The notes beneath the pieces are model-generated. The model made no database searches. It saw only the letters and a list, made by a program, of their open reading frames with translations, and was not told the origin of the DNA. This document shows positions 1 through 64,000 of a stretch of DNA of 64,000 bases, piece after piece. Location: the NCBI RefSeq assembly GCF_009734185.1, contig NZ_CP046393.1, positions 62,001-126,000 of the forward strand, written 5' to 3'. Made by a program: the position numbers and the translations under genes. Origin of the DNA: Commensalibacter melissae (GTDB lineage: Bacteria; Pseudomonadota; Alphaproteobacteria; Acetobacterales; Acetobacteraceae). Numbering within the stretch: the first letter of the stretch is position 1; each line of letters begins with the position of its first letter.

Positions 1-1
1 C

Positions 2-307
2 TCCCGGGCAATGGATTGGTTTGATTTGTCCCAAGCTTATGATGGGGATCTGGTCAATGCATTTTCACAGGTTAAATCCAGATTTTGTGTTATCAGTTTT
101 TCTTCTGACTGGCTTTTTCCCACTTCACGGTCAAGAGTGATAGTCAAGGCATTAAATCGTGTTGGAGCCAAGGTTTCTTTTGTTGAAATTGTAAGTGATA
201 AAGGGCATGATGCCTTCTTGTTGGATGAACCGGATCTTGATCATGTAATCAGCGGTTTTCTGGCAGGAATTAAAAGACAGAGGCAATTGGAAAATAATGC
301 GTCTTGA
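2..307 (+). CDS. metX: Homoserine O-acetyltransferase, C-terminal end (partial)
   Basis: This is the 3' end of a gene that begins before the window; the frame is open from base 2. The roughly 100 visible residues match the end of the alpha/beta-hydrolase fold acetyltransferase MetX, which acetylates homoserine with acetyl-CoA in methionine synthesis. The fragment starts with the family's AMDWFDL segment and carries the two late members of the catalytic triad: the Asp in SSDWLFP and the His in GHDAFL. Its last 11 bases overlap the start of metW, the usual metX-metW arrangement in Alphaproteobacteria, so the two are probably cotranslated. Some MetX proteins use succinyl-CoA instead; the part that would tell lies outside the window. 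Confidence 0.9.
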
Positions 308-899
308 TCAATGTTGTATTGTTGACATGATTCAGCAAAATTCAACAATACTGGATATTGGATGTGGTGATGGTACATTAATTGATTATCTGTGCTGTAA
401 TCATCAATGTGATGCACGAGGAATAGAGTTGGATATGTCCTGTGTTACCAAGGCGGTAAGTAAAGGCTTATCTGTAATTCAGGGAAACGCAGATTTTGAC
501 TTGCAGAATTATCCCACGGATGGTTTTGATTATGTCGTATTATCGAGGACTCTACAGGCGGTTAATCGCCCACGTGAAGTTTTGCAACAAATGTTGCGAA
601 TAGGACGGTATGCTATTGTTTCATTTCCAAATTTTGGCCATTGGATTGTAAGAATGCAACTGCTTCTTAAAGGACATATGCCCATGACAAAAGTATGGGG
701 AACCCATTGGTTTGAGACGCCGAATATTCATCCCTGTACCTTAACAGATTTTGTATCACTATGTAAACAAGAGGGATATCATATTAGTCAGTGGATGGCT
801 ATTGATGATCATGGCGAGGGGGAAAAGGCCCCCTGGCGACGTTCAATACGTTTGGCCAATTTTTTTGGGGAACAGGCCTTATTTTTGCTGACACGTTGA
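297..899 (+). CDS. metW: Methionine biosynthesis protein MetW
   Basis: A 200-residue class I SAM-methyltransferase-fold protein. Motif I reads [10 protein letters not shown] (about residues 19-28), followed by an acidic GIELD strand end, and then the MetW-typical SFPNFGHW and [12 protein letters not shown] segments. MetW is the regular partner of MetX and is needed for full homoserine acyltransferase activity in several bacteria; a methyl-transfer substrate has not been settled for the family. The ATG lies inside the last codons of metX (11-base overlap), which supports translational coupling. Length is normal for the family. The gene is followed by about 265 bases without a gene, so the metXW transcript probably ends here. 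Confidence 0.93.
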
Positions 900-1164
900 T
901 TAAATGAGACAATCAATGCAACTGTTACATATCTGATATTATATTGATTATATATAAACAAAATTGATATTCATTGGATTAGTTAACAGAGTATTTTAGA
1001 TTTCTATTTTTATGTCATGAATTGGTTAATAGAATTGACGGGGTTGGATAATATTACTCTATCATTTACATTACATCATGGTTTTGTAGAGTCATATTTC
1101 TTATGAGTACGAATAAAATTTTTAGAATAATTTTTTAATATTTGATTGAGGTTTAAAAGAAGTA

Positions 1165-2112
1165 ATGCGAGACTTGGATCGGTCTTCTGAAAGTCATATT
1201 TTTGTTGAAAAACATCATTCCCCTTTAAAGATATCATTTCATGGATGGATAAAAATTATAATGGCGACCATTCATACACTAATTGATGGTCCATATATGC
1301 TGGTTGCAGCTGGTTGCGCATTTTTTTCTACCTTGTCGCTATTTCCTTCTATAAGTAGCTTGATTTCCATTTATGGGCTGGTTTTTGATCCACAAACGGT
1401 TGAGCCACAACTGGAATTTCTACAACATTTTTTCCCCCCGAATGTTTATGTTTTTTTACAGGAAATGATTAACAGTATTGTCGAGCAAACCCATTCCACT
1501 TTAACAATACAATTGGTTGTTTCCATTTTGTTCGCTCTTTGGTCTGCATCCATTGGGACAAAGGGTTTGGTTACGGGGCTAAACGTTGCCTATAATACGC
1601 ATGAGACACGGAGTTTCTTGAAATTTCAGGTTCTATCTGTTGTTTTGACATTCTGCGCTATTTTGGGAACGATTATGACCCTTGCGGTTATTGTTGCTTT
1701 ACCGGCAATTTTGAATATTTTGCCATATCAATTTCTAAATATTCTTACAGATTACTTTCCTGCTTACAATATGGTGAGAATAAGTAGTAACATTATTGTT
1801 TTTCTTTTTGCAACGTGGACTTTTGCTTTATTTTACCGTTTTGGGCCCTGCCGTTCCAACGTGCATTGGCGTTGGACATGTCCAGGCGCTTTTATCGCCA
1901 CAATTTTATGGTTGTTGGCTGCCTTTTCTTTTTCTTATTACGTTGCCCATTTTGCAAATTTTACAAGTACTTACGGCCCATTGGGAACCGTGGTTGCTGT
2001 TATGATGTGGTTTCTGGTTTCCTGCTATGTTGTTCTGGTTGGCGCTCAGTTCAATGCCCAGATAGAAGGATATATTTTAGATAGAAGCGAGGCTTCTAAC
2101 AAGATACCATAG
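1165..2112 (+). CDS. YihY/BrkB family inner-membrane protein
   Basis: A 315-residue polytopic membrane protein of the YihY/virulence factor BrkB family (UPF0761). About six hydrophobic segments are visible, starting near residue 43 with a LVAAGCAFFSTLSLFP stretch that matches the conserved first helix of the family, and including the conserved GPLGTVVAVMMWF segment near the C-terminus. An AGAAG-like ribosome site (AGAAGTA) precedes the ATG. The biochemical role of the family is unresolved; the old name RNase BN for E. coli YihY was a misassignment. It is transcribed alone and converges on the rlpA-like gene only 10 bases downstream. Confidence 0.85.
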   Translation: MRDLDRSSESHIFVEKHHSPLKISFHGWIKIIMATIHTLIDGPYMLVAAGCAFFSTLSLFPSISSLISIYGLVFDPQTVEPQLEFLQHFFPPNVYVFLQEMINSIVEQTHSTLTIQLVVSILFALWSASIGTKGLVTGLNVAYNTHETRSFLKFQVLSVVLTFCAILGTIMTLAVIVALPAILNILPYQFLNILTDYFPAYNMVRISSNIIVFLFATWTFALFYRFGPCRSNVHWRWTCPGAFIATILWLLAAFSFSYYVAHFANFTSTYGPLGTVVAVMMWFLVSCYVVLVGAQFNAQIEGYILDRSEASNKIP

Positions 2113-2122
2113 TCATAGAAAA

Positions 2123-2638
2123 TTATTGGGGAGTTTCAGCAACTTCGATATTATTCAGGGGTTTAATTGTTACATGGGCAGTTCCCCGGCTTAACATGCC
2201 AATTTTTGCTGCAGCAGCTTTTGATAGATCAATAATGCGATGTTTTACGAAAGGGCCACGATCGTTAATGGTGACGATGACTGAGTGCCCTGTATCTTCT
2301 GATTTAACCAACACTTTGCTTCCCAAAGGAAGGGTAGGATGAGCTGCGGTAAAATTCTGGTTGTTGAATGTTGAGCCAGAGGCTGTTTTACGTCTTTGCG
2401 TATGTCGCCCACCGTACCAGCTGGCAATACCGCTTTGAAAAGCTGTTTCATCTGTACTGATGATCATGTCTGCAGGATGTCTATTTTTGTGAAGAGTGTA
2501 GGGCATCACTCTTTTCTTTAATTTTCGAATCCGGTGAGAGGTGATCTTATGAGAACCGGAGTTAGCATATACTTGCATGGATTGAACATTTAATCCGATA
2601 ACAAGTGACAAAGCCAGTAATTTATTTCGACGTTTCAT
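2123..2638 (-). CDS. rlpA: RlpA-like double-psi beta-barrel protein
   Basis: A 171-residue exported protein. An N-terminal signal peptide (hydrophobic residues about 7-25, ending in VYANS) leads to a single RlpA-type double-psi beta-barrel. Family hallmarks are SGIASWYGG, the His in TAAHPTLPLGS, and the Asp in VTINDRGPF followed by IIDLSKAAA. Members with this barrel are lytic transglycosylases acting on denuded peptidoglycan at the septum, or related wall-binding proteins. The SPOR domain of E. coli RlpA is absent, so septal targeting through SPOR is not expected. There is no lipobox cysteine. It stands alone, divergent from aroQ across a 320-base gap. Fold assignment is firm; enzymatic activity is inferred. 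Confidence 0.85.
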   Translation of the reverse strand: MKRRNKLLALSLVIGLNVQSMQVYANSGSHKITSHRIRKLKKRVMPYTLHKNRHPADMIISTDETAFQSGIASWYGGRHTQRRKTASGSTFNNQNFTAAHPTLPLGSKVLVKSEDTGHSVIVTINDRGPFVKHRIIDLSKAAAAKIGMLSRGTAHVTIKPLNNIEVAETPQ

Positions 2639-2961
2639 ATACCCTGTTTATTATAGCGTTTTTTAATCATAATGATTAAGAAAACTACCATAATTCCTTT
2701 AAGTTAATATAAACCATGTTAAAAGCTAGAGAAAAAAAATGGCAAAAAAATGAAAAGATTTGCTTTTGTAACTTTACGCTAATACAATTGACGCACATAT
2801 GGCAAATAATTTGTTTAATCTATTGTTTCTGGCTGAAATGATATAAATAAACATAGTTTATCAAAAAATTAAGAGAAAATTTAATTAATTTGTTGACTGT
2901 TTATAAGAGAGGCTTTTTAAATTCATATAGTGTTAAACCTGATTAAAGGCATGAATAACTA
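2639..2961. other. Gene-free divergent spacer between rlpA-like gene and aroQ
   Basis: About 320 very AT-rich bases separate the two divergent genes. I see no ORF or RNA gene. A TTGACT at 2893-2898 followed by AT-rich sequence (TAAATT near 2918) is a possible but loosely spaced sigma70-type promoter for the aroQ operon. No clear promoter for the minus-strand gene could be picked out. Confidence 0.35.
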
Positions 2962-3417
2962 GTGATGGAATTGCCCCTCGTATATGTTTTGAATGGTCCT
3001 AACTTAAATATGTTAGGAATGCGTCAGCCAAATGTGTATGGTCATGCAACCTTGGATGATGTAGAACAAATCTGTATTCAAAATGCAGAACAGCTCGAAA
3101 TAGCAATTGATTTTCGCCAATCCAATGATGAGGGGGAACTTGTTTCTTGGATTCAGGAGTGTAGGGGAAAAGCAAAGGGAATTATCATTAATGCAGGAGC
3201 ATATAGTCATACTTCTATAGCAATTTTAGATGCTTTACTGGCAGTTGATTTACCTGTTATAGAGGTACATATATCAAATATTTACCGCCGGGAATCATTT
3301 CGGCATCATTCTTATGTTTCTCATGCGGCGACAGGGGTAATCTGTGGATTGGGTATTCAGGGTTATGCCTTGGCTTTGGCTGCGTTGGCAAATCTTATAT
3401 TGGAAGAGGATAGTTGA
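2962..3417 (+). CDS. aroQ: 3-dehydroquinate dehydratase, type II
   Basis: Converts 3-dehydroquinate to 3-dehydroshikimate in the shikimate pathway by the type II mechanism. The roughly 150-residue length and motifs fit: LNGPNLNMLG at the N-terminus with the flexible-lid Arg/Tyr (MRQPNVYG), INAGAYSHTS in the middle, and the active-site segment EVHISNIYRR followed by FRHHS. The frame opens with GTG (2962) directly followed by ATG (2965); either could be the start, with AAAGG about 13-16 bases upstream. It is the first gene of an aroQ-accB-accC operon, a linkage common in Proteobacteria: its TGA overlaps the accB ATG by one base. Confidence 0.95.
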   Translation: MMELPLVYVLNGPNLNMLGMRQPNVYGHATLDDVEQICIQNAEQLEIAIDFRQSNDEGELVSWIQECRGKAKGIIINAGAYSHTSIAILDALLAVDLPVIEVHISNIYRRESFRHHSYVSHAATGVICGLGIQGYALALAALANLILEEDS

Positions 3418-3893
3418 TGAGCAAAATGCTCGTAGATGTAGAAGTTATTCGTAAATTGGCTGATATTTTAACTGAAACAGGGTTAACAGAAATCGAGGTT
3501 TCCGAAAAGGATCAGCATATTCGCGTCGTAAAGAATATTACCGTTAACGCAAGTCCAGTAACAGCTCCCGTTTCCATGGCTCCTGTCATGAATTCCGCGC
3601 CTGTGCCTGTAACGGTTAATAATGATGATGCCAAACAGGAAGAAGATCTCTCTAAACATCCTGGCGCGCTGCTAAGTCCAATGATTGGTGTTGCCTATTT
3701 AACGCCGGAACCTTCTGCCCCCCCTTTTGTAACTGTTGGACAAGAGGTTCAGTCTGGACAGATCATCATGCTTATTGAAGCGATGAAAACGTTTAATCAA
3801 ATTCGTGCCCATAAATCAGGAAAATTGACGCGTATGCTTGTTAATTCCGGTGATCCAGTAGAATATGGTGAGGTTCTGGCGGTAATTGAATAA
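3417..3893 (+). CDS. accB: Biotin carboxyl carrier protein of acetyl-CoA carboxylase
   Basis: This protein of about 158 residues carries biotin for acetyl-CoA carboxylase, the first committed step of fatty-acid synthesis. The N-terminal helix-rich region (residues 1-45) is followed by a flexible Ala/Pro/Val-rich linker (about 45-80) and a biotinyl domain. The biotin attachment site is EAMK, with Lys124 as the acceptor when the protein is counted from the ATG at 3417. The [14 protein letters not shown]-type thumb region upstream is also typical. I chose the ATG that overlaps the aroQ stop rather than the TTG one codon earlier because the one-base stop/start overlap signals coupling. accC follows within two bases. 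Confidence 0.95.
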
Positions 3894-3894
3894 A

Positions 3895-5250
3895 ATGTTT
3901 TCAAAGATTTTAATCGCGAATCGTGGAGAAATTGCTCTTCGTATTTTACGGGCATGTCGTGAAATGGGAATTAAAACCGTTGCTGTGCATTCAACTGCGG
4001 ATACAGATGCAATGCATGTGCGTTTGGCAGATGAAAGCGTATGTATTGGTCCTCCTTCAGTCACAGACAGTTATTTGAATAAGAGGGCAATTTTATCTGC
4101 AGCAGCCATCACAGGAGCCGAAGCAATTCATCCCGGTTATGGTTTTCTTTCCGAGAATGCAGATTTTGCCGAACTGGTTGAAGAGCATGGATTTGTTTTT
4201 ATTGGTCCTTCTGCCCAGCATATTCGTATGATGGGTGATAAGATCCAGGCCAAAACAACCATGAAGAAATTCAATGTTCCTCTGGTTCCAGGTTCAGATG
4301 GGGCCCTGTCAGATCTTGCTACAGCAAAAGAGGTTGCAAATAAGATTGGTTATCCAGTTTTGATCAAGGCTTCTGCTGGGGGTGGAGGTCGCGGCATGAA
4401 AGTTGCCTCTACAGAAACAGAGCTGGAAGAGGCGTGGCAGGTTGCAAGGGCTGAAGCAAAAATGGCTTTTGGTAATGACGAAGTTTATATGGAAAAATAT
4501 TTGGATAAACCTCGTCATATAGAAGTTCAGATTATTGGCGATCAACATGGTAATGTCTTATTTTTGGGTGAGCGGGACTGTTCTTTGCAAAGACGGCATC
4601 AAAAAGTGTTGGAAGAAGCTTTGTCTCCTTGTCTAACTGTAAAGGAACGTGATTTTATTGGTAAAGTTGCCACCCATGCCATGCAGCAATTAGGATATAA
4701 AAATGCCGGTACGCTTGAATTTCTTTATCAGGATGGACAATTTTGTTTTATTGAGATGAATACGCGTTTACAGGTTGAACATCCTGTTACCGAACTGGTT
4801 ACCGATGTTGATCTTGTTGCAGAGCAAATTCGTGTGGCTGCAGGTGAAAAATTAAAATTAAGCCAAAAAGACATTCAGTTTAAAGGACATGCAATAGAAT
4901 GCCGTATTAATGCCGAGGACCCTGAAAATTTTGTACCCAATCCTGGAAAAATCGAAGTTTTTCATTCTCCAGGTGGACTGGGGGTTCGTTTGGATAGCGC
5001 TTTATATGTTGGTTATACTATTCCACCATATTATGATAGTATGATTGCCAAATTAATTGCCTATGGACATGACAGGGCAACCGCAATTGCAAGAATGCAA
5101 AGAGCATTGGAGGAAATGGTTGTGACAGGTGTAAAAACAACCATTCCATTACAGCAGAAAATATTGGCAGATAAAGAGTTCCAGAAAGGTGACTATACCA
5201 TTCATTGGCTGGAACATTTTATTGAGAAAAATAAAGCTGAATATAATTGA
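3895..5250 (+). CDS. accC: Acetyl-CoA carboxylase, biotin carboxylase subunit
   Basis: ATP-dependent carboxylation of the biotin carried by AccB. About 451 residues from the ATG at 3895, giving the family-standard beginning [14 protein letters not shown]; the open frame extends three codons upstream to a TTG inside accB, which is a less likely start. ATP-grasp features are clear: the Lys158 region with the glycine-rich [10 protein letters not shown] loop, [12 protein letters not shown], the catalytic [16 protein letters not shown] segment, and the C-terminal biotin carboxylase domain with [12 protein letters not shown]. Last gene of the operon; the convergent apt gene ends 4 bases further on. 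The carboxyltransferase genes accA and accD are not in this window. Confidence 0.96.
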
Positions 5251-5254
5251 AGCT

Positions 5255-5815
5255 TTATTCATTATAAGTGATTGCTGAAAATAAGGGGACGTCAATTTTT
5301 TCGCGTCCCTTTAAATTTTTTAGTTCAATTAAGGCAGCTGCTCCGATGATATTGGCACCAGTTTTACGTAAAAGTTTAATAGCGGCCTGCAACGTTCCAC
5401 CAGTTGCGAGCAAGTCATCAATAATAACAACGCGCTGTCCGGGCTTGATTGCATCTTCCTGAATATGGATACAATTTTGTCCATATTCCAAATCGTAATC
5501 AATTGAAATCGTTTTTCCAGGCAATTTGCCGGGTTTACGAATCATTATCATTCCACAGCCTAATGCTGTTGCAAGGGGTGATGCACTAACAAATCCTCTT
5601 GATTCAATTCCGGCAATTAGATCGGGTTGCCAAGCTGCAATTCCATGTGCCATACGTGCAGAAGCAATCTGCCAGGCATCAGCATTGCGTAGAAGTGTGG
5701 AGATATCGTAAAATAATATGCCTTCATGAGGATAGTTAGGAATAGTACGAATATATTTTTTTAAATCTATATTGGTGGGCGGTGTGAAATCTGTTTGATT
5801 AGGTGCGTTGCTCAT
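5255..5815 (-). CDS. apt: Adenine phosphoribosyltransferase
   Basis: Salvages adenine to AMP using PRPP. About 186 residues from the ATG at 5815; the frame runs three codons further to a TTG at 5824 that I consider less likely. The type I phosphoribosyltransferase PRPP loop is [12 protein letters not shown] in the last third. Upstream motifs fit Apt: [14 protein letters not shown] near residue 30, AGIESRGFV and [10 protein letters not shown]. Spacing to the convergent accC stop is 4 bases, so the two transcripts probably overlap or share a terminator. Nothing unusual in the sequence. Confidence 0.94.
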
Positions 5816-5897
5816 TTCTAACAATCATTAATAAATTTAACATAAACCATTCATGTTTTAAAAGGTTCAAATACGTCACGCAATAAATTTATTGATC

Positions 5898-6725
5898 TTA
5901 TGAATGTAGGTTATTTTTCTGCCAGTTTTTTTTTCTTTTTTCACAAAACTTTTCCACAAAAGGCATTAATCGTAGGATAAAATATGGTTTTAGCATCAAA
6001 AGTTTAGTTTGCAATCCTGACCATTTGGGAATGTAATATTCCAATCCTTTTTTCTTGAGGGCTTTCATAATTGTTTTACAGACAATTTCGGGTTCAAGAG
6101 GTGGAGAGCAGAAATTAAGCAAAGACCCTCCATTTTGCATTTCATTATGAAGCATTTGCGTGTCAATGGCGCCAGGAAAAATGGATGAAACATATATTTT
6201 CCGGGGACGGAGCTCCATGGCCAACGCCAAGGCAAATCCACGTAAACCATATTTACTGGCAGAATATAATGCGCTGTCTTTTAGGGGGAAAATACCTCCC
6301 AATGAATTTATAAAAACAATTGAGCTTTTTTTACGCATAAGCGGAAGTAAGCCTTTGGTCAAAAAAATGGCTCCATTAAGATTTACCTGAAGTTGGTTAA
6401 GTATTAATTGATCACTTAAATTTGAAAACGAACCTGGATAAATATTTCCTGCACAATGGATTAAAGCATTAATGTGATGGAATTGTTTTTTAATATCCTC
6501 ACATAAATACTGTATTTCATTAAGATGAGAAATATCGCAAATACGAATAATGACTTTATCTCCATAATGTAGAGAAATTTGTTCTAATTGCGCAAGATTT
6601 CTTGCAATCATAATAATTTTGTAATGTTCTTCTAAAAGGTAAGAAACAAGTTTTTTGCCCAACCCCCCGGTTGCTCCAGTAAGAACAGCGATTTTATTAG
6701 ATTGTTTAAAAATATTTAAATTCAT
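5898..6725 (-). CDS. Short-chain dehydrogenase/reductase, membrane-lipid type
   Basis: A 275-residue classical SDR. The nucleotide-binding motif is TGATGGLG (about residues 17-24); the NAG-type motif appears as HCAGN, the catalytic Ser in FINSLGG, and Tyr/Lys in YSASK. After the Rossmann core the C-terminal 60 residues carry hydrophobic and basic stretches (LKPYFILRLMPFV, then KRKKNWQKN), which suggests membrane association as in some lipid- or sterol-active SDRs. Substrate unknown. It is transcribed alone; about 180 AT-rich bases separate it from the divergent sirtuin gene. Confidence 0.8.
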   Translation of the reverse strand: MNLNIFKQSNKIAVLTGATGGLGKKLVSYLLEEHYKIIMIARNLAQLEQISLHYGDKVIIRICDISHLNEIQYLCEDIKKQFHHINALIHCAGNIYPGSFSNLSDQLILNQLQVNLNGAIFLTKGLLPLMRKKSSIVFINSLGGIFPLKDSALYSASKYGLRGFALALAMELRPRKIYVSSIFPGAIDTQMLHNEMQNGGSLLNFCSPPLEPEIVCKTIMKALKKKGLEYYIPKWSGLQTKLLMLKPYFILRLMPFVEKFCEKRKKNWQKNNLHS

Positions 6726-6904
6726 TTAGATAAATCTCAAACTTAAAAGGTCATTATACTAAGTTATAGAATACTATTTAATTAAGTATAACATAATATT
6801 TTAAAATATAAGATATTTAGGTTTATATAGCGTAATTAATCAAACTTGTTTATTTTTACCATAAAATAATTTTATGAATTAAATGTTATAAGAAGTATCG
6901 AGCA

Positions 6905-7618
6905 ATGAATAAAATTGTTGTTTTAACTGGAGCCGGGATCAGTCAGGAATCGGGCCTTGATACGTTTCGTGATGCTAATGGCATCTGGGCGAAATATAAT
7001 ATGGAAGAAGTTTGCACCTTGGAAGGATTTAAGAAAAATCCTGAAAAATTACATGAATTTTATAATCAGTTACGTTCGAATTTGCCTAAATATTTACCCA
7101 ATGCCGCTCATATTGCCTTGGCGAAACTTGAACAGGCTGTCTTGAAAAAAGAAATTGAAGCTGAATTGGTTTTGATAACGCAAAATATTGATGATTTACA
7201 TGAACGTGCCGGGAGCCGTTTTCTTTATCATATGCATGGAGAATTGTACAAGATAAGATGCACAACATGTGATCGACGTATGGAATGGCATAAGTCATGT
7301 TTTCCATATACATCTTGTCCATATTGTCATGCTGTGACATTACGGCCAGATATTGTATGGTTTGGGGAAATGCCTTATTATATGCAAGAAATTGGAAGGG
7401 CATTATCAGATTGTAACTTATTTGTCGCCATTGGTACTTCCGGTGTAGTCTATCCGGCTGCTGGGTTTGTAAACGAAGTACAGGGGCGAGCGAAAACAAT
7501 CGAGTTAAATCTGGAACATTCTATGGGCACATCAAATTTTGATGAATCCTGGCAAGGTTCAGCAACAGAATTGGTTCCCGAATTTGTCAATTATTTATTA
7601 AACGCCTATCAGAAATAA
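6905..7618 (+). CDS. cobB: NAD-dependent protein deacylase, sirtuin family
   Basis: A 237-residue class III-like sirtuin that removes acyl groups from lysines with NAD+. Visible motifs: TGAGISQESGLDTFRD (NAD loop), TQNIDDLHERAG, the catalytic His111 in HMHGEL, a structural zinc site Cys119/Cys122/Cys138/Cys141, and GTSGVVYPAAGF. CobB/SIRT5-type deacylases bind succinyl-lysine with a Tyr-x-x-Arg pair; here the region reads FYNQLR with Tyr53 but Leu56 where the Arg is expected and Arg57 one place later. So deacetylase activity is likely and desuccinylase activity is uncertain. It is 9 bases upstream of the uracil-DNA glycosylase gene, probably one transcript. Confidence 0.92.
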   Translation: MNKIVVLTGAGISQESGLDTFRDANGIWAKYNMEEVCTLEGFKKNPEKLHEFYNQLRSNLPKYLPNAAHIALAKLEQAVLKKEIEAELVLITQNIDDLHERAGSRFLYHMHGELYKIRCTTCDRRMEWHKSCFPYTSCPYCHAVTLRPDIVWFGEMPYYMQEIGRALSDCNLFVAIGTSGVVYPAAGFVNEVQGRAKTIELNLEHSMGTSNFDESWQGSATELVPEFVNYLLNAYQK

Positions 7619-7627
7619 GGGAAAAGA

Positions 7628-8221
7628 ATGACTGACTCTTTAAACCGTCTTTTGAAAGAGGTTCGGGCTTGTCATATCTGCAGGGATTTACCTTTGGGTC
7701 CAAAACCCATTTTGCAGGTAGGTTCGTCTAAAGTGCGGTTGTTAATCACTGGACAGGCGCCAGGTACACGTGCACATGAAACGGGAATAACGTTTAATGA
7801 TCCTTCGGGGGATCGTTTGCGTGAATGGATGGGAATTAACCGATCCTTATTTTATAATGATCAATTGATTTCAATTATTCCAATGGGATTTTGTTATCCA
7901 GGCAGTTATGAAAGAGGTGGGGATTTACCTCCTCGTAAAGAATGTGCGCCACAATGGAGAGCCAAACTTTTGAAATTATTGCCTAATATTGAATTGACCC
8001 TTCTGGTTGGATCTTATGCACAAAATTATGTCTTGGGAAAAGGAAGCCTAACAGAACGAGTTAAGAATTTTCGGGATTATTTACCTAATTTTTTGCCTCT
8101 TCCTCATCCTTCATGGCGGACAAGAATTTGGGCAAAAAAGAACCCTTTTTTTGAAACGGAAGTTTTACCAGAGTTGAAAAAAAGGGTTTGCGATATTTTG
8201 AATTTAGACATGAAATCTTAA
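7628..8221 (+). CDS. Uracil-DNA glycosylase family protein (4Fe-4S type)
   Basis: A 197-residue member of the uracil-DNA glycosylase superfamily, which cuts uracil from DNA in base-excision repair. Motif A region reads TGQAPGTRAHETG and the late motif reads LPHPSWR. Four cysteines are arranged as C15-x2-C18 and later C-x16-C (GFCYPG through RKECAPQ), the layout of the iron-sulphur cluster in family 4/5 glycosylases. The position that is Glu in the family 4 GEAPG motif is Gln here, so the protein belongs to a side branch and its substrate range cannot be read from sequence. It follows the sirtuin gene closely. Its downstream neighbour is convergent. Confidence 0.85.
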   Translation: MTDSLNRLLKEVRACHICRDLPLGPKPILQVGSSKVRLLITGQAPGTRAHETGITFNDPSGDRLREWMGINRSLFYNDQLISIIPMGFCYPGSYERGGDLPPRKECAPQWRAKLLKLLPNIELTLLVGSYAQNYVLGKGSLTERVKNFRDYLPNFLPLPHPSWRTRIWAKKNPFFETEVLPELKKRVCDILNLDMKS

Positions 8222-8293
8222 ATAATTATTTAATAACTTATTATATTAAATATAAGGAAACTATATATTGGCTGAAGTTGAAAAATAATTATT

Positions 8294-9742
8294 TTATAGC
8301 CAACTTATAATTTTTCCAACATTTTGTATATGAATTTTAGATTGTTCTTTTTTGGATAAAAGATTATATGCCAAGATAAAATCTGCATAGGTTATATCTT
8401 CACTATTTTGATATAAGTAATTATAAAAACTGTATAGATCATGTACAGAATCAGGTGAAACATTGAAATTAATTTCTAAATCCTTTGATTTCAGTTGAAG
8501 GTATTCCCATTCCTTACAAATGTTTCTGTTGGCGTCTACATCTCCAAAAAAACCTGATTCAGGATTTAATGACATAAATTTTTTAGAATAAGGTGTTTGT
8601 AATGAGTAATATGGTGTATCATTAACTGGTTGAATTGAAAATTGATAGGTAGAGGAAAATTTATTTAAAAATTTAATAATGAAAGGAATAGTGGATATAG
8701 AATTACTTTCTTTATAAAATAGATAAATCAAATTTGGTTTATGATTATATATAATACCGTATATTGGTATCATATTTTGAATATCTTCAAAATTAAATAA
8801 ATATCCTTCTCGCATATGTAAAGCTAGATACCGTTCTTTTGTTGAGCAAAGGCTAAAACAACTTGTTTGTTTGTTGTTGGATTTTTTCTTGTTAAAAGAT
8901 CCCGTAATTTCAAATATATAACGATATACACATTCTTGTTTAAGAGTTACTAATATTTCGTTGGCTTTTTTTATAAAATCTTTTCTTTCCTGATGTTCTA
9001 TATCATTTCTATTGAAATGTTTCCATCGACCTTCTGAATTTATTAAATCTGTATTTAAACGATTTTGAATTCTAATTATATAGTCTTCCATTGATCGATT
9101 AATATAATGGTTGATGCATGCATTATTCCAAATAACAGTATCACTATCCGCACGTTTATCTTGAATAGATTCTCCATATGCATTTGCATAATTTTGTGGG
9201 ACTGTTTTAAAATGATGGGGATTTGTATATTCAAATGAATAATCTTTAGGCCTTATAAAACATTTTGTTAATAATGTATCAGAAAAGTTTTTATCACAGT
9301 GCTTAGTATAAGCTTCGTAAGTAGGAATCTTGCTTTTTAAAACTCTGTCAGAGTTTCCATAAATTCTCCAATTTAAAGAAACACCATTATAGTTTGAAAA
9401 TTTTTCAAGAAAATCCTGTATAGATAGGTCGTGTTCTAGTGATACATATTCATCGGCATCTAAAAATCCAATCCAGTCATATTCTTGATCCAATGCTTTT
9501 CGACAAGCGTCTTCGAATGCATTAGCTTGTCGATCATAAAAATAAGGCATATTAGCAGGATTTGTTAGTTCAATTTCAATGTTATATATATTAGAAACAG
9601 TTTTTAATATTTCATAAGTGCCATCTGTTGAATGATCATCATAAATAAAAAATTTATCGATACCGATAGCAAGATGCCAAGAAATCCATGATAAAATGTT
9701 TGGATTTTCATTTTTAAGAAATAAAGCGAGACAAATTTTCAT
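8294..9742 (-). CDS. Glycosyltransferase family 2/92-like protein
   Basis: A 482-residue protein with an N-terminal GT-A domain of the Glyco_tranf_2_4/GT92-like type. It begins with CLALFLKNENPNILSWISWHL, then IDKFFIYDDHSTDGTYEIL (about residues 28-46), and has the metal-binding DxD as WIGFLDADEYVS near residue 95. Such enzymes add sugars to cell-surface polysaccharides or proteins; donor and acceptor are unknown. The second half (from about residue 280) is not recognised and is rich in Asn, Tyr, Ser and Lys. The gene is visibly more AT-rich than its neighbours and has no partner genes for polysaccharide synthesis nearby, which suggests acquisition by transfer. Starts at the ATG at 9742. Confidence 0.78.
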   Translation of the reverse strand: MKICLALFLKNENPNILSWISWHLAIGIDKFFIYDDHSTDGTYEILKTVSNIYNIEIELTNPANMPYFYDRQANAFEDACRKALDQEYDWIGFLDADEYVSLEHDLSIQDFLEKFSNYNGVSLNWRIYGNSDRVLKSKIPTYEAYTKHCDKNFSDTLLTKCFIRPKDYSFEYTNPHHFKTVPQNYANAYGESIQDKRADSDTVIWNNACINHYINRSMEDYIIRIQNRLNTDLINSEGRWKHFNRNDIEHQERKDFIKKANEILVTLKQECVYRYIFEITGSFNKKKSNNKQTSCFSLCSTKERYLALHMREGYLFNFEDIQNMIPIYGIIYNHKPNLIYLFYKESNSISTIPFIIKFLNKFSSTYQFSIQPVNDTPYYSLQTPYSKKFMSLNPESGFFGDVDANRNICKEWEYLQLKSKDLEINFNVSPDSVHDLYSFYNYLYQNSEDITYADFILAYNLLSKKEQSKIHIQNVGKIISWL

Positions 9743-9854
9743 ATTTAAATAACTTCTTTTAGAAAAATAAAAATAATACTATAATAATATCAAAAAATTA
9801 ATTATTTTTTTAAATTTTTCTTAATGTTAAGTTATTAATATTTATGTATATTGT

Positions 9855-12293
9855 CTATTTGTCACCCTTTTCTGAGGAAGATTTGTTATTGGATAACTGA
9901 TTTATATTATTTAGATATTCAGATAAGATGTTATTTCTTACTGCATCTGTATTTGCCAGATAATTTGTATAACAAACAATGGTCATGACTAAAGAGCTTT
10001 CTGTAATGTTATCAACCCATATATAGGGTTTCGGATCATCTAGAACATCTTTTTGTTTTTCCATGATTTTCATGATTAACGTGCGTGCTTGATCCAATTG
10101 TTGAATGGTAATTACAGGTAATTTAAATGAAACCAGACCCATATGACGTCCACGGGTGGCATTCTGAACAGAAGATGTGATAATTTGTGAATTTGGAACA
10201 ATTAGGGTTGAAAAATCTGACAAACGAATTTCGGTAGCTCTTACTTTGATGCTCATTACCACTCCTTTAACACCATTTATGATAACCGTATCCCCTATGC
10301 GGACGGGTCTTTCAGCGAGAAGGATAAGACCGGAAACAAAATTCTGGACAATGGCTTGTAAACCGAAACCAATACCGACAGAAAGAGCGCTGACAATCCA
10401 GGTAATGTTTTGAGTTGTTACCCCAAGGATGGATAAATCAATAATGGCGACAACGACCCAACAGCAATAATTGAAAATTGTATCAATTGAATTACAGGTT
10501 GCATTATCCAGACTGGTTTTTGGGAAGAAGTTTTTATTTAACCAGTTTCTGACAATTCTTATACAATATATACCAATGAAAAATACCAAGATTGCCTCGG
10601 CGATTGTTGAAAAGGAAAATGTAAAGTTACCTATTTTTTGGTTGGTTAGGGTGGTTGTTAAATGTTGGATGAAGACGACCAGATCAAAATTGCCGGGGGA
10701 AATAATGGAAACAATTGTCAGAATGACAGTTGTTAGTGTGATGACACCGGTAATGATGGTTGATAATTGTTCCATGCTTTGAGGTTTTATGCCTAAAAGT
10801 TGTATTTTTTTACCCAGCCAGCGATCCGGATCAAAGATGAGGTTTGTTATATCATTCAAAAGTATTCTTAAAAGACTTAAAGTACTGAAAACCAGAATTA
10901 CCCAATTAAGCCATACACACATTGAATAACCCAAATGGATGTATCCTGTTAGGATGGCAACAATAGAGATGATACAGAATAATGGGAGCCCGATTGCAAC
11001 GATAAGAAGTGTGATATCCGGACTTTGATTATTTTGTGCTGAATGAAGTTTGATTCTTTTCTGACCTACTTCGCGAAGCTTTATGGGAATGGATAAAAAA
11101 AGGATTGAGGCGACACAGGCAAAAAAACCATTGCATAATTGCTGTGCTATAATACTTACACCACTAACATTATTGATATAACGGACAATTCCAAGAAGCA
11201 GGATAATGGCCATATAAATATTGGGTAGAATATTGATTGAATGCGCAACTTCATCACCAATGGGCAATAACCGCCATTGTGGATTTTTTACAGCAAGAAA
11301 ACCTCGATAAAGTCCAAAGATGAAACCGCAAAAATAAAGTTGGTGAATTATGTTTTGTGCAAAAGCATAGGCTTGTGGGCTGATCGTATTGTGGTTATTA
11401 ATGGTTACCAAAATGAGTGTGGCAGATAATCCTGCGGTAAGAGAGGCTATTATTGCTGAACACAGCGTCATTAAACTGCGTCTAAGACGTGTGGGGGGAA
11501 TGAATTTTTCTGTGAACTGTACCAGTCCTTTTTCAATAAGAGGACGTAGGATGAAAATTAACAGAATAGCGCCAAGAAAACCTGCAAGCATTGTAAGACG
11601 GCTTCCCCAGCCATCTTGCCATGTTTTGGTGAATAAACTGCCAAAATCAGAATATAGTTTATTTATGCGGGAACTGTCATCATCGTAATGAATGGCAATT
11701 TCATGCCAAAAATTATAACCTAGGGGGGAGGATATGCGGGTAAATAACTGCACCTGTTGAATCTTGGATAAAGCCTGCTGAATTTGTGCAACCTGACTAT
11801 TGGCTTCCAAGGATATGATTGTTGCCTGCTGAATTTTTGCGCTAAGATCATTTCTATTTTGAATAAAGGATTTTTGTCGATCATTTAAATTTTTAATATC
11901 ATCTTTATTTTTATCACTTCCTGTATTTTGGATAACGTTATCCAGTAGCTTTAAAGCCTGATTATATCCCTTCAGACGAGGGGTCAAATCAGTTACAATC
12001 ACATCGGCCGAGGTGGATATCGATCGTGCTTGATTCAGCAGATTTTTGAATTGTGTAAAATCTTCAGAATGCTGAAGGTTTTGTAAGCTTTTATTAATAT
12101 TTCCCAATTGTTTTATAAGCTTATTTAAAATTGGTTGAGTTGTTGTATCGGGAATATTGAGAAAAACAGGTGTATTTGAAGGGGTTGATGAGGAAATAAG
12201 AGAGTTGGCTGCTTCTTGCGCGTGGGTATTTTGTATAGATATTATTCCAAAGGAAAGGAAAAGATTAAATAATAGGTATTGCACTATTTTCAT
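9855..12293 (-). CDS. Mechanosensitive ion channel family protein with DUF3772-type N-terminus
   Basis: An 812-residue MscS-superfamily inner-membrane channel. A signal peptide (about residues 1-25, ending THAQEA) leads to a large periplasmic region, about residues 30-220, mostly helical and Gln/Asn/Leu-rich as in DUF3772 proteins. About ten membrane helices follow, then the pore-lining and cytoplasmic MscS domain near residue 650-800: GIGFGLQAIVQNFVSG, RPVRIGDTVIINGVKG and LIVPNSQIITSSVQN. These long channels release solutes on hypo-osmotic shock. A GGAG ribosome site lies 8 bases before the ATG. It is a single gene divergent from the yigZ-like gene. Confidence 0.88.
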   Translation of the reverse strand: MKIVQYLLFNLFLSFGIISIQNTHAQEAANSLISSSTPSNTPVFLNIPDTTTQPILNKLIKQLGNINKSLQNLQHSEDFTQFKNLLNQARSISTSADVIVTDLTPRLKGYNQALKLLDNVIQNTGSDKNKDDIKNLNDRQKSFIQNRNDLSAKIQQATIISLEANSQVAQIQQALSKIQQVQLFTRISSPLGYNFWHEIAIHYDDDSSRINKLYSDFGSLFTKTWQDGWGSRLTMLAGFLGAILLIFILRPLIEKGLVQFTEKFIPPTRLRRSLMTLCSAIIASLTAGLSATLILVTINNHNTISPQAYAFAQNIIHQLYFCGFIFGLYRGFLAVKNPQWRLLPIGDEVAHSINILPNIYMAIILLLGIVRYINNVSGVSIIAQQLCNGFFACVASILFLSIPIKLREVGQKRIKLHSAQNNQSPDITLLIVAIGLPLFCIISIVAILTGYIHLGYSMCVWLNWVILVFSTLSLLRILLNDITNLIFDPDRWLGKKIQLLGIKPQSMEQLSTIITGVITLTTVILTIVSIISPGNFDLVVFIQHLTTTLTNQKIGNFTFSFSTIAEAILVFFIGIYCIRIVRNWLNKNFFPKTSLDNATCNSIDTIFNYCCWVVVAIIDLSILGVTTQNITWIVSALSVGIGFGLQAIVQNFVSGLILLAERPVRIGDTVIINGVKGVVMSIKVRATEIRLSDFSTLIVPNSQIITSSVQNATRGRHMGLVSFKLPVITIQQLDQARTLIMKIMEKQKDVLDDPKPYIWVDNITESSLVMTIVCYTNYLANTDAVRNNILSEYLNNINQLSNNKSSSEKGDK

Positions 12294-12499
12294 AGAAGCA
12301 GCTCCAAGTTTAAAGGCAAATTTGTTTTATTTTATAACGACTTGGTAAAGTAAACTATAAAAATATGTAAAAATATTGTTTTTTTGTACGAAATAAGGCG
12401 AAAATGATTTTTTTGGAATGAATTATATGGGAATTGTTAGTAAAATGTATTCTCAAACATTGCTTTATTACAATAAAAACATAATTTCTGAATGAATTA

Positions 12500-13102
12500 A
12501 TGATAGCAAACAATCTGATTTATACGTTAACCGCCCCTTATCAGTTTCAGCAAGAAATTCGAAAAAGTATATTTTTGGCACATGCTGTGCCCGTCTATAC
12601 AGAAATGCAGGTTGGAGAATGGTTGCAACGATTAAAAATACCAGAGGCAACACATAATTGCTGGGCTTATCGTATAGGACAAAATTATAAAAGCAATGAT
12701 GATGGTGAACCTTCCGGAACAGCAGGGCGACCCATTTTACAAGTTATAGAAAGACAGAATTTTGATTGTACACTAGTAATAGTTATTCGATGGTTTGGCG
12801 GTATTAAGCTAGGCGCAGGCGGTCTTATTCGGGCCTATAGTGGAACTGCGGCTGAATGTTTACGTCAGTCTTCCTCCAAATTATATATTCCTAAAAAAGA
12901 AATCATAATTGTCTGTTCTTTTTCAGATTATGCTTTGGTAAAAGCCCGTATTGGAGAATATCAAGCAGAAATTGCCATGGAAAATTTTGAATCCATGGAT
13001 GTGGAGTGTCATCTTGTCGTACCTGAAGAACAGTATTTGGCTTTGAAGCAGCGTTTACTTGATCTGACAAGGGGACAGATATTGATAGAGGATATTATAT
13101 AG
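12500..13102 (+). CDS. YigZ/IMPACT family protein
   Basis: A 200-residue protein of the YigZ (UPF0029, IMPACT N-terminal) family. The signature is complete: the HNCWAYRIG segment, SNDDGEPSGTAGRP and the VIRWFGGIKLGAGGLIRAY block (about residues 95-113). The C-terminal DUF1949-like ferredoxin-fold part is present. Bacterial members bind nucleic acids or nucleotides, but no catalytic role is established. It converges on tldD, with a hairpin at 13143-13167 between them. Confidence 0.88.
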   Translation: MIANNLIYTLTAPYQFQQEIRKSIFLAHAVPVYTEMQVGEWLQRLKIPEATHNCWAYRIGQNYKSNDDGEPSGTAGRPILQVIERQNFDCTLVIVIRWFGGIKLGAGGLIRAYSGTAAECLRQSSSKLYIPKKEIIIVCSFSDYALVKARIGEYQAEIAMENFESMDVECHLVVPEEQYLALKQRLLDLTRGQILIEDII

Positions 13103-13142
13103 TTAAAGATCGGTGATAAAATACAGGAGGAGAGATGATTTC

Positions 13143-13167
13143 CTGATCCTTGGGGTATAAGGATCAG
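13143..13167. terminator. Hairpin between convergent yigZ-like gene and tldD
   Basis: Perfect 9-bp arms CTGATCCTT and AAGGATCAG around a 7-base loop in the 86-base convergent gap. No long T tract follows on either strand, so it is a plausible but not classical bidirectional terminator. Confidence 0.5.
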
Positions 13168-13188
13168 TTACGTTTGTATTGACAAAAA

Positions 13189-14640
13189 TTAGAAATCTGT
13201 TCCCCCGACGGTCAGGCCGGAAAGTTTAAGGGATGGCTGTCCAACTCCAACCGGTACGCCTTGACCAGCCTTGCCGCAAGTTCCCACCCCTTTATCTAAT
13301 TCAACTTCATTGCCAATCATTGTGATTTTGGTAAGGGCATCTGGACCATTTCCAATCAGGGTGGCCCCTTTAACTGGATGGGTGACCTTTCCATTTTCTA
13401 TCAGATACGCCTCTGAAGTAGAGAAGACAAATTTACCAGAGGTAATATCAACCTGACCACCGCCAAAATTGACAGCGTAAAGACCTTTTTTGGTGCTTTT
13501 AATCATATCGTCCAACGTATCTTTTCCAGCCAGCATAAATGTATTGGTCATACGAGGAATTGGCGCACAGGCAAAAGATTCTCTACGTCCATTTCCCGTT
13601 GATGGTTTATTCATCAGACGGGCGTTCAAACGGTCATAAAGTAATCCTGTCAAAATGCCATCCTCGATCAGGTTTGTCCGTTGAGTTGGAGTTCCCTCAT
13701 CATCAATATTAAGACTTCCCCGTCGTTCAGAGAGGGTGCCGTCATCAACGACATTAACCCCTGGAGCTGCAATTCTTTTACCCATTAAACCGGCAAAAGC
13801 AGAGGTTCCCTTGCGATTGAAATCACCTTCTAATCCGTGGCCGATAGCCTCATGTAACAAAATACCAGGCCATCCAGACCCGAGAACGACATCCATTTCA
13901 CCGGCAGGTGCAGATTTACTTTCCTGATTGATTAGGGATTGATGCAAGGCTTCATGAACAGCATTTTTCCAAATATTTTCCTGTGTAATATGATCATAAC
14001 CATAGCGTCCACCACACCCATAGGAACCTATTTCTCGACGTCCATTTTTTTCTGTTATGATGGTAACATTAAGTCGAACCAGAGGACGGATGTCAGCAAC
14101 ACGGAACTGACTGGTCCGGATAATTTGAATGGCCTGCCATTCTGCCGATAGGGATGCGCTTACCTGAACGACATGAGGACTTTTTGAACGGGCATAAGCA
14201 TCAATTTCATGAAGCAAATGAGCCCGATCGGCAAATTTACCTTGATGAAGTGGGTTGTCAGGGTGATAAAGCTGATGATTGGTCAGGACAGGTTTATCAC
14301 TGATTATAGATTCATGATCTGATTTCAATTGGCTAACAGTTTCACTGGCACGTTTTAAGGCTTTATCACTTAATTCATTGGAAAAAGCAAATCCTGTTTG
14401 AGTATCCAAGACTGATCGTAGGCCAAATCCAGAAGTGATATCTGTTGTCGCGGTTCGAATGGTTCCATCATCAATACTTATCATTTCACTTTCACGATAT
14501 TCAAGAAATAGTTCTCCATCATCCATGGAAGAAAGGGTCTGATGAATGGATTTTTCTGTCTTATCCCGATCCAGCTGGGTTTTCTGTGGATTAAAAAATA
14601 TAGAATCTGTCAGGGTCAAGGCATTGATGGGATCAGTCAT
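13189..14640 (-). CDS. tldD: Metalloprotease TldD
   Basis: A 483-residue TldD of the TldD/PmbA (TldE) zinc metalloprotease pair, which degrades unfolded peptides and trims modified peptides such as microcins. The zinc-binding helix is LLHEAIGHGLEGDF (HExxxH), followed by the conserved GTSAFAG, DDGTLSERRGSLNIDDEGTP and GNGRRESFACAPIPRM segments. Length is typical. The obligate partner TldE/PmbA is not in the window and must be elsewhere. Its start at ATG 14640 gives the standard N-terminus. The ctaA gene lies 40 bases upstream on the same strand, so the two may be cotranscribed. Confidence 0.95.
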   Translation of the reverse strand: MTDPINALTLTDSIFFNPQKTQLDRDKTEKSIHQTLSSMDDGELFLEYRESEMISIDDGTIRTATTDITSGFGLRSVLDTQTGFAFSNELSDKALKRASETVSQLKSDHESIISDKPVLTNHQLYHPDNPLHQGKFADRAHLLHEIDAYARSKSPHVVQVSASLSAEWQAIQIIRTSQFRVADIRPLVRLNVTIITEKNGRREIGSYGCGGRYGYDHITQENIWKNAVHEALHQSLINQESKSAPAGEMDVVLGSGWPGILLHEAIGHGLEGDFNRKGTSAFAGLMGKRIAAPGVNVVDDGTLSERRGSLNIDDEGTPTQRTNLIEDGILTGLLYDRLNARLMNKPSTGNGRRESFACAPIPRMTNTFMLAGKDTLDDMIKSTKKGLYAVNFGGGQVDITSGKFVFSTSEAYLIENGKVTHPVKGATLIGNGPDALTKITMIGNEVELDKGVGTCGKAGQGVPVGVGQPSLKLSGLTVGGTDF

Positions 14641-14680
14641 AAATAATAGCTTTCAAGAGGATCAAAATAAAAAATGTTAG

Positions 14681-15721
14681 TTATGATAATGATTTATTTT
14701 TACGCATATGATGTAGGGCAATCGTAACTGTTGTCAATAAAACGATTGCAAAGGCTTGATGAACGGTGCCTGCCCAGACAGGAACAACAAGCAATAATGT
14801 TGTAACCCCCAGGGCGTATTGGATAAGGACAGCCCATCCCATTGCCATAAAGCTGTCCTTGGTCGCCTTGTCCAATGAGGATTTCAGACCTGTCATAACG
14901 GTTATTAGAATCATTATGCCCGTAAATGTTGCCAGGAGCCTATGATTGAATTGAATGGTTGAAATATTTTCAAACCAGTTTAGCCAGAAAGGGGATAGTC
15001 TATTATAATCAGCAGGAATCAGGTGGCCGTTCATTAGGGGAAAACTGTTAAAGGAATGACCCGCATGGGTTCCTGCAGTAAAACCACCGGCAACAATGGT
15101 GACTAGCAATAAAATGAAATCTGTTTTCAATAAGGTTTTAATAAATTTTATGGCTGGATTTTGGGTCAGTGGATTGGGAACAGGGTGGCGTAATGAAAGG
15201 GCTGTCCATAAAATAGCGATATAGAGAATAATGGCGCAGGCTAGATGCAAAACGAGACGGACCGGTTCAACCGCGGTACTGTTTGCTCTGAATCCAGAAT
15301 GAACCATGAACCAGCCAATACCGCCCTGTAATCCACCGAGAATAAAAAAAATGAACAGGCGCAGAGCCAGTTGTTTTGTGATCATTTTTTTATAAATAAA
15401 CCAGATTAAGGGTAAAATGAGAACCAGACCTATTAATCTTCCCAGAAAACGATGGCTCCATTCAGCCCAGAAAATCTGTTTAAATCCATCCAGTCCAAAC
15501 CCATTGTTAAGAATTTGATATTGTGGAATGGTTTTATAAAGATCGAATTCCCGAACCCATTCTGCGTGGCTTAGAGGGGGGATGATACCAGTGATTGGAC
15601 GCCAATCCATGATGGACAGACCGGAACCCGTTAGTCGTGTATATCCCCCAAGGGCTATCATGCAAAGAAGCATAAAGCAGATGAGGAACAGCCACGTTGA
15701 AATTGATTTATTGTTTTGCAT
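14681..15721 (-). CDS. ctaA: Heme A synthase (COX15/CtaA)
   Basis: A 346-residue membrane protein of the alphaproteobacterial COX15/CtaA class, oxidising the C8 methyl of heme O to the formyl group of heme A. About eight helices are visible. Conserved features include [18 protein letters not shown] near the N-terminus, the heme-ligand His in [18 protein letters not shown] and LHLACA, and late [13 protein letters not shown] and VHQAFA. Heme A serves aa3- or ba3-type terminal oxidases; no oxidase genes lie in the window. In acetic acid bacteria heme A is known from the ba-type (cytochrome a1) ubiquinol oxidase. It is upstream of tldD on the same strand. Confidence 0.93.
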
Positions 15722-15852
15722 GAGTAAAGAGATTCTAAATAAATGATAAAGGGTATCGTTTTAAAGAAAAGTGAGATATTGTGTTTTTTTTAGTCCTATA
15801 AGAAGGTTTTTGCAAGTCAAGCCTTTCATAAGGTCAATAATTTAGTTGTGTT

Positions 15853-16548
15853 ATGAAAAGAAATAAAAATTTAACTCAATACAAAACACTAATTGGTCAA
15901 GTAATAAAACCATTATGTATGGTTTTTGGAATTGTTATTGTTCTTTTACTTGCTCGTTATTTTCACGGCTTTGATTTGTTTTTAAATGATCATACGTTAT
16001 TAAGGCGTGGGATAAAAGGTCCCCTGATTTTCTTATCCATTGCCATCATTATGTGCATGGTCGGTTTTCCAAGACAGCTTGTCTGTCTGACGGCTGGGGT
16101 GGTATACGGTTTTTGGTTGGGTATTTTTTACGCCACGATTGCGACTGTCATAGGAGCGTTATTGGCCTATAACTGGGCCCGGTGGCTGGGACGTGAATGG
16201 GGGAAAAAATATCTTTCCCATGCAAAACTAAAAAAAATTCATCATTTTATTCAAACAAACCCTTTTCATACCGTTCTTATCTGCCGTTTGATGCCTGTGG
16301 GCTCTTCCGTTCTGTTGAATACCATGGCTGGTATAGTTGGTATTTCCGTTATGCCTTTTATCTGTGCCACTTTTCTGGGAAGCTTTCCACAAACGGTTGT
16401 TTTTGTTTTACTCGGCGGCGGAATTCGGATTGGCCATTTTGGGCAAATTACGTTAAGTTTACTTTTATTGACTGTTTCAATACTTGCTGGTTTGATTTTA
16501 ATGAAACGTTCTTTTAACAAAAAAGATGATTTATTATTGCCTGAATAA
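15853..16548 (+). CDS. TVP38/TMEM64 family membrane protein (VTT/DedA-like)
   Basis: A 231-residue inner-membrane protein with about five hydrophobic segments and the VTT (SNARE-associated) domain. Family marks are the GFPRQLVCLTAGVVYGFWLG segment (about residues 75-95), then GALLAYNWARWLGREWG and CRLMPVGSSVLLNTMAG. Members belong to the DedA/VTT superfamily linked to lipid scrambling and envelope homeostasis. Exact role unknown. It is followed 47 bases later by a GST gene with its own strong ribosome site. Confidence 0.82.
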   Translation: MKRNKNLTQYKTLIGQVIKPLCMVFGIVIVLLLARYFHGFDLFLNDHTLLRRGIKGPLIFLSIAIIMCMVGFPRQLVCLTAGVVYGFWLGIFYATIATVIGALLAYNWARWLGREWGKKYLSHAKLKKIHHFIQTNPFHTVLICRLMPVGSSVLLNTMAGIVGISVMPFICATFLGSFPQTVVFVLLGGGIRIGHFGQITLSLLLLTVSILAGLILMKRSFNKKDDLLLPE

Positions 16549-16595
16549 TTATAAAATCATTATAATTTCCTTAGGATATTTCAAGGAGGCTATTG

Positions 16596-17219
16596 ATGTT
16601 AAAGCTTTATACAATTCCAGGCGCTTGTTCAACAGGATGTCATATTGCCCTATATTGGTGCAAAGCTGATTTTGACTTTGAAATTGTTGATCATGATGGT
16701 TTAAAAAAGGATGAATTTCTTAAATTGAATCCATCAGGTCAGGTGCCCGTATTGGTTGATGATCGGTTTGTGCTGACTGAAAATGTCGCCATCATGAATT
16801 ATATTGCGGATTCTTTTCCACAAGGGAAGCTGCTCGGAGATGGTAGTAAGCAACAAAGGGCAGTGGCTTTGCGTTGGTTGGCTTTTGTAAATTCCGATAT
16901 TCATCCTGTATTCGGTTTGATTTTTGGAGGACAACAAATCAGCGGCGATCAAAAAGTGATTGAAATCCTTGATACTGCCGCTCGTAAAAAACTTCATAAA
17001 TTATACGGTCAGGTTGATAAACAACTGGCGGAAAAGGAATGGATCGCGGGTTTCCGTAGTGTGGCAGATCCATATTTATTCATGACCTTGACCTGGGTTC
17101 AAAATCTAAAAATAGATATTTCGAGTTATAAGAATCTGTTGCAGTTTTATATGAGAATGCAAAAAGATGATGGGGTTCTTGCTGTTTTCAAGGCGGAAGG
17201 TATTCCGAATTTCATTTAA
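16596..17219 (+). CDS. Glutathione S-transferase family protein
   Basis: About 207 residues. The N-terminal thioredoxin-like domain starts LKLYTIPGACSTGCHIALYW and has the cis-Pro glutathione-binding region SGQVPVLVDD followed by LTENVAIMNYIAD. The C-terminal helical domain (about 90-207) follows. It resembles the beta-class-like bacterial GSTs (Cys/Ser near residue 10). The ATG at 16596 is the start: a consensus AAGGAGG lies 6 bases upstream, while the TTG one codon earlier is too close. Acts in detoxification or thiol transfer; the substrate is unknown. The convergent thiM gene follows, with a 15-bp hairpin in the gap. Confidence 0.88.
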   Translation: MLKLYTIPGACSTGCHIALYWCKADFDFEIVDHDGLKKDEFLKLNPSGQVPVLVDDRFVLTENVAIMNYIADSFPQGKLLGDGSKQQRAVALRWLAFVNSDIHPVFGLIFGGQQISGDQKVIEILDTAARKKLHKLYGQVDKQLAEKEWIAGFRSVADPYLFMTLTWVQNLKIDISSYKNLLQFYMRMQKDDGVLAVFKAEGIPNFI

Positions 17220-17233
17220 TGTCCAAATAAGGT

Positions 17234-17263
17234 ATGATGAAAATGAAATTTCATTTTCATCAT
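17234..17263. terminator. Perfect 15-bp inverted repeat between GST gene and thiM
   Basis: Left arm ATGATGAAAATGAAA is followed directly by its exact reverse complement, so a hairpin with a minimal loop can form. TTT follows on the plus strand. It fills the 65-base gap between convergent genes and probably ends transcription of the GST gene, perhaps of both genes. Confidence 0.6.
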
Positions 17264-17284
17264 TTTGGAAAATTATTTTATCCA

Positions 17285-18106
17285 TTATTTGACAAGATTA
17301 ATTTTTGCATATTTTATAATCTTTTCATCGTTCAATAGATAAAGCTCGTCAATTAATCCGATTTGCAGACTGCCGGGGGCGTTGATATGTTGCATAGCGA
17401 TATCGGCGGCAATGCCAATAAAAGCCATTGCCGCGGAACAAGCATATAGGGTGTTTTTTTCAACAGCCAGGCATGCTGCGGTGATGGCGGTTGCTGCACA
17501 ACCAGATCCTGTTACTTTGGTTAAGAGAGGGTGGCTGTTTCTTACGGAGACACTCTCTTTTCCGTTGGTGATATAATCTGTTTGGCCACTGATTGACACA
17601 GTGGTTTTATAAGATAAGGCCAGTTGTTTAGCGGCTTCCAGTGCATCATGAGAGGAATCAAGACTATCCACTCCATGGCCCTGTGTTCGAAGAGATGTAT
17701 TTTGATGATAATGGTAAAGACTGATAATTTCTGACGCATTTCCTCGAATGGCATTGGGGAAATTCTGTAAAAGACTGAGCGTTGTTTTAGCTCGATAAAG
17801 AGAGGCACTGATGCCCACCGGATCGAGTATCCATGGAATGTTTTGCTGGTATGCGGTACGACTGGCCAACTGCATGGAGCGTAATTGGGGTGTTGATAAA
17901 GTCCCGATATTGATAACCAGAGCGTTGGATTTTTGAACGAATTCCTCAACTTCCTCCTCCGCATTGGCCATGGCGGGTGATGCGCCAAGCCCAAGTAAAA
18001 TATTTGCGGTAAATTGGGTTGCAACCTGATTGGTTATATTGAGGATAAGTGGATTTTTTGCGCGTATGGCATGAAGAGTGGAAATTAGGATATTGGGTTC
18101 GATCAT
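17285..18106 (-). CDS. thiM: Hydroxyethylthiazole kinase
   Basis: Phosphorylates 4-methyl-5-(2-hydroxyethyl)thiazole in thiamine salvage. The 273 residues show the ribokinase-like ThiM pattern: PLILNITNQVATQFTANILL at the start, GASPAMANAEEEVEEF, NIGTLS, WILDPVGISAS, IRGNASEI and the phosphate-binding TKVTGSGCAATAI near the C-terminus. No thiE or thiD lies beside it and I see no thiamine-pyrophosphate riboswitch core upstream, so it stands alone here. It starts at ATG 18106, divergent from an SDR gene. Confidence 0.94.
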   Translation of the reverse strand: MIEPNILISTLHAIRAKNPLILNITNQVATQFTANILLGLGASPAMANAEEEVEEFVQKSNALVINIGTLSTPQLRSMQLASRTAYQQNIPWILDPVGISASLYRAKTTLSLLQNFPNAIRGNASEIISLYHYHQNTSLRTQGHGVDSLDSSHDALEAAKQLALSYKTTVSISGQTDYITNGKESVSVRNSHPLLTKVTGSGCAATAITAACLAVEKNTLYACSAAMAFIGIAADIAMQHINAPGSLQIGLIDELYLLNDEKIIKYAKINLVK

Positions 18107-18237
18107 GATAATACAAAGTTTTTGTTTTATAGGTTATGGTTTATGAATGGAGATTATAGACTATTTCGTTGCAAAAGATATCTGCCTTACGTAATCTAGA
18201 GATAATAATGTCTTTTAAAATTTGAGAGAATAATAAA

Positions 18238-18984
18238 GTGGATCTTGGTCTAAAAAATAAAAAAGTGCTTATTAGTGGCGGTTCCAAAGGAATTGGATTG
18301 GCGATTGCCCAAAAATTTATTGATGAAGGTGCGTTTGTCAGTATTTGTGCCAGAAATCAGCAAGGTATCGATAAGGCTATTCTGCAATTGGGTGACCGGG
18401 CCATGGGCATGACTGTTGATATTAACAAGGCGGATGAAGTTGAAAGATGGATCAAGGAAAGTCATAAAAAGATGGGTGGGCTTGATCATGTGGTGGCGAA
18501 TGTAAGCGCTCTTGCCTCGGGACGGGATCTGCAAACCTGGAAAAAGGCGGTTGATACAGACCTGTTAGGTACCGTTGCCCTGGTTAACGAGACATTGCCT
18601 TATTTAACCAAACAGAAAAACGGATCAATTGTTATCATATCCAGTGTTTCCGCTTCTGAAATAGACGTATTTGCTGAACCATATGGTGCCTTAAAGGCTG
18701 CCTTGAATCATTATGGCAAATCGGTTGCACTAAGAGTTGCAGAACACAATGTAAGGGTTAATCTTGTTTCTCCAGGAACAATTTATTTTAAGGGAGGGAT
18801 ATGGGATCAAATTGAACGGGAGCAGCCTGAACTTTATAATACAGCCTTGAAGAATAACCCGTTAGGTCGTATGGGAACACCAGAGGATGTGGCCTCAACA
18901 GTTGTTTTTCTGACAAGTGAACAGGCAAGTTTTATTACCGGAAGCAACCTTGTTGTTGATGGTGGCATGACAAAACGCGTGTAA
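18238..18984 (+). CDS. SDR family oxidoreductase
   Basis: A 248-residue classical SDR starting with GTG at 18238. The cofactor loop is SGGSKGIG (residues 13-20), followed by CARN that favours NADP, and the catalytic set is Ser in IISSVSA, then YGALKAAL with Tyr and Lys. The end carries GRMGTPEDVASTVVFL and ITGSNLVVDGGM. It resembles 3-oxoacyl-ACP reductase-like dehydrogenases of unknown substrate. It sits alone, not in a fatty-acid or polyol operon. Confidence 0.82.
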   Translation: MDLGLKNKKVLISGGSKGIGLAIAQKFIDEGAFVSICARNQQGIDKAILQLGDRAMGMTVDINKADEVERWIKESHKKMGGLDHVVANVSALASGRDLQTWKKAVDTDLLGTVALVNETLPYLTKQKNGSIVIISSVSASEIDVFAEPYGALKAALNHYGKSVALRVAEHNVRVNLVSPGTIYFKGGIWDQIEREQPELYNTALKNNPLGRMGTPEDVASTVVFLTSEQASFITGSNLVVDGGMTKRV

Positions 18985-19146
18985 AATTATTGATATATTG
19001 CCTGTTCCAAGGCCTTTTTAAAATCAAATAGGCGGTATCGGGCAATTTAACCGGTTATATATATTATATTCTTTAAATAAGGTTAACCAATTATTTTAAT
19101 ATCATATGATAGAAATAATGAATTTATCTGAACAATTTATAATATT

Positions 19147-20124
19147 ATGAAAAATTATACATTAATTCAGCAAGTTGTTTTATTTTTAAAAAATAATCCG
19201 CATAAACGATTTACCGCGCGTGAAATTGCAATTCAATTAGTTAAAATTTATCCTGATTATTATAAACAAAAAAGACTAAATAGCCAGCAGCGTTTTACCT
19301 CGGAAAATTCTTTTATTTCTCAAATTGTTGCTGAAATTGGTTCACGTATTAAAAGGTTAACACAATCAAATGCAGGAATATTGATTTAGGACCAACCTCG
19401 ACCAAGAGTTTACGAATGGAAAGGTAATTCCAGGCTCAAGAGCAATTTTATAGATAAACTGAAAGATGAAGAAAATGCAGGTAAAGACATTTTAAATTTG
19501 CCATTAAAAAAGATGAATTATACGGAAGCTGATCTTTATCCTTTATTGATTGAGTATCTTGGTACGGAATATAATTTAAAATGTGATAGGATCAATGAAA
19601 AATTTTCTAAAAAAGGTAAAGGGGAAAATGGCAATAAATGGTTGCATCCGGATATTGTTGCTTTGCAGGCAGTGACTGAAGACTGGAATAGTTTGGTTAA
19701 AACTTGTGTACAGTCAGGGGATGCTAAAATGGCTTATCTATGGTCTTTTGAGGTAAAAAAACAGATTTCCCGCTCAACGGTTCGTCAATATTTTTTTCAA
19801 GCCGTTAGTAATTCCAGTTGGGCAAATTACGGTTATCTGGTGAGTGCAAGCATTCCAGATGATGGAACGATGAATGAGCTGAGAATGTTGTCGGCTTTAC
19901 ATGGTATTGGGTTAATTATACTTAAAACAGATAATGTAATTGATAGTCAGATAATGATTCCTGCGGCATTTAGAGCAGAGGTGGATTGGTGCTCGGTAAA
20001 CCGGTTGGTTGAAGAAAATGTGGATATGAGATTGTTTATTCAAAAAGTTGCCAGTTATTATAAAAGCGGTTTGTTACAAAAAACTGGATGGAGTAATGAT
20101 TTACTAAAAGTTGAGAGTAATTAA
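19147..20124 (+). pseudogene. HrgA/COG2958-type protein interrupted by an in-frame TAG
   Basis: Two coding pieces lie in one frame: 19147-19389 (80 codons, then TAG at 19387-19389) and an open stretch to 20124. Reading through the TAG gives a continuous protein of about 325 residues. It has a winged-helix-like N-terminus (KRFTAREIAIQLVKIYPDYY) followed by PRPRVYEW and a C-terminal domain with NKWLHPDIVAL, LWSFEVKKQISRS and QAVSNSSWANYGYLV. This matches my recollection of the HrgA/COG2958 family, known from Helicobacter near restriction genes. The WSFEVKK segment looks like a nuclease-type E-x-K core, but function is unproven. The downstream part could still be made from a TTG at 19498. The region is more AT-rich than its neighbours, and no methylase lies beside it. 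Confidence 0.75.
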
Positions 20125-20275
20125 ATATAAATTATTAATATATATTAATTTAACTATAAAAAACTGATTTGATTAAAATAATTCTTAAATAAATATATAA
20201 ATATTTTCTAATATGTTATAATTTGCAGAGTAAAAATGAATTTATTCAGTGTTTTATTCATATAAGAGATTTTTC

Positions 20276-20938
20276 ATGAATTTTTATATGTTGGTTTTTG
20301 TAAAATTTATTATCGGCTTTGCTGTTGTAATTTTTTATTTTAATCAGTCCGGCAAAACGCAGCTTTCCCAAATGACCCCTATTGATCTGATTGGAAATTT
20401 TATATTGGGTGGAATAATTGGGGGGGTTATTTATACAGATAGTATTTCTCTGTCTCGTTATATTGTTGTCTTGATAATTGGCACTCTATTAATGCATTTT
20501 CTAAATTATATTGCCAAGAAATTTGATGTTTTCCGTGCCTTGGCCTTGGGTAACACGATTGTTTTTATTAAAAACGGTTCTTTATTAATGGATAATATCC
20601 AGGATAAAAAAAATAAAATTGATATTATCAATATTATGTCCAGTTTACATTCCAGAGGCATTGGTTCAATGCAGGAAATATATTATGCCCAAATTGAGCC
20701 TAATGGATCGTTGACTGTTAAAAATAAAGAGGAAAAGGATCCTTCCGTCATTTTAATCCTTGATAGCGAGATCAAGGATTGTCCATCCCATTTGTTGGAT
20801 ATAAGTCAAGATACGGTCCAGCATTTACTTGATAAATATTCCTTGAAACTGGAGGATGTTTATCTAGCCGAATACTACGATAAAAAGATCATGTTTGCTT
20901 TATATGACGGTAAAAGAATAACTATTCCATTTTATTGA
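20276..20938 (+). CDS. DUF421 domain-containing membrane protein (YetF-like)
   Basis: About 220 residues. Two to three N-terminal hydrophobic segments (about residues 2-22, 37-55, 60-78) are followed by the cytoplasmic DUF421 domain with QMTPIDLIGNFILGGIIGG and the conserved SLHSRGIGSMQEIYYAQIEPNGSL-type region that fits the YetF/YrbG-like family. The ATG at 20276 is favoured because AAGAGA lies 6 bases upstream; the frame extends to a GTG at 20249. Role unknown; YetF relatives act in spore or envelope processes. It precedes the alpha-2-macroglobulin gene by 92 bases. Confidence 0.8.
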   Translation: MNFYMLVFVKFIIGFAVVIFYFNQSGKTQLSQMTPIDLIGNFILGGIIGGVIYTDSISLSRYIVVLIIGTLLMHFLNYIAKKFDVFRALALGNTIVFIKNGSLLMDNIQDKKNKIDIINIMSSLHSRGIGSMQEIYYAQIEPNGSLTVKNKEEKDPSVILILDSEIKDCPSHLLDISQDTVQHLLDKYSLKLEDVYLAEYYDKKIMFALYDGKRITIPFY

Positions 20939-21030
20939 GCATCTATAGTGCTATATAAATTAATTTGAATATTTAAGTTTTTGTTTTTTAGTTTATTTTT
21001 GAAAAATGTTTTATTTTATTGGATTTTTAG

Positions 21031-24000
21031 ATGTTTGAAAAACAAAGGTTCTTTGTCTTTTTTATATGTTTATTTATATGTAGTTTTTTTTTAAATTCAT
21101 TATCTGTCAAAACTGTTTATGGAAATTCAAATGTTCAGAATTCGGGTAATGAACAAATTTTAAAGGTTGTTGACGTATCTGAAATAGACAGGGATGGTTG
21201 GGACTGTCTTGCGGTTACTTTTTCATCCCCCCTGAATGAAAACCAGAACTTTGAAGAGATATTGCATCTTTTTGATGCAAAAAAAGGAAAGGTGGATGGC
21301 GCCTGGATTTTATCTGAAGATCATCAGGAACTTATTTTTAATCATCTTGAGCCTAACCGGAAACTGGTTTTAACTGTTGATGCTGGATTAAAGGGTAAAG
21401 ACGCAAAAATTCTCAGAAAAGAATATACGGCCAAAATCACAACAAACGATTTAAGTCCAAATATCAGCTTTGCCAGTCAGGGTTCTTTGTTTCCCGTAAG
21501 ATTGGCCGAGGGTTTGCCTGTTATAACATTGAATGTAAATCAGGCAAATGTTGAATTCTTCAGAATAAAAAATGACCAGCTTGTCAATTTTTTTGAAGAT
21601 AAGGAATCTTCCTCAATCTTGTCAAATGACATGATCTCGGCTTTGGTTGATAAGGCGGATCTGATATATACGGGTTCTTTTAAGCTAAATGTAGATAAAA
21701 ATCATCGTCAGAAAATTTTACTGCCGATTTCTTCCATCAAACCTTTACAAAAAAAGGGTGTTTATTTTGCGGTTATGCGTTCCGCGGGAATGTATAATTA
21801 CAGTTATCCTGTTACAGTGTTTACGATTTCTGATATTGGCATTTCCGTACATCGTTATCAGGATAATGATCAGGTCAGCGTTTTTACACAGTCTCTAGAA
21901 ACGGGTGATGTCTTACCAAACGTAAATATCAGTGCCTTGGATAAAAAAGGGCATATCATTGCGACAGCTTTTTCAGATAAGGACGGTTATGCAAATTTGA
22001 CAAATATGTCAAAAGTTAGAATTTTGCTGGCAACACAAAATGGTCAAACATCCTTTATCCAATTAAAGTCTCCAGCTTTGGATTTATCAGATTTTAAAAT
22101 TGATGGAGATATCCAGCATGATTTACAGTTTTTCGTTTTTGGCCCCCGTGATTTGTATCGTCCGGGAGAAACCGTAATATTGAACGCTTTATTGAGGGAT
22201 GCGGATGGGCAACCTGTTCAAAATATTCCAGTCAATGCTATTGTTTATAATGCAGAGGGAAAAAAGGCTCAAAATTTTGTTTGGAAAGCCTCAGAGACAG
22301 GATTTTATCAATATCAGTTAAAATTACCCGCCAATGCTGTAACAGGCAAATGGTCTGTCGTTGTGAAAGCGGGAAGGAAAGAATTGAATCAGTATCGATT
22401 TGCAGTTGAGGATTTTTTGCCTGAACGTATGGGTCTTACTTTACAATCGGAAAATCTGGAAAATTCGAAAAATAATGTGCCTCTGACCTCTCGGCAAGAT
22501 TTGCATGTCAAGGCGAATGGCTGGTATCTGTATGGGGCGCCGGCCAGTCATAATCTTTTATCAGGTTCAATTACCATGCATTCATTGAGAAAAGCGGTTC
22601 CTCAATTGAAGGGATTTGAATTTGGTGATAGTCAAGAAAAAGGTCTTGATAAACGCATGGATTTTGACGAGATTCATCTGGATCAGCTAGGTTATGGCCA
22701 AATTAAAATGACCAATCAATGGCAAGGGATCAGATCACCTGTTCAATTGATTACCGAGGCCAGCCTGTTTGAAACCGGAGGACGTCCAGTGGTGAGACAT
22801 TTGACGCAATTTGTATGGCCAGCCAAACAATTGGTTGGTATACGGCCCCTTTTTGATTCGGTTACCTCGCATGACAAGCCAATTCGATTTGAGGTTGTCA
22901 TGGCTGATTTCGAAGGGCATAAATTACCGGCAAAAAATTTAAAAGCAAGATTTATTCATGAACGTCATGATTATTATTGGACGTATTCTGATGATACAGG
23001 GTGGGACAGCCATTTTAATAAGAAAGATGTTATTGAGGATGAACAGCTTTTAAACATAGGCCAAAACAAAACAGCGATGCTGACATTTCCTTCCAAAGAT
23101 TGGGGATTCTATCGATTGGAAGTGTTCAATCCAGATACCGGTTTGACATCCAGTTATTCTTTTGAAACGGGGGCAGTTGAAGAAGCGGGTTCAGAAGAGA
23201 ATTTGCGTCCTGATCAGGTTAAGGTCATGCTGGATAAAACGGCTTACAAAGCTGGCGATATTGCCCGAATCACTTTGACCCCTCCTTCTGATGGCAAGGG
23301 TTATTTGGCGGTAGAATCATCAGGTCAGTTATTATGGCGGCAATCTATTCAGGCTTCTGCCAAAGGTTCAAGTTTTACCCTTCCCATTAATTCAAAATGG
23401 TTACGTCATGATGTATATATTACAACTTTGATTATCCGACCCGGTGACCGTAAGGTTGGCGCCACTCCAAAACGATCTGTGGGAATATTACACTTACCTC
23501 TTGATCGGCAGGATCGTAAGTTAAAACTTCAAATGAAAATGAATTCAAAAATCGAGCCTTTAACGGATCAGAAAGTTAAGGTCAAAGTTACGGATGCATA
23601 TGGGAAACCTGTAAAGGATGCCGAGGTTTTGTTATCCGCCGTGGATACAGGTGTCTTAAATATTACGGATTACAAAACTCCAGATCCTTTCAGGGCTTTC
23701 TTTGATCGCAAAGCTTATAATGTTGATCAGTTAGATGTTTATGGCAAGTTAATCGAGGCAAGTCAAAACCCTTTGGCAAGTTTGGCTTTTGGTGGGGATG
23801 CAATGGTGAAGGGGGGGAAACTGCCCGATACCAAGATCAAGATTGTTACGTTACAACCCAAGCCTATTCATGTGAATGATCAGGGTGAAGCCGAGATTTC
23901 AATTACTGTTCCAGATTTTAACGGCGAATTAAGAATTATGGGGCAAGTTTGGACAGCTGGTCAATTTGGTATGGCAGAAAATAAAATAACAGTTGCCGCA

Positions 24001-25920
24001 CCTATTGTTGCCGAAATGTCCACACCACGTTTCCTGGCAGGGGGTGATGAAACGGTTCTGGCACTTGATCTTACTAACATGACCAGACAGTCACAGGAAT
24101 TATCTGTGCGTTTCAAGACAGAAGGATTTATTTTTGCAACGCATTCTGGGGATCAAGCTGTTATATTGGCACCAAATGAACGGAAAACACTAAAAATTCC
24201 TGTCCAGGCAAAAACAGGATCAGGAGAAGGAAAAATCAGGGTTGATGTTTCAGGAATTGTCTCCAACGGCAAAAAGCAAGTATTGAGCCGTTCATGGTCA
24301 ATTGGAACACGCCCGCCTTATGCTGCTCAATTTATAATAGAACAGACTAAACTAAATAAAAAAAGTTGGCAGATACCATCATCGGTCTTGCATAATATCG
24401 GGATTTCAGGTCGTGAGGGGAGACTGAACATAAGTCCTTATCCACCCTTGAATTTATCCAGACAGATTGAGGATTTACAAACTTATCCCTATGAATGTGC
24501 CGAACAAACAACAAGTGGAATTTATCCTTTCCTCTATGTAAATAAGGATATCTTAAAACAGCTTAATATTAAAAACAAGCTAACTGATCAACAGCGTCAT
24601 GATGCGATTAATGCAGCGATTTTCCATATACTAACGATGCAGCGTTCAAATGGGGGATTTGGGTTATGGAGCAGTGACAGCCCAGAAGAATATTGGTTAA
24701 CCGTTTATATCACGGATTTCCTTATTCAGGCACGGGACCGGGGTTATATGATTCCTGAAGATGCCTTGCAAAATGCCTTAAAACGTTTGTTAATATATGT
24801 TCAAAACGGCAATGAGATTGACCCTTATTACAGTCGTGACTTTAATGAATCGCGTTTTACGGTTCAAGCCTATGCTGGATATGTATTGGCACGAACAAAA
24901 CAGGTACCTTTAGCCGCATTAAGAAATCTTTACAATCATCGTAAACAGGCACCATCAGGACTTTCTTTAATTCAGTTGTCAGCAGCATTAAAGCTAATGG
25001 GAGATGAGGGACGTTCTGCACAGACCTTAAATGAAGGTTTACATTATGGGCAACGTGTTCATGATTGGTGGATAGGAGATTATGGAAGTGATATTCGTGA
25101 TAATGCGTTAATTCTTGCACTTTTACAGGATAATCATTTGGTCAGTGATGACGTTGTTATACAAAGGCTGTTTGCTTTAAGTCATCAAATTGAAGATAAA
25201 ATATATTTGTCTACACAGGAAAAGAATGCAATTTTTCTGGCAGGATATCGCTATGTTTCAAAATCCGCTAAAAACTGGAAGGTTGAGGTCGACGTGGCAG
25301 GGAATCATTATAACCTGACAAACCAAAAATCTTTTTTGCAATTCAATGATCAGGAAATGAGACAGATCAATACGCTTCGCCTTGCCAGCAAAACGGGAGA
25401 TGTTGATCTATATCCAAATCTCGGTTTATCCGGTTATCCGTTACGGGCTCCTGTACAGGTTCAGAAGAAGGAACTGAACATAGAAAGAGAATTTCTTGAT
25501 ATTTACGGTAATCCAGTGGATTTGAAAAATGTCAAAACGGGTGATCTTATATTGGTTAGAATTAAGATATTTTCGTTTTCAAGAATGCACGACGCTTTGG
25601 TGGTTGATTTCCTGCCCGCTGGATTTGAGCTGGAAAATCAAGATCTTTCAAATGCTTCTGTCAATTTGGAAAATGCAGGGGAGGTAATTAAAAAATCTCT
25701 TGAAAAAATGCAGGAAGCATCCATTCAACATCAAGAATATCGCGATGACCGTTATGTAGCCCAATTGGATCTTACAAATAAAACTGAACTGGTTTATTTG
25801 GTCCGTGCGGTGACACCTGGAAGGTATCACATACCATCGGCAACATTACAGTCGATGTATCAGCCAGGCCGGTTTGCAAGGACCAGTGGCAATATGACAT
25901 TAATAGTTAAAGCACGTTAA
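21031..25920 (+). CDS. Bacterial alpha-2-macroglobulin (YfhM-like)
   Basis: A 1629-residue periplasmic protease trap. A hydrophobic N-terminus (residues 5-33, ending VYGN) targets export. MG domains follow, with FVFGPRDLYRPGETV near residue 370 and the bait/ANA-like region in the middle. The thioester motif is intact as C1156-A-E-Q1159 inside YPYECAEQTTSGIYP, followed by the helical TED domain (MQRSNGGFGLWS) and a C-terminal domain. Family members trap attacking proteases by covalent linkage and work with PBP1C, whose gene follows 74 bases downstream, as in E. coli yfhM-pbpC. Unlike the E. coli protein, no lipobox cysteine is seen, so it is probably soluble or held by an uncleaved signal anchor. 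Confidence 0.93.
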   Translation: MFEKQRFFVFFICLFICSFFLNSLSVKTVYGNSNVQNSGNEQILKVVDVSEIDRDGWDCLAVTFSSPLNENQNFEEILHLFDAKKGKVDGAWILSEDHQELIFNHLEPNRKLVLTVDAGLKGKDAKILRKEYTAKITTNDLSPNISFASQGSLFPVRLAEGLPVITLNVNQANVEFFRIKNDQLVNFFEDKESSSILSNDMISALVDKADLIYTGSFKLNVDKNHRQKILLPISSIKPLQKKGVYFAVMRSAGMYNYSYPVTVFTISDIGISVHRYQDNDQVSVFTQSLETGDVLPNVNISALDKKGHIIATAFSDKDGYANLTNMSKVRILLATQNGQTSFIQLKSPALDLSDFKIDGDIQHDLQFFVFGPRDLYRPGETVILNALLRDADGQPVQNIPVNAIVYNAEGKKAQNFVWKASETGFYQYQLKLPANAVTGKWSVVVKAGRKELNQYRFAVEDFLPERMGLTLQSENLENSKNNVPLTSRQDLHVKANGWYLYGAPASHNLLSGSITMHSLRKAVPQLKGFEFGDSQEKGLDKRMDFDEIHLDQLGYGQIKMTNQWQGIRSPVQLITEASLFETGGRPVVRHLTQFVWPAKQLVGIRPLFDSVTSHDKPIRFEVVMADFEGHKLPAKNLKARFIHERHDYYWTYSDDTGWDSHFNKKDVIEDEQLLNIGQNKTAMLTFPSKDWGFYRLEVFNPDTGLTSSYSFETGAVEEAGSEENLRPDQVKVMLDKTAYKAGDIARITLTPPSDGKGYLAVESSGQLLWRQSIQASAKGSSFTLPINSKWLRHDVYITTLIIRPGDRKVGATPKRSVGILHLPLDRQDRKLKLQMKMNSKIEPLTDQKVKVKVTDAYGKPVKDAEVLLSAVDTGVLNITDYKTPDPFRAFFDRKAYNVDQLDVYGKLIEASQNPLASLAFGGDAMVKGGKLPDTKIKIVTLQPKPIHVNDQGEAEISITVPDFNGELRIMGQVWTAGQFGMAENKITVAAPIVAEMSTPRFLAGGDETVLALDLTNMTRQSQELSVRFKTEGFIFATHSGDQAVILAPNERKTLKIPVQAKTGSGEGKIRVDVSGIVSNGKKQVLSRSWSIGTRPPYAAQFIIEQTKLNKKSWQIPSSVLHNIGISGREGRLNISPYPPLNLSRQIEDLQTYPYECAEQTTSGIYPFLYVNKDILKQLNIKNKLTDQQRHDAINAAIFHILTMQRSNGGFGLWSSDSPEEYWLTVYITDFLIQARDRGYMIPEDALQNALKRLLIYVQNGNEIDPYYSRDFNESRFTVQAYAGYVLARTKQVPLAALRNLYNHRKQAPSGLSLIQLSAALKLMGDEGRSAQTLNEGLHYGQRVHDWWIGDYGSDIRDNALILALLQDNHLVSDDVVIQRLFALSHQIEDKIYLSTQEKNAIFLAGYRYVSKSAKNWKVEVDVAGNHYNLTNQKSFLQFNDQEMRQINTLRLASKTGDVDLYPNLGLSGYPLRAPVQVQKKELNIEREFLDIYGNPVDLKNVKTGDLILVRIKIFSFSRMHDALVVDFLPAGFELENQDLSNASVNLENAGEVIKKSLEKMQEASIQHQEYRDDRYVAQLDLTNKTELVYLVRAVTPGRYHIPSATLQSMYQPGRFARTSGNMTLIVKAR

Positions 25921-25994
25921 AAAATTAATAAAAAGGTCATAATCAGGTGTGCATCAATATATGATGGTGTAAGCCTTATTTTTATTAGAAATAA

Positions 25995-28337
25995 ATGGTG
26001 TGTATAGTGCGTGTGATAGGTCAGATTTACCGAAAAGGGGTAATATTCTGTTTATTTATTTGTATTGGGTTATTTATAGCGGATAAAACCAACCCTCTTC
26101 CTTTACCAAATATCAGTTCTTCTCGTGTCGTTTTGGCAGAGGATGGAACGCCCTTATGGCGTTTTACCAATCAAAAAGGGGTCTGGCGTTATCCTGTTAC
26201 CATCCAACAGGTTTCTCCATATTATATTCAGGCTTTGTTAGCCTATGAAGATCGGTGGTTTTATCATCATCCCGGCATTAATCCTGTCGCTTTGGGCAGG
26301 GCTTTTGGACAAGATATTTATCATCATCATATCGTATCGGGTGGTAGTACGCTCTCAATGCAGGTTGCTCGTATTATTGATCCCTGTCCCCATACTTATT
26401 TGGGAAAAATTGGGCAGATTTTCCGGGCGTTGCAACTTGAATGGCATTTGAATAAAGAACAGATTCTAACCATTTATCTAAATCATGTATCTTATGGGGG
26501 AATGGTAGAGGGTATTGCGGCGGCAAGTTGGACATATCTTGGTAAACCACCGGATCAACTTACCAAAGGAGAGGCAGCCTTGCTGGCTGTTCTACCACAA
26601 GCGCCCAGCCGTTTACGACCAGATCGTTATCCTGAGCGTGCTAAGAAGGCCCGTGACAAAGTTCTGGAGCGGCTGGCTCAATTCAAGGTATGGTCAAAGA
26701 GGGATATTGAGGAAATTAAAGGGGAAAATGTTTTATTAAGTGAACGTCAGATACCACAATTGGCTCCCTTATTGGCGAGACGATTATCACTTCAGAACAA
26801 AGATGCAGTCATCCATAGCACTATCAATATAGATATGCAACGTCATTTGGAGGAACTTCTTGAAAATTGGAAAAACCGTTTGCCGCCTCATAATTCCGCT
26901 GCCATTTTGGTGGTGGATTCAGCGACAATGCAGGTTAAGGCCTATCTCGGCTCTGTAGATTTGCAGGATAAACAGCGTTTTGGTTATGTGGATATGGTAA
27001 CCGCTATCCGTTCACCCGGTTCAATATTAAAGCCTTTTCTTTATGGATTGGCCATGGATGAAGGGCTTATCCATTCTGAATCCTTATTGCAGGATGTACC
27101 AAGACAATCTGGTCATTATAGGCCAGAGGATTTTTCTTCTTCATTTGTTGGACCCGTTTCAGTAAGCCAGGCATTGCGAAGATCACTTAATTTACCAGCC
27201 GTACAAGTGTTGGAAGTTTATGGAGCCAGAAAATTCTACGGCAAATTAACAGGTGCCGGCATTGGATTAAAACTGCCTCAAATGGTTGAACCAAATTTGG
27301 CAATTATTCTTGGCGGGATTGGCACGTCTTTGGAAAATGTTGTTACAGCTTATAGCGCGTTCGCAAGAAAGGGGAGGGTTGCAATGTTACGTTTCAAGAA
27401 TAATGGATCCATGAGTGAACGGCCATTATTGTCTAAAGGTTCAGCCTGGGTTATTCGGAAAATTCTGGAAGGGGAAAGTCCATTGGACAGTAATTTTGAT
27501 CGGCAGATTTTTCAGCAGGATCATTTGGCATGGAAAACAGGGACAAGTTACGGATATAGGGATGCTTGGGCTGTTGGCGTTGGCAGACATCATATAATGG
27601 GGGTCTGGATTGGAAGACCTGATGGCACACCTGTGGCAGGCCAATATGGAATAGCTTCCGCAACCCCCTTATTATTTCAAGTATATGATATGGTCAGAAA
27701 CCAAGCTTCACAAACGTTTTCATATAGTATTAAAGATCATGAGCCGGCAACAGTAAGCGTGGCACAGATATGTTGGCCATCTGGACAGATATTGCCGGAT
27801 AGGGATCAAAATTGCCGACAAAAAAGGACCGCATGGATTATAAACCATATAGTTCCACCCACTTTGGAAATGGCCGATCAACCGTTAGGAACGGGTATCA
27901 GCCAAACGGTATGGATCAATGAACGAGGATTTCAAGTATCGTCTGATTGTCCAGGAGCCATTGAAAAAAAAATTGATCTGTGGCCAATTGCACTTGAACC
28001 TTGGTTGCCCCTTACAGAACAGCGTCACAATCGTCTGCCCACACAGGATTTATCCTGTCCCTCCTTATCTATGATGGAATCTTCTTCCTTATCAATTATA
28101 GGTGTAAAAAACGGAGACCATTTACAGTTGCCTCCCAGTAATATGCATCCGTTAACTTTAAAATTATCTGCCCTTGGGGGGACAAAGAAAAAATGGTGGT
28201 TCCTAAATGGTTATCTTATTCAGGAAACTGATGGAAATCAAAGTTTTGATCATGTTTTTCATAATCATGGAAAGCAACAATTGACGGTAATGGATGAAAT
28301 GGGAAAAACGGCTCTTGCTGAATTTACGTTGAATTAA
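25995..28337 (+). CDS. pbpC: Penicillin-binding protein 1C
   Basis: A 780-residue bifunctional peptidoglycan synthase-like protein. A membrane anchor spans about residues 9-28. The GT51 transglycosylase domain follows, with catalytic Glu85 in LAYEDRWFYHHPG, then GGSTLSMQVAR and KEQILTIYLNHVSYGG. The transpeptidase domain has Ser343-x-x-Lys346 (SPGSILKPF), RRSLNLPAVQ and KTGTSYGYRD (Lys514). The C-terminal 80-100 residues form the BiPBP_C domain typical of PBP1C, with RTAWIINHIVPPT before it. It is the partner of the alpha-2-macroglobulin upstream; the pair is thought to detect and repair wall breaches by proteases. Start at the ATG at 25995 is accepted by length; the ribosome site is weak. 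Confidence 0.94.
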   Translation: MVCIVRVIGQIYRKGVIFCLFICIGLFIADKTNPLPLPNISSSRVVLAEDGTPLWRFTNQKGVWRYPVTIQQVSPYYIQALLAYEDRWFYHHPGINPVALGRAFGQDIYHHHIVSGGSTLSMQVARIIDPCPHTYLGKIGQIFRALQLEWHLNKEQILTIYLNHVSYGGMVEGIAAASWTYLGKPPDQLTKGEAALLAVLPQAPSRLRPDRYPERAKKARDKVLERLAQFKVWSKRDIEEIKGENVLLSERQIPQLAPLLARRLSLQNKDAVIHSTINIDMQRHLEELLENWKNRLPPHNSAAILVVDSATMQVKAYLGSVDLQDKQRFGYVDMVTAIRSPGSILKPFLYGLAMDEGLIHSESLLQDVPRQSGHYRPEDFSSSFVGPVSVSQALRRSLNLPAVQVLEVYGARKFYGKLTGAGIGLKLPQMVEPNLAIILGGIGTSLENVVTAYSAFARKGRVAMLRFKNNGSMSERPLLSKGSAWVIRKILEGESPLDSNFDRQIFQQDHLAWKTGTSYGYRDAWAVGVGRHHIMGVWIGRPDGTPVAGQYGIASATPLLFQVYDMVRNQASQTFSYSIKDHEPATVSVAQICWPSGQILPDRDQNCRQKRTAWIINHIVPPTLEMADQPLGTGISQTVWINERGFQVSSDCPGAIEKKIDLWPIALEPWLPLTEQRHNRLPTQDLSCPSLSMMESSSLSIIGVKNGDHLQLPPSNMHPLTLKLSALGGTKKKWWFLNGYLIQETDGNQSFDHVFHNHGKQQLTVMDEMGKTALAEFTLN

Positions 28338-28513
28338 AGGCATGAATTCATAGGATATACTATCAGGTAAAAAATAAATGGATTCATTGACGATTTGAAA
28401 TCATATTTATGGCCTTGGTATAGATCATCTTCATTCAAGAAAATATCTTGTATCTTTTCATATAATCGTGGAAAACAATTGTTATACACAGGTAATAATT
28501 TCAAAGAGAATTA

Positions 28514-30067
28514 TTGGATATGTATCCGAATCATTTTAAAAAAAACAAGGCATCCATTATTTCATTCCTGTTTTTAATTTTGTGTTTTGCATTATTTTTA
28601 TATGAAAATATAAAAGGTTTAGGTTTTTTAAGATTTACAGACGAATCAGGTCATTTTGTAGGTGCACAAGCCATTCATAAAGGGGACAAACTTTACAGGG
28701 ACTATATAGATTATCATGGTCCCGTAATTTATATGCTGACATGGATGATGGGATTAATTGTTGGTTTCTCAGAAGTATGGCTGTTGAGACTTATTTCTTC
28801 GTTTAGCGCAATGTTAGCTGCCCTGTGTTTATTTTTTTCTCCAATTTTTCATTATTTTTGGCAACGTTATCTCGTAGCCGCTTTGTGGTTTGGTTTCATT
28901 TCAAGTATCTGGCTTATACAGGGTTTATATCTTGATAATTATTGGACATTAGGTGGGTGTTTTGCAGCTATTGGTTTGGTCACTCTTGTTATTCCCATGA
29001 TTTATGACATAAAGCCGTCACGGATACAGGCCTTTACAGGAGGATTTTTTATCACGCTTTTGCCTTTTATTGCCTATCCTTTTGCAATAACCGCCTTTAT
29101 TTTATTTCTTGTTGTTATCAATGGAATTTGTATAGATCATAGAAAATATGTTTCGATATTCGTGACAAGTTTGTCGGGGTGTTTGACATCTATTATTATG
29201 ATGCTTATCTGGTTAGGTATATATGGAGATATAGGTGGAATGGTTGCCTTTCATTTCATCACCAACCAAATGAATTATGCACGATACATTCCCTTCAATT
29301 TAAGCAATTTTTTTCTAAGTTTGATTCCATCTTTTTCCTCTAATCATATTGTTGAAACATTTGCTTTATTTTCGTTTTGTTTTGGGGGGATTATCCTGGT
29401 TGCAAAAGGAAAATATAAAATAAGTGCATGTCTTGTATTGTGCGGGATTCTGGGTTTGCAGGCTCGAGGAAGTATCCTGTTTCAAAATGGTGCTTTCCTT
29501 ATTGCTTCTGTAACCTTAATAATCGTTGCTTTTGTAAAATCAACGGAAGTCAAGCCGGATATTTCCCTGTTTTTCTCTGTCATTTCAACTTTTTGCATCT
29601 TTTTTATCATTGATCAATATGCAGTAACCTCTCCCAATATTTTAGACAAGCGACAACGTAATGTCTATCAATGGCATGCCTTTCGTGAAGGATATAATGA
29701 AGACACGAAAGCAATTTGGTTTTACGTTGATAAAAACGAAAGAATATTATCTATACCTTATAATCCAGATATTTATATTTTGGCTAACCGTTTGCCCATA
29801 AAAAAATATCACGCTTATTTACCATGGGAGGCAGACTACGCTTCACATCCTTGGCACCATTATGAACGGGACCTTTGTAAAGATTTGCCTAAAAATAAGC
29901 CACCACTTATTTATTATGATCCATCAATAATATGGGGCAAATATATGCCAGATCAGTTCTTGAGTTGCGTATTGATAGTTTTGAAAAATGATTATACCCA
30001 TATTGCAACGGATTCTTACATTTATGTTCGTAATGACCGTTATAGGGAAAAAGGTAAAATAAATTAG
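28514..30067 (+). CDS. Polytopic glycosyltransferase-like membrane protein (GT39/ArnT-like)
   Basis: A 517-residue membrane protein with about ten hydrophobic helices and a short soluble C-terminus. The first loop reads FTDESGHFVGAQAIHKGD and then YRDYIDYHGP, which matches the conserved DE/GxxxYxDxxxxxGP loop of lipid-linked-sugar-dependent GT-C enzymes such as ArnT and Pmt-like proteins. It probably transfers a sugar from a polyprenyl carrier on the periplasmic side; the substrate is unknown. The frame begins with TTG at 28514; an ATG at 28520 is the alternative. It follows pbpC at 176 bases and may be read with it. The family call is from pattern only. Confidence 0.65.
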   Translation: MDMYPNHFKKNKASIISFLFLILCFALFLYENIKGLGFLRFTDESGHFVGAQAIHKGDKLYRDYIDYHGPVIYMLTWMMGLIVGFSEVWLLRLISSFSAMLAALCLFFSPIFHYFWQRYLVAALWFGFISSIWLIQGLYLDNYWTLGGCFAAIGLVTLVIPMIYDIKPSRIQAFTGGFFITLLPFIAYPFAITAFILFLVVINGICIDHRKYVSIFVTSLSGCLTSIIMMLIWLGIYGDIGGMVAFHFITNQMNYARYIPFNLSNFFLSLIPSFSSNHIVETFALFSFCFGGIILVAKGKYKISACLVLCGILGLQARGSILFQNGAFLIASVTLIIVAFVKSTEVKPDISLFFSVISTFCIFFIIDQYAVTSPNILDKRQRNVYQWHAFREGYNEDTKAIWFYVDKNERILSIPYNPDIYILANRLPIKKYHAYLPWEADYASHPWHHYERDLCKDLPKNKPPLIYYDPSIIWGKYMPDQFLSCVLIVLKNDYTHIATDSYIYVRNDRYREKGKIN

Positions 30068-30079
30068 TCGTGTATTGTT

Positions 30080-30113
30080 TAACCATATTAGGGGTATTAA
30101 CCTAATATGGTTA
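30080..30113. terminator. 13-bp hairpin between convergent membrane-protein genes
   Basis: Perfect arms TAACCATATTAGG and CCTAATATGGTTA flank an 8-base loop in the 98-base gap between the GT-C-like gene (+) and the first polyol permease gene (-). It is probably a bidirectional terminator, though the T tracts are broken. Confidence 0.6.
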
Positions 30114-30165
30114 TATTGTTATATAGCGTCCGGGTGATTGCTGATTGTTATTACGTTAATTTTAA

Positions 30166-31437
30166 TTAAAAAGGTTTATCAACACCGGGTTGTTTGAGGC
30201 GGATAAAATAGGTCATGATTGCCGCGCAATAATATAAGAAACCAAAAATGATGAAGACGCTAAAATGTCCCAATCCTGTAAAAAGAATGAGAGAAACCAA
30301 AGCAGGTCCGCCAAAATTGCTTAGACCACCACCAAGATTTTGAATGGATACGGCTGCCCCTTTATGTTCAGGTGTCAACATTGGAAAAATGGCTCCCATT
30401 GGAACAAAGGCTGTAATGGTCAGGGCAAAAAACAGGATTCCGCATATGCTAGCCCATATATTTCCGGGAAACCAGACCGGAATAAAATAAAGCAGGATGG
30501 TTGCCGTTCCACATCCTATAAATCCCGCCCATCGCATTTGCTTTAACCAACCGATACGATCGCCGATAATGCCCCATAGAACATTGGTAAAAGGTTGGAT
30601 AGGATATATACTAAGGCTGATAATTTTCCATTGTTCATCCGTAAAATGTCCACCATGTTCAGACGTGTAGAAAATAGGCATTACGACCGCAAGAATACCA
30701 AAAAGGGAAAAGTTACAGATCGCACGGGTTATGAGTGCAATTGCCAGATCACGATTATAAAAAACGAGTGAGAGATCTTGGATAATACCTTTAAATTTGT
30801 GTTCGAATGAATGAATCTGATGATTTTTCTTTTCTATAACGGGCGCCTTGAGAAGGAAAAAGGCGATTGCACCACCTGCAGTTGCCCAGCCTATGGATTG
30901 CCATAAAGTGTTGATCTCGCCAAAGTAACGGACAGAATAAATCGGTAACAAATTTCCGAGAATGCCAAACCCTATGGTGAACATGGACCAGATCCACCCC
31001 ACCGCCGAGGCAAGCTGGCTATCAGGGGTTTCTTTTACAACCCAATAGAAAAATGCATAAAAGAATAAGGGATAAGCAAAACCGCGTAGACCATAGAATA
31101 GCAACATCATGTAATAGTTATGAGGTATAACTCCGAAAAGCATAAAGGCTGCGTGAAAAACAATCCATGTAATGGCACCAACCATCATGATTTTTTTTGC
31201 ACCAAATGTTTCAGCTAGAACGCCAGAAAGCCAGCTTGAAATTGCAGCGGTTAACCCATAAGCAGCAAAAATAAGGCTGACTTTTTTTTCTGCGAATCCC
31301 AGTGTAACAATGTATTTGGAAAGGAAATTCAGTTCAAGACCGTCGCCAATCATGAAAAGGGCAATGGCAATATACCCCCAAAACAGAGAGACTGGCATTC
31401 CCATCATCATACGTGATTTTGTTTGGATATTATTCAT
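30166..31437 (-). CDS. Polyol permease, RbtT/DalT/CsbX family (MFS), copy 1
   Basis: A 423-residue MFS transporter with twelve predicted helices. It matches the RbtT/DalT/CsbX group of pentitol permeases: DGLELNFLSKYIVTLGF in the first loop, AISSWLSGVLAETFG with the motif-A-like AETFGAKK, and LRGFAYPLFFYAFFYW. A second, clearly paralogous copy lies at 36227-37504. It lies downstream of the xylitol/sorbitol-type dehydrogenase on the same strand, but a strong terminator stands between them, so it may have its own promoter or depend on read-through. Likely substrates are pentitols or tetritols. The exact sugar alcohol cannot be read from sequence. Confidence 0.85.
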   Translation of the reverse strand: MNNIQTKSRMMMGMPVSLFWGYIAIALFMIGDGLELNFLSKYIVTLGFAEKKVSLIFAAYGLTAAISSWLSGVLAETFGAKKIMMVGAITWIVFHAAFMLFGVIPHNYYMMLLFYGLRGFAYPLFFYAFFYWVVKETPDSQLASAVGWIWSMFTIGFGILGNLLPIYSVRYFGEINTLWQSIGWATAGGAIAFFLLKAPVIEKKNHQIHSFEHKFKGIIQDLSLVFYNRDLAIALITRAICNFSLFGILAVVMPIFYTSEHGGHFTDEQWKIISLSIYPIQPFTNVLWGIIGDRIGWLKQMRWAGFIGCGTATILLYFIPVWFPGNIWASICGILFFALTITAFVPMGAIFPMLTPEHKGAAVSIQNLGGGLSNFGGPALVSLILFTGLGHFSVFIIFGFLYYCAAIMTYFIRLKQPGVDKPF

Positions 31438-31463
31438 AAGTAATCTTTGAGCATGATAAGTTT

Positions 31464-31499
31464 ATAAAAAAAGCCCGAATTGAATTGATTTCGGGCTTT
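31464..31499 (-). terminator. Rho-independent terminator downstream of the xylitol-type dehydrogenase
   Basis: Perfect 10-bp arms AAAGCCCGAA and TTCGGGCTTT around a 10-base loop. Read on the minus strand the stem is followed by a T run (31463-31472 side), which makes it a classical terminator directed at the dehydrogenase gene upstream of it. Confidence 0.85.
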
Positions 31500-31525
31500 G
31501 TATCGGAATAAAATTCAGAAGAATC

Positions 31526-32569
31526 TTATTCGGGCATTTCAATTTGCAATTTTACATCAGTAGGTTGTGCTGATGCGGCCCGTTCAAAAGCCTCGATACT
31601 TTTTGAGAATGGATAAACTCCAGAAATTAATGGCTTGATATCAATCTTTCCAGAAGCAATCAGATTAATGGTCCGGTCATAAACATGTGCATATCGAAAG
31701 ATTGTTTCCATATGTATTTCCTTTGCTTGTGCAGTAACAAGATCAAAGGGGATTTTGTCAACGGGCATCCCTACAAATACTATGGTTCCACCAGGGCGGA
31801 CACAGGCCAATACGGTGTCATAAGCGGAGGGATGTCCTGAAGCCTCAAAAACGACATCTGCCCCCCAGTCTTTACCGCATTCCGCCTTGACTCTTTCCTC
31901 GACGGATTCATTTTTCAAATTAATTGGGATAATGCCATGATATTGTTTGGCAATATCCAGTTTGGGTTGAGCAAGATCAGAGATGAAAACCTTGCTTGCG
32001 CCAGAGGCAAGTGCGGCAAGTGCGGTCAGAATGCCAATTGGACCACATCCTGTCACTAAACAGATATCGCCAGGTTTTAATCGGGCTTTTACGGCAGCCT
32101 GAACGCCAATGGCAAGAGGTTCAACAAAGGCACCTTCCTCGAAAGATACGTTGTCGGGCAGTTTAAATGTAAAAGCAGCGGGATGTACCACTGTTTCCGT
32201 TAAGCATCCATGAACGGGTGGGGTTGCCCAGAACACGACGTCAGGATCAACATTGTAAATACCGAGTTTTGTTGCGCGTGAGTGTGGATTGGGTATGCCG
32301 GGCTCCATACATACACGATCCCCAACCTTTAAATTTTCAACATTTTTGCCTGTCTCAATAACAATACCAGAAGCCTCGTGCCCGAGCACCATTGGTTGAT
32401 TTACGATAAAAGGGCCAATTTTTCCATGTGTGTAGTAATGTACATCACTTCCACAAATACCAACATTACGTATTTTTATTTTAACGTCATTATCCCCTAC
32501 TGTAGAGGGTAAATCAATGTTACGGATACTTAATTTGCCTTTTTCTTCAAGTACAAGAGCTTGAGCCAT
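31526..32569 (-). CDS. Zinc-dependent polyol dehydrogenase, xylitol/sorbitol type
   Basis: About 347 residues in the medium-chain dehydrogenase superfamily, resembling NAD-linked xylitol (D-xylulose-forming) and sorbitol dehydrogenases. Catalytic zinc ligands are Cys39 ([10 protein letters not shown]), His64 and Glu65 (GHEASG). The Rossmann motif is GCGPIG and [11 protein letters not shown] is typical of the polyol group. The lobe that normally holds a structural zinc with four cysteines reads [17 protein letters not shown] here and has none, as in some xylitol dehydrogenases. I chose ATG 32569 because AGGAAC lies about 6 bases upstream; the frame extends 13 codons further. Gene is divergent from the Gfo/Idh gene. 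Confidence 0.88.
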
Positions 32570-32637
32570 GAAATGTTCCTTACTGGAATAAACATATAAA
32601 ATACACAATTATGTTACCAATATTCCGTAAGTATGAA

Positions 32638-32657
32638 AAATAACAAATGTGTTATTT
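32638..32657. promoter_or_regulatory. Dyad in the divergent region of the polyol island (possible operator)
   Basis: AAATAACA and TGTTATTT form perfect 8-bp arms around a 4-base centre, 68 bases upstream of the minus-strand dehydrogenase start. A second imperfect dyad, TAGTT...AACTA, lies at 32759-32773. Symmetry of this size suits a dimeric repressor, but no regulator gene is in the island, so this is a guess. Confidence 0.3.
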
Positions 32658-32858
32658 CAAAGTAATTTCATTCTATTTATAAAAGATTGAAATAGCAATT
32701 TTTAATAAAAAAATATTTGTTCGTAATTATAAATAGTTTTATTGTTATTACAGTTCAGTAGTTTATATAACTATTACATTTAATTGGATAATGACAGAAA
32801 TATTTTATTTAATTTTTTGTCATTTTGTTTAAATAAAAAAATCCAAGAAAAGAGTTCG

Positions 32859-33914
32859 ATGATGATTAAACAAATATCAGGTAACAAAACGTTAAAGATT
32901 GGAATCATTGGTACTGGAGCTATTGGTCAGGATCATATCAAACGATGTGCGAACTTTTTATCAGGGGTCGAGGTTGTTGCTGTCAGTGACATTGATAAAA
33001 AATCTGCACAGAATGCCATTTCCACATATGGATTGGATGCTAAAGCATATGAATCAGGGAACGATTTGATTCAAGCGAAAGAGGTGGATGCAATTATCAT
33101 TGCCTCTTCAGGTAAAACCCATGCGGAATATATATTGTCTGGCATTGAGGCAAAAAAATTCATTTTTTGTGAAAAGCCGCTGGCAACGACAATCGAGGAA
33201 TGTCAAGCGATCATTGAGGCTGAGCAAACATATGGAAAACGTTTAGTTCAGGTTGGATTTATGCGCTCTTATGATCGGCGATATCAAGAACTGAAAAAAA
33301 TCATTCAAGATAAAAAATTAGGCCAGATCCTGATGATACATGCGGCACATAGGAATCAGGAGTCTCCAGAGAATTTTACATCTGAAATGGTTATAACGGA
33401 TACCTTAATTCATGAGCTGGATATATTTCGTTGGTTGTTGAACGATGAATTTGTTACCGTAAGTATGATTCCAATCCGTAAAACATCAAAAGCGCCAAAA
33501 GGCTTGCAGGATCCTCAGTTTGCACTTTTGGAAACCCAATCAGGAATCAGAATTAATGTGGAATTATTTGTAAACTGTCAATATGGTTACGATATCAAAT
33601 GTGAAATTGTGGGTGAAGAAGGTGTGGCCAGCTTACCCGCTCCTGCTGCTGTTTCAATATGCCAGCATGAAAAACGGTATGATCAAATTTTGGCAAATTG
33701 GCAGGATTGGTTTTTGGAAGCCTATAATATTGAAATACAGGAATTCATTAATGAATGTCTGGTTGGAAAATTACAAGGTCCGGACGCATGGCGGGGATAT
33801 ATGGCGACTTATGTGGCCGAATTCTGTATTGAATCTCAAAAAAAAGGTCAGGAAATTGCAATACCCGTCTTGAAATGTCCCGATTTTTATAGGTCTGATA
33901 ATAAAATTGAGTAA
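32859..33914 (+). CDS. Gfo/Idh/MocA family oxidoreductase (inositol 2-dehydrogenase-like)
   Basis: About 351 residues. The N-terminal Rossmann fold has IGIIGTGAIGQDH (about residues 12-24), then EKPLATTIEEC with the conserved Lys and the substrate-site Asp/His of TDTLIHELDIFRW. This layout is closest to inositol 2-dehydrogenases (IolG), which oxidise myo- or other inositols. No other inositol-pathway gene is present, so a different cyclic or linear polyol or sugar is possible. ATG 32859 is preferred over an in-frame TTG 25 codons upstream, since an AAGAG site precedes it. The DUF1971 gene follows at about 70 bases and is probably in the same transcript. Confidence 0.83.
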   Translation: MMIKQISGNKTLKIGIIGTGAIGQDHIKRCANFLSGVEVVAVSDIDKKSAQNAISTYGLDAKAYESGNDLIQAKEVDAIIIASSGKTHAEYILSGIEAKKFIFCEKPLATTIEECQAIIEAEQTYGKRLVQVGFMRSYDRRYQELKKIIQDKKLGQILMIHAAHRNQESPENFTSEMVITDTLIHELDIFRWLLNDEFVTVSMIPIRKTSKAPKGLQDPQFALLETQSGIRINVELFVNCQYGYDIKCEIVGEEGVASLPAPAAVSICQHEKRYDQILANWQDWFLEAYNIEIQEFINECLVGKLQGPDAWRGYMATYVAEFCIESQKKGQEIAIPVLKCPDFYRSDNKIE

Positions 33915-33986
33915 ATTTATAAAAAATTGGAATATATTTTAAGTATAGAATCTAAATCATGATTATTTTTAACAGATAATGAGAAA

Positions 33987-34310
33987 ATGATGAATGCTGT
34001 AAAACAGAATTATGGGGATGGTAAATTGGTTTGCTATAAAACTTTGCCAATATGGAATGTAAAAACTTTACCAAAATCTTTCAAGGAATGCCATAATACA
34101 AAAGAGGGTGTCTGGGCAAAATTAAAGATATTATCAGGATCTTTGGTAATGGAATTTTTGAATGATAAAAAAGAAATTGAGAAAGAAACTGAATATTCAG
34201 TTGTGCATCAACCTGAAATGATAAAGCCACGCCAATATCATAAAATCGCTTCCTGCAGTGAGGATATGACCTGTCAGTTATCTTTTTATACAGTTTCGTC
34301 AAATGATTGA
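33987..34310 (+). CDS. DUF1971 (YeaR/TehB-like cupin) protein
   Basis: A 107-residue protein matching DUF1971, the small beta-rich fold found alone in YeaR and fused to the TehB tellurite methyltransferase. Marks are YKTLPIWNVKTLP, HNTKEGVWAKLKILSGSL, the PRQYHKI segment and the final CQLSFY. Role unknown; YeaR of E. coli is induced by nitrate/nitric oxide and TehB by tellurite, so a stress role is possible. Its place after the Gfo/Idh gene within the polyol island is unexplained. Start may be the ATG at 33987 or 33990. Confidence 0.8.
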   Translation: MMNAVKQNYGDGKLVCYKTLPIWNVKTLPKSFKECHNTKEGVWAKLKILSGSLVMEFLNDKKEIEKETEYSVVHQPEMIKPRQYHKIASCSEDMTCQLSFYTVSSND

Positions 34311-34325
34311 TACGGGTATCTCCTG

Positions 34326-34367
34326 TTCCATAGACTATTAATCGATACCAATTAATAGTCTATGGAA
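34326..34367. terminator. Perfect 17-bp hairpin between convergent DUF1971 and RpiB-type genes
   Basis: Arms TTCCATAGACTATTAAT and ATTAATAGTCTATGGAA are exact complements around an 8-base loop. It nearly fills the 67-base convergent gap. No T tract follows on either strand, so it could stop transcription from both sides only weakly, or act in RNA stabilisation. Confidence 0.55.
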
Positions 34368-34377
34368 TTATGTAGGA

Positions 34378-34836
34378 TTACTCGGAAATTGCTTTATCTT
34401 CGTAATACGCAATTCTTTTTACCTTAGGCTCTGATCTACCTTTTTCATATTCAGAATCAAGCCAGGCCTGAAGAATTGTTTTTGCCAGTTCTTCACCGAT
34501 AACACGGGCACCTAATGTGATGATTTGTGCATTATTGCTTTTTCTGGCCCGTTCGGCGGAATAGGTATCATGGCATTGAGCCGCACGAATGCCGGGTATC
34601 TTATTTGCAACAATTGCCATTCCTATTCCAGTGCCACAAATCAAAATCCCTCTTTCATGTTTGCCGGACTTGATTGCCTGTCCTACAGACCAGGCAATAT
34701 CCGGATACAGATTTGAATCGCGATTGGAATCGCTACTGTAGTCTGTCACTTCAATATTGTTGGATTGAAGCCAGTCTACGATTTTATTTTTTAAGTCAAC
34801 AGCAGCATCATCGCAGCCGATAGCAATAGAAGGCAT
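34378..34836 (-). CDS. RpiB/LacA/LacB family sugar-phosphate isomerase (possible erythrulose-4-phosphate isomerase)
   Basis: A 152-residue member of the RpiB family. It starts IAIGCDDAAVDLK where ribose-5-phosphate isomerase B has GxDHAG, and carries the active-site ICGTGIGMAIVANK with Cys and the HDTYSAERARKSNNAQI segment. Since the window also has rpiA, a plain ribose role is less needed. RpiB relatives include DerI and EryI, which convert D-erythrulose 4-phosphate to D-erythrose 4-phosphate; in a locus with EltD-like and DhaKL-like enzymes this is the best reading. AAGGA is 8 bases before the ATG. Divergent from the eltD-like operon. Substrate is inferred from context only. Confidence 0.75.
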   Translation of the reverse strand: MPSIAIGCDDAAVDLKNKIVDWLQSNNIEVTDYSSDSNRDSNLYPDIAWSVGQAIKSGKHERGILICGTGIGMAIVANKIPGIRAAQCHDTYSAERARKSNNAQIITLGARVIGEELAKTILQAWLDSEYEKGRSEPKVKRIAYYEDKAISE

Positions 34837-34873
34837 TTTTATATTCCTTAAAATTTCTCAAAATATTTCATTG

Positions 34874-34944
34874 TATTGGTGTATTAAAAATATTTTTAAA
34901 GATTCCCATTTATAGTATGTATTTTATAAAGTTTTTCACCAATA
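34874..34944. promoter_or_regulatory. Possible operator region between divergent rpiB-type and eltD-type genes
   Basis: The 200-base divergent spacer has an inverted repeat of TATTGGTG (34874-34881) and CACCAATA (34937-34944), with a 16-bp perfect palindrome TTAAAAATATTTTTAA (34884-34899) between the arms. The symmetry could serve coordinated control of both transcription units. AT-rich palindromes also arise by chance in this genome. Confidence 0.3.
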
Positions 34945-35046
34945 AATATACAAGTAATTTAGATTAAAAGATCACAAGAAGTTTATTTGTTTTTGAATAT
35001 ATTCTGGCTGATCATCATAGTAAACATTACAGATGAGCAGAGAAAA

Positions 35047-36162
35047 ATGATGGAAAAAAACGGTAAACCTTCTATTACAAAAATAGATAATATTCCCAAG
35101 ACAATGAAAGCAATTGTTGCTTATGCGCCACATGATTACCGTTTGGAAGAGGTTCCTGTACCACAAATTGGGTCTGAAGAAATTCTTGTTAAAGTAGAGG
35201 CGTGTGGAATTTGCGCTGGGGATACCAAAGCATTTGATGGGGCACCAAGTTTTTGGGGGGATGAAAAGCAACCTGCCTATATTAAGGCTCCCATGATACC
35301 CGGTCATGAATTTATTGGGCATGTTGTTGCCTATGGCGATAAAATCAAAGATTTCAAACTGAATGACCGTATTATTTCCGAACAAATTGTTCCTTGTTGG
35401 GAATGCCGTTTCTGTAAACGTGGTGAATACTGGATGTGTGAAAAACACGATCTTTACGGTTTTCAAAACAACGTTAATGGCGGCATGGCAGAATATATAA
35501 AATTGCCTAAAGAAGCGATTAACTATCATTTGCCAGATGATCTTCCCATGAAACAGGCTGTTCTGGTTGAACCATATGCCTGTTCATTACATGCCGTGCA
35601 ACGTGCAAGTGTTAAGTTGGGAGATTTTGTGGTGCTATCTGGTGCTGGCACTCTGGGTTTAGGTATGATTGGCGCATTGAAAAAATCCGGCCCCGACAAA
35701 CTGGTTGTTCTTGATTTGAATGATGATCGTTTAGCACTGGCTAAGAAATTCGGTGCTGATATCGTGATGAATCCAGCCCGTGAAGATGTCGTCAAGAAAA
35801 TCAAGGATATGACCGAAGGATATGGTTGCGATATTTATATTGAAGCTACGGGTGCAGGCAAATCAGTAGAGCAGGGTCTGTCAATGATTCGCAAACTTGG
35901 TCGTTTTGTTGAATTTTCTGTATTCAAAGATCCGGTATCGGTTGACTGGAGTATCATTAGTGATCGTAAGGAGTTGGATGTCTTGGGATCACATTTGGGT
36001 CCTTATTGCTATCCCATGGTGATCAAGGGAATACAAAATGGTGATTTTCCAACGGAAGGCGTTGTAACGCATGTTTTCCCGCTAAAAGATTTTAAAGAAG
36101 CTTTTGGCATAATGAAAAAAGGAGTGGGTTCTTTAAAGGTCGTACTCGATCCAAATTTATAA
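35047..36162 (+). CDS. Zinc-dependent alcohol dehydrogenase, EltD (erythritol/L-threitol)-like
   Basis: About 371 residues, a zinc MDR dehydrogenase. The catalytic Cys and the GHE motif are present (CGICAGDTK and PGHEFIG). The structural zinc lobe is intact as CWECRFCKRGEYWMC. Motifs DGAPSFWGDE, SEQIVPCWEC and SVDWSIISDRKELDVLGSHLG closely follow the mycobacterial erythritol/L-threitol dehydrogenase EltD as I recall it, so oxidation of a tetritol to erythrulose is the likely reaction. Other polyols are possible. ATG 35047 is taken as start; the frame runs 20 codons further to a TTG. First gene of an operon with a permease, an SDR and DhaK/DhaL. Confidence 0.8.
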   Translation: MMEKNGKPSITKIDNIPKTMKAIVAYAPHDYRLEEVPVPQIGSEEILVKVEACGICAGDTKAFDGAPSFWGDEKQPAYIKAPMIPGHEFIGHVVAYGDKIKDFKLNDRIISEQIVPCWECRFCKRGEYWMCEKHDLYGFQNNVNGGMAEYIKLPKEAINYHLPDDLPMKQAVLVEPYACSLHAVQRASVKLGDFVVLSGAGTLGLGMIGALKKSGPDKLVVLDLNDDRLALAKKFGADIVMNPAREDVVKKIKDMTEGYGCDIYIEATGAGKSVEQGLSMIRKLGRFVEFSVFKDPVSVDWSIISDRKELDVLGSHLGPYCYPMVIKGIQNGDFPTEGVVTHVFPLKDFKEAFGIMKKGVGSLKVVLDPNL

Positions 36163-36226
36163 TTTATTGAATTTTAGCCATCTAATTATTTGAAAGTAAT
36201 TTATTTACTAAGAGGGAGACCTGCAC

Positions 36227-37504
36227 GTGAACAAAGTCATAGAGAGACTTTTCATTTCTCCAAAATTGATGTTGGGTTATTTTGGAGTATTAATTTTCAT
36301 GGCTGGTGAAGGGCTGGAACAGAACTGGTTGTCTCCCTTTTTACAACAGCATGGTCTAACTGCACATCAGGCTTCTACCATTTTCACGGTTTATGGATTG
36401 ATGGTTGCCATTTCATCATGGCTTTCAGGTGTTTTGGCAGAGATTTTCGGGGTTCGGAAAGTGATGACCATTGGACTTGTCCTTTTTTTTGTAGGGTCAT
36501 TTCTTTTTTTGGTTTTTGGTATTCCAACTTATAATTTTAGCGTTATATTGCCTACCTATGCAGTGCGGGGACTTGCTTATCCTCTGTTCGCTTATGGTTT
36601 TCTAGTTTCAGTTGCATATGAGGCTCCCCGTGAACGGTTGGGAGGTGCTGTCGGTATGTTCTGGCTTGTTTATGCAGGTGGGATTTCCGTTCTGGGAACT
36701 GGCTATTCAAATATTATGCTTTATTATTTCCATATGGAAAACCTTCATTTATTGTGGACAGCATTGATTTTTGTTGCTGTAGGTGCTGTTATTGCATTGA
36801 GTCTAAGTGGGAAAAAATCTGCCCAAAATAATTATCCAGAAGATGATGAAACTCATTCATTAAAACATTTGTTAAAAGGTTTAACGATTGTTTATGAAAA
36901 ACCAAAAGTGGGGATTGGTGGTCTTGTCCGAATGATTAATACAAGTGCTGCATACGGTTTTTCAGTTTTTATGCCAACTTTTTTATTCGGTATGGGATAT
37001 GCTGAAAATGCGTGGCTTGAAGTTGCCGTGTATTTATGGATGGGTAATGTTGTATTCAATCTTATCTTTGGGGCCGCAAGTGACAAATTGGGGTGGCGTA
37101 ACGTTGTTATGTGGTTTGGCTGTATAGGCTGTGCATTGAGCGTTATGGCATATACCTATTGCATTTCTATTCATGCGGATCTTTTTACCATAAAAATATG
37201 CGCCGCTGTATATGGTGCATTACTTGCAGCATTTGTCCCTTTATCAGCCATTATGCCAAATCTTGCCCCTGAAAATAAGGGTGCGGCCATGTCAATTCTT
37301 AATTTTGGTGCAGGAATGAGTTACTTTTTTGGTTATGCAATTGTCATGCTTTTTCAAGGGATCATTGGTAATTTCGGGGTGATGTATATTTATATCGGGC
37401 TCTATTTTGTTGCTGCAGCATTAATGATTTTTGTCAAGGTTCAACAATATAAAAATGAAACAATTGATCGAGAAGTTGGTGTGGCAATAGAAGAAACATT
37501 ATAG
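36227..37504 (+). CDS. Polyol permease, RbtT/DalT/CsbX family (MFS), copy 2
   Basis: A 425-residue MFS permease paralogous to the copy at 30166-31437: the shared features include GEGLEQNWLSPFL (against GDGLELNFLSKYI), AISSWLSGVLAEIFG and VRGLAYPLFAYGF. Starts with GTG at 36227, supported by GGGAGA 8 bases before it. It is the second gene of the eltD-like operon, so it should bring in the tetritol or pentitol used by those enzymes. Twelve helices are expected. The SDR gene starts 18 bases after the stop, behind a strong AAGGAGAG site. Confidence 0.85.
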   Translation: MNKVIERLFISPKLMLGYFGVLIFMAGEGLEQNWLSPFLQQHGLTAHQASTIFTVYGLMVAISSWLSGVLAEIFGVRKVMTIGLVLFFVGSFLFLVFGIPTYNFSVILPTYAVRGLAYPLFAYGFLVSVAYEAPRERLGGAVGMFWLVYAGGISVLGTGYSNIMLYYFHMENLHLLWTALIFVAVGAVIALSLSGKKSAQNNYPEDDETHSLKHLLKGLTIVYEKPKVGIGGLVRMINTSAAYGFSVFMPTFLFGMGYAENAWLEVAVYLWMGNVVFNLIFGAASDKLGWRNVVMWFGCIGCALSVMAYTYCISIHADLFTIKICAAVYGALLAAFVPLSAIMPNLAPENKGAAMSILNFGAGMSYFFGYAIVMLFQGIIGNFGVMYIYIGLYFVAAALMIFVKVQQYKNETIDREVGVAIEETL

Positions 37505-37522
37505 CCTATTAAGGAGAGATTT

Positions 37523-38278
37523 ATGTCAACAAATCAAATGTTTGATTTATCAGGTAAAACTGCACTTGTTACCGGGGGGGCTGCCGGTATTGGAAACGAG
37601 ATTGTGCGGACTTTTTTACAAAAAGGTGTAAAGGTAGCGTTGTTGGACCGGCTTGATACCATTGATCAAGTCGCAAAAAATCTAGGTCCAGATAATGCTA
37701 TTGGTATCCAGGTTGACGTAACGAATAAAAAACAGGTTGATCAGGCAGTAAAAAAAGTTGTTGATCATTTTGGTCGTATAGATATTGCTGTAAATTGTGC
37801 GGGTGTTGCTTTGCTTGATGCAGCTGAAACGCTCAGTGAGGAAATGTGGAATGCGACTATTAATATCAATTTAACTGGTACCTATTGGGTTGCCCAGGCA
37901 GTGGGAAACGTGATGTTAAAACAAAAGAGTGGATCCATTATTAATATGGCTTCACAGGCGGGGGTTATTGCCTTGCAAAAACATGCTGCTTATTGTGCCA
38001 GCAAGGCAGGTGTTATTGGATTGACACATGTACTGGCATTGGAATGGGGACCTCATGGGGTCAATGTTAATGCGATTTCTCCAACCGTTGTTTTGACGGA
38101 ACTTGGGAAAAAAGCATGGGCAGGTAAAGTTGGTGAGGATATGAAGGCGCAAATTCCCATGCGCCGTTTTGCTGAACCCGAACAGATTGCCGCTGCAGCT
38201 GTTTATCTTGCCAGCTCTGAAGCATCTATTGTGAATGGTGCTAATTTAGTCATTGATGGTGGATTTACCATTCAATAA
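37523..38278 (+). CDS. SDR dehydrogenase, D-threitol dehydrogenase (DthD)-like
   Basis: A 251-residue classical SDR: VTGGAAGIGNEI (cofactor loop), NCAGV, Ser in NMASQAG, and YCASKAG. An acidic Asp ends the second strand (ALLDRLD), which favours NAD. The C-terminal SPTVVLTELGKKAWAG and MRRFAEPEQIAAAAVYLAS segments resemble D-threitol dehydrogenase of Mycobacterium and related polyol SDRs as I recall them. In this operon it probably oxidises a second tetritol stereoisomer, or a pentitol, to the same ketose. AAGGAGAG precedes the ATG. Annotated substrate is an inference from motif similarity and context. Confidence 0.78.
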   Translation: MSTNQMFDLSGKTALVTGGAAGIGNEIVRTFLQKGVKVALLDRLDTIDQVAKNLGPDNAIGIQVDVTNKKQVDQAVKKVVDHFGRIDIAVNCAGVALLDAAETLSEEMWNATININLTGTYWVAQAVGNVMLKQKSGSIINMASQAGVIALQKHAAYCASKAGVIGLTHVLALEWGPHGVNVNAISPTVVLTELGKKAWAGKVGEDMKAQIPMRRFAEPEQIAAAAVYLASSEASIVNGANLVIDGGFTIQ

Positions 38279-38307
38279 AAAGAAATAAAAAATAATGAGA
38301 ATAAATA

Positions 38308-39312
38308 ATGACAATGAACAGAATTATTAATGATCCAGATTTAGTCGTTGAAGATGCAATCGAGGGATATGTCGTCGCCCATCCAGAATTTTTTGAAAAA
38401 ACGGATAATTCTAGAGTTCTAAAATATTCAGGTTCAGAAAAAAAAGGTAAAGTTGGCATTATTACAGGTGGCGGTTCCGGTCATGAACCAGCCTTTCTGG
38501 GATATGTGGGTAAAAATATGGTTGATGCGGTTGCAATTGGGGAAATTTTTTCTTCTCCCACTGCTGGTGCATTTTTGGATGCAATGAAAGCCGCAGATTC
38601 AGGTGCTGGTGTTGCTTGTTTATACGGCAATTATGCTGGCGATAATATGAATGTCAAGATGGCAATAAAGAAGGCCACAGCCGCTGGTATTACAGTCAAA
38701 ACAGTTGTTGCCAATGATGATGTCGCTTCCGCACCGGCCAGTGAAAAAGAGAAACGCCGCGGTGTTGCGGGTGAAATCCTTATGTGGAAAATTGGTGGGG
38801 CTGCCGCTGCCGAAGGATATGATCTTGATGGTGTTATTGCCGCTGCCCAAAAAGCAATAAATAACTGTCGTTCAATTGGGGTTGGCTTGAGTTCTTGTAC
38901 TATTCCTGCAGTTGGAAAACCAAATTTCCATATTGAAAAAGGAACAATGGAATTGGGTATTGGCCATCATGGTGAACCTGGAATCAAGGTTGTTCCTATA
39001 GAAACGGCAAAAGAGATGGCGGAAACCATGCTTCATCCAATCATGGAGGAAGGTCTTTTTGAACCCGGATCTGAAGTGGTCGTGCTGGTTTCCGGCCTTG
39101 GAGCAACACCTGTTATGGAGCTTTATATCTATTATGCAGAGGTTGAACGTCTTTTGAAGGCTAAAAATGTCAAGATCCATCGCTGTTATGTAGGAAATTA
39201 TTTTACTTCTCTTGAAATGATGGGTGTGACGCTTTCCGTTATGAAATTAGATGCGGAATTAAAAAAACTGATTGATATTCCTGCACGTTCTTTGGGTTTG
39301 GTACAGGAGTAA
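38308..39312 (+). CDS. DhaK-type ketose kinase subunit (possible erythrulose kinase)
   Basis: A 334-residue DhaK domain protein. It shows GGGSGHEPAFLGYVG with the substrate-contacting His, CLYGNYAGDNMN, VANDDVASAP and the GIGHHGEPG segment with the His that binds the ketose covalently as a hemiaminal. DhaK subunits bind dihydroxyacetone or tetruloses such as erythrulose and receive phosphate from DhaL. The next gene encodes DhaL 5 bases later. In Mycobacterium the D-erythrulose kinase DerK joins these domains in one chain; here they are separate. Context suggests erythrulose to erythrulose 4-phosphate, but dihydroxyacetone phosphorylation is equally within the family's range. Confidence 0.85.
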   Translation: MTMNRIINDPDLVVEDAIEGYVVAHPEFFEKTDNSRVLKYSGSEKKGKVGIITGGGSGHEPAFLGYVGKNMVDAVAIGEIFSSPTAGAFLDAMKAADSGAGVACLYGNYAGDNMNVKMAIKKATAAGITVKTVVANDDVASAPASEKEKRRGVAGEILMWKIGGAAAAEGYDLDGVIAAAQKAINNCRSIGVGLSSCTIPAVGKPNFHIEKGTMELGIGHHGEPGIKVVPIETAKEMAETMLHPIMEEGLFEPGSEVVVLVSGLGATPVMELYIYYAEVERLLKAKNVKIHRCYVGNYFTSLEMMGVTLSVMKLDAELKKLIDIPARSLGLVQE

Positions 39313-39317
39313 ATGGC

Positions 39318-39962
39318 ATGACAGAAGTGGCTAAAATTGAAAATGGCACCGAGATTGTTGATGATCTAATCAGCTGTATCGTGAATAACCGTGATTATTT
39401 AAGTGAGATTGACGGTGCGATCGGTGATGGTGATCATGGGATCAACATGGCAAAGGGATTTAACATTTGCAAACATCGTATTGATGGGAAAAATCTTTCA
39501 TTGTCAGAAGCCTTTGAAATATTAAGTGATTCCCTGATGGAGGGGATTGGTGGTTCAATGGGGCCTTTATATGGCAGTATTTTTGCTGGATGGGCTGAGG
39601 CAATTCAAGGTAAAAGTACCTTGAATTCAAATGAATTCAAGGAAATGCTTTCAAAAGGGTTGCATGAATTACAGGAAATTAGTTCTGCCAAACAGGGTGA
39701 TAAATGTTTGGTTGATACTTTGATGCCTGCAATTGAAGGATTCAAAAAAGCGAATGAATCCGGAAAAACATTTCATGAAGCTTTGATTATTATGAAACAG
39801 GCAGCACATGATGGTAAGGAATCCACCCGCAATCTTGTTGCCAAAATAGGTCGTGCCAGTCGTTTGGGTGAACGTTCAAAAGGCATTTTAGATGCTGGTG
39901 CAACTTCTTGCTGTTTGCTGTTAACGCAACTTGCGGACAGTATTTCGAAAAGAATTCCCTAA
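39318..39962 (+). CDS. DhaL-type nucleotide-binding kinase subunit
   Basis: A 214-residue all-alpha DhaL domain. The metal/nucleotide-binding aspartates lie in DGAIGDGDHGINMAKGF (about residues 33-49), followed by GGSMGPLYG and, near the end, GRASRLGERSKGILDAGATS. It gives phosphate to the ketose held by DhaK. No PTS-type DhaM is found beside it, so direct use of ATP is the simpler reading; the PTS-dependent form would need a DhaM elsewhere. Ribosome site AGGAG is 8 bases upstream. Last gene of the operon, with a hairpin following at 39987-40020. Confidence 0.85.
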   Translation: MTEVAKIENGTEIVDDLISCIVNNRDYLSEIDGAIGDGDHGINMAKGFNICKHRIDGKNLSLSEAFEILSDSLMEGIGGSMGPLYGSIFAGWAEAIQGKSTLNSNEFKEMLSKGLHELQEISSAKQGDKCLVDTLMPAIEGFKKANESGKTFHEALIIMKQAAHDGKESTRNLVAKIGRASRLGERSKGILDAGATSCCLLLTQLADSISKRIP

Positions 39963-39986
39963 ATTTTTAAAAAATAAAATACAAAT

Positions 39987-40020
39987 TATATACATTATCG
40001 ATTTATCGATAATGTATATA
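39987..40020. terminator. 16-bp perfect hairpin ending the eltD-dhaL operon
   Basis: Arms TATATACATTATCGAT and ATCGATAATGTATATA flank a 2-base loop, with T-rich sequence on both outer sides (ACCTTTTATT after it, and the minus-strand reading of AAAAAATAAAAT before it). It is likely a bidirectional terminator for dhaL (+) and the porin gene (-). Confidence 0.7.
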
Positions 40021-40028
40021 ACCTTTTA

Positions 40029-41585
40029 TTAAAAGTTGACCGTAGATCTCAATCCAAAAATGGCGGCATTTGGAATTTTCTTTTTACTATTTTCCTCAAG
40101 ATTTAATCCTCCACCGGAACGGAAGACATATTGAAAATCAGGTTTTAACTCTAGCCATGATGTGGCCTGTATTTGCCAGGCGAGCTCGATATGATGTTCT
40201 GTTTTTCGAATACACCAGTATGGATCCGCAAAATTGCGGTAATCACGGTCATAATGTCTGGCACGATTGCCAGTATGGGCAAATCCCCAGCCAAAACCCA
40301 GGGAATCATGTTCCCGATTGAGAAGTCCCTTATAGACAATCCCTGCATCTCCTGCATAATTGATGGGGCTACGGTCAGTTGGGCTGACTTGCATTCTTCC
40401 AAATATGCCAAGAGATTCTTTTTTGTTTCCCGGATTTCTCCATATCATTTGATCCATAATTCCATAAACTGACCAGGTATGGCGATGGTTGAGCATTGTT
40501 TGGGGGTTGTCCGGATTTCCTAATGGATTCCCATCCCTGTTATAACGTTGATCCGGGAATTTTGAACTATCAAAATAGGCTCCCAACCGATAAGTTCCAG
40601 GATAAGCGGTATATTTTTCATCATCTTCATTGCCAGGATTCAGATGATATTGAATTTCATTGGTTATGAATACCCCGGTGGTAAAATTGAAATGTGTTCC
40701 TGATTGATGCTTGGAATATGGATCACAGGTAAATGGTCCGGATGGATTGCAAAAAGAAACATTGTTGGGATTACTGTCCGCAACTGCAAAAAGGTCCGTC
40801 CAGTGATCATTGGGTTGGAAACTGAAACGGATTGCAGGAGAGGCAACGGGATAATCAATTCCTCCACTATAGGTATTGACTGATGGAATCATGGGCCATC
40901 CAAAAGAGGAGTTAATAAATAGCGTTGCATAATCGCTGATGTTAAACTCCTGGTCCAAACTTAATTTCCCGATGCGAACGGTCATTTTATTATCAAAAAA
41001 TCCCTGTTGGTACCATAGCTCCCATAAACGAGTCGAACGATCGCCTTCCCAACCACTGGTAGAGTTATAGGCTCCTATATTTTCTGCCGTAAAAGCCCGT
41101 CCTCGAAGTTGCAGGGCGCTAATGTTAAAAAGACCATTCTTAATTCCTGTCACTTTCTCGGGATCCCAGTTCAAGGTAACTGTGGTCAAACCTGTATAGG
41201 CAGCACCCTGCTTGATGCCCCCATAAGGATTTCCCCATACCTCATTGACATCTACCAGGGTGAGGGTCAGACCATATTGTGCCATAAGGGAACGTAATCC
41301 CAAAATATTTCCCAATAACATATCGTTGTTTTCGGGTGCCTGACCTGTATCCTTATCAAGGATTGTGGCTGGTGGAGGGGATTTTTTTACCGGGGTGGCA
41401 CCGCTAATATTTGTCGATGGAGATGCACCCTGATTAACAATAGGGGAATTTCCAACCGCATGTGCTGAATGTTGATTAATCAGAGCTTGATATACAACAA
41501 AATTAATTAAAACAATTTTGGGTAAATTATTTTTTTTTGATAAAAATAGCTGGGAATAGCGATGAGACATTATAATACACTTCAT
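40029..41585 (-). CDS. Carbohydrate porin, OprB family
   Basis: A 518-residue outer-membrane beta-barrel. A signal sequence precedes the AHAVGN cleavage region (about residues 35-45), followed by a Pro/Ser-rich linker and the barrel, with the OprB-type WELWYQQGF, KLSLDQEF and INSSFGWPMIPS segments and the final aromatic residue (STVNF). OprB porins allow passage of sugars and polyols, so the gene suits the neighbouring polyol permeases. Two cysteines (FCNPSGPFTC) may form a loop disulphide. Start is uncertain between 41585 and an ATG five codons in. Confidence 0.88.
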   Translation of the reverse strand: MKCIIMSHRYSQLFLSKKNNLPKIVLINFVVYQALINQHSAHAVGNSPIVNQGASPSTNISGATPVKKSPPPATILDKDTGQAPENNDMLLGNILGLRSLMAQYGLTLTLVDVNEVWGNPYGGIKQGAAYTGLTTVTLNWDPEKVTGIKNGLFNISALQLRGRAFTAENIGAYNSTSGWEGDRSTRLWELWYQQGFFDNKMTVRIGKLSLDQEFNISDYATLFINSSFGWPMIPSVNTYSGGIDYPVASPAIRFSFQPNDHWTDLFAVADSNPNNVSFCNPSGPFTCDPYSKHQSGTHFNFTTGVFITNEIQYHLNPGNEDDEKYTAYPGTYRLGAYFDSSKFPDQRYNRDGNPLGNPDNPQTMLNHRHTWSVYGIMDQMIWRNPGNKKESLGIFGRMQVSPTDRSPINYAGDAGIVYKGLLNREHDSLGFGWGFAHTGNRARHYDRDYRNFADPYWCIRKTEHHIELAWQIQATSWLELKPDFQYVFRSGGGLNLEENSKKKIPNAAIFGLRSTVNF

Positions 41586-41640
41586 TGCAAATGATTATTA
41601 TTAACGCGAAATTAAAGTTAATCTTATTTATTTTGTATTG

Positions 41641-42711
41641 TCAATTAGTTGATATTATTGTGCTTATGACCTGTATCAGGATTTGACATTCTTTTTCTGT
41701 GCCAATTGTTATCCTAAGCCAGTTTTGAATGCGTGGAAGATTAAAATGTCTAACTAAAATTTTATTTTTTCTTAACTGTATTGCAAGCTCTTCACCAGAT
41801 ATCTTGGGATGAGATGTAAAAACAAAGTTTGATTTTGAATCGAGAGTTGTGAATCCTAATTCAGAAAGGGCATTGATCAGGTAATCTCTGTTTTTGATAA
41901 TCTGTCGGGCATTATTAACAGACCATTGAATGTCTTTTACTGATGCAATCGCACCAATTTGTGCCAATCGATCTAAGGGATATGAATTAAAGCTGTCCTT
42001 TACACGTCTAATACCCTCAATTAATTGTGTGTTTCCAATTGCATAACCAACGCGTAACCCGGCAAAGGCGTGAAATTTCGAGAAAGTTCGAACAACTAGA
42101 AGATTTTGAAATTGATTGATAAGGGGAATGATCGATTTTCCACCAAAATCTATATAGGCTTCATCGATAATAACAATTTGTTCAGGGTGTGTTTCAAGGT
42201 AATGCCGGATTGTCTCCTGGTCAATCAGCAAGCCAGTTGGAGCGTTGGGGTTGGCAATGACGATCCCGCAAGCGTCCTCTGCATCATATTGTTCAAGGTC
42301 AATCTTGAAATTTCCGGTTAGGGGAATGGTTTTATAGTCAATATTGAAAAGATTGCAGTAAACAGGGTAAAAACTATAGGTTATATCTGGAAAGAGAACA
42401 GGTTTTTCATGTTTTAATAAGGCATGAAAGGCAAATCCAAGTACCTCATCAGAGCCATTGCCGACGAAAACCTGGTCTGGTTGGACATGGTGTAAATCAG
42501 CCAAGGATTGACAAAGGGCCTGGGATGTAGGATCGGGATACAATTTTAATAAATTGTTGGTATTTGTCTGTATGGCTTTTAATACGCTGGGGGATATATC
42601 ATACGCATTTTCATTTGTATTAAGTTTGATAAGATTATTTACCTTGGGTTGTTCCCCAGGTGTGTAAGGAACTAAATTTTTGACAAAAGAACTCCAATAA
42701 CGATTTTGCAT
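41641..42711 (-). CDS. hisC: Histidinol-phosphate aminotransferase
   Basis: About 356 residues of a fold-type I PLP enzyme. HisC marks: VPYTPGEQP, IKLNTNENAYDISP, VFVGNGSDEVL, NPNAPTGLL, DEAYIDFG and the PLP-lysine segment RTFSKFHAFAGLRVGYA. It converts imidazole-acetol phosphate to histidinol phosphate, and members can also serve tyrosine/phenylalanine synthesis. I start it at ATG 42711, which fits the family N-terminus and removes an overlap with the ankyrin gene; the frame extends 18 codons upstream. No other his genes are near. Confidence 0.88.
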   Translation of the reverse strand: MQNRYWSSFVKNLVPYTPGEQPKVNNLIKLNTNENAYDISPSVLKAIQTNTNNLLKLYPDPTSQALCQSLADLHHVQPDQVFVGNGSDEVLGFAFHALLKHEKPVLFPDITYSFYPVYCNLFNIDYKTIPLTGNFKIDLEQYDAEDACGIVIANPNAPTGLLIDQETIRHYLETHPEQIVIIDEAYIDFGGKSIIPLINQFQNLLVVRTFSKFHAFAGLRVGYAIGNTQLIEGIRRVKDSFNSYPLDRLAQIGAIASVKDIQWSVNNARQIIKNRDYLINALSELGFTTLDSKSNFVFTSHPKISGEELAIQLRKNKILVRHFNLPRIQNWLRITIGTEKECQILIQVISTIISTN

Positions 42712-42742
42712 AAGGATATACCTATTTAAAAAATTATGAAAT

Positions 42743-43276
42743 TTAAATGTTTTGATAGTTTTCAAGTAAGTATATTAGATGTTTATTCCCCTGTTGTTCT
42801 GCAAGTTTTAAGGGTGTAATGCCTTCCCCATCGGCGTGCAGAGGGTTCGCCCCGGCTTTTAATAAAATTTCAGTCATGTCGTTTCGGTTAAAAAGGATTG
42901 CAAACATCAAAGGTGTGCGTCCTAGATTATTGGGAATATCAACCGAGGCACCAGCCTTAATTAAAAGATTGGCCATTTCAACATGATCTTTGAAAGCTAC
43001 GCCCATTAAAGCCGTTGCACCTGTTTTATCCTGCAGATCAGTATTTGCCCCGCTTTTTAATAGGAAAGCCGTTGCATCATGATGATTATTGTAAGTGGTT
43101 AAGATGAGAGGAGTATATCCTTTTTCATTCTGATGATTGATATTCATACCCGCGACGATGAATTCTTCAAGCAAAGGAAGTGAACCTTCTCTAGCAGAAT
43201 TGAAATAAAGCGTTTCTATTTCCTGTGAAGTGAATTCGGGGGAAGAACTAGAATCAAGAGAAGATGAAACCGTCAT
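42743..43276 (-). CDS. Ankyrin-repeat protein
   Basis: A 177-residue protein built mainly of about four ankyrin repeats, recognised by the GYTPLILTTYNNHHDATAF, GATALMGVAFKDH, GRTPLMFAILFNRND and GITPLKLAEQQGN repeat cores at about 33-residue spacing. The Ser-rich N-terminal 20 residues carry no signal peptide, so it is likely cytoplasmic. Ankyrin proteins mediate protein-protein contacts; in symbionts some act in hosts, but nothing here shows secretion. It lies upstream of hisC, about 30 bases away, on the same strand. Confidence 0.88.
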   Translation of the reverse strand: MTVSSSLDSSSSPEFTSQEIETLYFNSAREGSLPLLEEFIVAGMNINHQNEKGYTPLILTTYNNHHDATAFLLKSGANTDLQDKTGATALMGVAFKDHVEMANLLIKAGASVDIPNNLGRTPLMFAILFNRNDMTEILLKAGANPLHADGEGITPLKLAEQQGNKHLIYLLENYQNI

Positions 43277-43667
43277 GGTATTGCCATATTATTGAGAGTT
43301 AATAAACAAAAATCTGGTTTTTATTTTATAGTGCCGCGTATAAAAAAGAAAGATCAAGAAAAATAAGATTTCTTTTATAGGAGAAAGTTTTATAAAAGTG
43401 TATGATTTTAATATAATTTAATATAATCGATAAAATTGATTACAGATAAAATGTTTTATTAATTGAACATTTGGCAGGGGTCAGAATTTATCGGAATATT
43501 AACAATTCAATCTTAAGTTAATTGATAGCTTTGTAGGATAAAATTTTTGTAATTTGAACAATCGATTTTTTTTCCTTTTTTATTGGGTGATATAAATTGA
43601 TTTAAAAAAACGATTAAATTTATGATTAACGAAGTTATTTTAAAAGTTGTTTGATGGAGAGACTTGA
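43277..43667. other. Gene-free divergent spacer upstream of tkt
   Basis: About 390 AT-rich bases between the ankyrin gene (-) and tkt (+). It holds a short tandem repeat of TTTAATATAA near 43408-43430 and an AT palindrome-rich stretch. No ORF or RNA gene is apparent. Promoters for tkt and the ankyrin gene must lie here, but I cannot assign boxes with confidence. A GGAGAG ribosome site (43652-43658) precedes tkt. Confidence 0.4.
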
Positions 43668-45722
43668 ATGAATATGGATAAGGTATGTATTAATACCATT
43701 CGTGGACTTGCAATTGATCAAGTGCAGAAAGCTAACTCTGGTCATCCAGGTACGCCGCTTGACTTGGCACCCGCGACATATGCCTTATGGAATAATATTT
43801 TAAATTATGATCCTGCGAATCCATTGTGGCCGGCCCGAGATCGTTTTGTTTTGTCAGGTGGTCATGCCTGTTCCCTTTTATATGCCATGATTCATTTAAG
43901 CGGTATTAAGGAAGTGACACGTCAAGGTAAAGTGGAAAACAAACCAGCCTTAACCCTTGAAGATTTAAGTCAATTCAGACAGCTCAATTCAAAAACGCCC
44001 GGTCATCCAGAGTATTTGCATACCACCGGAATTGAAACCACAACAGGACCTTTAGCTCAAGGGATTGCAACGTCTGTGGGGATGGCGATTGCCCAGGAAT
44101 GGTTTGCTGCACGTTATAATCGACCAGAATTTCCATTGTTCGATTATCACGTCTATGCCTTTTGCGGTGATGGTGATCTTATGGAGGGGATTTCCTATGA
44201 GGCGGCTTCTCTTGCAGGACATTTGAAGTTAGGTAACCTTATCTGGGTATATGATCGGAACCGTATTACGATCGAGGGCAATATCAATATTGCCTTTACA
44301 GAAAATGTTGAAAAACGTTTTGAAGCTGCAGGATGGAAAATCTATCATGTAAAAGATGGTAACGATATCGATGATTTCCAAAATAAGATTAATCAAGCGC
44401 GTCAAAATAAAGCCGTGCCAAGTTTTATCGTCATTGATAGTGTTATCGGGTATGGGTCTCCTAATAAAGCGGGAAAATCAGTAGCGCATGGTGAACCGCT
44501 CGGGGTGGAAGAAGTTAAAGCGACCAAAAAGAATCTTGGTTTGCCTGAAGACAAAGATTTCTTTGTCCCTGATGGTGTAATGGATCATTTTAAAGCCAAT
44601 ATTGGTAAAAGAGGAGCTGCAGCCTATCAAAAATGGCATACGCTGTTTGCGGATTATAAGGTAAAATATCCCGAGTTGGGTCAAGAGATCGAGGATATTT
44701 TAAATCATCGCCTACCAAAGGGATGGGACAAGGATATTCCAATTTTTGCGCCTGATGCCAAAGGGGTTGCATCGCGGTCCAGCTCAGGAAAGGTATTGAA
44801 TGCCATTGCGAAGAATGTTCCCTGGTTAATCGGTGGGTCTGCTGATCTTGCCCCCTCTAATAAAAGCAATCTGGATTTTGAAGGGGCTGGAGTTTTTCAG
44901 AATCCTGCTTATGGCGGCACATATGATGGACGGAATTTTCATTTTGGTGTTCGTGAACATGCTATGGGGGCAATTGTCAACGGAATGGCCTTAAGCGGTT
45001 TGCGTTCGTATGCCGCAGGATTTTTCATTTTTTCTGACTATATGAAAAATCCCATCCGTTTGTCTGCATTGATGCATTTGCCAGTCATATATATTTTTAC
45101 GCATGATAGTATCGGGGTTGGTGAGGACGGTCCGACACATCAGCCAGTTGAGCAGTTGGTTCACTTCAGGGCAACGCCTAATCTTGTTGTCTTTCGGCCC
45201 GCCGATGCAAACGAGGTTGTCGAGGCATGGAAATATGCGATGCAGGAAAATTCTAAACCAGTCATTCTTGCATTAAGTCGTCAGAATTTGCCAACAATTG
45301 ACCGCCATCAATATGCTTCGGCAGAAGGGCTTAAAAAGGGTGCTTATGTTGTTGCGGATTGTGAAGGTAAGCCAGACTTGATTCTCATGGCGACAGGAAG
45401 CGAGGTTGGTTTGATTATGGAAGCTTATCAGGTTTTAACAAAATCCGGAAAAAAGGTTCGGGTTGTTTCAATGCCCTCATGGGAACTTTTTGAAGAACAG
45501 TCCAAGTCTTATCGTGATCAGGTTTTGCCTCCTAGTATAACAGCACGTGTCGCGGTTGAACAGGGATCTCCCATTGGATGGGATCGTTATGCTGGAACAA
45601 CCGGTGCAATCATCGCTATGCGTGGTTTTGGTGCCTCTGCTCCCTATAGTGATTTACAGAAAAAATTCGGGTTTACTCTTGAAGCTGTTTTACAAGCGGC
45701 ACAGGAACAATTGACAAGGTAA
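43668..45722 (+). CDS. tkt: Transketolase
   Basis: A 684-residue thiamine-diphosphate enzyme transferring two-carbon units between pentose-phosphate sugars. Substrate and cofactor motifs are standard: ANSGHPGTPLDLAP, HACSLLYAM, TTGPLAQGIATSVGMA, the ThDP motif CGDGDLMEG, then FGVREHAMG and HDSIGVGEDGPTHQPVEQL. It handles erythrose 4-phosphate, which links it to the polyol island upstream. A GGAGAG site precedes the ATG (43668; a second ATG is at 43674). It is followed by a strong terminator and then tal-pgi. Confidence 0.97.
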   Translation: MNMDKVCINTIRGLAIDQVQKANSGHPGTPLDLAPATYALWNNILNYDPANPLWPARDRFVLSGGHACSLLYAMIHLSGIKEVTRQGKVENKPALTLEDLSQFRQLNSKTPGHPEYLHTTGIETTTGPLAQGIATSVGMAIAQEWFAARYNRPEFPLFDYHVYAFCGDGDLMEGISYEAASLAGHLKLGNLIWVYDRNRITIEGNINIAFTENVEKRFEAAGWKIYHVKDGNDIDDFQNKINQARQNKAVPSFIVIDSVIGYGSPNKAGKSVAHGEPLGVEEVKATKKNLGLPEDKDFFVPDGVMDHFKANIGKRGAAAYQKWHTLFADYKVKYPELGQEIEDILNHRLPKGWDKDIPIFAPDAKGVASRSSSGKVLNAIAKNVPWLIGGSADLAPSNKSNLDFEGAGVFQNPAYGGTYDGRNFHFGVREHAMGAIVNGMALSGLRSYAAGFFIFSDYMKNPIRLSALMHLPVIYIFTHDSIGVGEDGPTHQPVEQLVHFRATPNLVVFRPADANEVVEAWKYAMQENSKPVILALSRQNLPTIDRHQYASAEGLKKGAYVVADCEGKPDLILMATGSEVGLIMEAYQVLTKSGKKVRVVSMPSWELFEEQSKSYRDQVLPPSITARVAVEQGSPIGWDRYAGTTGAIIAMRGFGASAPYSDLQKKFGFTLEAVLQAAQEQLTR

Positions 45723-45730
45723 ATGTAGTG

Positions 45731-45762
45731 AATCCTTCTTAATTTATTAAGAAGGATTTTTT
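45731..45762 (+). terminator. Rho-independent terminator after tkt
   Basis: Perfect 12-bp arms AATCCTTCTTAA and TTAAGAAGGATT around a TTTA loop, followed by a T run. It is 8 bases past the tkt stop, so tal-pgi is either separately promoted or reached by read-through. Confidence 0.9.
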
Positions 45763-45792
45763 GTCGCAGCATATTTAAGGAAAGAAATAGAA

Positions 45793-48633
45793 ATGGTTGA
45801 AAACCCTCTCATTAAATTAGAACAGTATAAACAATCACCTTGGCTAGATTTTATCCAGCGTTCATTTACACAAAGCGGTGGGTTAAAAAAACTGGTTGAT
45901 GAAGATGGATTAAAGGGCGTTACTTCCAATCCTTCAATTTTTGAAAAGGCAATGGGGCATGGCACTGACTACGATGAACAATTTAAACAACTGATTTCTT
46001 CGGGAATCACCGATGTTGTTACCTTATATGAAACAATGGCGATTGATGATATCCGTGCGGCCTGTTCAGTATTGTATCCTGTATGGGAAAAAACCCATGG
46101 GCTGGATGGATATGTCAGTTTGGAGGTTTCTCCATATATCGCTATGGACGGGCATGCAACATTGGAAGACGCACGCCGATTATGGAAAAGGGTTGCTGAA
46201 AAGAATCTTATGATCAAGATTCCAGCAACAGCACCTTGTATTGCCGCTATTGAAGGGGCCATTGCCGAGGGAATCAATGTTAATGTAACTTTACTATTTT
46301 CCTTGGATATGTACAAACAGGTTCTTGAAGCGTATATCAAGGGGCTTGAAGCGCATCTTGCCAAGGGGCATCATATTGCGCATATTGCCAGTGTGGCCTC
46401 TTTCTTTATTAGTCGTATTGATACGGCCATTGATAAGCAAATTGATCAAAGGATCGCCGCAGGGGATAAGGAAAGCGGTGCATTAAAAGCTATTCGTGGC
46501 AAGGTTGCCATTGCAAATGCAAAACTTGCTTATCAGCATTATCTTGAAGTGATGCAAAGTGACCGATGGAAAAAACTTGAGGCTGCAGGGGCGAAACCCC
46601 AACGTTTATTATGGGCCAGTACAAGTTGCAAGGATAAGACATTTCCAGACACTATTTATGTTGATCAACTGATTGGTAGGGATACTGTCAATACAATTCC
46701 ACCTGCCACCATGGATGCTTTTAGAGATCATGGTACTGTGGCTGACACCCTGGAACAAAATATTGATGAAGCTAAAAAGATTCTGGCTGAGGCTGAACAT
46801 TTGAACCTTGATTTAAAAAAAGTTACGGATCAGTTATTGGAAGACGGTGTTAATTCATTTGCCGACGCTTTTGATCAATTATTGGGTTCTGTTGGTGAAA
46901 AGCAGATGATATTACAGGGGAATAAGCTAACTCATTTGCAGTCTGATTTACCTTCAGATTATGAAACCGCTGTAAAAACTGGTCTGGATAAATGGCGTAA
47001 GAATGGTACAGTCCGTAAACTGTGGGATCGTGAATCTTCTGTCTGGACGGGAAAGGATGAGAATAAATGGCTCGGTTGGCTTGATATTGTTGATCAACAG
47101 GTTGAAAATCTTGCTGAACTGGAGGAATTCCAAAAAGAAGTCAGGAATAGAGGTTTTACCGATATCCTTTTACTAGGTATGGGCGGATCAAGTCTTGGTC
47201 CTGAAGTTCTAGGAGAGGTTTTTGGACATCAGGCTGGTTTTCCGCGTCTTCATGTCCTGGATAGCACTGATCCACAGCAAGTGCACAGCTTCCAGCAGAA
47301 AGTGACAATTGCGACAACCCTGTTTATTGTTTCTTCGAAATCAGGCAGCACTCTGGAGCCTAATATTCTTAAGGCGTATTTTTTCAATGAAGCCAAAAAG
47401 GTGCTGGGTGACAAAGTGGGGCAGCATTTTGTTGCGGTCACCGATCCGGGTTCCCATATGGAAGATGTGGCCAAGCAGGATGGTTTCTGGAAAATCTTTT
47501 ACGGCTTGAAATCAATCGGTGGGCGTTATTCCGTTTTATCTAATTTTGGAATTGTTCCCGCAGCCGCGGCGGGATTGCCTTTACAGGAAATCCTGTATTC
47601 GGCCCAACGAATGGAAAAAGCTTGTTCTGCAGGATCTCCACCAGCACAAAATCCGGGAGTTCAACTCGGGACAATTTTCGGGGTTGGTGTTGCTGAATTC
47701 AAACGGGATAAATTTACAATCATAGCCTCACCTGATATTGGCTCCTTAGGTTCATGGCTTGAGCAACTTTTGGCAGAATCAACGGGTAAGGTTGGTAAAG
47801 GAATCATTCCTATAGATGAGGAAACCTTGACTGTACCATCTGTCTATGGAAAGGATCGTTTATTTATCTATTTACGGTTGGAGAATAAGATTGATCCTCA
47901 ACAGGAAAAAGCGATTGCTGAATTAAAAGCGGCTCAACAGCCTGTTGTGACAATAAATCTACATGATAAAGCACAGATTGTTCAGACTTTTTTCCAAACT
48001 GAATTTGCAACCGCTGTGGCGGGTGCCTTCATTGGAATTAATCCTTTTGATCAACCCGATGTTGAAGCCAGTAAGATTGAAACCAAGAAAATTACAACTG
48101 CTTATAATGAAAAAGGTTCTCTTCCCGTTATTACCCCAATCGTTCAAGAGCAAGGGTTTGATCTTTATGCAGGTAAGGTTGAAATTGCAAAATTAAAAGG
48201 TCTTTCCACAATCTCCGAAGCCTTGAAAAGCTTTTTCAATGAAATTGTTGCAGGGGATTATGTTGCTGTTTTGGCCTATATTGAACGTGATTTGGCAACA
48301 CGGGAGTGGATCCAGAAATTACGTCTGGCTATAAGAGACAAGAAAAAGGTTGCAACAGCGGCTGAATTCGGTCCCCGGTTTTTGCATTCAACTGGACAGG
48401 CTTATAAGGGTGGACCAAATAGTGGTGTATTTTTACAGATCACTGCCGATGATGATCATGATTTGCCTGTTCCCGGTGAAAAATACACATTTGGAATTGT
48501 GAAGGAAGCACAAGCTCGTGGTGATTTCGACGTATTATCGGGACGGGATAGAAGGGTTATCCGTATTCATGTAAAAGGGAATATGAAAGTTGGATTGGAT
48601 AAATTAAGCCAATCAATTTTAAATATTCTGTAG
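45793..48633 (+). CDS. tal-pgi: Bifunctional transaldolase / glucose-6-phosphate isomerase (fusion)
   Basis: A 946-residue fusion. Residues 1-370 are a transaldolase: TSNPSIFEKAM, the Schiff-base Lys142 in LMIKIPAT, and ASTSCKD. Residues from about 400 are a phosphoglucose isomerase: GMGGSSLGPEVL, SSKSGSTLEPN, GGRYSVLSNFG and GIIPIDEE. The fusion is typical of acetic acid bacteria and some other taxa, and channels fructose 6-phosphate made by transaldolase into glucose 6-phosphate for the oxidative branch. A hairpin lies between this gene and gnd. The C-terminal half, beginning around residue 400, keeps the full isomerase motifs. Confidence 0.95.
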   Translation: MVENPLIKLEQYKQSPWLDFIQRSFTQSGGLKKLVDEDGLKGVTSNPSIFEKAMGHGTDYDEQFKQLISSGITDVVTLYETMAIDDIRAACSVLYPVWEKTHGLDGYVSLEVSPYIAMDGHATLEDARRLWKRVAEKNLMIKIPATAPCIAAIEGAIAEGINVNVTLLFSLDMYKQVLEAYIKGLEAHLAKGHHIAHIASVASFFISRIDTAIDKQIDQRIAAGDKESGALKAIRGKVAIANAKLAYQHYLEVMQSDRWKKLEAAGAKPQRLLWASTSCKDKTFPDTIYVDQLIGRDTVNTIPPATMDAFRDHGTVADTLEQNIDEAKKILAEAEHLNLDLKKVTDQLLEDGVNSFADAFDQLLGSVGEKQMILQGNKLTHLQSDLPSDYETAVKTGLDKWRKNGTVRKLWDRESSVWTGKDENKWLGWLDIVDQQVENLAELEEFQKEVRNRGFTDILLLGMGGSSLGPEVLGEVFGHQAGFPRLHVLDSTDPQQVHSFQQKVTIATTLFIVSSKSGSTLEPNILKAYFFNEAKKVLGDKVGQHFVAVTDPGSHMEDVAKQDGFWKIFYGLKSIGGRYSVLSNFGIVPAAAAGLPLQEILYSAQRMEKACSAGSPPAQNPGVQLGTIFGVGVAEFKRDKFTIIASPDIGSLGSWLEQLLAESTGKVGKGIIPIDEETLTVPSVYGKDRLFIYLRLENKIDPQQEKAIAELKAAQQPVVTINLHDKAQIVQTFFQTEFATAVAGAFIGINPFDQPDVEASKIETKKITTAYNEKGSLPVITPIVQEQGFDLYAGKVEIAKLKGLSTISEALKSFFNEIVAGDYVAVLAYIERDLATREWIQKLRLAIRDKKKVATAAEFGPRFLHSTGQAYKGGPNSGVFLQITADDDHDLPVPGEKYTFGIVKEAQARGDFDVLSGRDRRVIRIHVKGNMKVGLDKLSQSILNIL

Positions 48634-48643
48634 ATTAATCAAC

Positions 48644-48676
48644 GTTTATATCTTACGATTACCGCAAGATATAAAC
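48644..48676 (+). terminator. 11-bp hairpin between tal-pgi and gnd
   Basis: Arms GTTTATATCTT and AAGATATAAAC around an 11-base loop, 11 bases after the tal-pgi stop. The following TTATTGT is a poor T tract, so partial termination or mRNA processing between the two genes is more likely than a full stop. Confidence 0.5.
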
Positions 48677-48705
48677 TTATTGTGATGAAAATGGAGAAAT
48701 TAACT

Positions 48706-49689
48706 ATGAAACTAGGTATGTATGGCTTGGGCAGAATGGGTGGTAACATGGCAATTCGTTTGGCTCGTCATGGTCATGAAGTTGTTCTGTTAAATCGTAC
48801 GCGCAGCAAAAGTGAGGAAATTCATAATCAAGCTCCTAAAAGTACCATTGTCGATGATTTGAAATCTTTGGTAGAAGCATTGCCTTCCCCAAAAATTGTT
48901 TGGATTATGCTGCCTTGTGGTGAAGTGACAGAACAGGCAATCAAAAGTCTTGGAGATATGTTAAATAAAGGGGATATCGTTATTGACGGTGGAAACACGT
49001 TCTATAAAGATGACATACGTCGTGCAAAAATGCTGGAAGCAAAGGGTATTCACTATGTTGATGTTGGAACTTCCGGTGGCGTTTGGGGCCTGGAACGTGG
49101 ATATTGCATGATGTATGGTGGCAGTAAGGAAGCTGTTGACCATATTGATCCGATTTTGGACTCTTTGGCTCCTGGAATGGGCGATATTCCACGTACAAAG
49201 GGACGTAATGCCAATTTGAATCCCCGTGCGGAAAAAGGTTACCTTCATTGTGGTCCCGCAGGTTCTGGACATTTTGTCAAAATGGTTCATAACGGTATCG
49301 AATACGGTATGATGCAGGCCTATGCAGAAGGGTTTGATATCATGCGTACCAAAGGGTCAGATCGTTTACCCGAAGATGAACGTTTTGATTTGAATATGGC
49401 AGATATTGCAGAAGTATGGCGTCGTGGCAGCGTTATTCCATCATGGTTGTTGGATTTATGTGCGGATGCGCTTGCAAAGGATGGTACTCTTGCAGGTTTT
49501 AAAGGTGATGTTGCAGATACGGGAGAAGGGCGCTGGACCATTGAAGCCGCAATTGAAGAGGCTGTTCCTGCCCCCGTTATAACTTCCGCTTTATTCACCC
49601 GTTTTCGTTCCCGTTCAGGAAATACGTTTGGCGAAAAGATGTTGTCAGCAATGCGTTTTGGTTTTGGTGGCCATGTAGAAAAGAAATAA
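48706..49689 (+). CDS. gnd: 6-phosphogluconate dehydrogenase (decarboxylating), short type
   Basis: About 327 residues, the short (GndA/YqeC-like) form. It begins [15 protein letters not shown], with the nucleotide-binding Gly loop, then [30 protein letters not shown] and the substrate Lys in [21 protein letters not shown]. It forms ribulose 5-phosphate and NAD(P)H from 6-phosphogluconate. ATG 48706 is the start, since GGAG lies 9 bases upstream; GTG/ATG codons 20-24 bases earlier are in frame but less likely. A terminator follows the stop. Confidence 0.94.
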
Positions 49690-49717
49690 TATAAATTTTC
49701 CAATTTCATTGGGAAAG

Positions 49718-49749
49718 GCCTTAATCGTGAGGATTAAGGCTTTTTTTTT
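49718..49749 (+). terminator. Rho-independent terminator after gnd
   Basis: 9-bp arms GCCTTAATC and GATTAAGGC with a 5-base loop, followed by nine T. It closes the tal-pgi/gnd unit, so the gene that follows at 49947 needs its own promoter in the remaining 200 bases. Confidence 0.9.
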
Positions 49750-49946
49750 ATAAATTTTATACAAAATATATAAGGAATATATGGAGTTAGTGAAATAAAT
49801 CAAATTTATTTTACTAACATTACGTTAAACAAAATTCGCTATTGAATGGTTTATGACATAATAATTTTCTAACAACATACATAAGCATAATGGTTTTTCA
49901 TAAAGATTATAAAAATCTACAAGATATAATTTAAGGGTATCATCTA

Positions 49947-51575
49947 ATGGGAACAAAACATCACGATATGAGTCCGGTCATTGATATGACTCAACAACAG
50001 TTTGGTGGGCCGGTAAGGAAATTATATCCTGTTTATAATCGCCATTTACCACCATGTAATTATGCTTGTCCCGCCGGTGAGGATATACAAGGGTGGCTTT
50101 CCCTTGCTCAAGAGGGAAAGTTTAGAGAGGCTTGGGAACATATTCTTGATAATAATCCCATGCCTGCAGTTCACGGGCGGGCATGTTATCATCCATGTGA
50201 AGGTTCATGTAATCGTAAAGAATTGGATGGATCTGTCACCATTCACGCTGTTGAACGGTTTTTGGGGGATATGGCTAATGACCGGGGATGGCAAGTTTCC
50301 GTTGCAGATAATCCTAATCGTAAACGTATTTTAATTGTTGGAGCTGGACCTGGGGGGTTATCTGCAGCTTATCATTTGTGTCGTATGGGGCATGAAGTTG
50401 TAATACGTGAGGCTTTTCCTGAACCTGGAGGCATGATGCGTTATGGCATTCCCGCTTATCGTTTACCGAGGGATATTCTAAAGCTTGATATTCATCGGAT
50501 TGAACAGATGGGGGTCAAGATCAGATGTAATGATCCAGTGAGGGACTTATTGAAAGAAAAGCAGGAGGAACGGTTTGATGCGGTCTTTTTGGCAATAGGG
50601 GCTACAAAACCAAGTTTGTTAAATATTCCAATTGATAAGGAAGCGCGTCTTTTGTCAGCCATAGAGTTTTTGGGTGATGTCAATGCTGGGAAAAATCCAA
50701 AAATCGGTAAAAACGTTTTGGTCTATGGAGCCGGAAATACAGCGATGGATGCCGCTCGAACAGCCTTTCGTGCAGGGGCGCAAAAAGTAACGGTTATTTT
50801 CTTTTGGGATCGTTCGCATATGGAGGCGCATCAATTTGAGATTAAGGATGCAGAGGCAGAAGGTACTCAATTTAAATGTATGAGGACAATTGATTCTGTT
50901 TTTAAAGACAGGGTAATTTTACGGAAAATGATCATTGGCCAGGATGCTCGTCCGGAACCATCCGAGGAGATGGAGGAAATACAGATGGATACCGTTATTA
51001 TGGCATTGGGACAGCAACCTGATAATCATTTTTTGCAAAATATTGAAGGAATAGAATTTGATTCAAAGGGGACTCTGGTTATTGATGCCCAGATGATGAC
51101 TGGGGTTTCTGGCATATTTGCGGGCGGGGATGCTATTGACGGTCCTCGAAGTATCACGAATGCTGTGGGTTCTGGTAAAAAGGCTGCTCGGTTCATTAAT
51201 GCTTGGCTGGATAATAAACCCTTTATTGTATCCCCAAAAAATCCGATTACCTATTATACGGATTTACATCTTCCCTTATTGGAGGATACACCTCAGATCC
51301 TACAAAAGGAATTGCCTGTTGAAAAGCGTGTTGGATTTACGGAAACATTAATCGGTTTTAATGAAAAGGAAGCTCTGTATGAAGCCAAACGCTGTCTTTC
51401 CTGTGGAAATTGCTATGAGTGTGATAACTGTCTGGCAGCTTGTCCAGAGGATGCTTTAACCAAAGCCGGAGTGGGAAAAGGGTATTTACTGGATATGGAT
51501 CGTTGCACGGGATGTGCGGTCTGTTTTGAATCCTGTCCATGCCAAGCAATTGATATGACAGCTGAAAATATCTAA
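49947..51575 (+). CDS. Glutamate-synthase-beta-like flavoprotein with C-terminal ferredoxin domain
   Basis: A 542-residue electron-transfer flavoprotein. The N-terminal Fer4_20-type helical domain has PPCNYACPAGEDI and GRACYHPCEGSCNR. An FAD site (VGAGPGGLSAAYHL, about 130-143), an NAD(P) site (VYGAGNTAMDAAR) and the late FAD segment GIFAGGDAIDG follow. The last 60 residues hold two 4Fe-4S motifs (CGNCYECDNCLAACP and CTGCAVCFESCP). No glutamate synthase large subunit is present, and the gene is 49 bases upstream of pyruvate:ferredoxin oxidoreductase. A role in passing electrons between ferredoxin and NAD(P) is therefore more likely than glutamate synthesis. Confidence 0.85.
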   Translation: MGTKHHDMSPVIDMTQQQFGGPVRKLYPVYNRHLPPCNYACPAGEDIQGWLSLAQEGKFREAWEHILDNNPMPAVHGRACYHPCEGSCNRKELDGSVTIHAVERFLGDMANDRGWQVSVADNPNRKRILIVGAGPGGLSAAYHLCRMGHEVVIREAFPEPGGMMRYGIPAYRLPRDILKLDIHRIEQMGVKIRCNDPVRDLLKEKQEERFDAVFLAIGATKPSLLNIPIDKEARLLSAIEFLGDVNAGKNPKIGKNVLVYGAGNTAMDAARTAFRAGAQKVTVIFFWDRSHMEAHQFEIKDAEAEGTQFKCMRTIDSVFKDRVILRKMIIGQDARPEPSEEMEEIQMDTVIMALGQQPDNHFLQNIEGIEFDSKGTLVIDAQMMTGVSGIFAGGDAIDGPRSITNAVGSGKKAARFINAWLDNKPFIVSPKNPITYYTDLHLPLLEDTPQILQKELPVEKRVGFTETLIGFNEKEALYEAKRCLSCGNCYECDNCLAACPEDALTKAGVGKGYLLDMDRCTGCAVCFESCPCQAIDMTAENI

Positions 51576-51624
51576 ATATATTAATATTATATGCAGATAA
51601 CGTCTCAAGAGAGGATGGTTATAG

Positions 51625-54600
51625 ATGACTAATACAATAATGGACGCCAATACTGCAGTTGCCCATATTGCTTATCGTGTTAATGAGGTTTGTGCCATAT
51701 TTCCGATTACGCCCTCATCCCCGATGGCTGAGCATATTGATGAATGGGCGGCAAAGGGAATTAAAAATATTTGGGGAAATATTCCCCTTGTTCAGGAAAT
51801 GCAAAGTGAGGGTGGTGCTGCAGGAGCAGTACATGGCTCTTTACAAACAGGGGCGTTAACAACAACCTTTACGGCATCACAGGGATTGTTGTTGATGTTG
51901 CCAAACATGTTCAAGATCGCTGGTGAATTGACCTCGACGGTTTTTCATGTGGCAGCACGTTCTGTTGCAACTTCTGCCCTGTCAATTTTCGGGGATCATT
52001 CTGATGTCATGGCAAGCAGAATGACAGGTTTTGGCATGTGCTGTTCTGCATCAGTCCAGGAAGCCCATGATTTGGCTTTGATTATGCATGCTGTTACATT
52101 GGAGGCACGTGTACCTTTCATTCATTTTTTTGATGGTTTTCGTACGTCTCATGAATTAAACACATTGGATATCATATCTGATGAGATTATGGCTAAAATG
52201 ATCGATGATGAATTTGTCATTGCACATCGTGAACGGGCCCTAAATCCCGAAAAACCCTTTATTAGAGGAACGGCTCATAATCCTGACACATTTTTCCAGG
52301 CACGTGAAGCGGTTAATCCATATTACAACCGGGTTATCAAACTTGTTGAAAAATACGTAAAGCGTTTAGGGGATTTAACAGGGCGTTACCATGATCTGAT
52401 TGAATATGTTGGGGATTCTCGGGCAGAGCATGTTATCGTATTGATGGGATCCGCTGCCGAAACTGCTGACAATACAGCTGAAGCCCTCATAAAACAGGGG
52501 GAATCTGTTGGTGTTTTAAAAATTCGTCTCTATCGTCCTTTTCCTTCAGAAAAATTTCTCGAATTCCTGCCTACTTCAGTCAAACGAATTGCAGTTATGG
52601 ATCGCACAAAAGAATCAGGTGCGTTGGGGGAACCTTTATATTTAGATGTGATGGCGACTTTGGCCGAGGCTGTCTCAAGGGGGAAAAGAAGGGATTTGCC
52701 CTTGATTATCGGTGGTAGGTATGGTCTTTCATCCAAGGATTTCACCCCTGCAATGGTCAAGGCCGTATTTGATGAGTTAAAGACAGAGAATCCTCGACAT
52801 GGTTTTACAGTCGGTATCCAGGATGATTTAACCCATAACAGTTTAACCTATGATTCATCCTTTACAATTGATAGTGATCAAATTAAACGCGCCATGTTTT
52901 TTGGATTGAGTGCGGATGGAACCGTTGGGGCCAACAAAAATAGCGTGAAAATTATTGCTGAGGATGCAGGGGAATATGCACAGGGGTATTTTGTTTATGA
53001 TTCTCATAAATCCGGTGCGCAGACTGTGTCCCATTTACGTTTTGGTAAAATTCCGATCAAGGCGGCCTATCTGGTTCAACGTGCCGATTTTGTTGGGTGT
53101 CATCATTTTCATTTTCTTTATCGTCAGGATATTCTTGAACATGTGGTGGAAGGTGGAGTTTTTCTGCTGAATGCGCATTATAATGCAGATGAAATTTGGC
53201 AACATTTACCTCGTTTGGTACAACAGCGTATTATTGAAAAGAAATTAAGATTTTACGTTGTTAATGCTTCAAAAGTTGCCCAAGAAGTTGGGTTGGGTAT
53301 GCGCACCAATACGATTTTGCAAACCTGTTTTTTTGCAATTTCGGATATTCTTCCAAGGGATAAAGCGATTGAATATATCAAACATTCGATCAGGAAAACC
53401 TATCTTGTAAAAGGTGAGGATGTTGTACAGCAAAATTATAGGGCTGTTGATGCAGCCTGCGATAGCTTACAGCAAGTAAGGGTTCCAGACCGTGTATCAA
53501 GCAATATCGATCTTGAATGTCCTATTCCAGCAGATGCACCAGAGTTTGTTCATAAGGTTATTGCTCCTATGTTTGCGGGCAAGGGGGATCAAATTCCAGT
53601 AAGCTTGATCCCGGCAGATGGAACTTTTCCTTCCGGAACAGCCGTTTATGAAAAACGTAACGTTTCGGATTTTGTTCCTGAATGGCGAGAGGATCTGTGC
53701 GTGCAATGTGGTCAGTGCAGCTATGTTTGTCCACATAGTGTGATACGTTCCAAAACTTACCATGATCGTTATCTGGAAAAAGCACCAGAGGGATTTAAGA
53801 CGGCACCTTTAAAAGTTAGGGGATATCCAAATATTAATTATACTTTGCAATTTTACGTGGAGGATTGCACAGGGTGTACTTTGTGTGTTGATGTATGTCC
53901 AGCGAAAAGTCCTATTGAGCCCGAAACTAAGGCAATCAATATGACAGCAAAGGAATCCCTGCTTGAAAGAGAAAAAAGGAATATTTTGTTTTTTGAAACT
54001 TTACCGGTTGATGATCGTAGCAAAGTTAATTTTTCGAATGTACGGGGTGTGCAGTTTCTGGAACCTTTATTTCAGTTTTCTGGTGCCTGTGCCGGATGTG
54101 GGGAAACGCCTTACCTGAAATTATTGACCCAGTTGTTTGGAGATCGCTTGCAAGTTGCCAACGCGACTGGTTGTTCATCAATCTATGGTGGCAATCTGCC
54201 TGTAACGCCCTGGTCTGTAAATGGAGAAGGACAGGGCCCAGCCTGGTCCAATTCTTTGTTTGAAGATAATGCCGAATTTGGATTGGGTTTTAGGATTGCT
54301 GTTGACAAACAGCTAGAAGTGGCCAGTTATTTATTGAAGCGATTGAGGGAAGAGGTCGGTACGGATCTGGCTGATGCGATTTTGAATTCATCACAGAAAG
54401 AAGAATCTGAAATTCAGGCCCAACGTTCACGGGTAAAAATGCTGAAGACACGTTTAGCTCGCCTTAAGAGTGATGATGCAAAACGTTTATTGGCATTGGC
54501 TGATTACTTTATCCGTCGCAGTATCTGGATTGTTGGTGGAGATGGTTGGGCCTATGACATTGGTTACGGTGGTTTGGATCATGTTTTAGCGTCAGGTGAA

Positions 54601-55200
54601 AATGTCAATATCCTCGTGCTGGATACAGAGATGTATTCCAATACAGGAGGTCAGGCCTCAAAGGCGACACCGTTCGGATCAATTGCCAAATTTGCATCAA
54701 AGGGAAAAGAAACAATTCGTAAAGATTTGGCGTTAATGGCCATGACATATGATAATGTCTATGTTGCCCAGGTTGCTCTGGGTTCCAATCCGCAACATAC
54801 CCTAAAAGCATTTCGCCAGGCCGAAGCTTATGATGGGCCATCGTTGATCATTGCCTACAGCCACTGCATTGGACAGGGAATAGATATGCGTCATGGATTG
54901 ACCCAACAAAAATTGGCGACAGCATCTGGTTATTGGCCATTATTCCGTTTTGATCCTATGATGCGGAAAATTGGTAAAAATCCTTTCCAACTGGATTCAG
55001 CCAGACCACGTATTGCTTTAAAAGAATATGCGGGTAATGAAATCAGATATCGGAATCTAAAACGGATACGTCCGAATGATGCCGAGGAAATTATGGAAAA
55101 TGCACAAAAGGCAATTGACCGTCGTTATAAACAATATGAGGCCCTGGCATCAATTGAAACGGATGAAGTCAATCCTGTTGTATTGGGATTAAAACATTGA
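51625..55200 (+). CDS. nifJ: Pyruvate:ferredoxin (flavodoxin) oxidoreductase
   Basis: A 1191-residue single-chain PFOR that makes acetyl-CoA and CO2 from pyruvate with reduction of ferredoxin or flavodoxin. It has the pyruvate-binding start DANTAVAHIAYRVNE, then the domain with FGLSADGTVGANKNS, two 4Fe-4S motifs (CVQCGQCSYVCP and CTGCTLCVDVCP), CAGCGETPYLKLL, and the ThDP site GDGWAYDIGYGGLDH with DTEMYSNTGGQ. The single-chain form is the usual NifJ layout and the length is normal. It is oxygen-sensitive in many species, unusual for an obligate aerobe. It follows the Fe-S flavoprotein gene, likely its redox partner. Confidence 0.95.
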   Translation: MTNTIMDANTAVAHIAYRVNEVCAIFPITPSSPMAEHIDEWAAKGIKNIWGNIPLVQEMQSEGGAAGAVHGSLQTGALTTTFTASQGLLLMLPNMFKIAGELTSTVFHVAARSVATSALSIFGDHSDVMASRMTGFGMCCSASVQEAHDLALIMHAVTLEARVPFIHFFDGFRTSHELNTLDIISDEIMAKMIDDEFVIAHRERALNPEKPFIRGTAHNPDTFFQAREAVNPYYNRVIKLVEKYVKRLGDLTGRYHDLIEYVGDSRAEHVIVLMGSAAETADNTAEALIKQGESVGVLKIRLYRPFPSEKFLEFLPTSVKRIAVMDRTKESGALGEPLYLDVMATLAEAVSRGKRRDLPLIIGGRYGLSSKDFTPAMVKAVFDELKTENPRHGFTVGIQDDLTHNSLTYDSSFTIDSDQIKRAMFFGLSADGTVGANKNSVKIIAEDAGEYAQGYFVYDSHKSGAQTVSHLRFGKIPIKAAYLVQRADFVGCHHFHFLYRQDILEHVVEGGVFLLNAHYNADEIWQHLPRLVQQRIIEKKLRFYVVNASKVAQEVGLGMRTNTILQTCFFAISDILPRDKAIEYIKHSIRKTYLVKGEDVVQQNYRAVDAACDSLQQVRVPDRVSSNIDLECPIPADAPEFVHKVIAPMFAGKGDQIPVSLIPADGTFPSGTAVYEKRNVSDFVPEWREDLCVQCGQCSYVCPHSVIRSKTYHDRYLEKAPEGFKTAPLKVRGYPNINYTLQFYVEDCTGCTLCVDVCPAKSPIEPETKAINMTAKESLLEREKRNILFFETLPVDDRSKVNFSNVRGVQFLEPLFQFSGACAGCGETPYLKLLTQLFGDRLQVANATGCSSIYGGNLPVTPWSVNGEGQGPAWSNSLFEDNAEFGLGFRIAVDKQLEVASYLLKRLREEVGTDLADAILNSSQKEESEIQAQRSRVKMLKTRLARLKSDDAKRLLALADYFIRRSIWIVGGDGWAYDIGYGGLDHVLASGENVNILVLDTEMYSNTGGQASKATPFGSIAKFASKGKETIRKDLALMAMTYDNVYVAQVALGSNPQHTLKAFRQAEAYDGPSLIIAYSHCIGQGIDMRHGLTQQKLATASGYWPLFRFDPMMRKIGKNPFQLDSARPRIALKEYAGNEIRYRNLKRIRPNDAEEIMENAQKAIDRRYKQYEALASIETDEVNPVVLGLKH

Positions 55201-55226
55201 GACTAAATTAAAATATGTGATTGATG

Positions 55227-55264
55227 ACACTCCTTGACGATTGCGGTCGAGGGGTGTTTTTATA
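55227..55264 (+). terminator. Rho-independent terminator after nifJ
   Basis: 12-bp arms beginning ACACTCCTTGAC, paired with GTCGAGGGGTGT (two G-U pairs), then a T run ending near 55260. Positioned 27 bases past the nifJ stop. Confidence 0.85.
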
Positions 55265-55388
55265 TTTTGACAATTATATTATCGTTATATTTTTATCAAT
55301 TTGTGAATATAATATTTTTCCAATTGATTATTAGAAAATCAAAAATGGCTTTTTGGATGGTTCTAAAACATTTTAATACAGTTGGGAA

Positions 55389-56207
55389 GTGTCAATCTTG
55401 AATAAAACAACTCCAGCAATTCGGTTGTTAATTTCGGATATTGATGGAACATTGATACCAAACAATAAAATTGTCACAAATGAAACCATTCATGCTGTTC
55501 ATAAAATGAAACAGGCAGGGATTGGATTGTCCCTGGTAAGTAGCAGGCCTGCCTTGGGTATGCGTTTGTATTTGGAGCAATTGAAAATAGAGTTGCCTTT
55601 TGCCGCATTGAATGGCGGAGAAATTCTTGATGTAAAAGGAAATATCCTTTCCAGAATTTGCATGAATCCTGTCCTGATTCTCGATATATGCAATATGCTC
55701 CAGAAGCATAAAATTGAAATATGGCTTTATAGTAGTCTTGAATGGTTCGTATTTACTACTGAAAGTGCTTTTGTGGAGCATGAACAAAAAGCCTTGCAAT
55801 TGCAGCCGAAAATTATTCAAAACATTCAAGAACATGTAACCGATACAATAAAAATCATGGGTATTTCCCAGGATACTGTTTTACTTGATAATCTAGCACA
55901 ACAGATAAAACGACGTCATGGCCGGGAAGTTTCCGCAGTTCATTCTTCAAAAAATTATCTGGATATCTCTCATTTAAAGGCAAATAAAGGATTTGCAGCT
56001 CAGAAAATAGCGGAATTACTTAAAATTCCGTTAAGTAAAACGGCATGTATAGGGGATATGGATAATGATATTCCGATGCTGAAAATTGCAGGAATGCCGA
56101 TTGTTATGGGACAATCAAGTCAAAGGGTAAAACAATATGCTCATCATATTGCACGTACGAATGAGGAAAATGGATGGGCTTATGCTGTTAATCAATTTTT
56201 ACTTTAA
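55389..56207 (+). CDS. Cof-type HAD-IIB family phosphatase
   Basis: A 272-residue haloacid dehalogenase superfamily hydrolase. Motif I is ISDIDGTLI near residue 15, the Cof-type cap follows, and the late motif is ACIGDMDNDIPMLKIAG, with NKGFAAQKIAE as motif III. These enzymes remove phosphate from sugar phosphates, nucleotides or pyridoxal phosphate; the substrate is not readable. The frame starts with GTG (55389), but a TTG at 55398 has GGGAAG 8 bases before it and could be used. It sits between nifJ and pgl. Confidence 0.85.
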   Translation: MSILNKTTPAIRLLISDIDGTLIPNNKIVTNETIHAVHKMKQAGIGLSLVSSRPALGMRLYLEQLKIELPFAALNGGEILDVKGNILSRICMNPVLILDICNMLQKHKIEIWLYSSLEWFVFTTESAFVEHEQKALQLQPKIIQNIQEHVTDTIKIMGISQDTVLLDNLAQQIKRRHGREVSAVHSSKNYLDISHLKANKGFAAQKIAELLKIPLSKTACIGDMDNDIPMLKIAGMPIVMGQSSQRVKQYAHHIARTNEENGWAYAVNQFLL

Positions 56208-56312
56208 TTTAAATGAAAATATTTTAAGTTGTGAAATAATGGTTTAATTTTGTAACCTGAATTGTTGAATCCCGGGCAAGGGTACATAAAAATTATAAAG
56301 AACGAGTTATCT

Positions 56313-57065
56313 ATGACAGACAATATGGAAAAAGGGCATAATGCGAAAACCGGATATGTTCTTGTCTTACCTGATGCAAATGCACAGGCTAATTACCTGG
56401 CTGATATCATTTTGCACCAGATTGAGGAAAAAAAGGATGCGGTTTTCAGGATAGCGTTATCAGGAGGATCCACACCTAAAAAATTATACGAATTATTAGG
56501 GGGAGAGACTTACAGTCATCGACTGCCTTGGGAACGGTTGCATTTGTTTTTCGGTGATGAAAGAATGGTGCCCTATACGGATGAAGCCAGCAATTTCCGT
56601 ATGGTTACCGAGGCTTTGCTTAATCATGTGAATATTCCATTTAGGAATGTTCATCCGATGCCTATTTTAGAAGATGTGGAAAAAGCTGCGCGATTATACG
56701 AAGAAAATTTACAGCATGAATATGGATCAAGGGTATTGAAGAATGGGGAACCCTTATTTGATATCGTTTTATTGGGACTGGGGACAGATGGTCATACGGC
56801 TTCACTTTTTCCTGACACAGCTGTTTTGGAGGAAAAACAGAAGTGGGTTTCTTGGTGTCAACCAAAAGACGCCCCTCATAGAAGAATGACATTGACCTAT
56901 CCAGCAATTGCTTCCAGCCGTTTGGTTATATTTGTAGTGAGTGGAGAAAACAAGGTTAAGATTTTCCGTGAAGTAAGGGAAGAGAATGCAATATATCCCT
57001 CTTCAAAAATTGAAACGGAAGGAGAGGTTCACTGGATTTTGGATAAAGCGGCCGGTGGTGAATAA
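56313..57065 (+). CDS. pgl: 6-phosphogluconolactonase
   Basis: About 250 residues, hydrolysing 6-phosphogluconolactone in the oxidative pentose-phosphate branch. Typical motifs: RIALSGGSTPKKLYELL, FFGDERMVPYTDEASNFRM, and LLGLGTDGHTASLFPDT with the catalytic His, then RRMTLTYPAI. The ATG at 56313 is preferred; the frame reaches a TTG 17 codons upstream with no family similarity. It is 42 bases upstream of rpiA, and rpiA and gntK follow at short intervals, so these three form an operon. zwf is not in the window. Confidence 0.93.
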   Translation: MTDNMEKGHNAKTGYVLVLPDANAQANYLADIILHQIEEKKDAVFRIALSGGSTPKKLYELLGGETYSHRLPWERLHLFFGDERMVPYTDEASNFRMVTEALLNHVNIPFRNVHPMPILEDVEKAARLYEENLQHEYGSRVLKNGEPLFDIVLLGLGTDGHTASLFPDTAVLEEKQKWVSWCQPKDAPHRRMTLTYPAIASSRLVIFVVSGENKVKIFREVREENAIYPSSKIETEGEVHWILDKAAGGE

Positions 57066-57106
57066 AAGAAGTCAGTAATTGGATAACGAAAGAATACTAG
57101 ATAGAG

Positions 57107-57805
57107 ATGGATGCACAACAAATCGTTAAATATAAAGAGCAACTTGGAAAAATAGGGGCTTCATTAGTTTCGCAAGGGATGAAAGTTGGATTGGGAAGTG
57201 GGAGTACCGCTGCATGTGTTATCCGATCTTTAGGCAAGCGGTGGCAAGAGGAAGGGTTGCGTTTTGAAGGTGTGCCTTCCTCGATTGCGTCGGCCAAGCT
57301 GGCCGAATCTTACGGAATTGAACTGACAACATTGGGGGAATGTCCAGAATTGGATATTGCCATTGATGGGGCAGATGAGGTTACGCATCAAGGATTACAG
57401 TTAATTAAGGGGTTGGGTGGCGCTTTATTACGAGAAAAAATTGTTCGCTATGCAGCCAAAAAATTTGTTATAGTCGTTGATGAACGTAAATTAGTCGATA
57501 AGCTTGGTGAGCATACACCTGTTCCAGTTGAGGTTACCCCTTTCGGTTGGGAAGCCACAATGAAACATTTGGAAAAAATTGGAGCATCAATAAAAGTTCG
57601 GGTCAAGAATGATCATCCTGATTTTTTCCTGACGGATGGTGGGAACATGATTCTGGATTGTGATTTTGGAATTATTGACGATCCTGTACGGCTAGAGAAA
57701 GATATCATTTCGATTGCTGGGGTTATCGAAAGCGGTTTATTTATTAATTGTACGGATGAGGCTTTAGTCGCAGGCTATAACGGGATTCAGCATTTATATA
57801 AGTAA
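57107..57805 (+). CDS. rpiA: Ribose-5-phosphate isomerase A
   Basis: A 232-residue RpiA. Motifs match the family: VGLGSGSTAACVI near residue 25, LDIAIDGADEV, KGLGGALLREKIV and VIVVDERKLVDKLG with the phosphate and catalytic residues, then GGNMILDCDF. It converts ribose 5-phosphate and ribulose 5-phosphate into each other. Its presence makes a second, RpiB-type ribose isomerase in the window less necessary and supports a different job for the 34378-34836 protein. gntK follows after 13 bases. Confidence 0.95.
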   Translation: MDAQQIVKYKEQLGKIGASLVSQGMKVGLGSGSTAACVIRSLGKRWQEEGLRFEGVPSSIASAKLAESYGIELTTLGECPELDIAIDGADEVTHQGLQLIKGLGGALLREKIVRYAAKKFVIVVDERKLVDKLGEHTPVPVEVTPFGWEATMKHLEKIGASIKVRVKNDHPDFFLTDGGNMILDCDFGIIDDPVRLEKDIISIAGVIESGLFINCTDEALVAGYNGIQHLYK

Positions 57806-57818
57806 AAGGAACACATCA

Positions 57819-58361
57819 ATGTCTTTGTCCACGAATGATAATGTACAGATTAGGCCTTGTTTATTGGTGATAATGGGTGTTTCGGGATGTGGAAAAACGA
57901 CATTGGCAAAAGGTTTGGATCAGTATCTTGACTGGCCTTTTCAGGAAGGGGACTCTTTTCATTCACAACATAATATCCAGAAAATGTCAGAAGGCAAACC
58001 TCTAACAGATAGCGATCGTTGGCCATGGCTGGAAAAATGTCATGCATGGTTGAAGGCATGTGCGGAAGAACATGGTGGGAAAGGGGTGTTAACATGTTCC
58101 GCCCTAAAAAGATCCTATCGTGATTTCTTGCGCAAGGGCATTAGGAAACCTTTCTATTTTGTAAATTTAAAAGTTCCATATGATGTTCTTCTTCAACGTA
58201 TTGAAAAACGTGAAGGGCATTTTATGCCCGCAAGTTTACTGGATACACAGCTGAAAAGCTTTGAACCGCTCCAGGTGGATGAGCCTCATATAGAAATTGA
58301 CATGTCCCATCCGCTTGAAACGGTTATTCGAGATACACTAATGAAATTACAGCAACTTTAG
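57819..58361 (+). CDS. gntK: Gluconokinase, GntK type
   Basis: A 180-residue P-loop kinase phosphorylating gluconate to 6-phosphogluconate, which feeds Gnd directly. The Walker A loop is MGVSGCGKTTLAKGL (about residues 18-32), then EGDSFHSQHNIQKMSEGKPLTDSDRWPWL and the TCSALKRSYRDFLR segment of the family. The gene ends at 58361 and the convergent TonB-receptor gene ends at 58362, leaving no gap. Acetic acid bacteria make much gluconate by membrane oxidation, so an enzyme returning it to the pentose-phosphate route makes sense here. Confidence 0.95.
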   Translation: MSLSTNDNVQIRPCLLVIMGVSGCGKTTLAKGLDQYLDWPFQEGDSFHSQHNIQKMSEGKPLTDSDRWPWLEKCHAWLKACAEEHGGKGVLTCSALKRSYRDFLRKGIRKPFYFVNLKVPYDVLLQRIEKREGHFMPASLLDTQLKSFEPLQVDEPHIEIDMSHPLETVIRDTLMKLQQL

Positions 58362-60569
58362 TTAAAAGCTGGCAGTCAGGGCGATATTAAAAGAACGACC
58401 CAGACCAGGCAGGGCACGCAATTCGTTAGTTGTGATTAAATCCCCTAAGGACATTCCTCCCAAAGGAAGATAATATTTTTTGTTGGCGATATTTTCTATG
58501 CTTGCATCTAGGCGAAGCATACGCCATGTATAACTCCCCCCGATATTGAACAAAACATAGCCAGGTGTTTTCGGTTCACGACGCATAGGGTCAACCTGAC
58601 TTTTTGTATTGACGAAATTTGCCTCAATCCTGCCAGTCCATGGACCAAAATATTCATTAAGGCTTATCATTCCATTTAATGGCATCATGTGATAAAGGCT
58701 GTTGTGATTGGTTCGATCTTGACCCATAACCCAGTTGATATTTCCTTTCAATATGCCTTGACCATATTTCTTATTGTTCCATAATTTATAGGATTCAGCA
58801 GTGTTAATTCCATAGATTTGGGCGTTATGATTATCAAACTGTAATTTTGAGACAGTTGTATTTTGACGTGTTCGCATACTCCCAAGGTAATTAACGTTGA
58901 TGTAATGGTGAATATAGGTATAGAAGGGTTGAACTTTGACCTCCCATATATCCTGGTGTGGATCGTGAAAGTCAAAGGTTGTGCTGACGGTATTGCCTAC
59001 TTCCGGTTTGAGGTTGAGATTGCCGATATAACCATTTCCATCACCAAACCAGCCAATCATGCGCATGGCCATTGGAGATGTGCCCCAAGTATAACGTTCA
59101 TATAAATTTGGAGAACGACTTTTCCGAGCATACCCACCTTCCCAGGTAAAGGATTTATTGACTGTCCATCGTGCCATGGCTGTAACATCAAAATTGGTAT
59201 CGGTATGGCCACGGTTTGCAGTATTGAAATTATGAATGGCTTTCCGTTCCTCGGCATTTATTCCATTGATGCCTTGGTATCCAGATATTCTCCCTGTATT
59301 CATCATGACCAGATCATTTCGAAAACCGAGAAGGGTTGTGACTTTTGGGGTCCATTGGGCTTCCCATTCAGCAAAATTTCCCAATCGATCCCGATGGCCA
59401 TTATTGATATTGTGATAGGTATGAGGTCCCATCATCATGTTTTTTTGTAGGGGGGGCCACCAGTCATTTAAACCTGAATGATCGAAAGAGCTGCCAATCC
59501 GTAACGTGTTATGATTATCTATGAATACCGTTGCCTTAACATTATATCCAGCTGTACGACCATCAATGTTCATGGGCATTCCTTTCGTGGCGGAATGGCC
59601 GCCTTTATTGCTGAGCATATTCATGGCATGGGTGACACGTTGCCAATAGCCTCTTGCTTCAATTGTTCCCCAATCGAAGTCACCCTTATATTTTCCATTG
59701 ACAAAAATGGAGCGATTATTGGTCATATCCATATATTGATTGGGAAAACCTTCATAGGGTGTGTCAGATTGTCCATAGGTCAAAGAGAATAAATGGTTAT
59801 CTTTTTTATAACCTAGGGTCACATCATGATTGAATGTTTTATAAGCAGAAGAATATACTTTTCCACCTCCGCTGCCTGCATGATAATTGCGGGATTGAGA
59901 CCATGACCCGTTATAGCGGAGACTTAAATGTTTATTGGCAACAGTAATGTTTCCAGCAGTTCCTACGCCTGAACCATTACTATGATAAAAGCTTGAGACT
60001 TCTCCTTTGATGAGAATTTTTTTGTTTTTTTCTGCAAAAAGAGGATCTTTTCGTTGGATATCAATTGATCCGGCCAGGCTGTCCCCTCCCATACTTACGG
60101 GTGTGATACCGGCAATGATTTTGGCTGTTGCAACATCATGGGGATTAAGATAGGAAATGGCAGGATTCATATGGTTTGGACAATCCCCATTGATACGCAT
60201 ACCATCAATGAACGTGGCCACCCGATTATCCGCCATTCCGTTAATTACGGGTAAAGAGGCAATACGACCCGCACCATATTGACTGATACCCATTTGATTT
60301 TTGAAAAGATCCATTGGGTTTGGACTGTTATTAACAATATCCTTTAATTTATTCTTTTTTAAAAAAATTGAATTGGGTGGATTTGTGGAAAAGTCTGGGA
60401 TGTCTTCTGATTCAATATGTATTTCTGGAACTGGTGCAGTGGTATTGGTTCTTGAAAGAGAGGTTTTATTTTGTGTAATGTTTTTTTGTGCTTTTCCATT
60501 AAAGGGGTAAAGAGAACACAATAATAAAAAAAGGTAAAATTTACATGTACAATGCCATCGATAAGACAT
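58362..60569 (-). CDS. TonB-dependent outer-membrane receptor, probable copper receptor
   Basis: A 735-residue TonB-dependent receptor. A signal sequence (about 12-27, then GKAQ) precedes a plug domain with GMRINGDCPNHMNP, IIAGITPVSMGGDSLAG and the barrel, ending in the aromatic NIALTASF. CPNHMNP and many Met/His residues in loops (MNMLSNKGGHS, KNMMMGPHTYH) suggest metal, most likely copper, as in the NosA/OprC-like receptors. The DUF2946 gene and a TonB gene just beyond, usual companions of copper receptors, support this. Haem or siderophore transport cannot be excluded. No Fur box was recognised. Confidence 0.78.
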   Translation of the reverse strand: MSYRWHCTCKFYLFLLLCSLYPFNGKAQKNITQNKTSLSRTNTTAPVPEIHIESEDIPDFSTNPPNSIFLKKNKLKDIVNNSPNPMDLFKNQMGISQYGAGRIASLPVINGMADNRVATFIDGMRINGDCPNHMNPAISYLNPHDVATAKIIAGITPVSMGGDSLAGSIDIQRKDPLFAEKNKKILIKGEVSSFYHSNGSGVGTAGNITVANKHLSLRYNGSWSQSRNYHAGSGGGKVYSSAYKTFNHDVTLGYKKDNHLFSLTYGQSDTPYEGFPNQYMDMTNNRSIFVNGKYKGDFDWGTIEARGYWQRVTHAMNMLSNKGGHSATKGMPMNIDGRTAGYNVKATVFIDNHNTLRIGSSFDHSGLNDWWPPLQKNMMMGPHTYHNINNGHRDRLGNFAEWEAQWTPKVTTLLGFRNDLVMMNTGRISGYQGINGINAEERKAIHNFNTANRGHTDTNFDVTAMARWTVNKSFTWEGGYARKSRSPNLYERYTWGTSPMAMRMIGWFGDGNGYIGNLNLKPEVGNTVSTTFDFHDPHQDIWEVKVQPFYTYIHHYINVNYLGSMRTRQNTTVSKLQFDNHNAQIYGINTAESYKLWNNKKYGQGILKGNINWVMGQDRTNHNSLYHMMPLNGMISLNEYFGPWTGRIEANFVNTKSQVDPMRREPKTPGYVLFNIGGSYTWRMLRLDASIENIANKKYYLPLGGMSLGDLITTNELRALPGLGRSFNIALTASF

Positions 60570-60643
60570 AGATTAACCTGATATAATAATGATAAAGGAA
60601 TAATTTGGTCATAATATCTGTATGACCATTAGAACTATCAGTG

Positions 60644-61093
60644 TTAATAAAGGGGTGGTGCACGGGGTAGTTGCGTATTCAAGGGTAATATCGGGGGAGG
60701 TTGAGCCTGATAAACCTTGCGCTTCAAAAAAAGATGAATAATTGTCAATTGGGGAAAGATAAGTAATAAATTTAACAAGGGGTTTGGAACAGCCAATCCA
60801 TTACAGAGGGGACAAACAAAGATTCCATGATGTTGTTGATTGTGTTGGGAGTGTTGATCCGTTTTCTTGCTTATCTTAGAGTGGGAGAAAGTGGCAGTGT
60901 CACACATCGTCATTGACATGTATGCATGCTGATTTTGCATCATTGGACAATGCCAAAGCGAGGTAAATGTAAAAGGTAAAAGAATTAAATGACTTATAAA
61001 CAGAAACAGGACAATAATAACAGAATATAAAGATACAGGATAAGAATCTTTATTTTTTTTTACCCATATATTTGTTGTAGAGGATAAAATCAT
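60644..61093 (-). CDS. DUF2946-family protein (metal-associated)
   Basis: About 149 residues from ATG 61093, which has AAGG 5 bases upstream; the open frame extends to 61249, but that would overlap the divergent tonB start. A hydrophobic N-terminal segment (about 23-45) is followed by a His/Met-rich stretch with CPMMQNQHAYMSMTMC and HSQHNQQHH, then a CPLC motif and a second hydrophobic segment, ending near RAPP as in DUF2946 proteins. DUF2946 genes usually stand beside copper-type TonB receptors, and Cys/His/Met content suits a copper role. It lies 74 bases upstream of the receptor gene on the same strand. Confidence 0.75.
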   Translation of the reverse strand: MILSSTTNIWVKKNKDSYPVSLYSVIIVLFLFISHLILLPFTFTSLWHCPMMQNQHAYMSMTMCDTATFSHSKISKKTDQHSQHNQQHHGIFVCPLCNGLAVPNPLLNLLLIFPQLTIIHLFLKRKVYQAQPPPILPLNTQLPRAPPLY

Positions 61094-61239
61094 TAATGCC
61101 TTGGTCAAGTATTGAAGATCATCATTATTTATTTGATTAAAATTATGGACAAAGTCAAATTTCTTTTTAGTATTTGAATGTTTTGTTTTATAGATAGAAT
61201 AGAATAAAGGCTCTTTACCTCTAATATATTTGAGCAAAT

Positions 61240-62025
61240 ATGGCATCAAGGATTATGAAACAGGAACCTATCTGTCCTTCTCTGAATCAGAAAACGATTT
61301 TATCATCATTTCCAAAAAGGACGTTAGTTTTTTCCGAACATGTCAATTCAGTAGGGATAGAGCTGGCCTGTACGGTTGCTGTTCTATTTAATATAATTGT
61401 TTTCCTGCTAATGTTTTTTTGTTTACATGTAAAGAAAGAAGTTTTCCCACTCTCTTCAATGGTCGTGGTTCAATTTCAAGAAGGGATGAAATCTCTTTCC
61501 TCATTGGATGCAATTGCAGAAAATAAAACGGATGATCTGAAGGCAGTAACCATCCCCGTGGCCAGAAGTCCTGTCAATGCTTTGCCAGCCATGAACGTAT
61601 TGCAAAAAATTTCAGTGCCAACCACTCAGGACCAATCGAGTAATCGTAACATTTCCAAAAATAAAATGGCTGCTCAATCAGCAATGGGACAGCAGAAAAG
61701 GCAAGATAGGGGAATGGAGCAGAAAGCCAAACCATCAATACCTTTAGTCAGTCACAACTTTCCATTGCAACGCTGCTCATCACCAAAAAGCACTTATCCC
61801 TTGGCTGCCCGTAGAAGACATGAACAGGGTGTTGCAAAGGTTGCATTGCAAATTTTGTCAAATGGACAGGTTGGTCAGGTAAAAATTGTTGAGACAAGTG
61901 GTTTTGTTGATTTGGATCGGGCTGCAATCGAGGCAGTCCAACAAATAAAATGCAGTGCACTGGAAGATAATGATACGCTTGTTCAGACAACAACCACGGT
62001 TCATTTTGAGTTAAGACACAACTAA
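61240..62025 (+). CDS. tonB: TonB-family energy transducer
   Basis: A 261-residue TonB. A membrane anchor spans about residues 44-66 (CTVAVLFNIIVFLLMFF), a long low-complexity Gln/Lys/Ser-rich linker follows, and the TonB C-terminal domain begins YPLAARRRHEQGVAKVALQI (about 185), with GFVDLDRAAIEAVQQIKC. The linker lacks the strong Pro/Lys repeats of classical TonB. It is divergent from DUF2946 and the receptor and probably drives that receptor. The ATG at 61240 and an ATG at 61255 are both possible starts; ribosome sites are weak. No exbB/exbD beside it. Confidence 0.85.
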   Translation: MASRIMKQEPICPSLNQKTILSSFPKRTLVFSEHVNSVGIELACTVAVLFNIIVFLLMFFCLHVKKEVFPLSSMVVVQFQEGMKSLSSLDAIAENKTDDLKAVTIPVARSPVNALPAMNVLQKISVPTTQDQSSNRNISKNKMAAQSAMGQQKRQDRGMEQKAKPSIPLVSHNFPLQRCSSPKSTYPLAARRRHEQGVAKVALQILSNGQVGQVKIVETSGFVDLDRAAIEAVQQIKCSALEDNDTLVQTTTTVHFELRHN

Positions 62026-62421
62026 AAATATATTAAGTAGTATTCATGTATAATTGAATAATATTTATGATCGGTTCAGCTGATATATATGTTTTTATAT
62101 TATATAGTTTATTTGGTTATTGCCATTTTATTTTTAAAATTGAAATAGGTTTAAATTAAAAATACTTTTTCGGGAAGATTATCTGAAGTAAGAATATATC
62201 AAGAAAGAAAATTCTATCAATGCCTGTTTGGGGTTTATGGATTGATTATTTTCAAACTGTTGGAACCAGAAGACTATAATAAATTGTAACTTAAATTGAG
62301 TCATGAAATTCAATTTCATAGATATAATCTTTACTTTGAAACTGTTTGTTTGGTTTATAAAATCCTTGGTTTTAATATTTAATTGAATAAATTAATTTTT
62401 GTATCAGAAGGGTGATTATAG
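62026..62421. other. Gene-free spacer upstream of frmA, with one very short ORF
   Basis: About 395 AT-rich bases. A 19-codon ORF lies at 62220-62279 (MPVWGLWIDYFQTVGTRRL), with AGAAAG about 10 bases before its ATG, but I recognise no family. It might be a leader peptide or a gene remnant. A GAAGGG ribosome site precedes the frmA start. No formaldehyde-responsive regulator gene (frmR) is seen. Confidence 0.35.
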
Positions 62422-63540
<1,119 letters not shown>

Positions 63541-63567
63541 TTTCAGATAGGTTTGACAGGAAATATT

Positions 63568-64000
63568 ATGAAATATGTTGAATTGGAAACTCATCAATCT
63601 TTTGGTGGACAGCAAAAACGGTTCAGACACTGGTCAGTCACACTGGACTGCGAAATGAGTTATTCAGTTTACTTGCCACCTGATTACAGGAATACAACTT
63701 TACCTATATTATACTGGCTTTCCGGTTTAACTTGTAATGACCAGAATTTTGTGACTAAGGCAGGGGCGCAAAAATATGCTGCAGAATTGGGAATTATACT
63801 GGTTGTCCCTGATACAAGTCCCCGAGGTGATATAATTCCTGACGCGCCTTCTTATGATCTGGGACAGGGAGCGAGTTTTTACGTTAATGCGACACAAGAA
63901 CCCTGGAAACAAAATTATCAAATGTTTGATTATATTTCCATTGAGCTTCCCAAATTGATCAAGCGACAATTTAAATCGAATGGCAGGCAATCTATTGCTG
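63568..64000 (+). CDS. fghA: S-formylglutathione hydrolase (partial, 3' end cut by window)
   Basis: The frame opens at ATG 63568 and stays open to the end of the window, about 144 residues. It begins ELETHQSFGGQQKRFRH and continues with the esterase-D-type YSVYLPP, LPILYWLSGLTCNDQNF and VVPDTSPRGD segments. The protein splits S-formylglutathione into formate and glutathione, the second step after FrmA. The catalytic Ser region (near SAGQS-type motif) lies beyond the window edge. It follows frmA directly, so both are likely in one transcript. Missing only the 3' part. Confidence 0.93.
   Translation, partial: MKYVELETHQSFGGQQKRFRHWSVTLDCEMSYSVYLPPDYRNTTLPILYWLSGLTCNDQNFVTKAGAQKYAAELGIILVVPDTSPRGDIIPDAPSYDLGQGASFYVNATQEPWKQNYQMFDYISIELPKLIKRQFKSNGRQSIA

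Follow-up and report, generated by a model that had tools for sequence, protein, structure and literature searches.

The Commensalibacter melissae DNA analyzed here (64,000 nucleotides, referred to as the window) contains an 11-kb block in which genes for polyol dehydrogenases, polyol permeases, dihydroxyacetone kinase-type subunits, and an RpiB-family isomerase lie close together. This raises the questions of which of these genes belong together and which substrate they serve.

Extent and gene content of the cassette

According to the ORF list, all named genes of the block are intact, each being a full-length open frame at or within the following coordinates.

30166-31437, minus strand: second polyol permease, variable neighbor, not core (TIGR00897, 462.6 bits, cut-off 375)
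31526-32608, minus strand: sorbitol/xylitol-type dehydrogenase, variable neighbor, not core
32784-33914, plus strand: inositol-type Gfo/Idh/MocA dehydrogenase, variable neighbor, not core
33987-34310, plus strand: accessory DUF1971 gene adjoining rpiB (PF09313; beside rpiB in the Commensalibacter loci examined)
34378-39962: core cassette, rpiB divergent from adh-rbtT-sdr-dhaK-dhaL
34378-34836, minus strand: rpiB-family gene, candidate DerI/EryI-type isomerase (PF02502, residues, tree, profile scores)
34837-35046, no strand: divergent intergenic region (alignment of five Commensalibacter sequences)
34987-36162, plus strand: zinc medium-chain dehydrogenase, EltD-like (PF08240/PF00107; identities to plasmid ADHs)
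36227-37504, plus strand: RbtT/DalT/CsbX-type MFS permease (TIGR00897, 464.1 bits, cut-off 375)
37523-38278, plus strand: SDR of the GolD/DthD family (NF005309, 372.1 bits, cut-off 286)
38308-39312, plus strand: DhaK, ketose-binding subunit of a putative erythrulose kinase (PF02733; alignment to solved DhaK)
39318-39962, plus strand: DhaL, nucleotide-binding subunit (PF02734; alignment)
39983-40024, no strand: bidirectional terminator-like hairpin at the operon end
40029-41585, minus strand: OprB carbohydrate porin, convergent (PF04966; kept in the genus)
43668-48633, plus strand: tkt and tal-pgi, which would use the pathway product, outside the cassette (profile matches, synteny)
57107-57805, plus strand: rpiA, ordinary ribose 5-phosphate isomerase (profile search)

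Profile matches in the block comprised two RbtT/DalT/CsbX MFS permeases, RpiB/LacAB, two zinc medium-chain dehydrogenases, an SDR, Dak1, and Dak2, the last two domains residing in separate genes; the identities of OprB, transketolase, and transaldolase-PGI were also supported by profile search. All genes named in an earlier, sequence-only reading were present, and their families were supported by these matches, but three genes inside the block had been omitted, namely, one of the two zinc dehydrogenases, the Gfo/Idh/MocA dehydrogenase, and the DUF1971 gene.

The block had also been regarded as a single 11-kb unit, which was not supported. The first permease and dehydrogenase and the inositol-type dehydrogenase (30166-33914) vary among Commensalibacter genomes and were rejected as core. 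OprB was rejected as well, being convergent and located beyond the terminator-like hairpin; its role is accessory at most. Membership of the nearby tkt and tal-pgi in the island was rejected. This tkt is the sole clear transketolase of the genome, and a congener devoid of the cassette has tkt and tal/pgi at the matching place, which sets them outside the cassette as probable housekeeping genes.

The divergent intergenic region holds a block, ATCACAAG..nTTTATTTGT, that is conserved in the five Commensalibacter sequences aligned and is possibly an operator or promoter. A profile search of the genome gave no match to a SorC-type regulator (PF04198), which relatives possess. Terminator-like sites in the 64-kb window numbered 7, as compared to 5.3 (sd 2.3) in shuffled sequences, and a promoter scan found 15 versus 18.9 in shuffles.

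An RpiB-type isomerase devoid of the ring-opening histidine

The block RpiB retains Cys67, whereas Ser100 replaces the ring-opening His and Asp10 the second His. In the alignment, Ser100 occupies the position of the ribose 5-phosphate isomerase B hallmark (His99 in E. coli, His102 in trypanosomatids), to which a role in the ring opening of ribose 5-phosphate is ascribed (PMC3212906, PMC4783025). The resulting Asp/Ser/Ser/Lys set is common to the block RpiB and that of Coccidioides, whose crystallographers noticed the odd active site in 2011 and suspected a shorter substrate (PMC3212906).

Serine was present at the His99 position in 99 of 99 cassette RpiB rows, which are kin by descent and not 99 independent cases, as compared to 1 of 28 background rows. 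This count takes in only loci with an RpiB match of at least 90 residues and includes five second copies from genomes already counted (L129, L130, L131, L134, and L136); six duplicates (L001, L002, L133, L137, L143, and L144) were left out, as was one of the two RpiBs of L062, the second, which likewise has Ser. The RpiB of L016 is damaged. The same Ser was found in the RpiB of the Rhizobium pRL12 ery-type locus, and in a quick tree of this short protein the cassette RpiBs joined this EryI-type protein, apart from the background (37-row clade versus 28 rows, SH-aLRT 95).

Against NF051858, the rhizobial DerI equivalog, the block RpiB scored 178.6 bits, under the curated cut-off of 240 (pRL12 RpiB, 257.7 bits). 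It scored 148.5 bits against TIGR01120, ribose 5-phosphate isomerase B, over the cut-off of 138.65, and its top score was to the broader PRK05571 subfamily (195.8, cut-off 135). NF051858 outscored TIGR01120 in all six cassette or tetronate RpiBs scanned, and the reverse was true for all four background RpiBs; for the Pseudomonas L020 protein, NF051858 was narrowly ahead (159.1 versus 153.4).

This protein is the only PF02502 match in the genome, and the presence of rpiA elsewhere would free it for another substrate. A main function in ribose 5-phosphate isomerization was rejected because rpiA is present and the active-site residues are changed. Residues, tree, and scores point away from an isomerase acting only on ribose 5-phosphate, the outcome that the sequence-only reading had named as speaking against it. 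Most likely, the RpiB-family product is a D-erythrulose-4-phosphate/D-erythrose-4-phosphate isomerase of the DerI/EryI type. We propose that the ring-opening His was lost because tetrose 4-phosphates are unable to form a furanose ring. Ser-type RpiBs also occur in tetronate and other loci, so that this residue would mark tetrose phosphates and not tetritols as such.

Kinase, dehydrogenases, and uptake

The GHHGEPG stretch of DhaK aligns with HGEPG (E. coli) and HSEPG of solved DhaKs, and its His is presumably the covalent link to the substrate; DhaL retains an IGDGDHG stretch. An EIIA-man domain (DhaM, PF03610) was not found in the genome by a profile search that was positive in 5 of 14 controls. 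A DhaM-driven, PTS-dependent kinase was rejected on these grounds, and DhaKL is probably ATP-driven.

The zinc dehydrogenase shares 78 to 80% identity with the ADHs of Klebsiella and Salmonella plasmid cassettes and 55% with one protein named erythritol/L-threitol dehydrogenase in a plasmid record. Since no EltD-named NCBIfam model was among the matches listed for it, the label "EltD-like" depends on this 55% identity to one annotated protein. The enzyme is likely to oxidize erythritol to D-erythrulose; its listed TTG start is probably wrong, the tract shared with homologues beginning at an ATG near 35047. The GolD/DthD-family SDR likely oxidizes D-threitol to D-erythrulose. A PQQ membrane polyol dehydrogenase was rejected as the main oxidation route, there being one weak PQQ-repeat match (462-aa frame).

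The RbtT-type permease at 36227-37504 is the likely tetritol transporter, and an MFS permease was present in 14 of the 16 Enterobacterales loci listed. RbtT/DalT permeases take their names from C5 polyols, an observation that counts against a tetritol reading.

Spread of the cassette

Loci were retrieved by a scan with DhaK only, of which the best 80 of 577 relatives were kept; 16 of the 80 are shortened by contig ends, and gene presence was scored by identity thresholds. Within this best 80 of 577, DhaL was near DhaK in 80 loci, RpiB in 75, the SDR in 67, and the ADH in 61, a recurrence indicating that the grouping is more than chance. The Enterobacterales order is rpiB/adh-mfs-sdr-dhaK-dhaL-SorC, and tkt and/or tal lie beside rpiB in 12 of the 16 loci listed. 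Hosts include Serratia, Providencia, Erwinia, Pantoea, Yersinia, and Commensalibacter, as well as plasmids of Klebsiella (with tal and tkt alongside), E. coli, and Salmonella (with tal). The DhaK of a Bacillota plasmid copy is just 47% identical, and its locus contains a class II fructose bisphosphatase. The S. meliloti DhaK neighborhood and an unannotated Halomonas plasmid yielded nothing informative.

In midpoint-rooted trees, of which the MFS tree was quick and carried long-branch warnings, the Commensalibacter cassette grouped with the enterobacterial type. Of the five further Commensalibacter genomes in the family sample, four have it, including one of the same species; in the other three, the six core proteins are 60 to 86% identical, and DhaK is free of stops. 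The idea of a special build in an acetic acid bacterium was not borne out, as Enterobacterales and plasmids show an identical order; in the enterobacterial-type cassette, it is normal for the kinase to be split and for uptake to be of the MFS type.

Proposed pathway and alternative explanations

We are fairly confident that the cassette is a horizontally shared operon for erythritol and D-threitol use via D-erythrose 4-phosphate. Gene families, residues, and synteny are consistent with the route initially suggested, namely, tetritol catabolism into the pentose-phosphate pathway by way of erythrulose, with a kinase of the Dak type and an isomerase of the RpiB type. The RbtT-type permease would import the polyol, and the zinc dehydrogenase (from erythritol) and the GolD/DthD-type SDR (from D-threitol) would produce D-erythrulose. 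DhaK and DhaL would phosphorylate this ketose, ATP being the probable donor, and the RpiB paralogue would isomerize the resulting D-erythrulose 4-phosphate to D-erythrose 4-phosphate, which the single transketolase and transaldolase-PGI would pass to central metabolism. Gene content, intact frames, synteny, residues, and trees were observed directly; all substrates, the stereochemistry, the ATP donor, and expression are inferred. The profile search found one TIM gene in the genome and no second, LerI-type isomerase of this family; an L-threitol branch was rejected, and L-threitol use is not expected.

A pentitol operon (ribitol, xylitol, arabitol), in which RpiB acts on ribose/ribulose 5-phosphate, would agree with the RbtT/DalT-type permeases and with the RpiB score over the ribose-5-phosphate isomerase B cut-off, and Providencia L003 has a mannitol/arabitol-type dehydrogenase, an FGGY kinase, and another RbtT/DalT-type permease nearby. 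However, the kinase is of the Dak type, no FGGY kinase was among the ten block proteins scanned, RpiB has no ring-opening His, and rpiA is present, making this explanation very improbable. There is an apulose kinase of the Dak type, genes for acid sugars adjoin Ser-type RpiBs in Klebsiella, Pasteurella, and Rhizobium plasmids, and Bacillota loci have a PF01261 barrel. A branched or acid-derived C4/C5 route (apiose/apulose, tetronate) with a Dak-type kinase and a Ser-type RpiB is nevertheless very unlikely, because the ten block proteins scanned comprise no PdxA, four-carbon acid kinase, or PF01261 barrel, their place being taken by permeases and two dehydrogenases for polyols.

Use of glycerol or dihydroxyacetone, to which the names DhaK and DhaL would point, is hardly credible: a separate Dak1 match (561-aa frame) exists elsewhere in the genome, no EIIA-man domain was found there, and RpiB and transaldolase accompany the cassette yet are unneeded for dihydroxyacetone phosphate. 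The missing SorC-type match could reflect a decayed or silent cassette that lost its regulator and fell out of use, to which we give very little weight given the intact frames and the retention in the genus described above.

Possible significance

We regard the cassette as a candidate for the genes, as yet unassigned, by which Serratia marcescens uses m-erythritol. Section 7 of a Serratia genome survey states that m-erythritol growth could not be examined because no pathway was assigned (PMC9440931); a concrete gene set is now offered for this old diagnostic trait. Acid is formed from erythritol by about three quarters of the isolates of P. rettgeri, a trait described as unique within the Proteeae (PMC5663057), and the cassette is present in both loci retrieved from this species. 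Among the loci listed, it was also found in P. vermicola, P. heimbachae, and one P. alcalifaciens strain, which speaks against the assignment, as the statement in PMC5663057 predicts no erythritol acid there. Gut microbes are stated to lack erythritol pathways (PMC10190533), and the Klebsiella, E. coli, and Salmonella plasmid copies, if functional, would qualify that statement. In the literature listings examined, in one case 12 of 2,377 papers, no Commensalibacter phenotypes were found.

On balance, we lean slightly toward a broader view, in which RpiBs without the ring-opening His form a separate tetrose-4-phosphate isomerase subfamily in bacteria and fungi that marks C4 pathways, and the MFS-type cassette is the missing basis of the classical S. 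marcescens/P. rettgeri m-erythritol tests, travels on enterobacterial plasmids, and was acquired through transfer by acetic acid bacteria of the insect gut. The tetrose-phosphate reading of the block RpiB would offer a chemical reason for the odd active site reported for Coccidioides RpiB (PMC3212906). It would also help annotation to separate tetrose-phosphate from ribose-phosphate isomerases.

Comparison with known systems

The mycobacterial layout has a fused kinase and ABC uptake, whereas here the kinase is encoded by two genes, uptake is of the MFS type, and there is no LerI-type isomerase. The tetritol pathway of Mycobacterium smegmatis (EltD/DthD/DerK/DerI; Huang et al. 2015, as cited in PMC10733421) resembles the route proposed here in running from a dehydrogenase via erythrulose, a kinase, and the DerI isomerase to erythrose 4-phosphate, and the SDR found here belongs to the GolD/DthD family. 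The Brucella/Rhizobium ery pathway shares the final isomerase type (EryI/RpiB) and product with the proposed route, but begins with the FGGY-type polyol kinase EryA and requires EryB, EryC, and EryH (PMC5992420); none of these four was among the ten block proteins scanned. The Rhizobium pRL12 locus contains an FGGY kinase, a G3P-type dehydrogenase, a TIM barrel, TIM, and RpiB. The cluster of Yarrowia lipolytica (EYD1, EYK1, RpiB-like) likewise combines a dehydrogenase, a dihydroxyacetone-kinase-like erythrulose kinase, and an RpiB-type isomerase, but it is eukaryotic, also has a TIM-type isomerase, and another step order has been put forward for it as a hypothesis (PMC5992420). Pseudomonas-type cassettes likewise comprise RpiB, SDR, ADH, DhaK, and DhaL, together with SorC, but differ in uptake (ABC in 48 to 49 and MFS in 0 of the 51 loci listed). 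The literature listings examined showed no account of the enterobacterial/plasmid operon; in one Serratia study, the upregulated genes include one named dthD (PMC8764370). The Enterobacterales and plasmid cassettes include a regulator of the SorC type and, in many cases, tal and/or tkt, none of which is found in the cassette here, but where the MFS form is present they have the same gene order, with DhaK and ADH each 73 to 80% identical.

Gene content of the cassette

The genome that carries the window consists of a single contig of 1.96 Mb, and the window has a G+C content of 38.5%. The sequence-only reading had proposed an island converting erythritol/threitol via erythrulose and erythrulose 4-phosphate into erythrose 4-phosphate, and a check of frames and family profiles confirmed that the genes it listed are full-length open frames of the families stated. 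The core genes, the hairpin after dhaL, and the separate rpiA are as follows.

34378-34836, minus strand: rpiB, divergent from adh
ending at 39962, plus strand: adh, rbtT-type MFS gene, sdr, dhaK and dhaL
39983-40024: bidirectional terminator-like hairpin
57107-57805: rpiA, inside the window

The five plus-strand frames, from adh to dhaL, are separated by 64, 18, 29, and 5 bases, and the nearest cassette genes among the named loci, drawn from the best 80 of 577 relatives, were those of Commensalibacter papalotli and C. communis. Between rpiB and adh (34837-35046), the block ATCACAAG..nTTTATTTGT was conserved in five aligned Commensalibacter sequences and is a possible operator for a non-SorC regulator; no SorC-type (PF04198) regulator was found in this genome. 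A DUF1971 gene (33987-34310), the product of which shares 53-63% identity with its counterparts outside the species, adjoins rpiB in every Commensalibacter cassette examined (L006, L007, L133, L137, L139, L140). The segment 30166-33914, encoding a second RbtT-type permease, a sorbitol/xylitol-type dehydrogenase, and an inositol-type dehydrogenase, differs between Commensalibacter genomes and resembles a polyol gene hotspot.

The inclusion of tkt and tal-pgi in the island did not hold. Both are present at the matching site of a congener without the cassette (G173), in which no DhaK match was found and which contains hisC, an ankyrin gene, tkt, and tal/pgi at this site. Furthermore, tkt encodes the single clear transketolase of the genome (434 bits), the other match being weak (18.3 bits) and located in a distant 683-aa frame. 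For these two reasons, both genes appear to have a housekeeping role, with the cassette adjoining them. The tal-pgi gene is fused in the window (45793-48633); in G173 (L138:16602-19501) the tal frame stops at 375 aa, and a separate pgi-like match lies downstream.

Dehydrogenases and kinase

The ADH shared 78-80% identity with the ADHs of plasmid cassettes and 55% with a Providencia protein annotated as erythritol/L-threitol dehydrogenase, the gene of which adjoins ABC genes in a 19-kb stretch without a kinase. The SDR scored above the cut-off of the GolD/DthD subfamily; since an SDR is missing from the Klebsiella plasmid cassette, the ADH may be the core dehydrogenase. The key stretches of DhaK and DhaL align with solved structures. 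A search of the genome for an EIIA-man domain gave no match, so PEP/DhaM is unlikely as phosphoryl donor, and ATP would take this role. The genome contains a single TIM-family gene, so that an L-threitol branch is not expected.

Residue signature of the RpiB isomerase

In ribose 5-phosphate isomerase B, His102 of the trypanosomatid enzyme (E. coli His99) has been linked to ring opening: replacement by Asn is described as reducing kcat 26-fold in E. coli and abolishing activity in Leishmania (PMC4783025). In the 2011 structure of Coccidioides immitis RpiB, the usual residues are replaced by Asp, Ser, Ser, and a single Lys, and its authors, noting that RpiA is also present, suspected "shorter chain substrates" (PMC3212906). 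The RpiB of the window matches all four positions, with Asp10, Ser100 (in place of His99), Ser in place of His134, and Lys in place of Arg137. The signature recurs in cassettes related by descent: of 99 RpiB rows, all have Ser in place of His99, 98 have Ser in place of His134, 98 have Lys in place of Arg137 (one row shows a gap), and 97 have an acidic residue in place of His10. Among the 28 background RpiBs retrieved by a class-wide search, the usual residue was present at His99 in 27, His134 in 25, Arg137 in 27, and His10 in 28. In tetrose 4-phosphates the 4-hydroxyl is not free, and closure of a furanose ring is impossible; a dedicated tetrose-phosphate isomerase would thus need no ring-opening His.

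A quick tree separated the cassette and pRL12 rows (37) from the background (28) with a support of 95, and the sole Ser-bearing background row (L145) fell within the 37-row clade. The Rhizobium pRL12 locus encodes an FGGY kinase, a G3P-type dehydrogenase, a TIM barrel, SorC, DeoR, TIM, and an RpiB that has Ser at the His99 and His134 places and differs in having Ser in place of His10 and Asn in place of Arg137. The window RpiB and five other cassette/tetronate proteins scored higher with the rhizobial DerI model (NF051858) than with the RpiB model TIGR01120, and the reverse was true for 4/4 background RpiBs. In the class sample of 142 genomes, two Commensalibacter genomes alone exceeded 126 bits with the DerI model (177.8 and 173.4), the next-best genome reaching 125.5 and none passing the cut-off. 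The window RpiB is below the DerI equivalog cut-off and above the RpiB cut-offs, which counts against a tetrose substrate.

Ser-type RpiBs were also seen at two further loci. A Klebsiella plasmid (L180:1688-11463) carries PdxA, a four-carbon acid kinase, rpiB, tal, and tkt, probably for tetronate use ending in erythrose 4-phosphate. Listeria innocua (L181:4281-11933) has the order dhaM2-dhaK2-dhaL2-TIM-rpiB-SDR-fsa-tkt, and the RpiB encoded there suggests that the PTS-linked kinase acts on a tetrose.

Distribution and origin

In a DhaK-only scan, of which the best 80 of 577 relatives were kept, DhaL was found near DhaK in 80/80 loci, RpiB in 75, SDR in 67, and ADH in 61. The 16 Enterobacterales loci among these 80 contained RpiB (16), a SorC regulator (16), SDR (15), ADH (14), MFS (14), tkt (9), tal (8), and ABC genes (2); tkt or tal occurred in 12 of the 16, always adjoining rpiB. 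The 51 Pseudomonas-type loci among the same 80 had ABC uptake in 48-49 cases, MFS in none, tkt in just 3, and tal in 2. The gene order is tkt-tal-rpiB/adh-mfs-dhaK-dhaL-SorC on the Klebsiella plasmid and tal-rpiB/adh-mfs-sdr-dhaK-dhaL-SorC on the Salmonella plasmid. The cassette, which had been taken for a build of acetic acid bacteria, is hence shared with Enterobacterales loci and these plasmids. The Klebsiella-type ADH was detected in 1 of 5,426 complete E. coli genomes, on a plasmid, and a more remote relative on a Bacillota plasmid has an extra class II fructose bisphosphatase. Five Bacillota loci (L040, L065, L074, L077, L079) hold a related set of rpiB, dhaK, dhaL, and a PF01261-type barrel without ADH, SDR, or MFS. 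The cassette rpiB is damaged in Acerihabitans (L016:8530-9033), and the SDR is split over two frames in a P. alcalifaciens strain (L013:5458-6212).

Of the 249 Acetobacteraceae genomes sampled, 107 had a DhaK match of any kind, ordinary dihydroxyacetone kinases counted. Related sets are not rare in this family, since 12 of 25 short loci (≤4 kb) from other genera had RpiB beside DhaK and 11 had an ADH of the cassette kind. The cassette was present in four of the five other genus members sampled, one of the four being of the same species. Commensalibacter and one further family member (G013) grouped with Enterobacterales in the trees of DhaK (fork 87/89, unstarred), SDR (support 97/91), and MFS (quick tree only), and the portion of the ADH tree examined agreed with the Enterobacterales grouping (97/92). 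Because the other Acetobacteraceae rows included in the DhaK, SDR, and MFS trees fell outside this group, horizontal transfer of the cassette is likely, and its direction is inferred; the trees are rooted at midpoints.

Links to phenotypes

About three quarters of Providencia rettgeri isolates are reported to make acid from erythritol, a trait called unique among Proteeae in that account (PMC5663057). The cassette was present in both P. rettgeri loci fetched. P. vermicola, P. heimbachae, and a single P. alcalifaciens strain carry it as well, a distribution not in full accord with that statement. Four Serratia loci (L009, L011, L012, L014) carry the cassette. Growth on m-erythritol is among the S. 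marcescens biotype tests described as having no assigned pathway (PMC9440931), and a Serratia transcriptome lists dthD, the D-threitol dehydrogenase gene, among upregulated genes (PMC8764370).

Comparison with known systems

Mycobacteria are already known to use this chemistry (cited in PMC10733421), and Barbier et al. (2014) are credited with proposing dihydroxyacetone kinase and isomerases for bacteria without eryA/eryB (PMC5992420). Judged on one open-licence collection of papers, mostly at listing level, the MFS-type cassette with adjoining tal/tkt, its plasmid spread and occurrence in Commensalibacter, and the link between the RpiB residue signature and tetrose loci look new.
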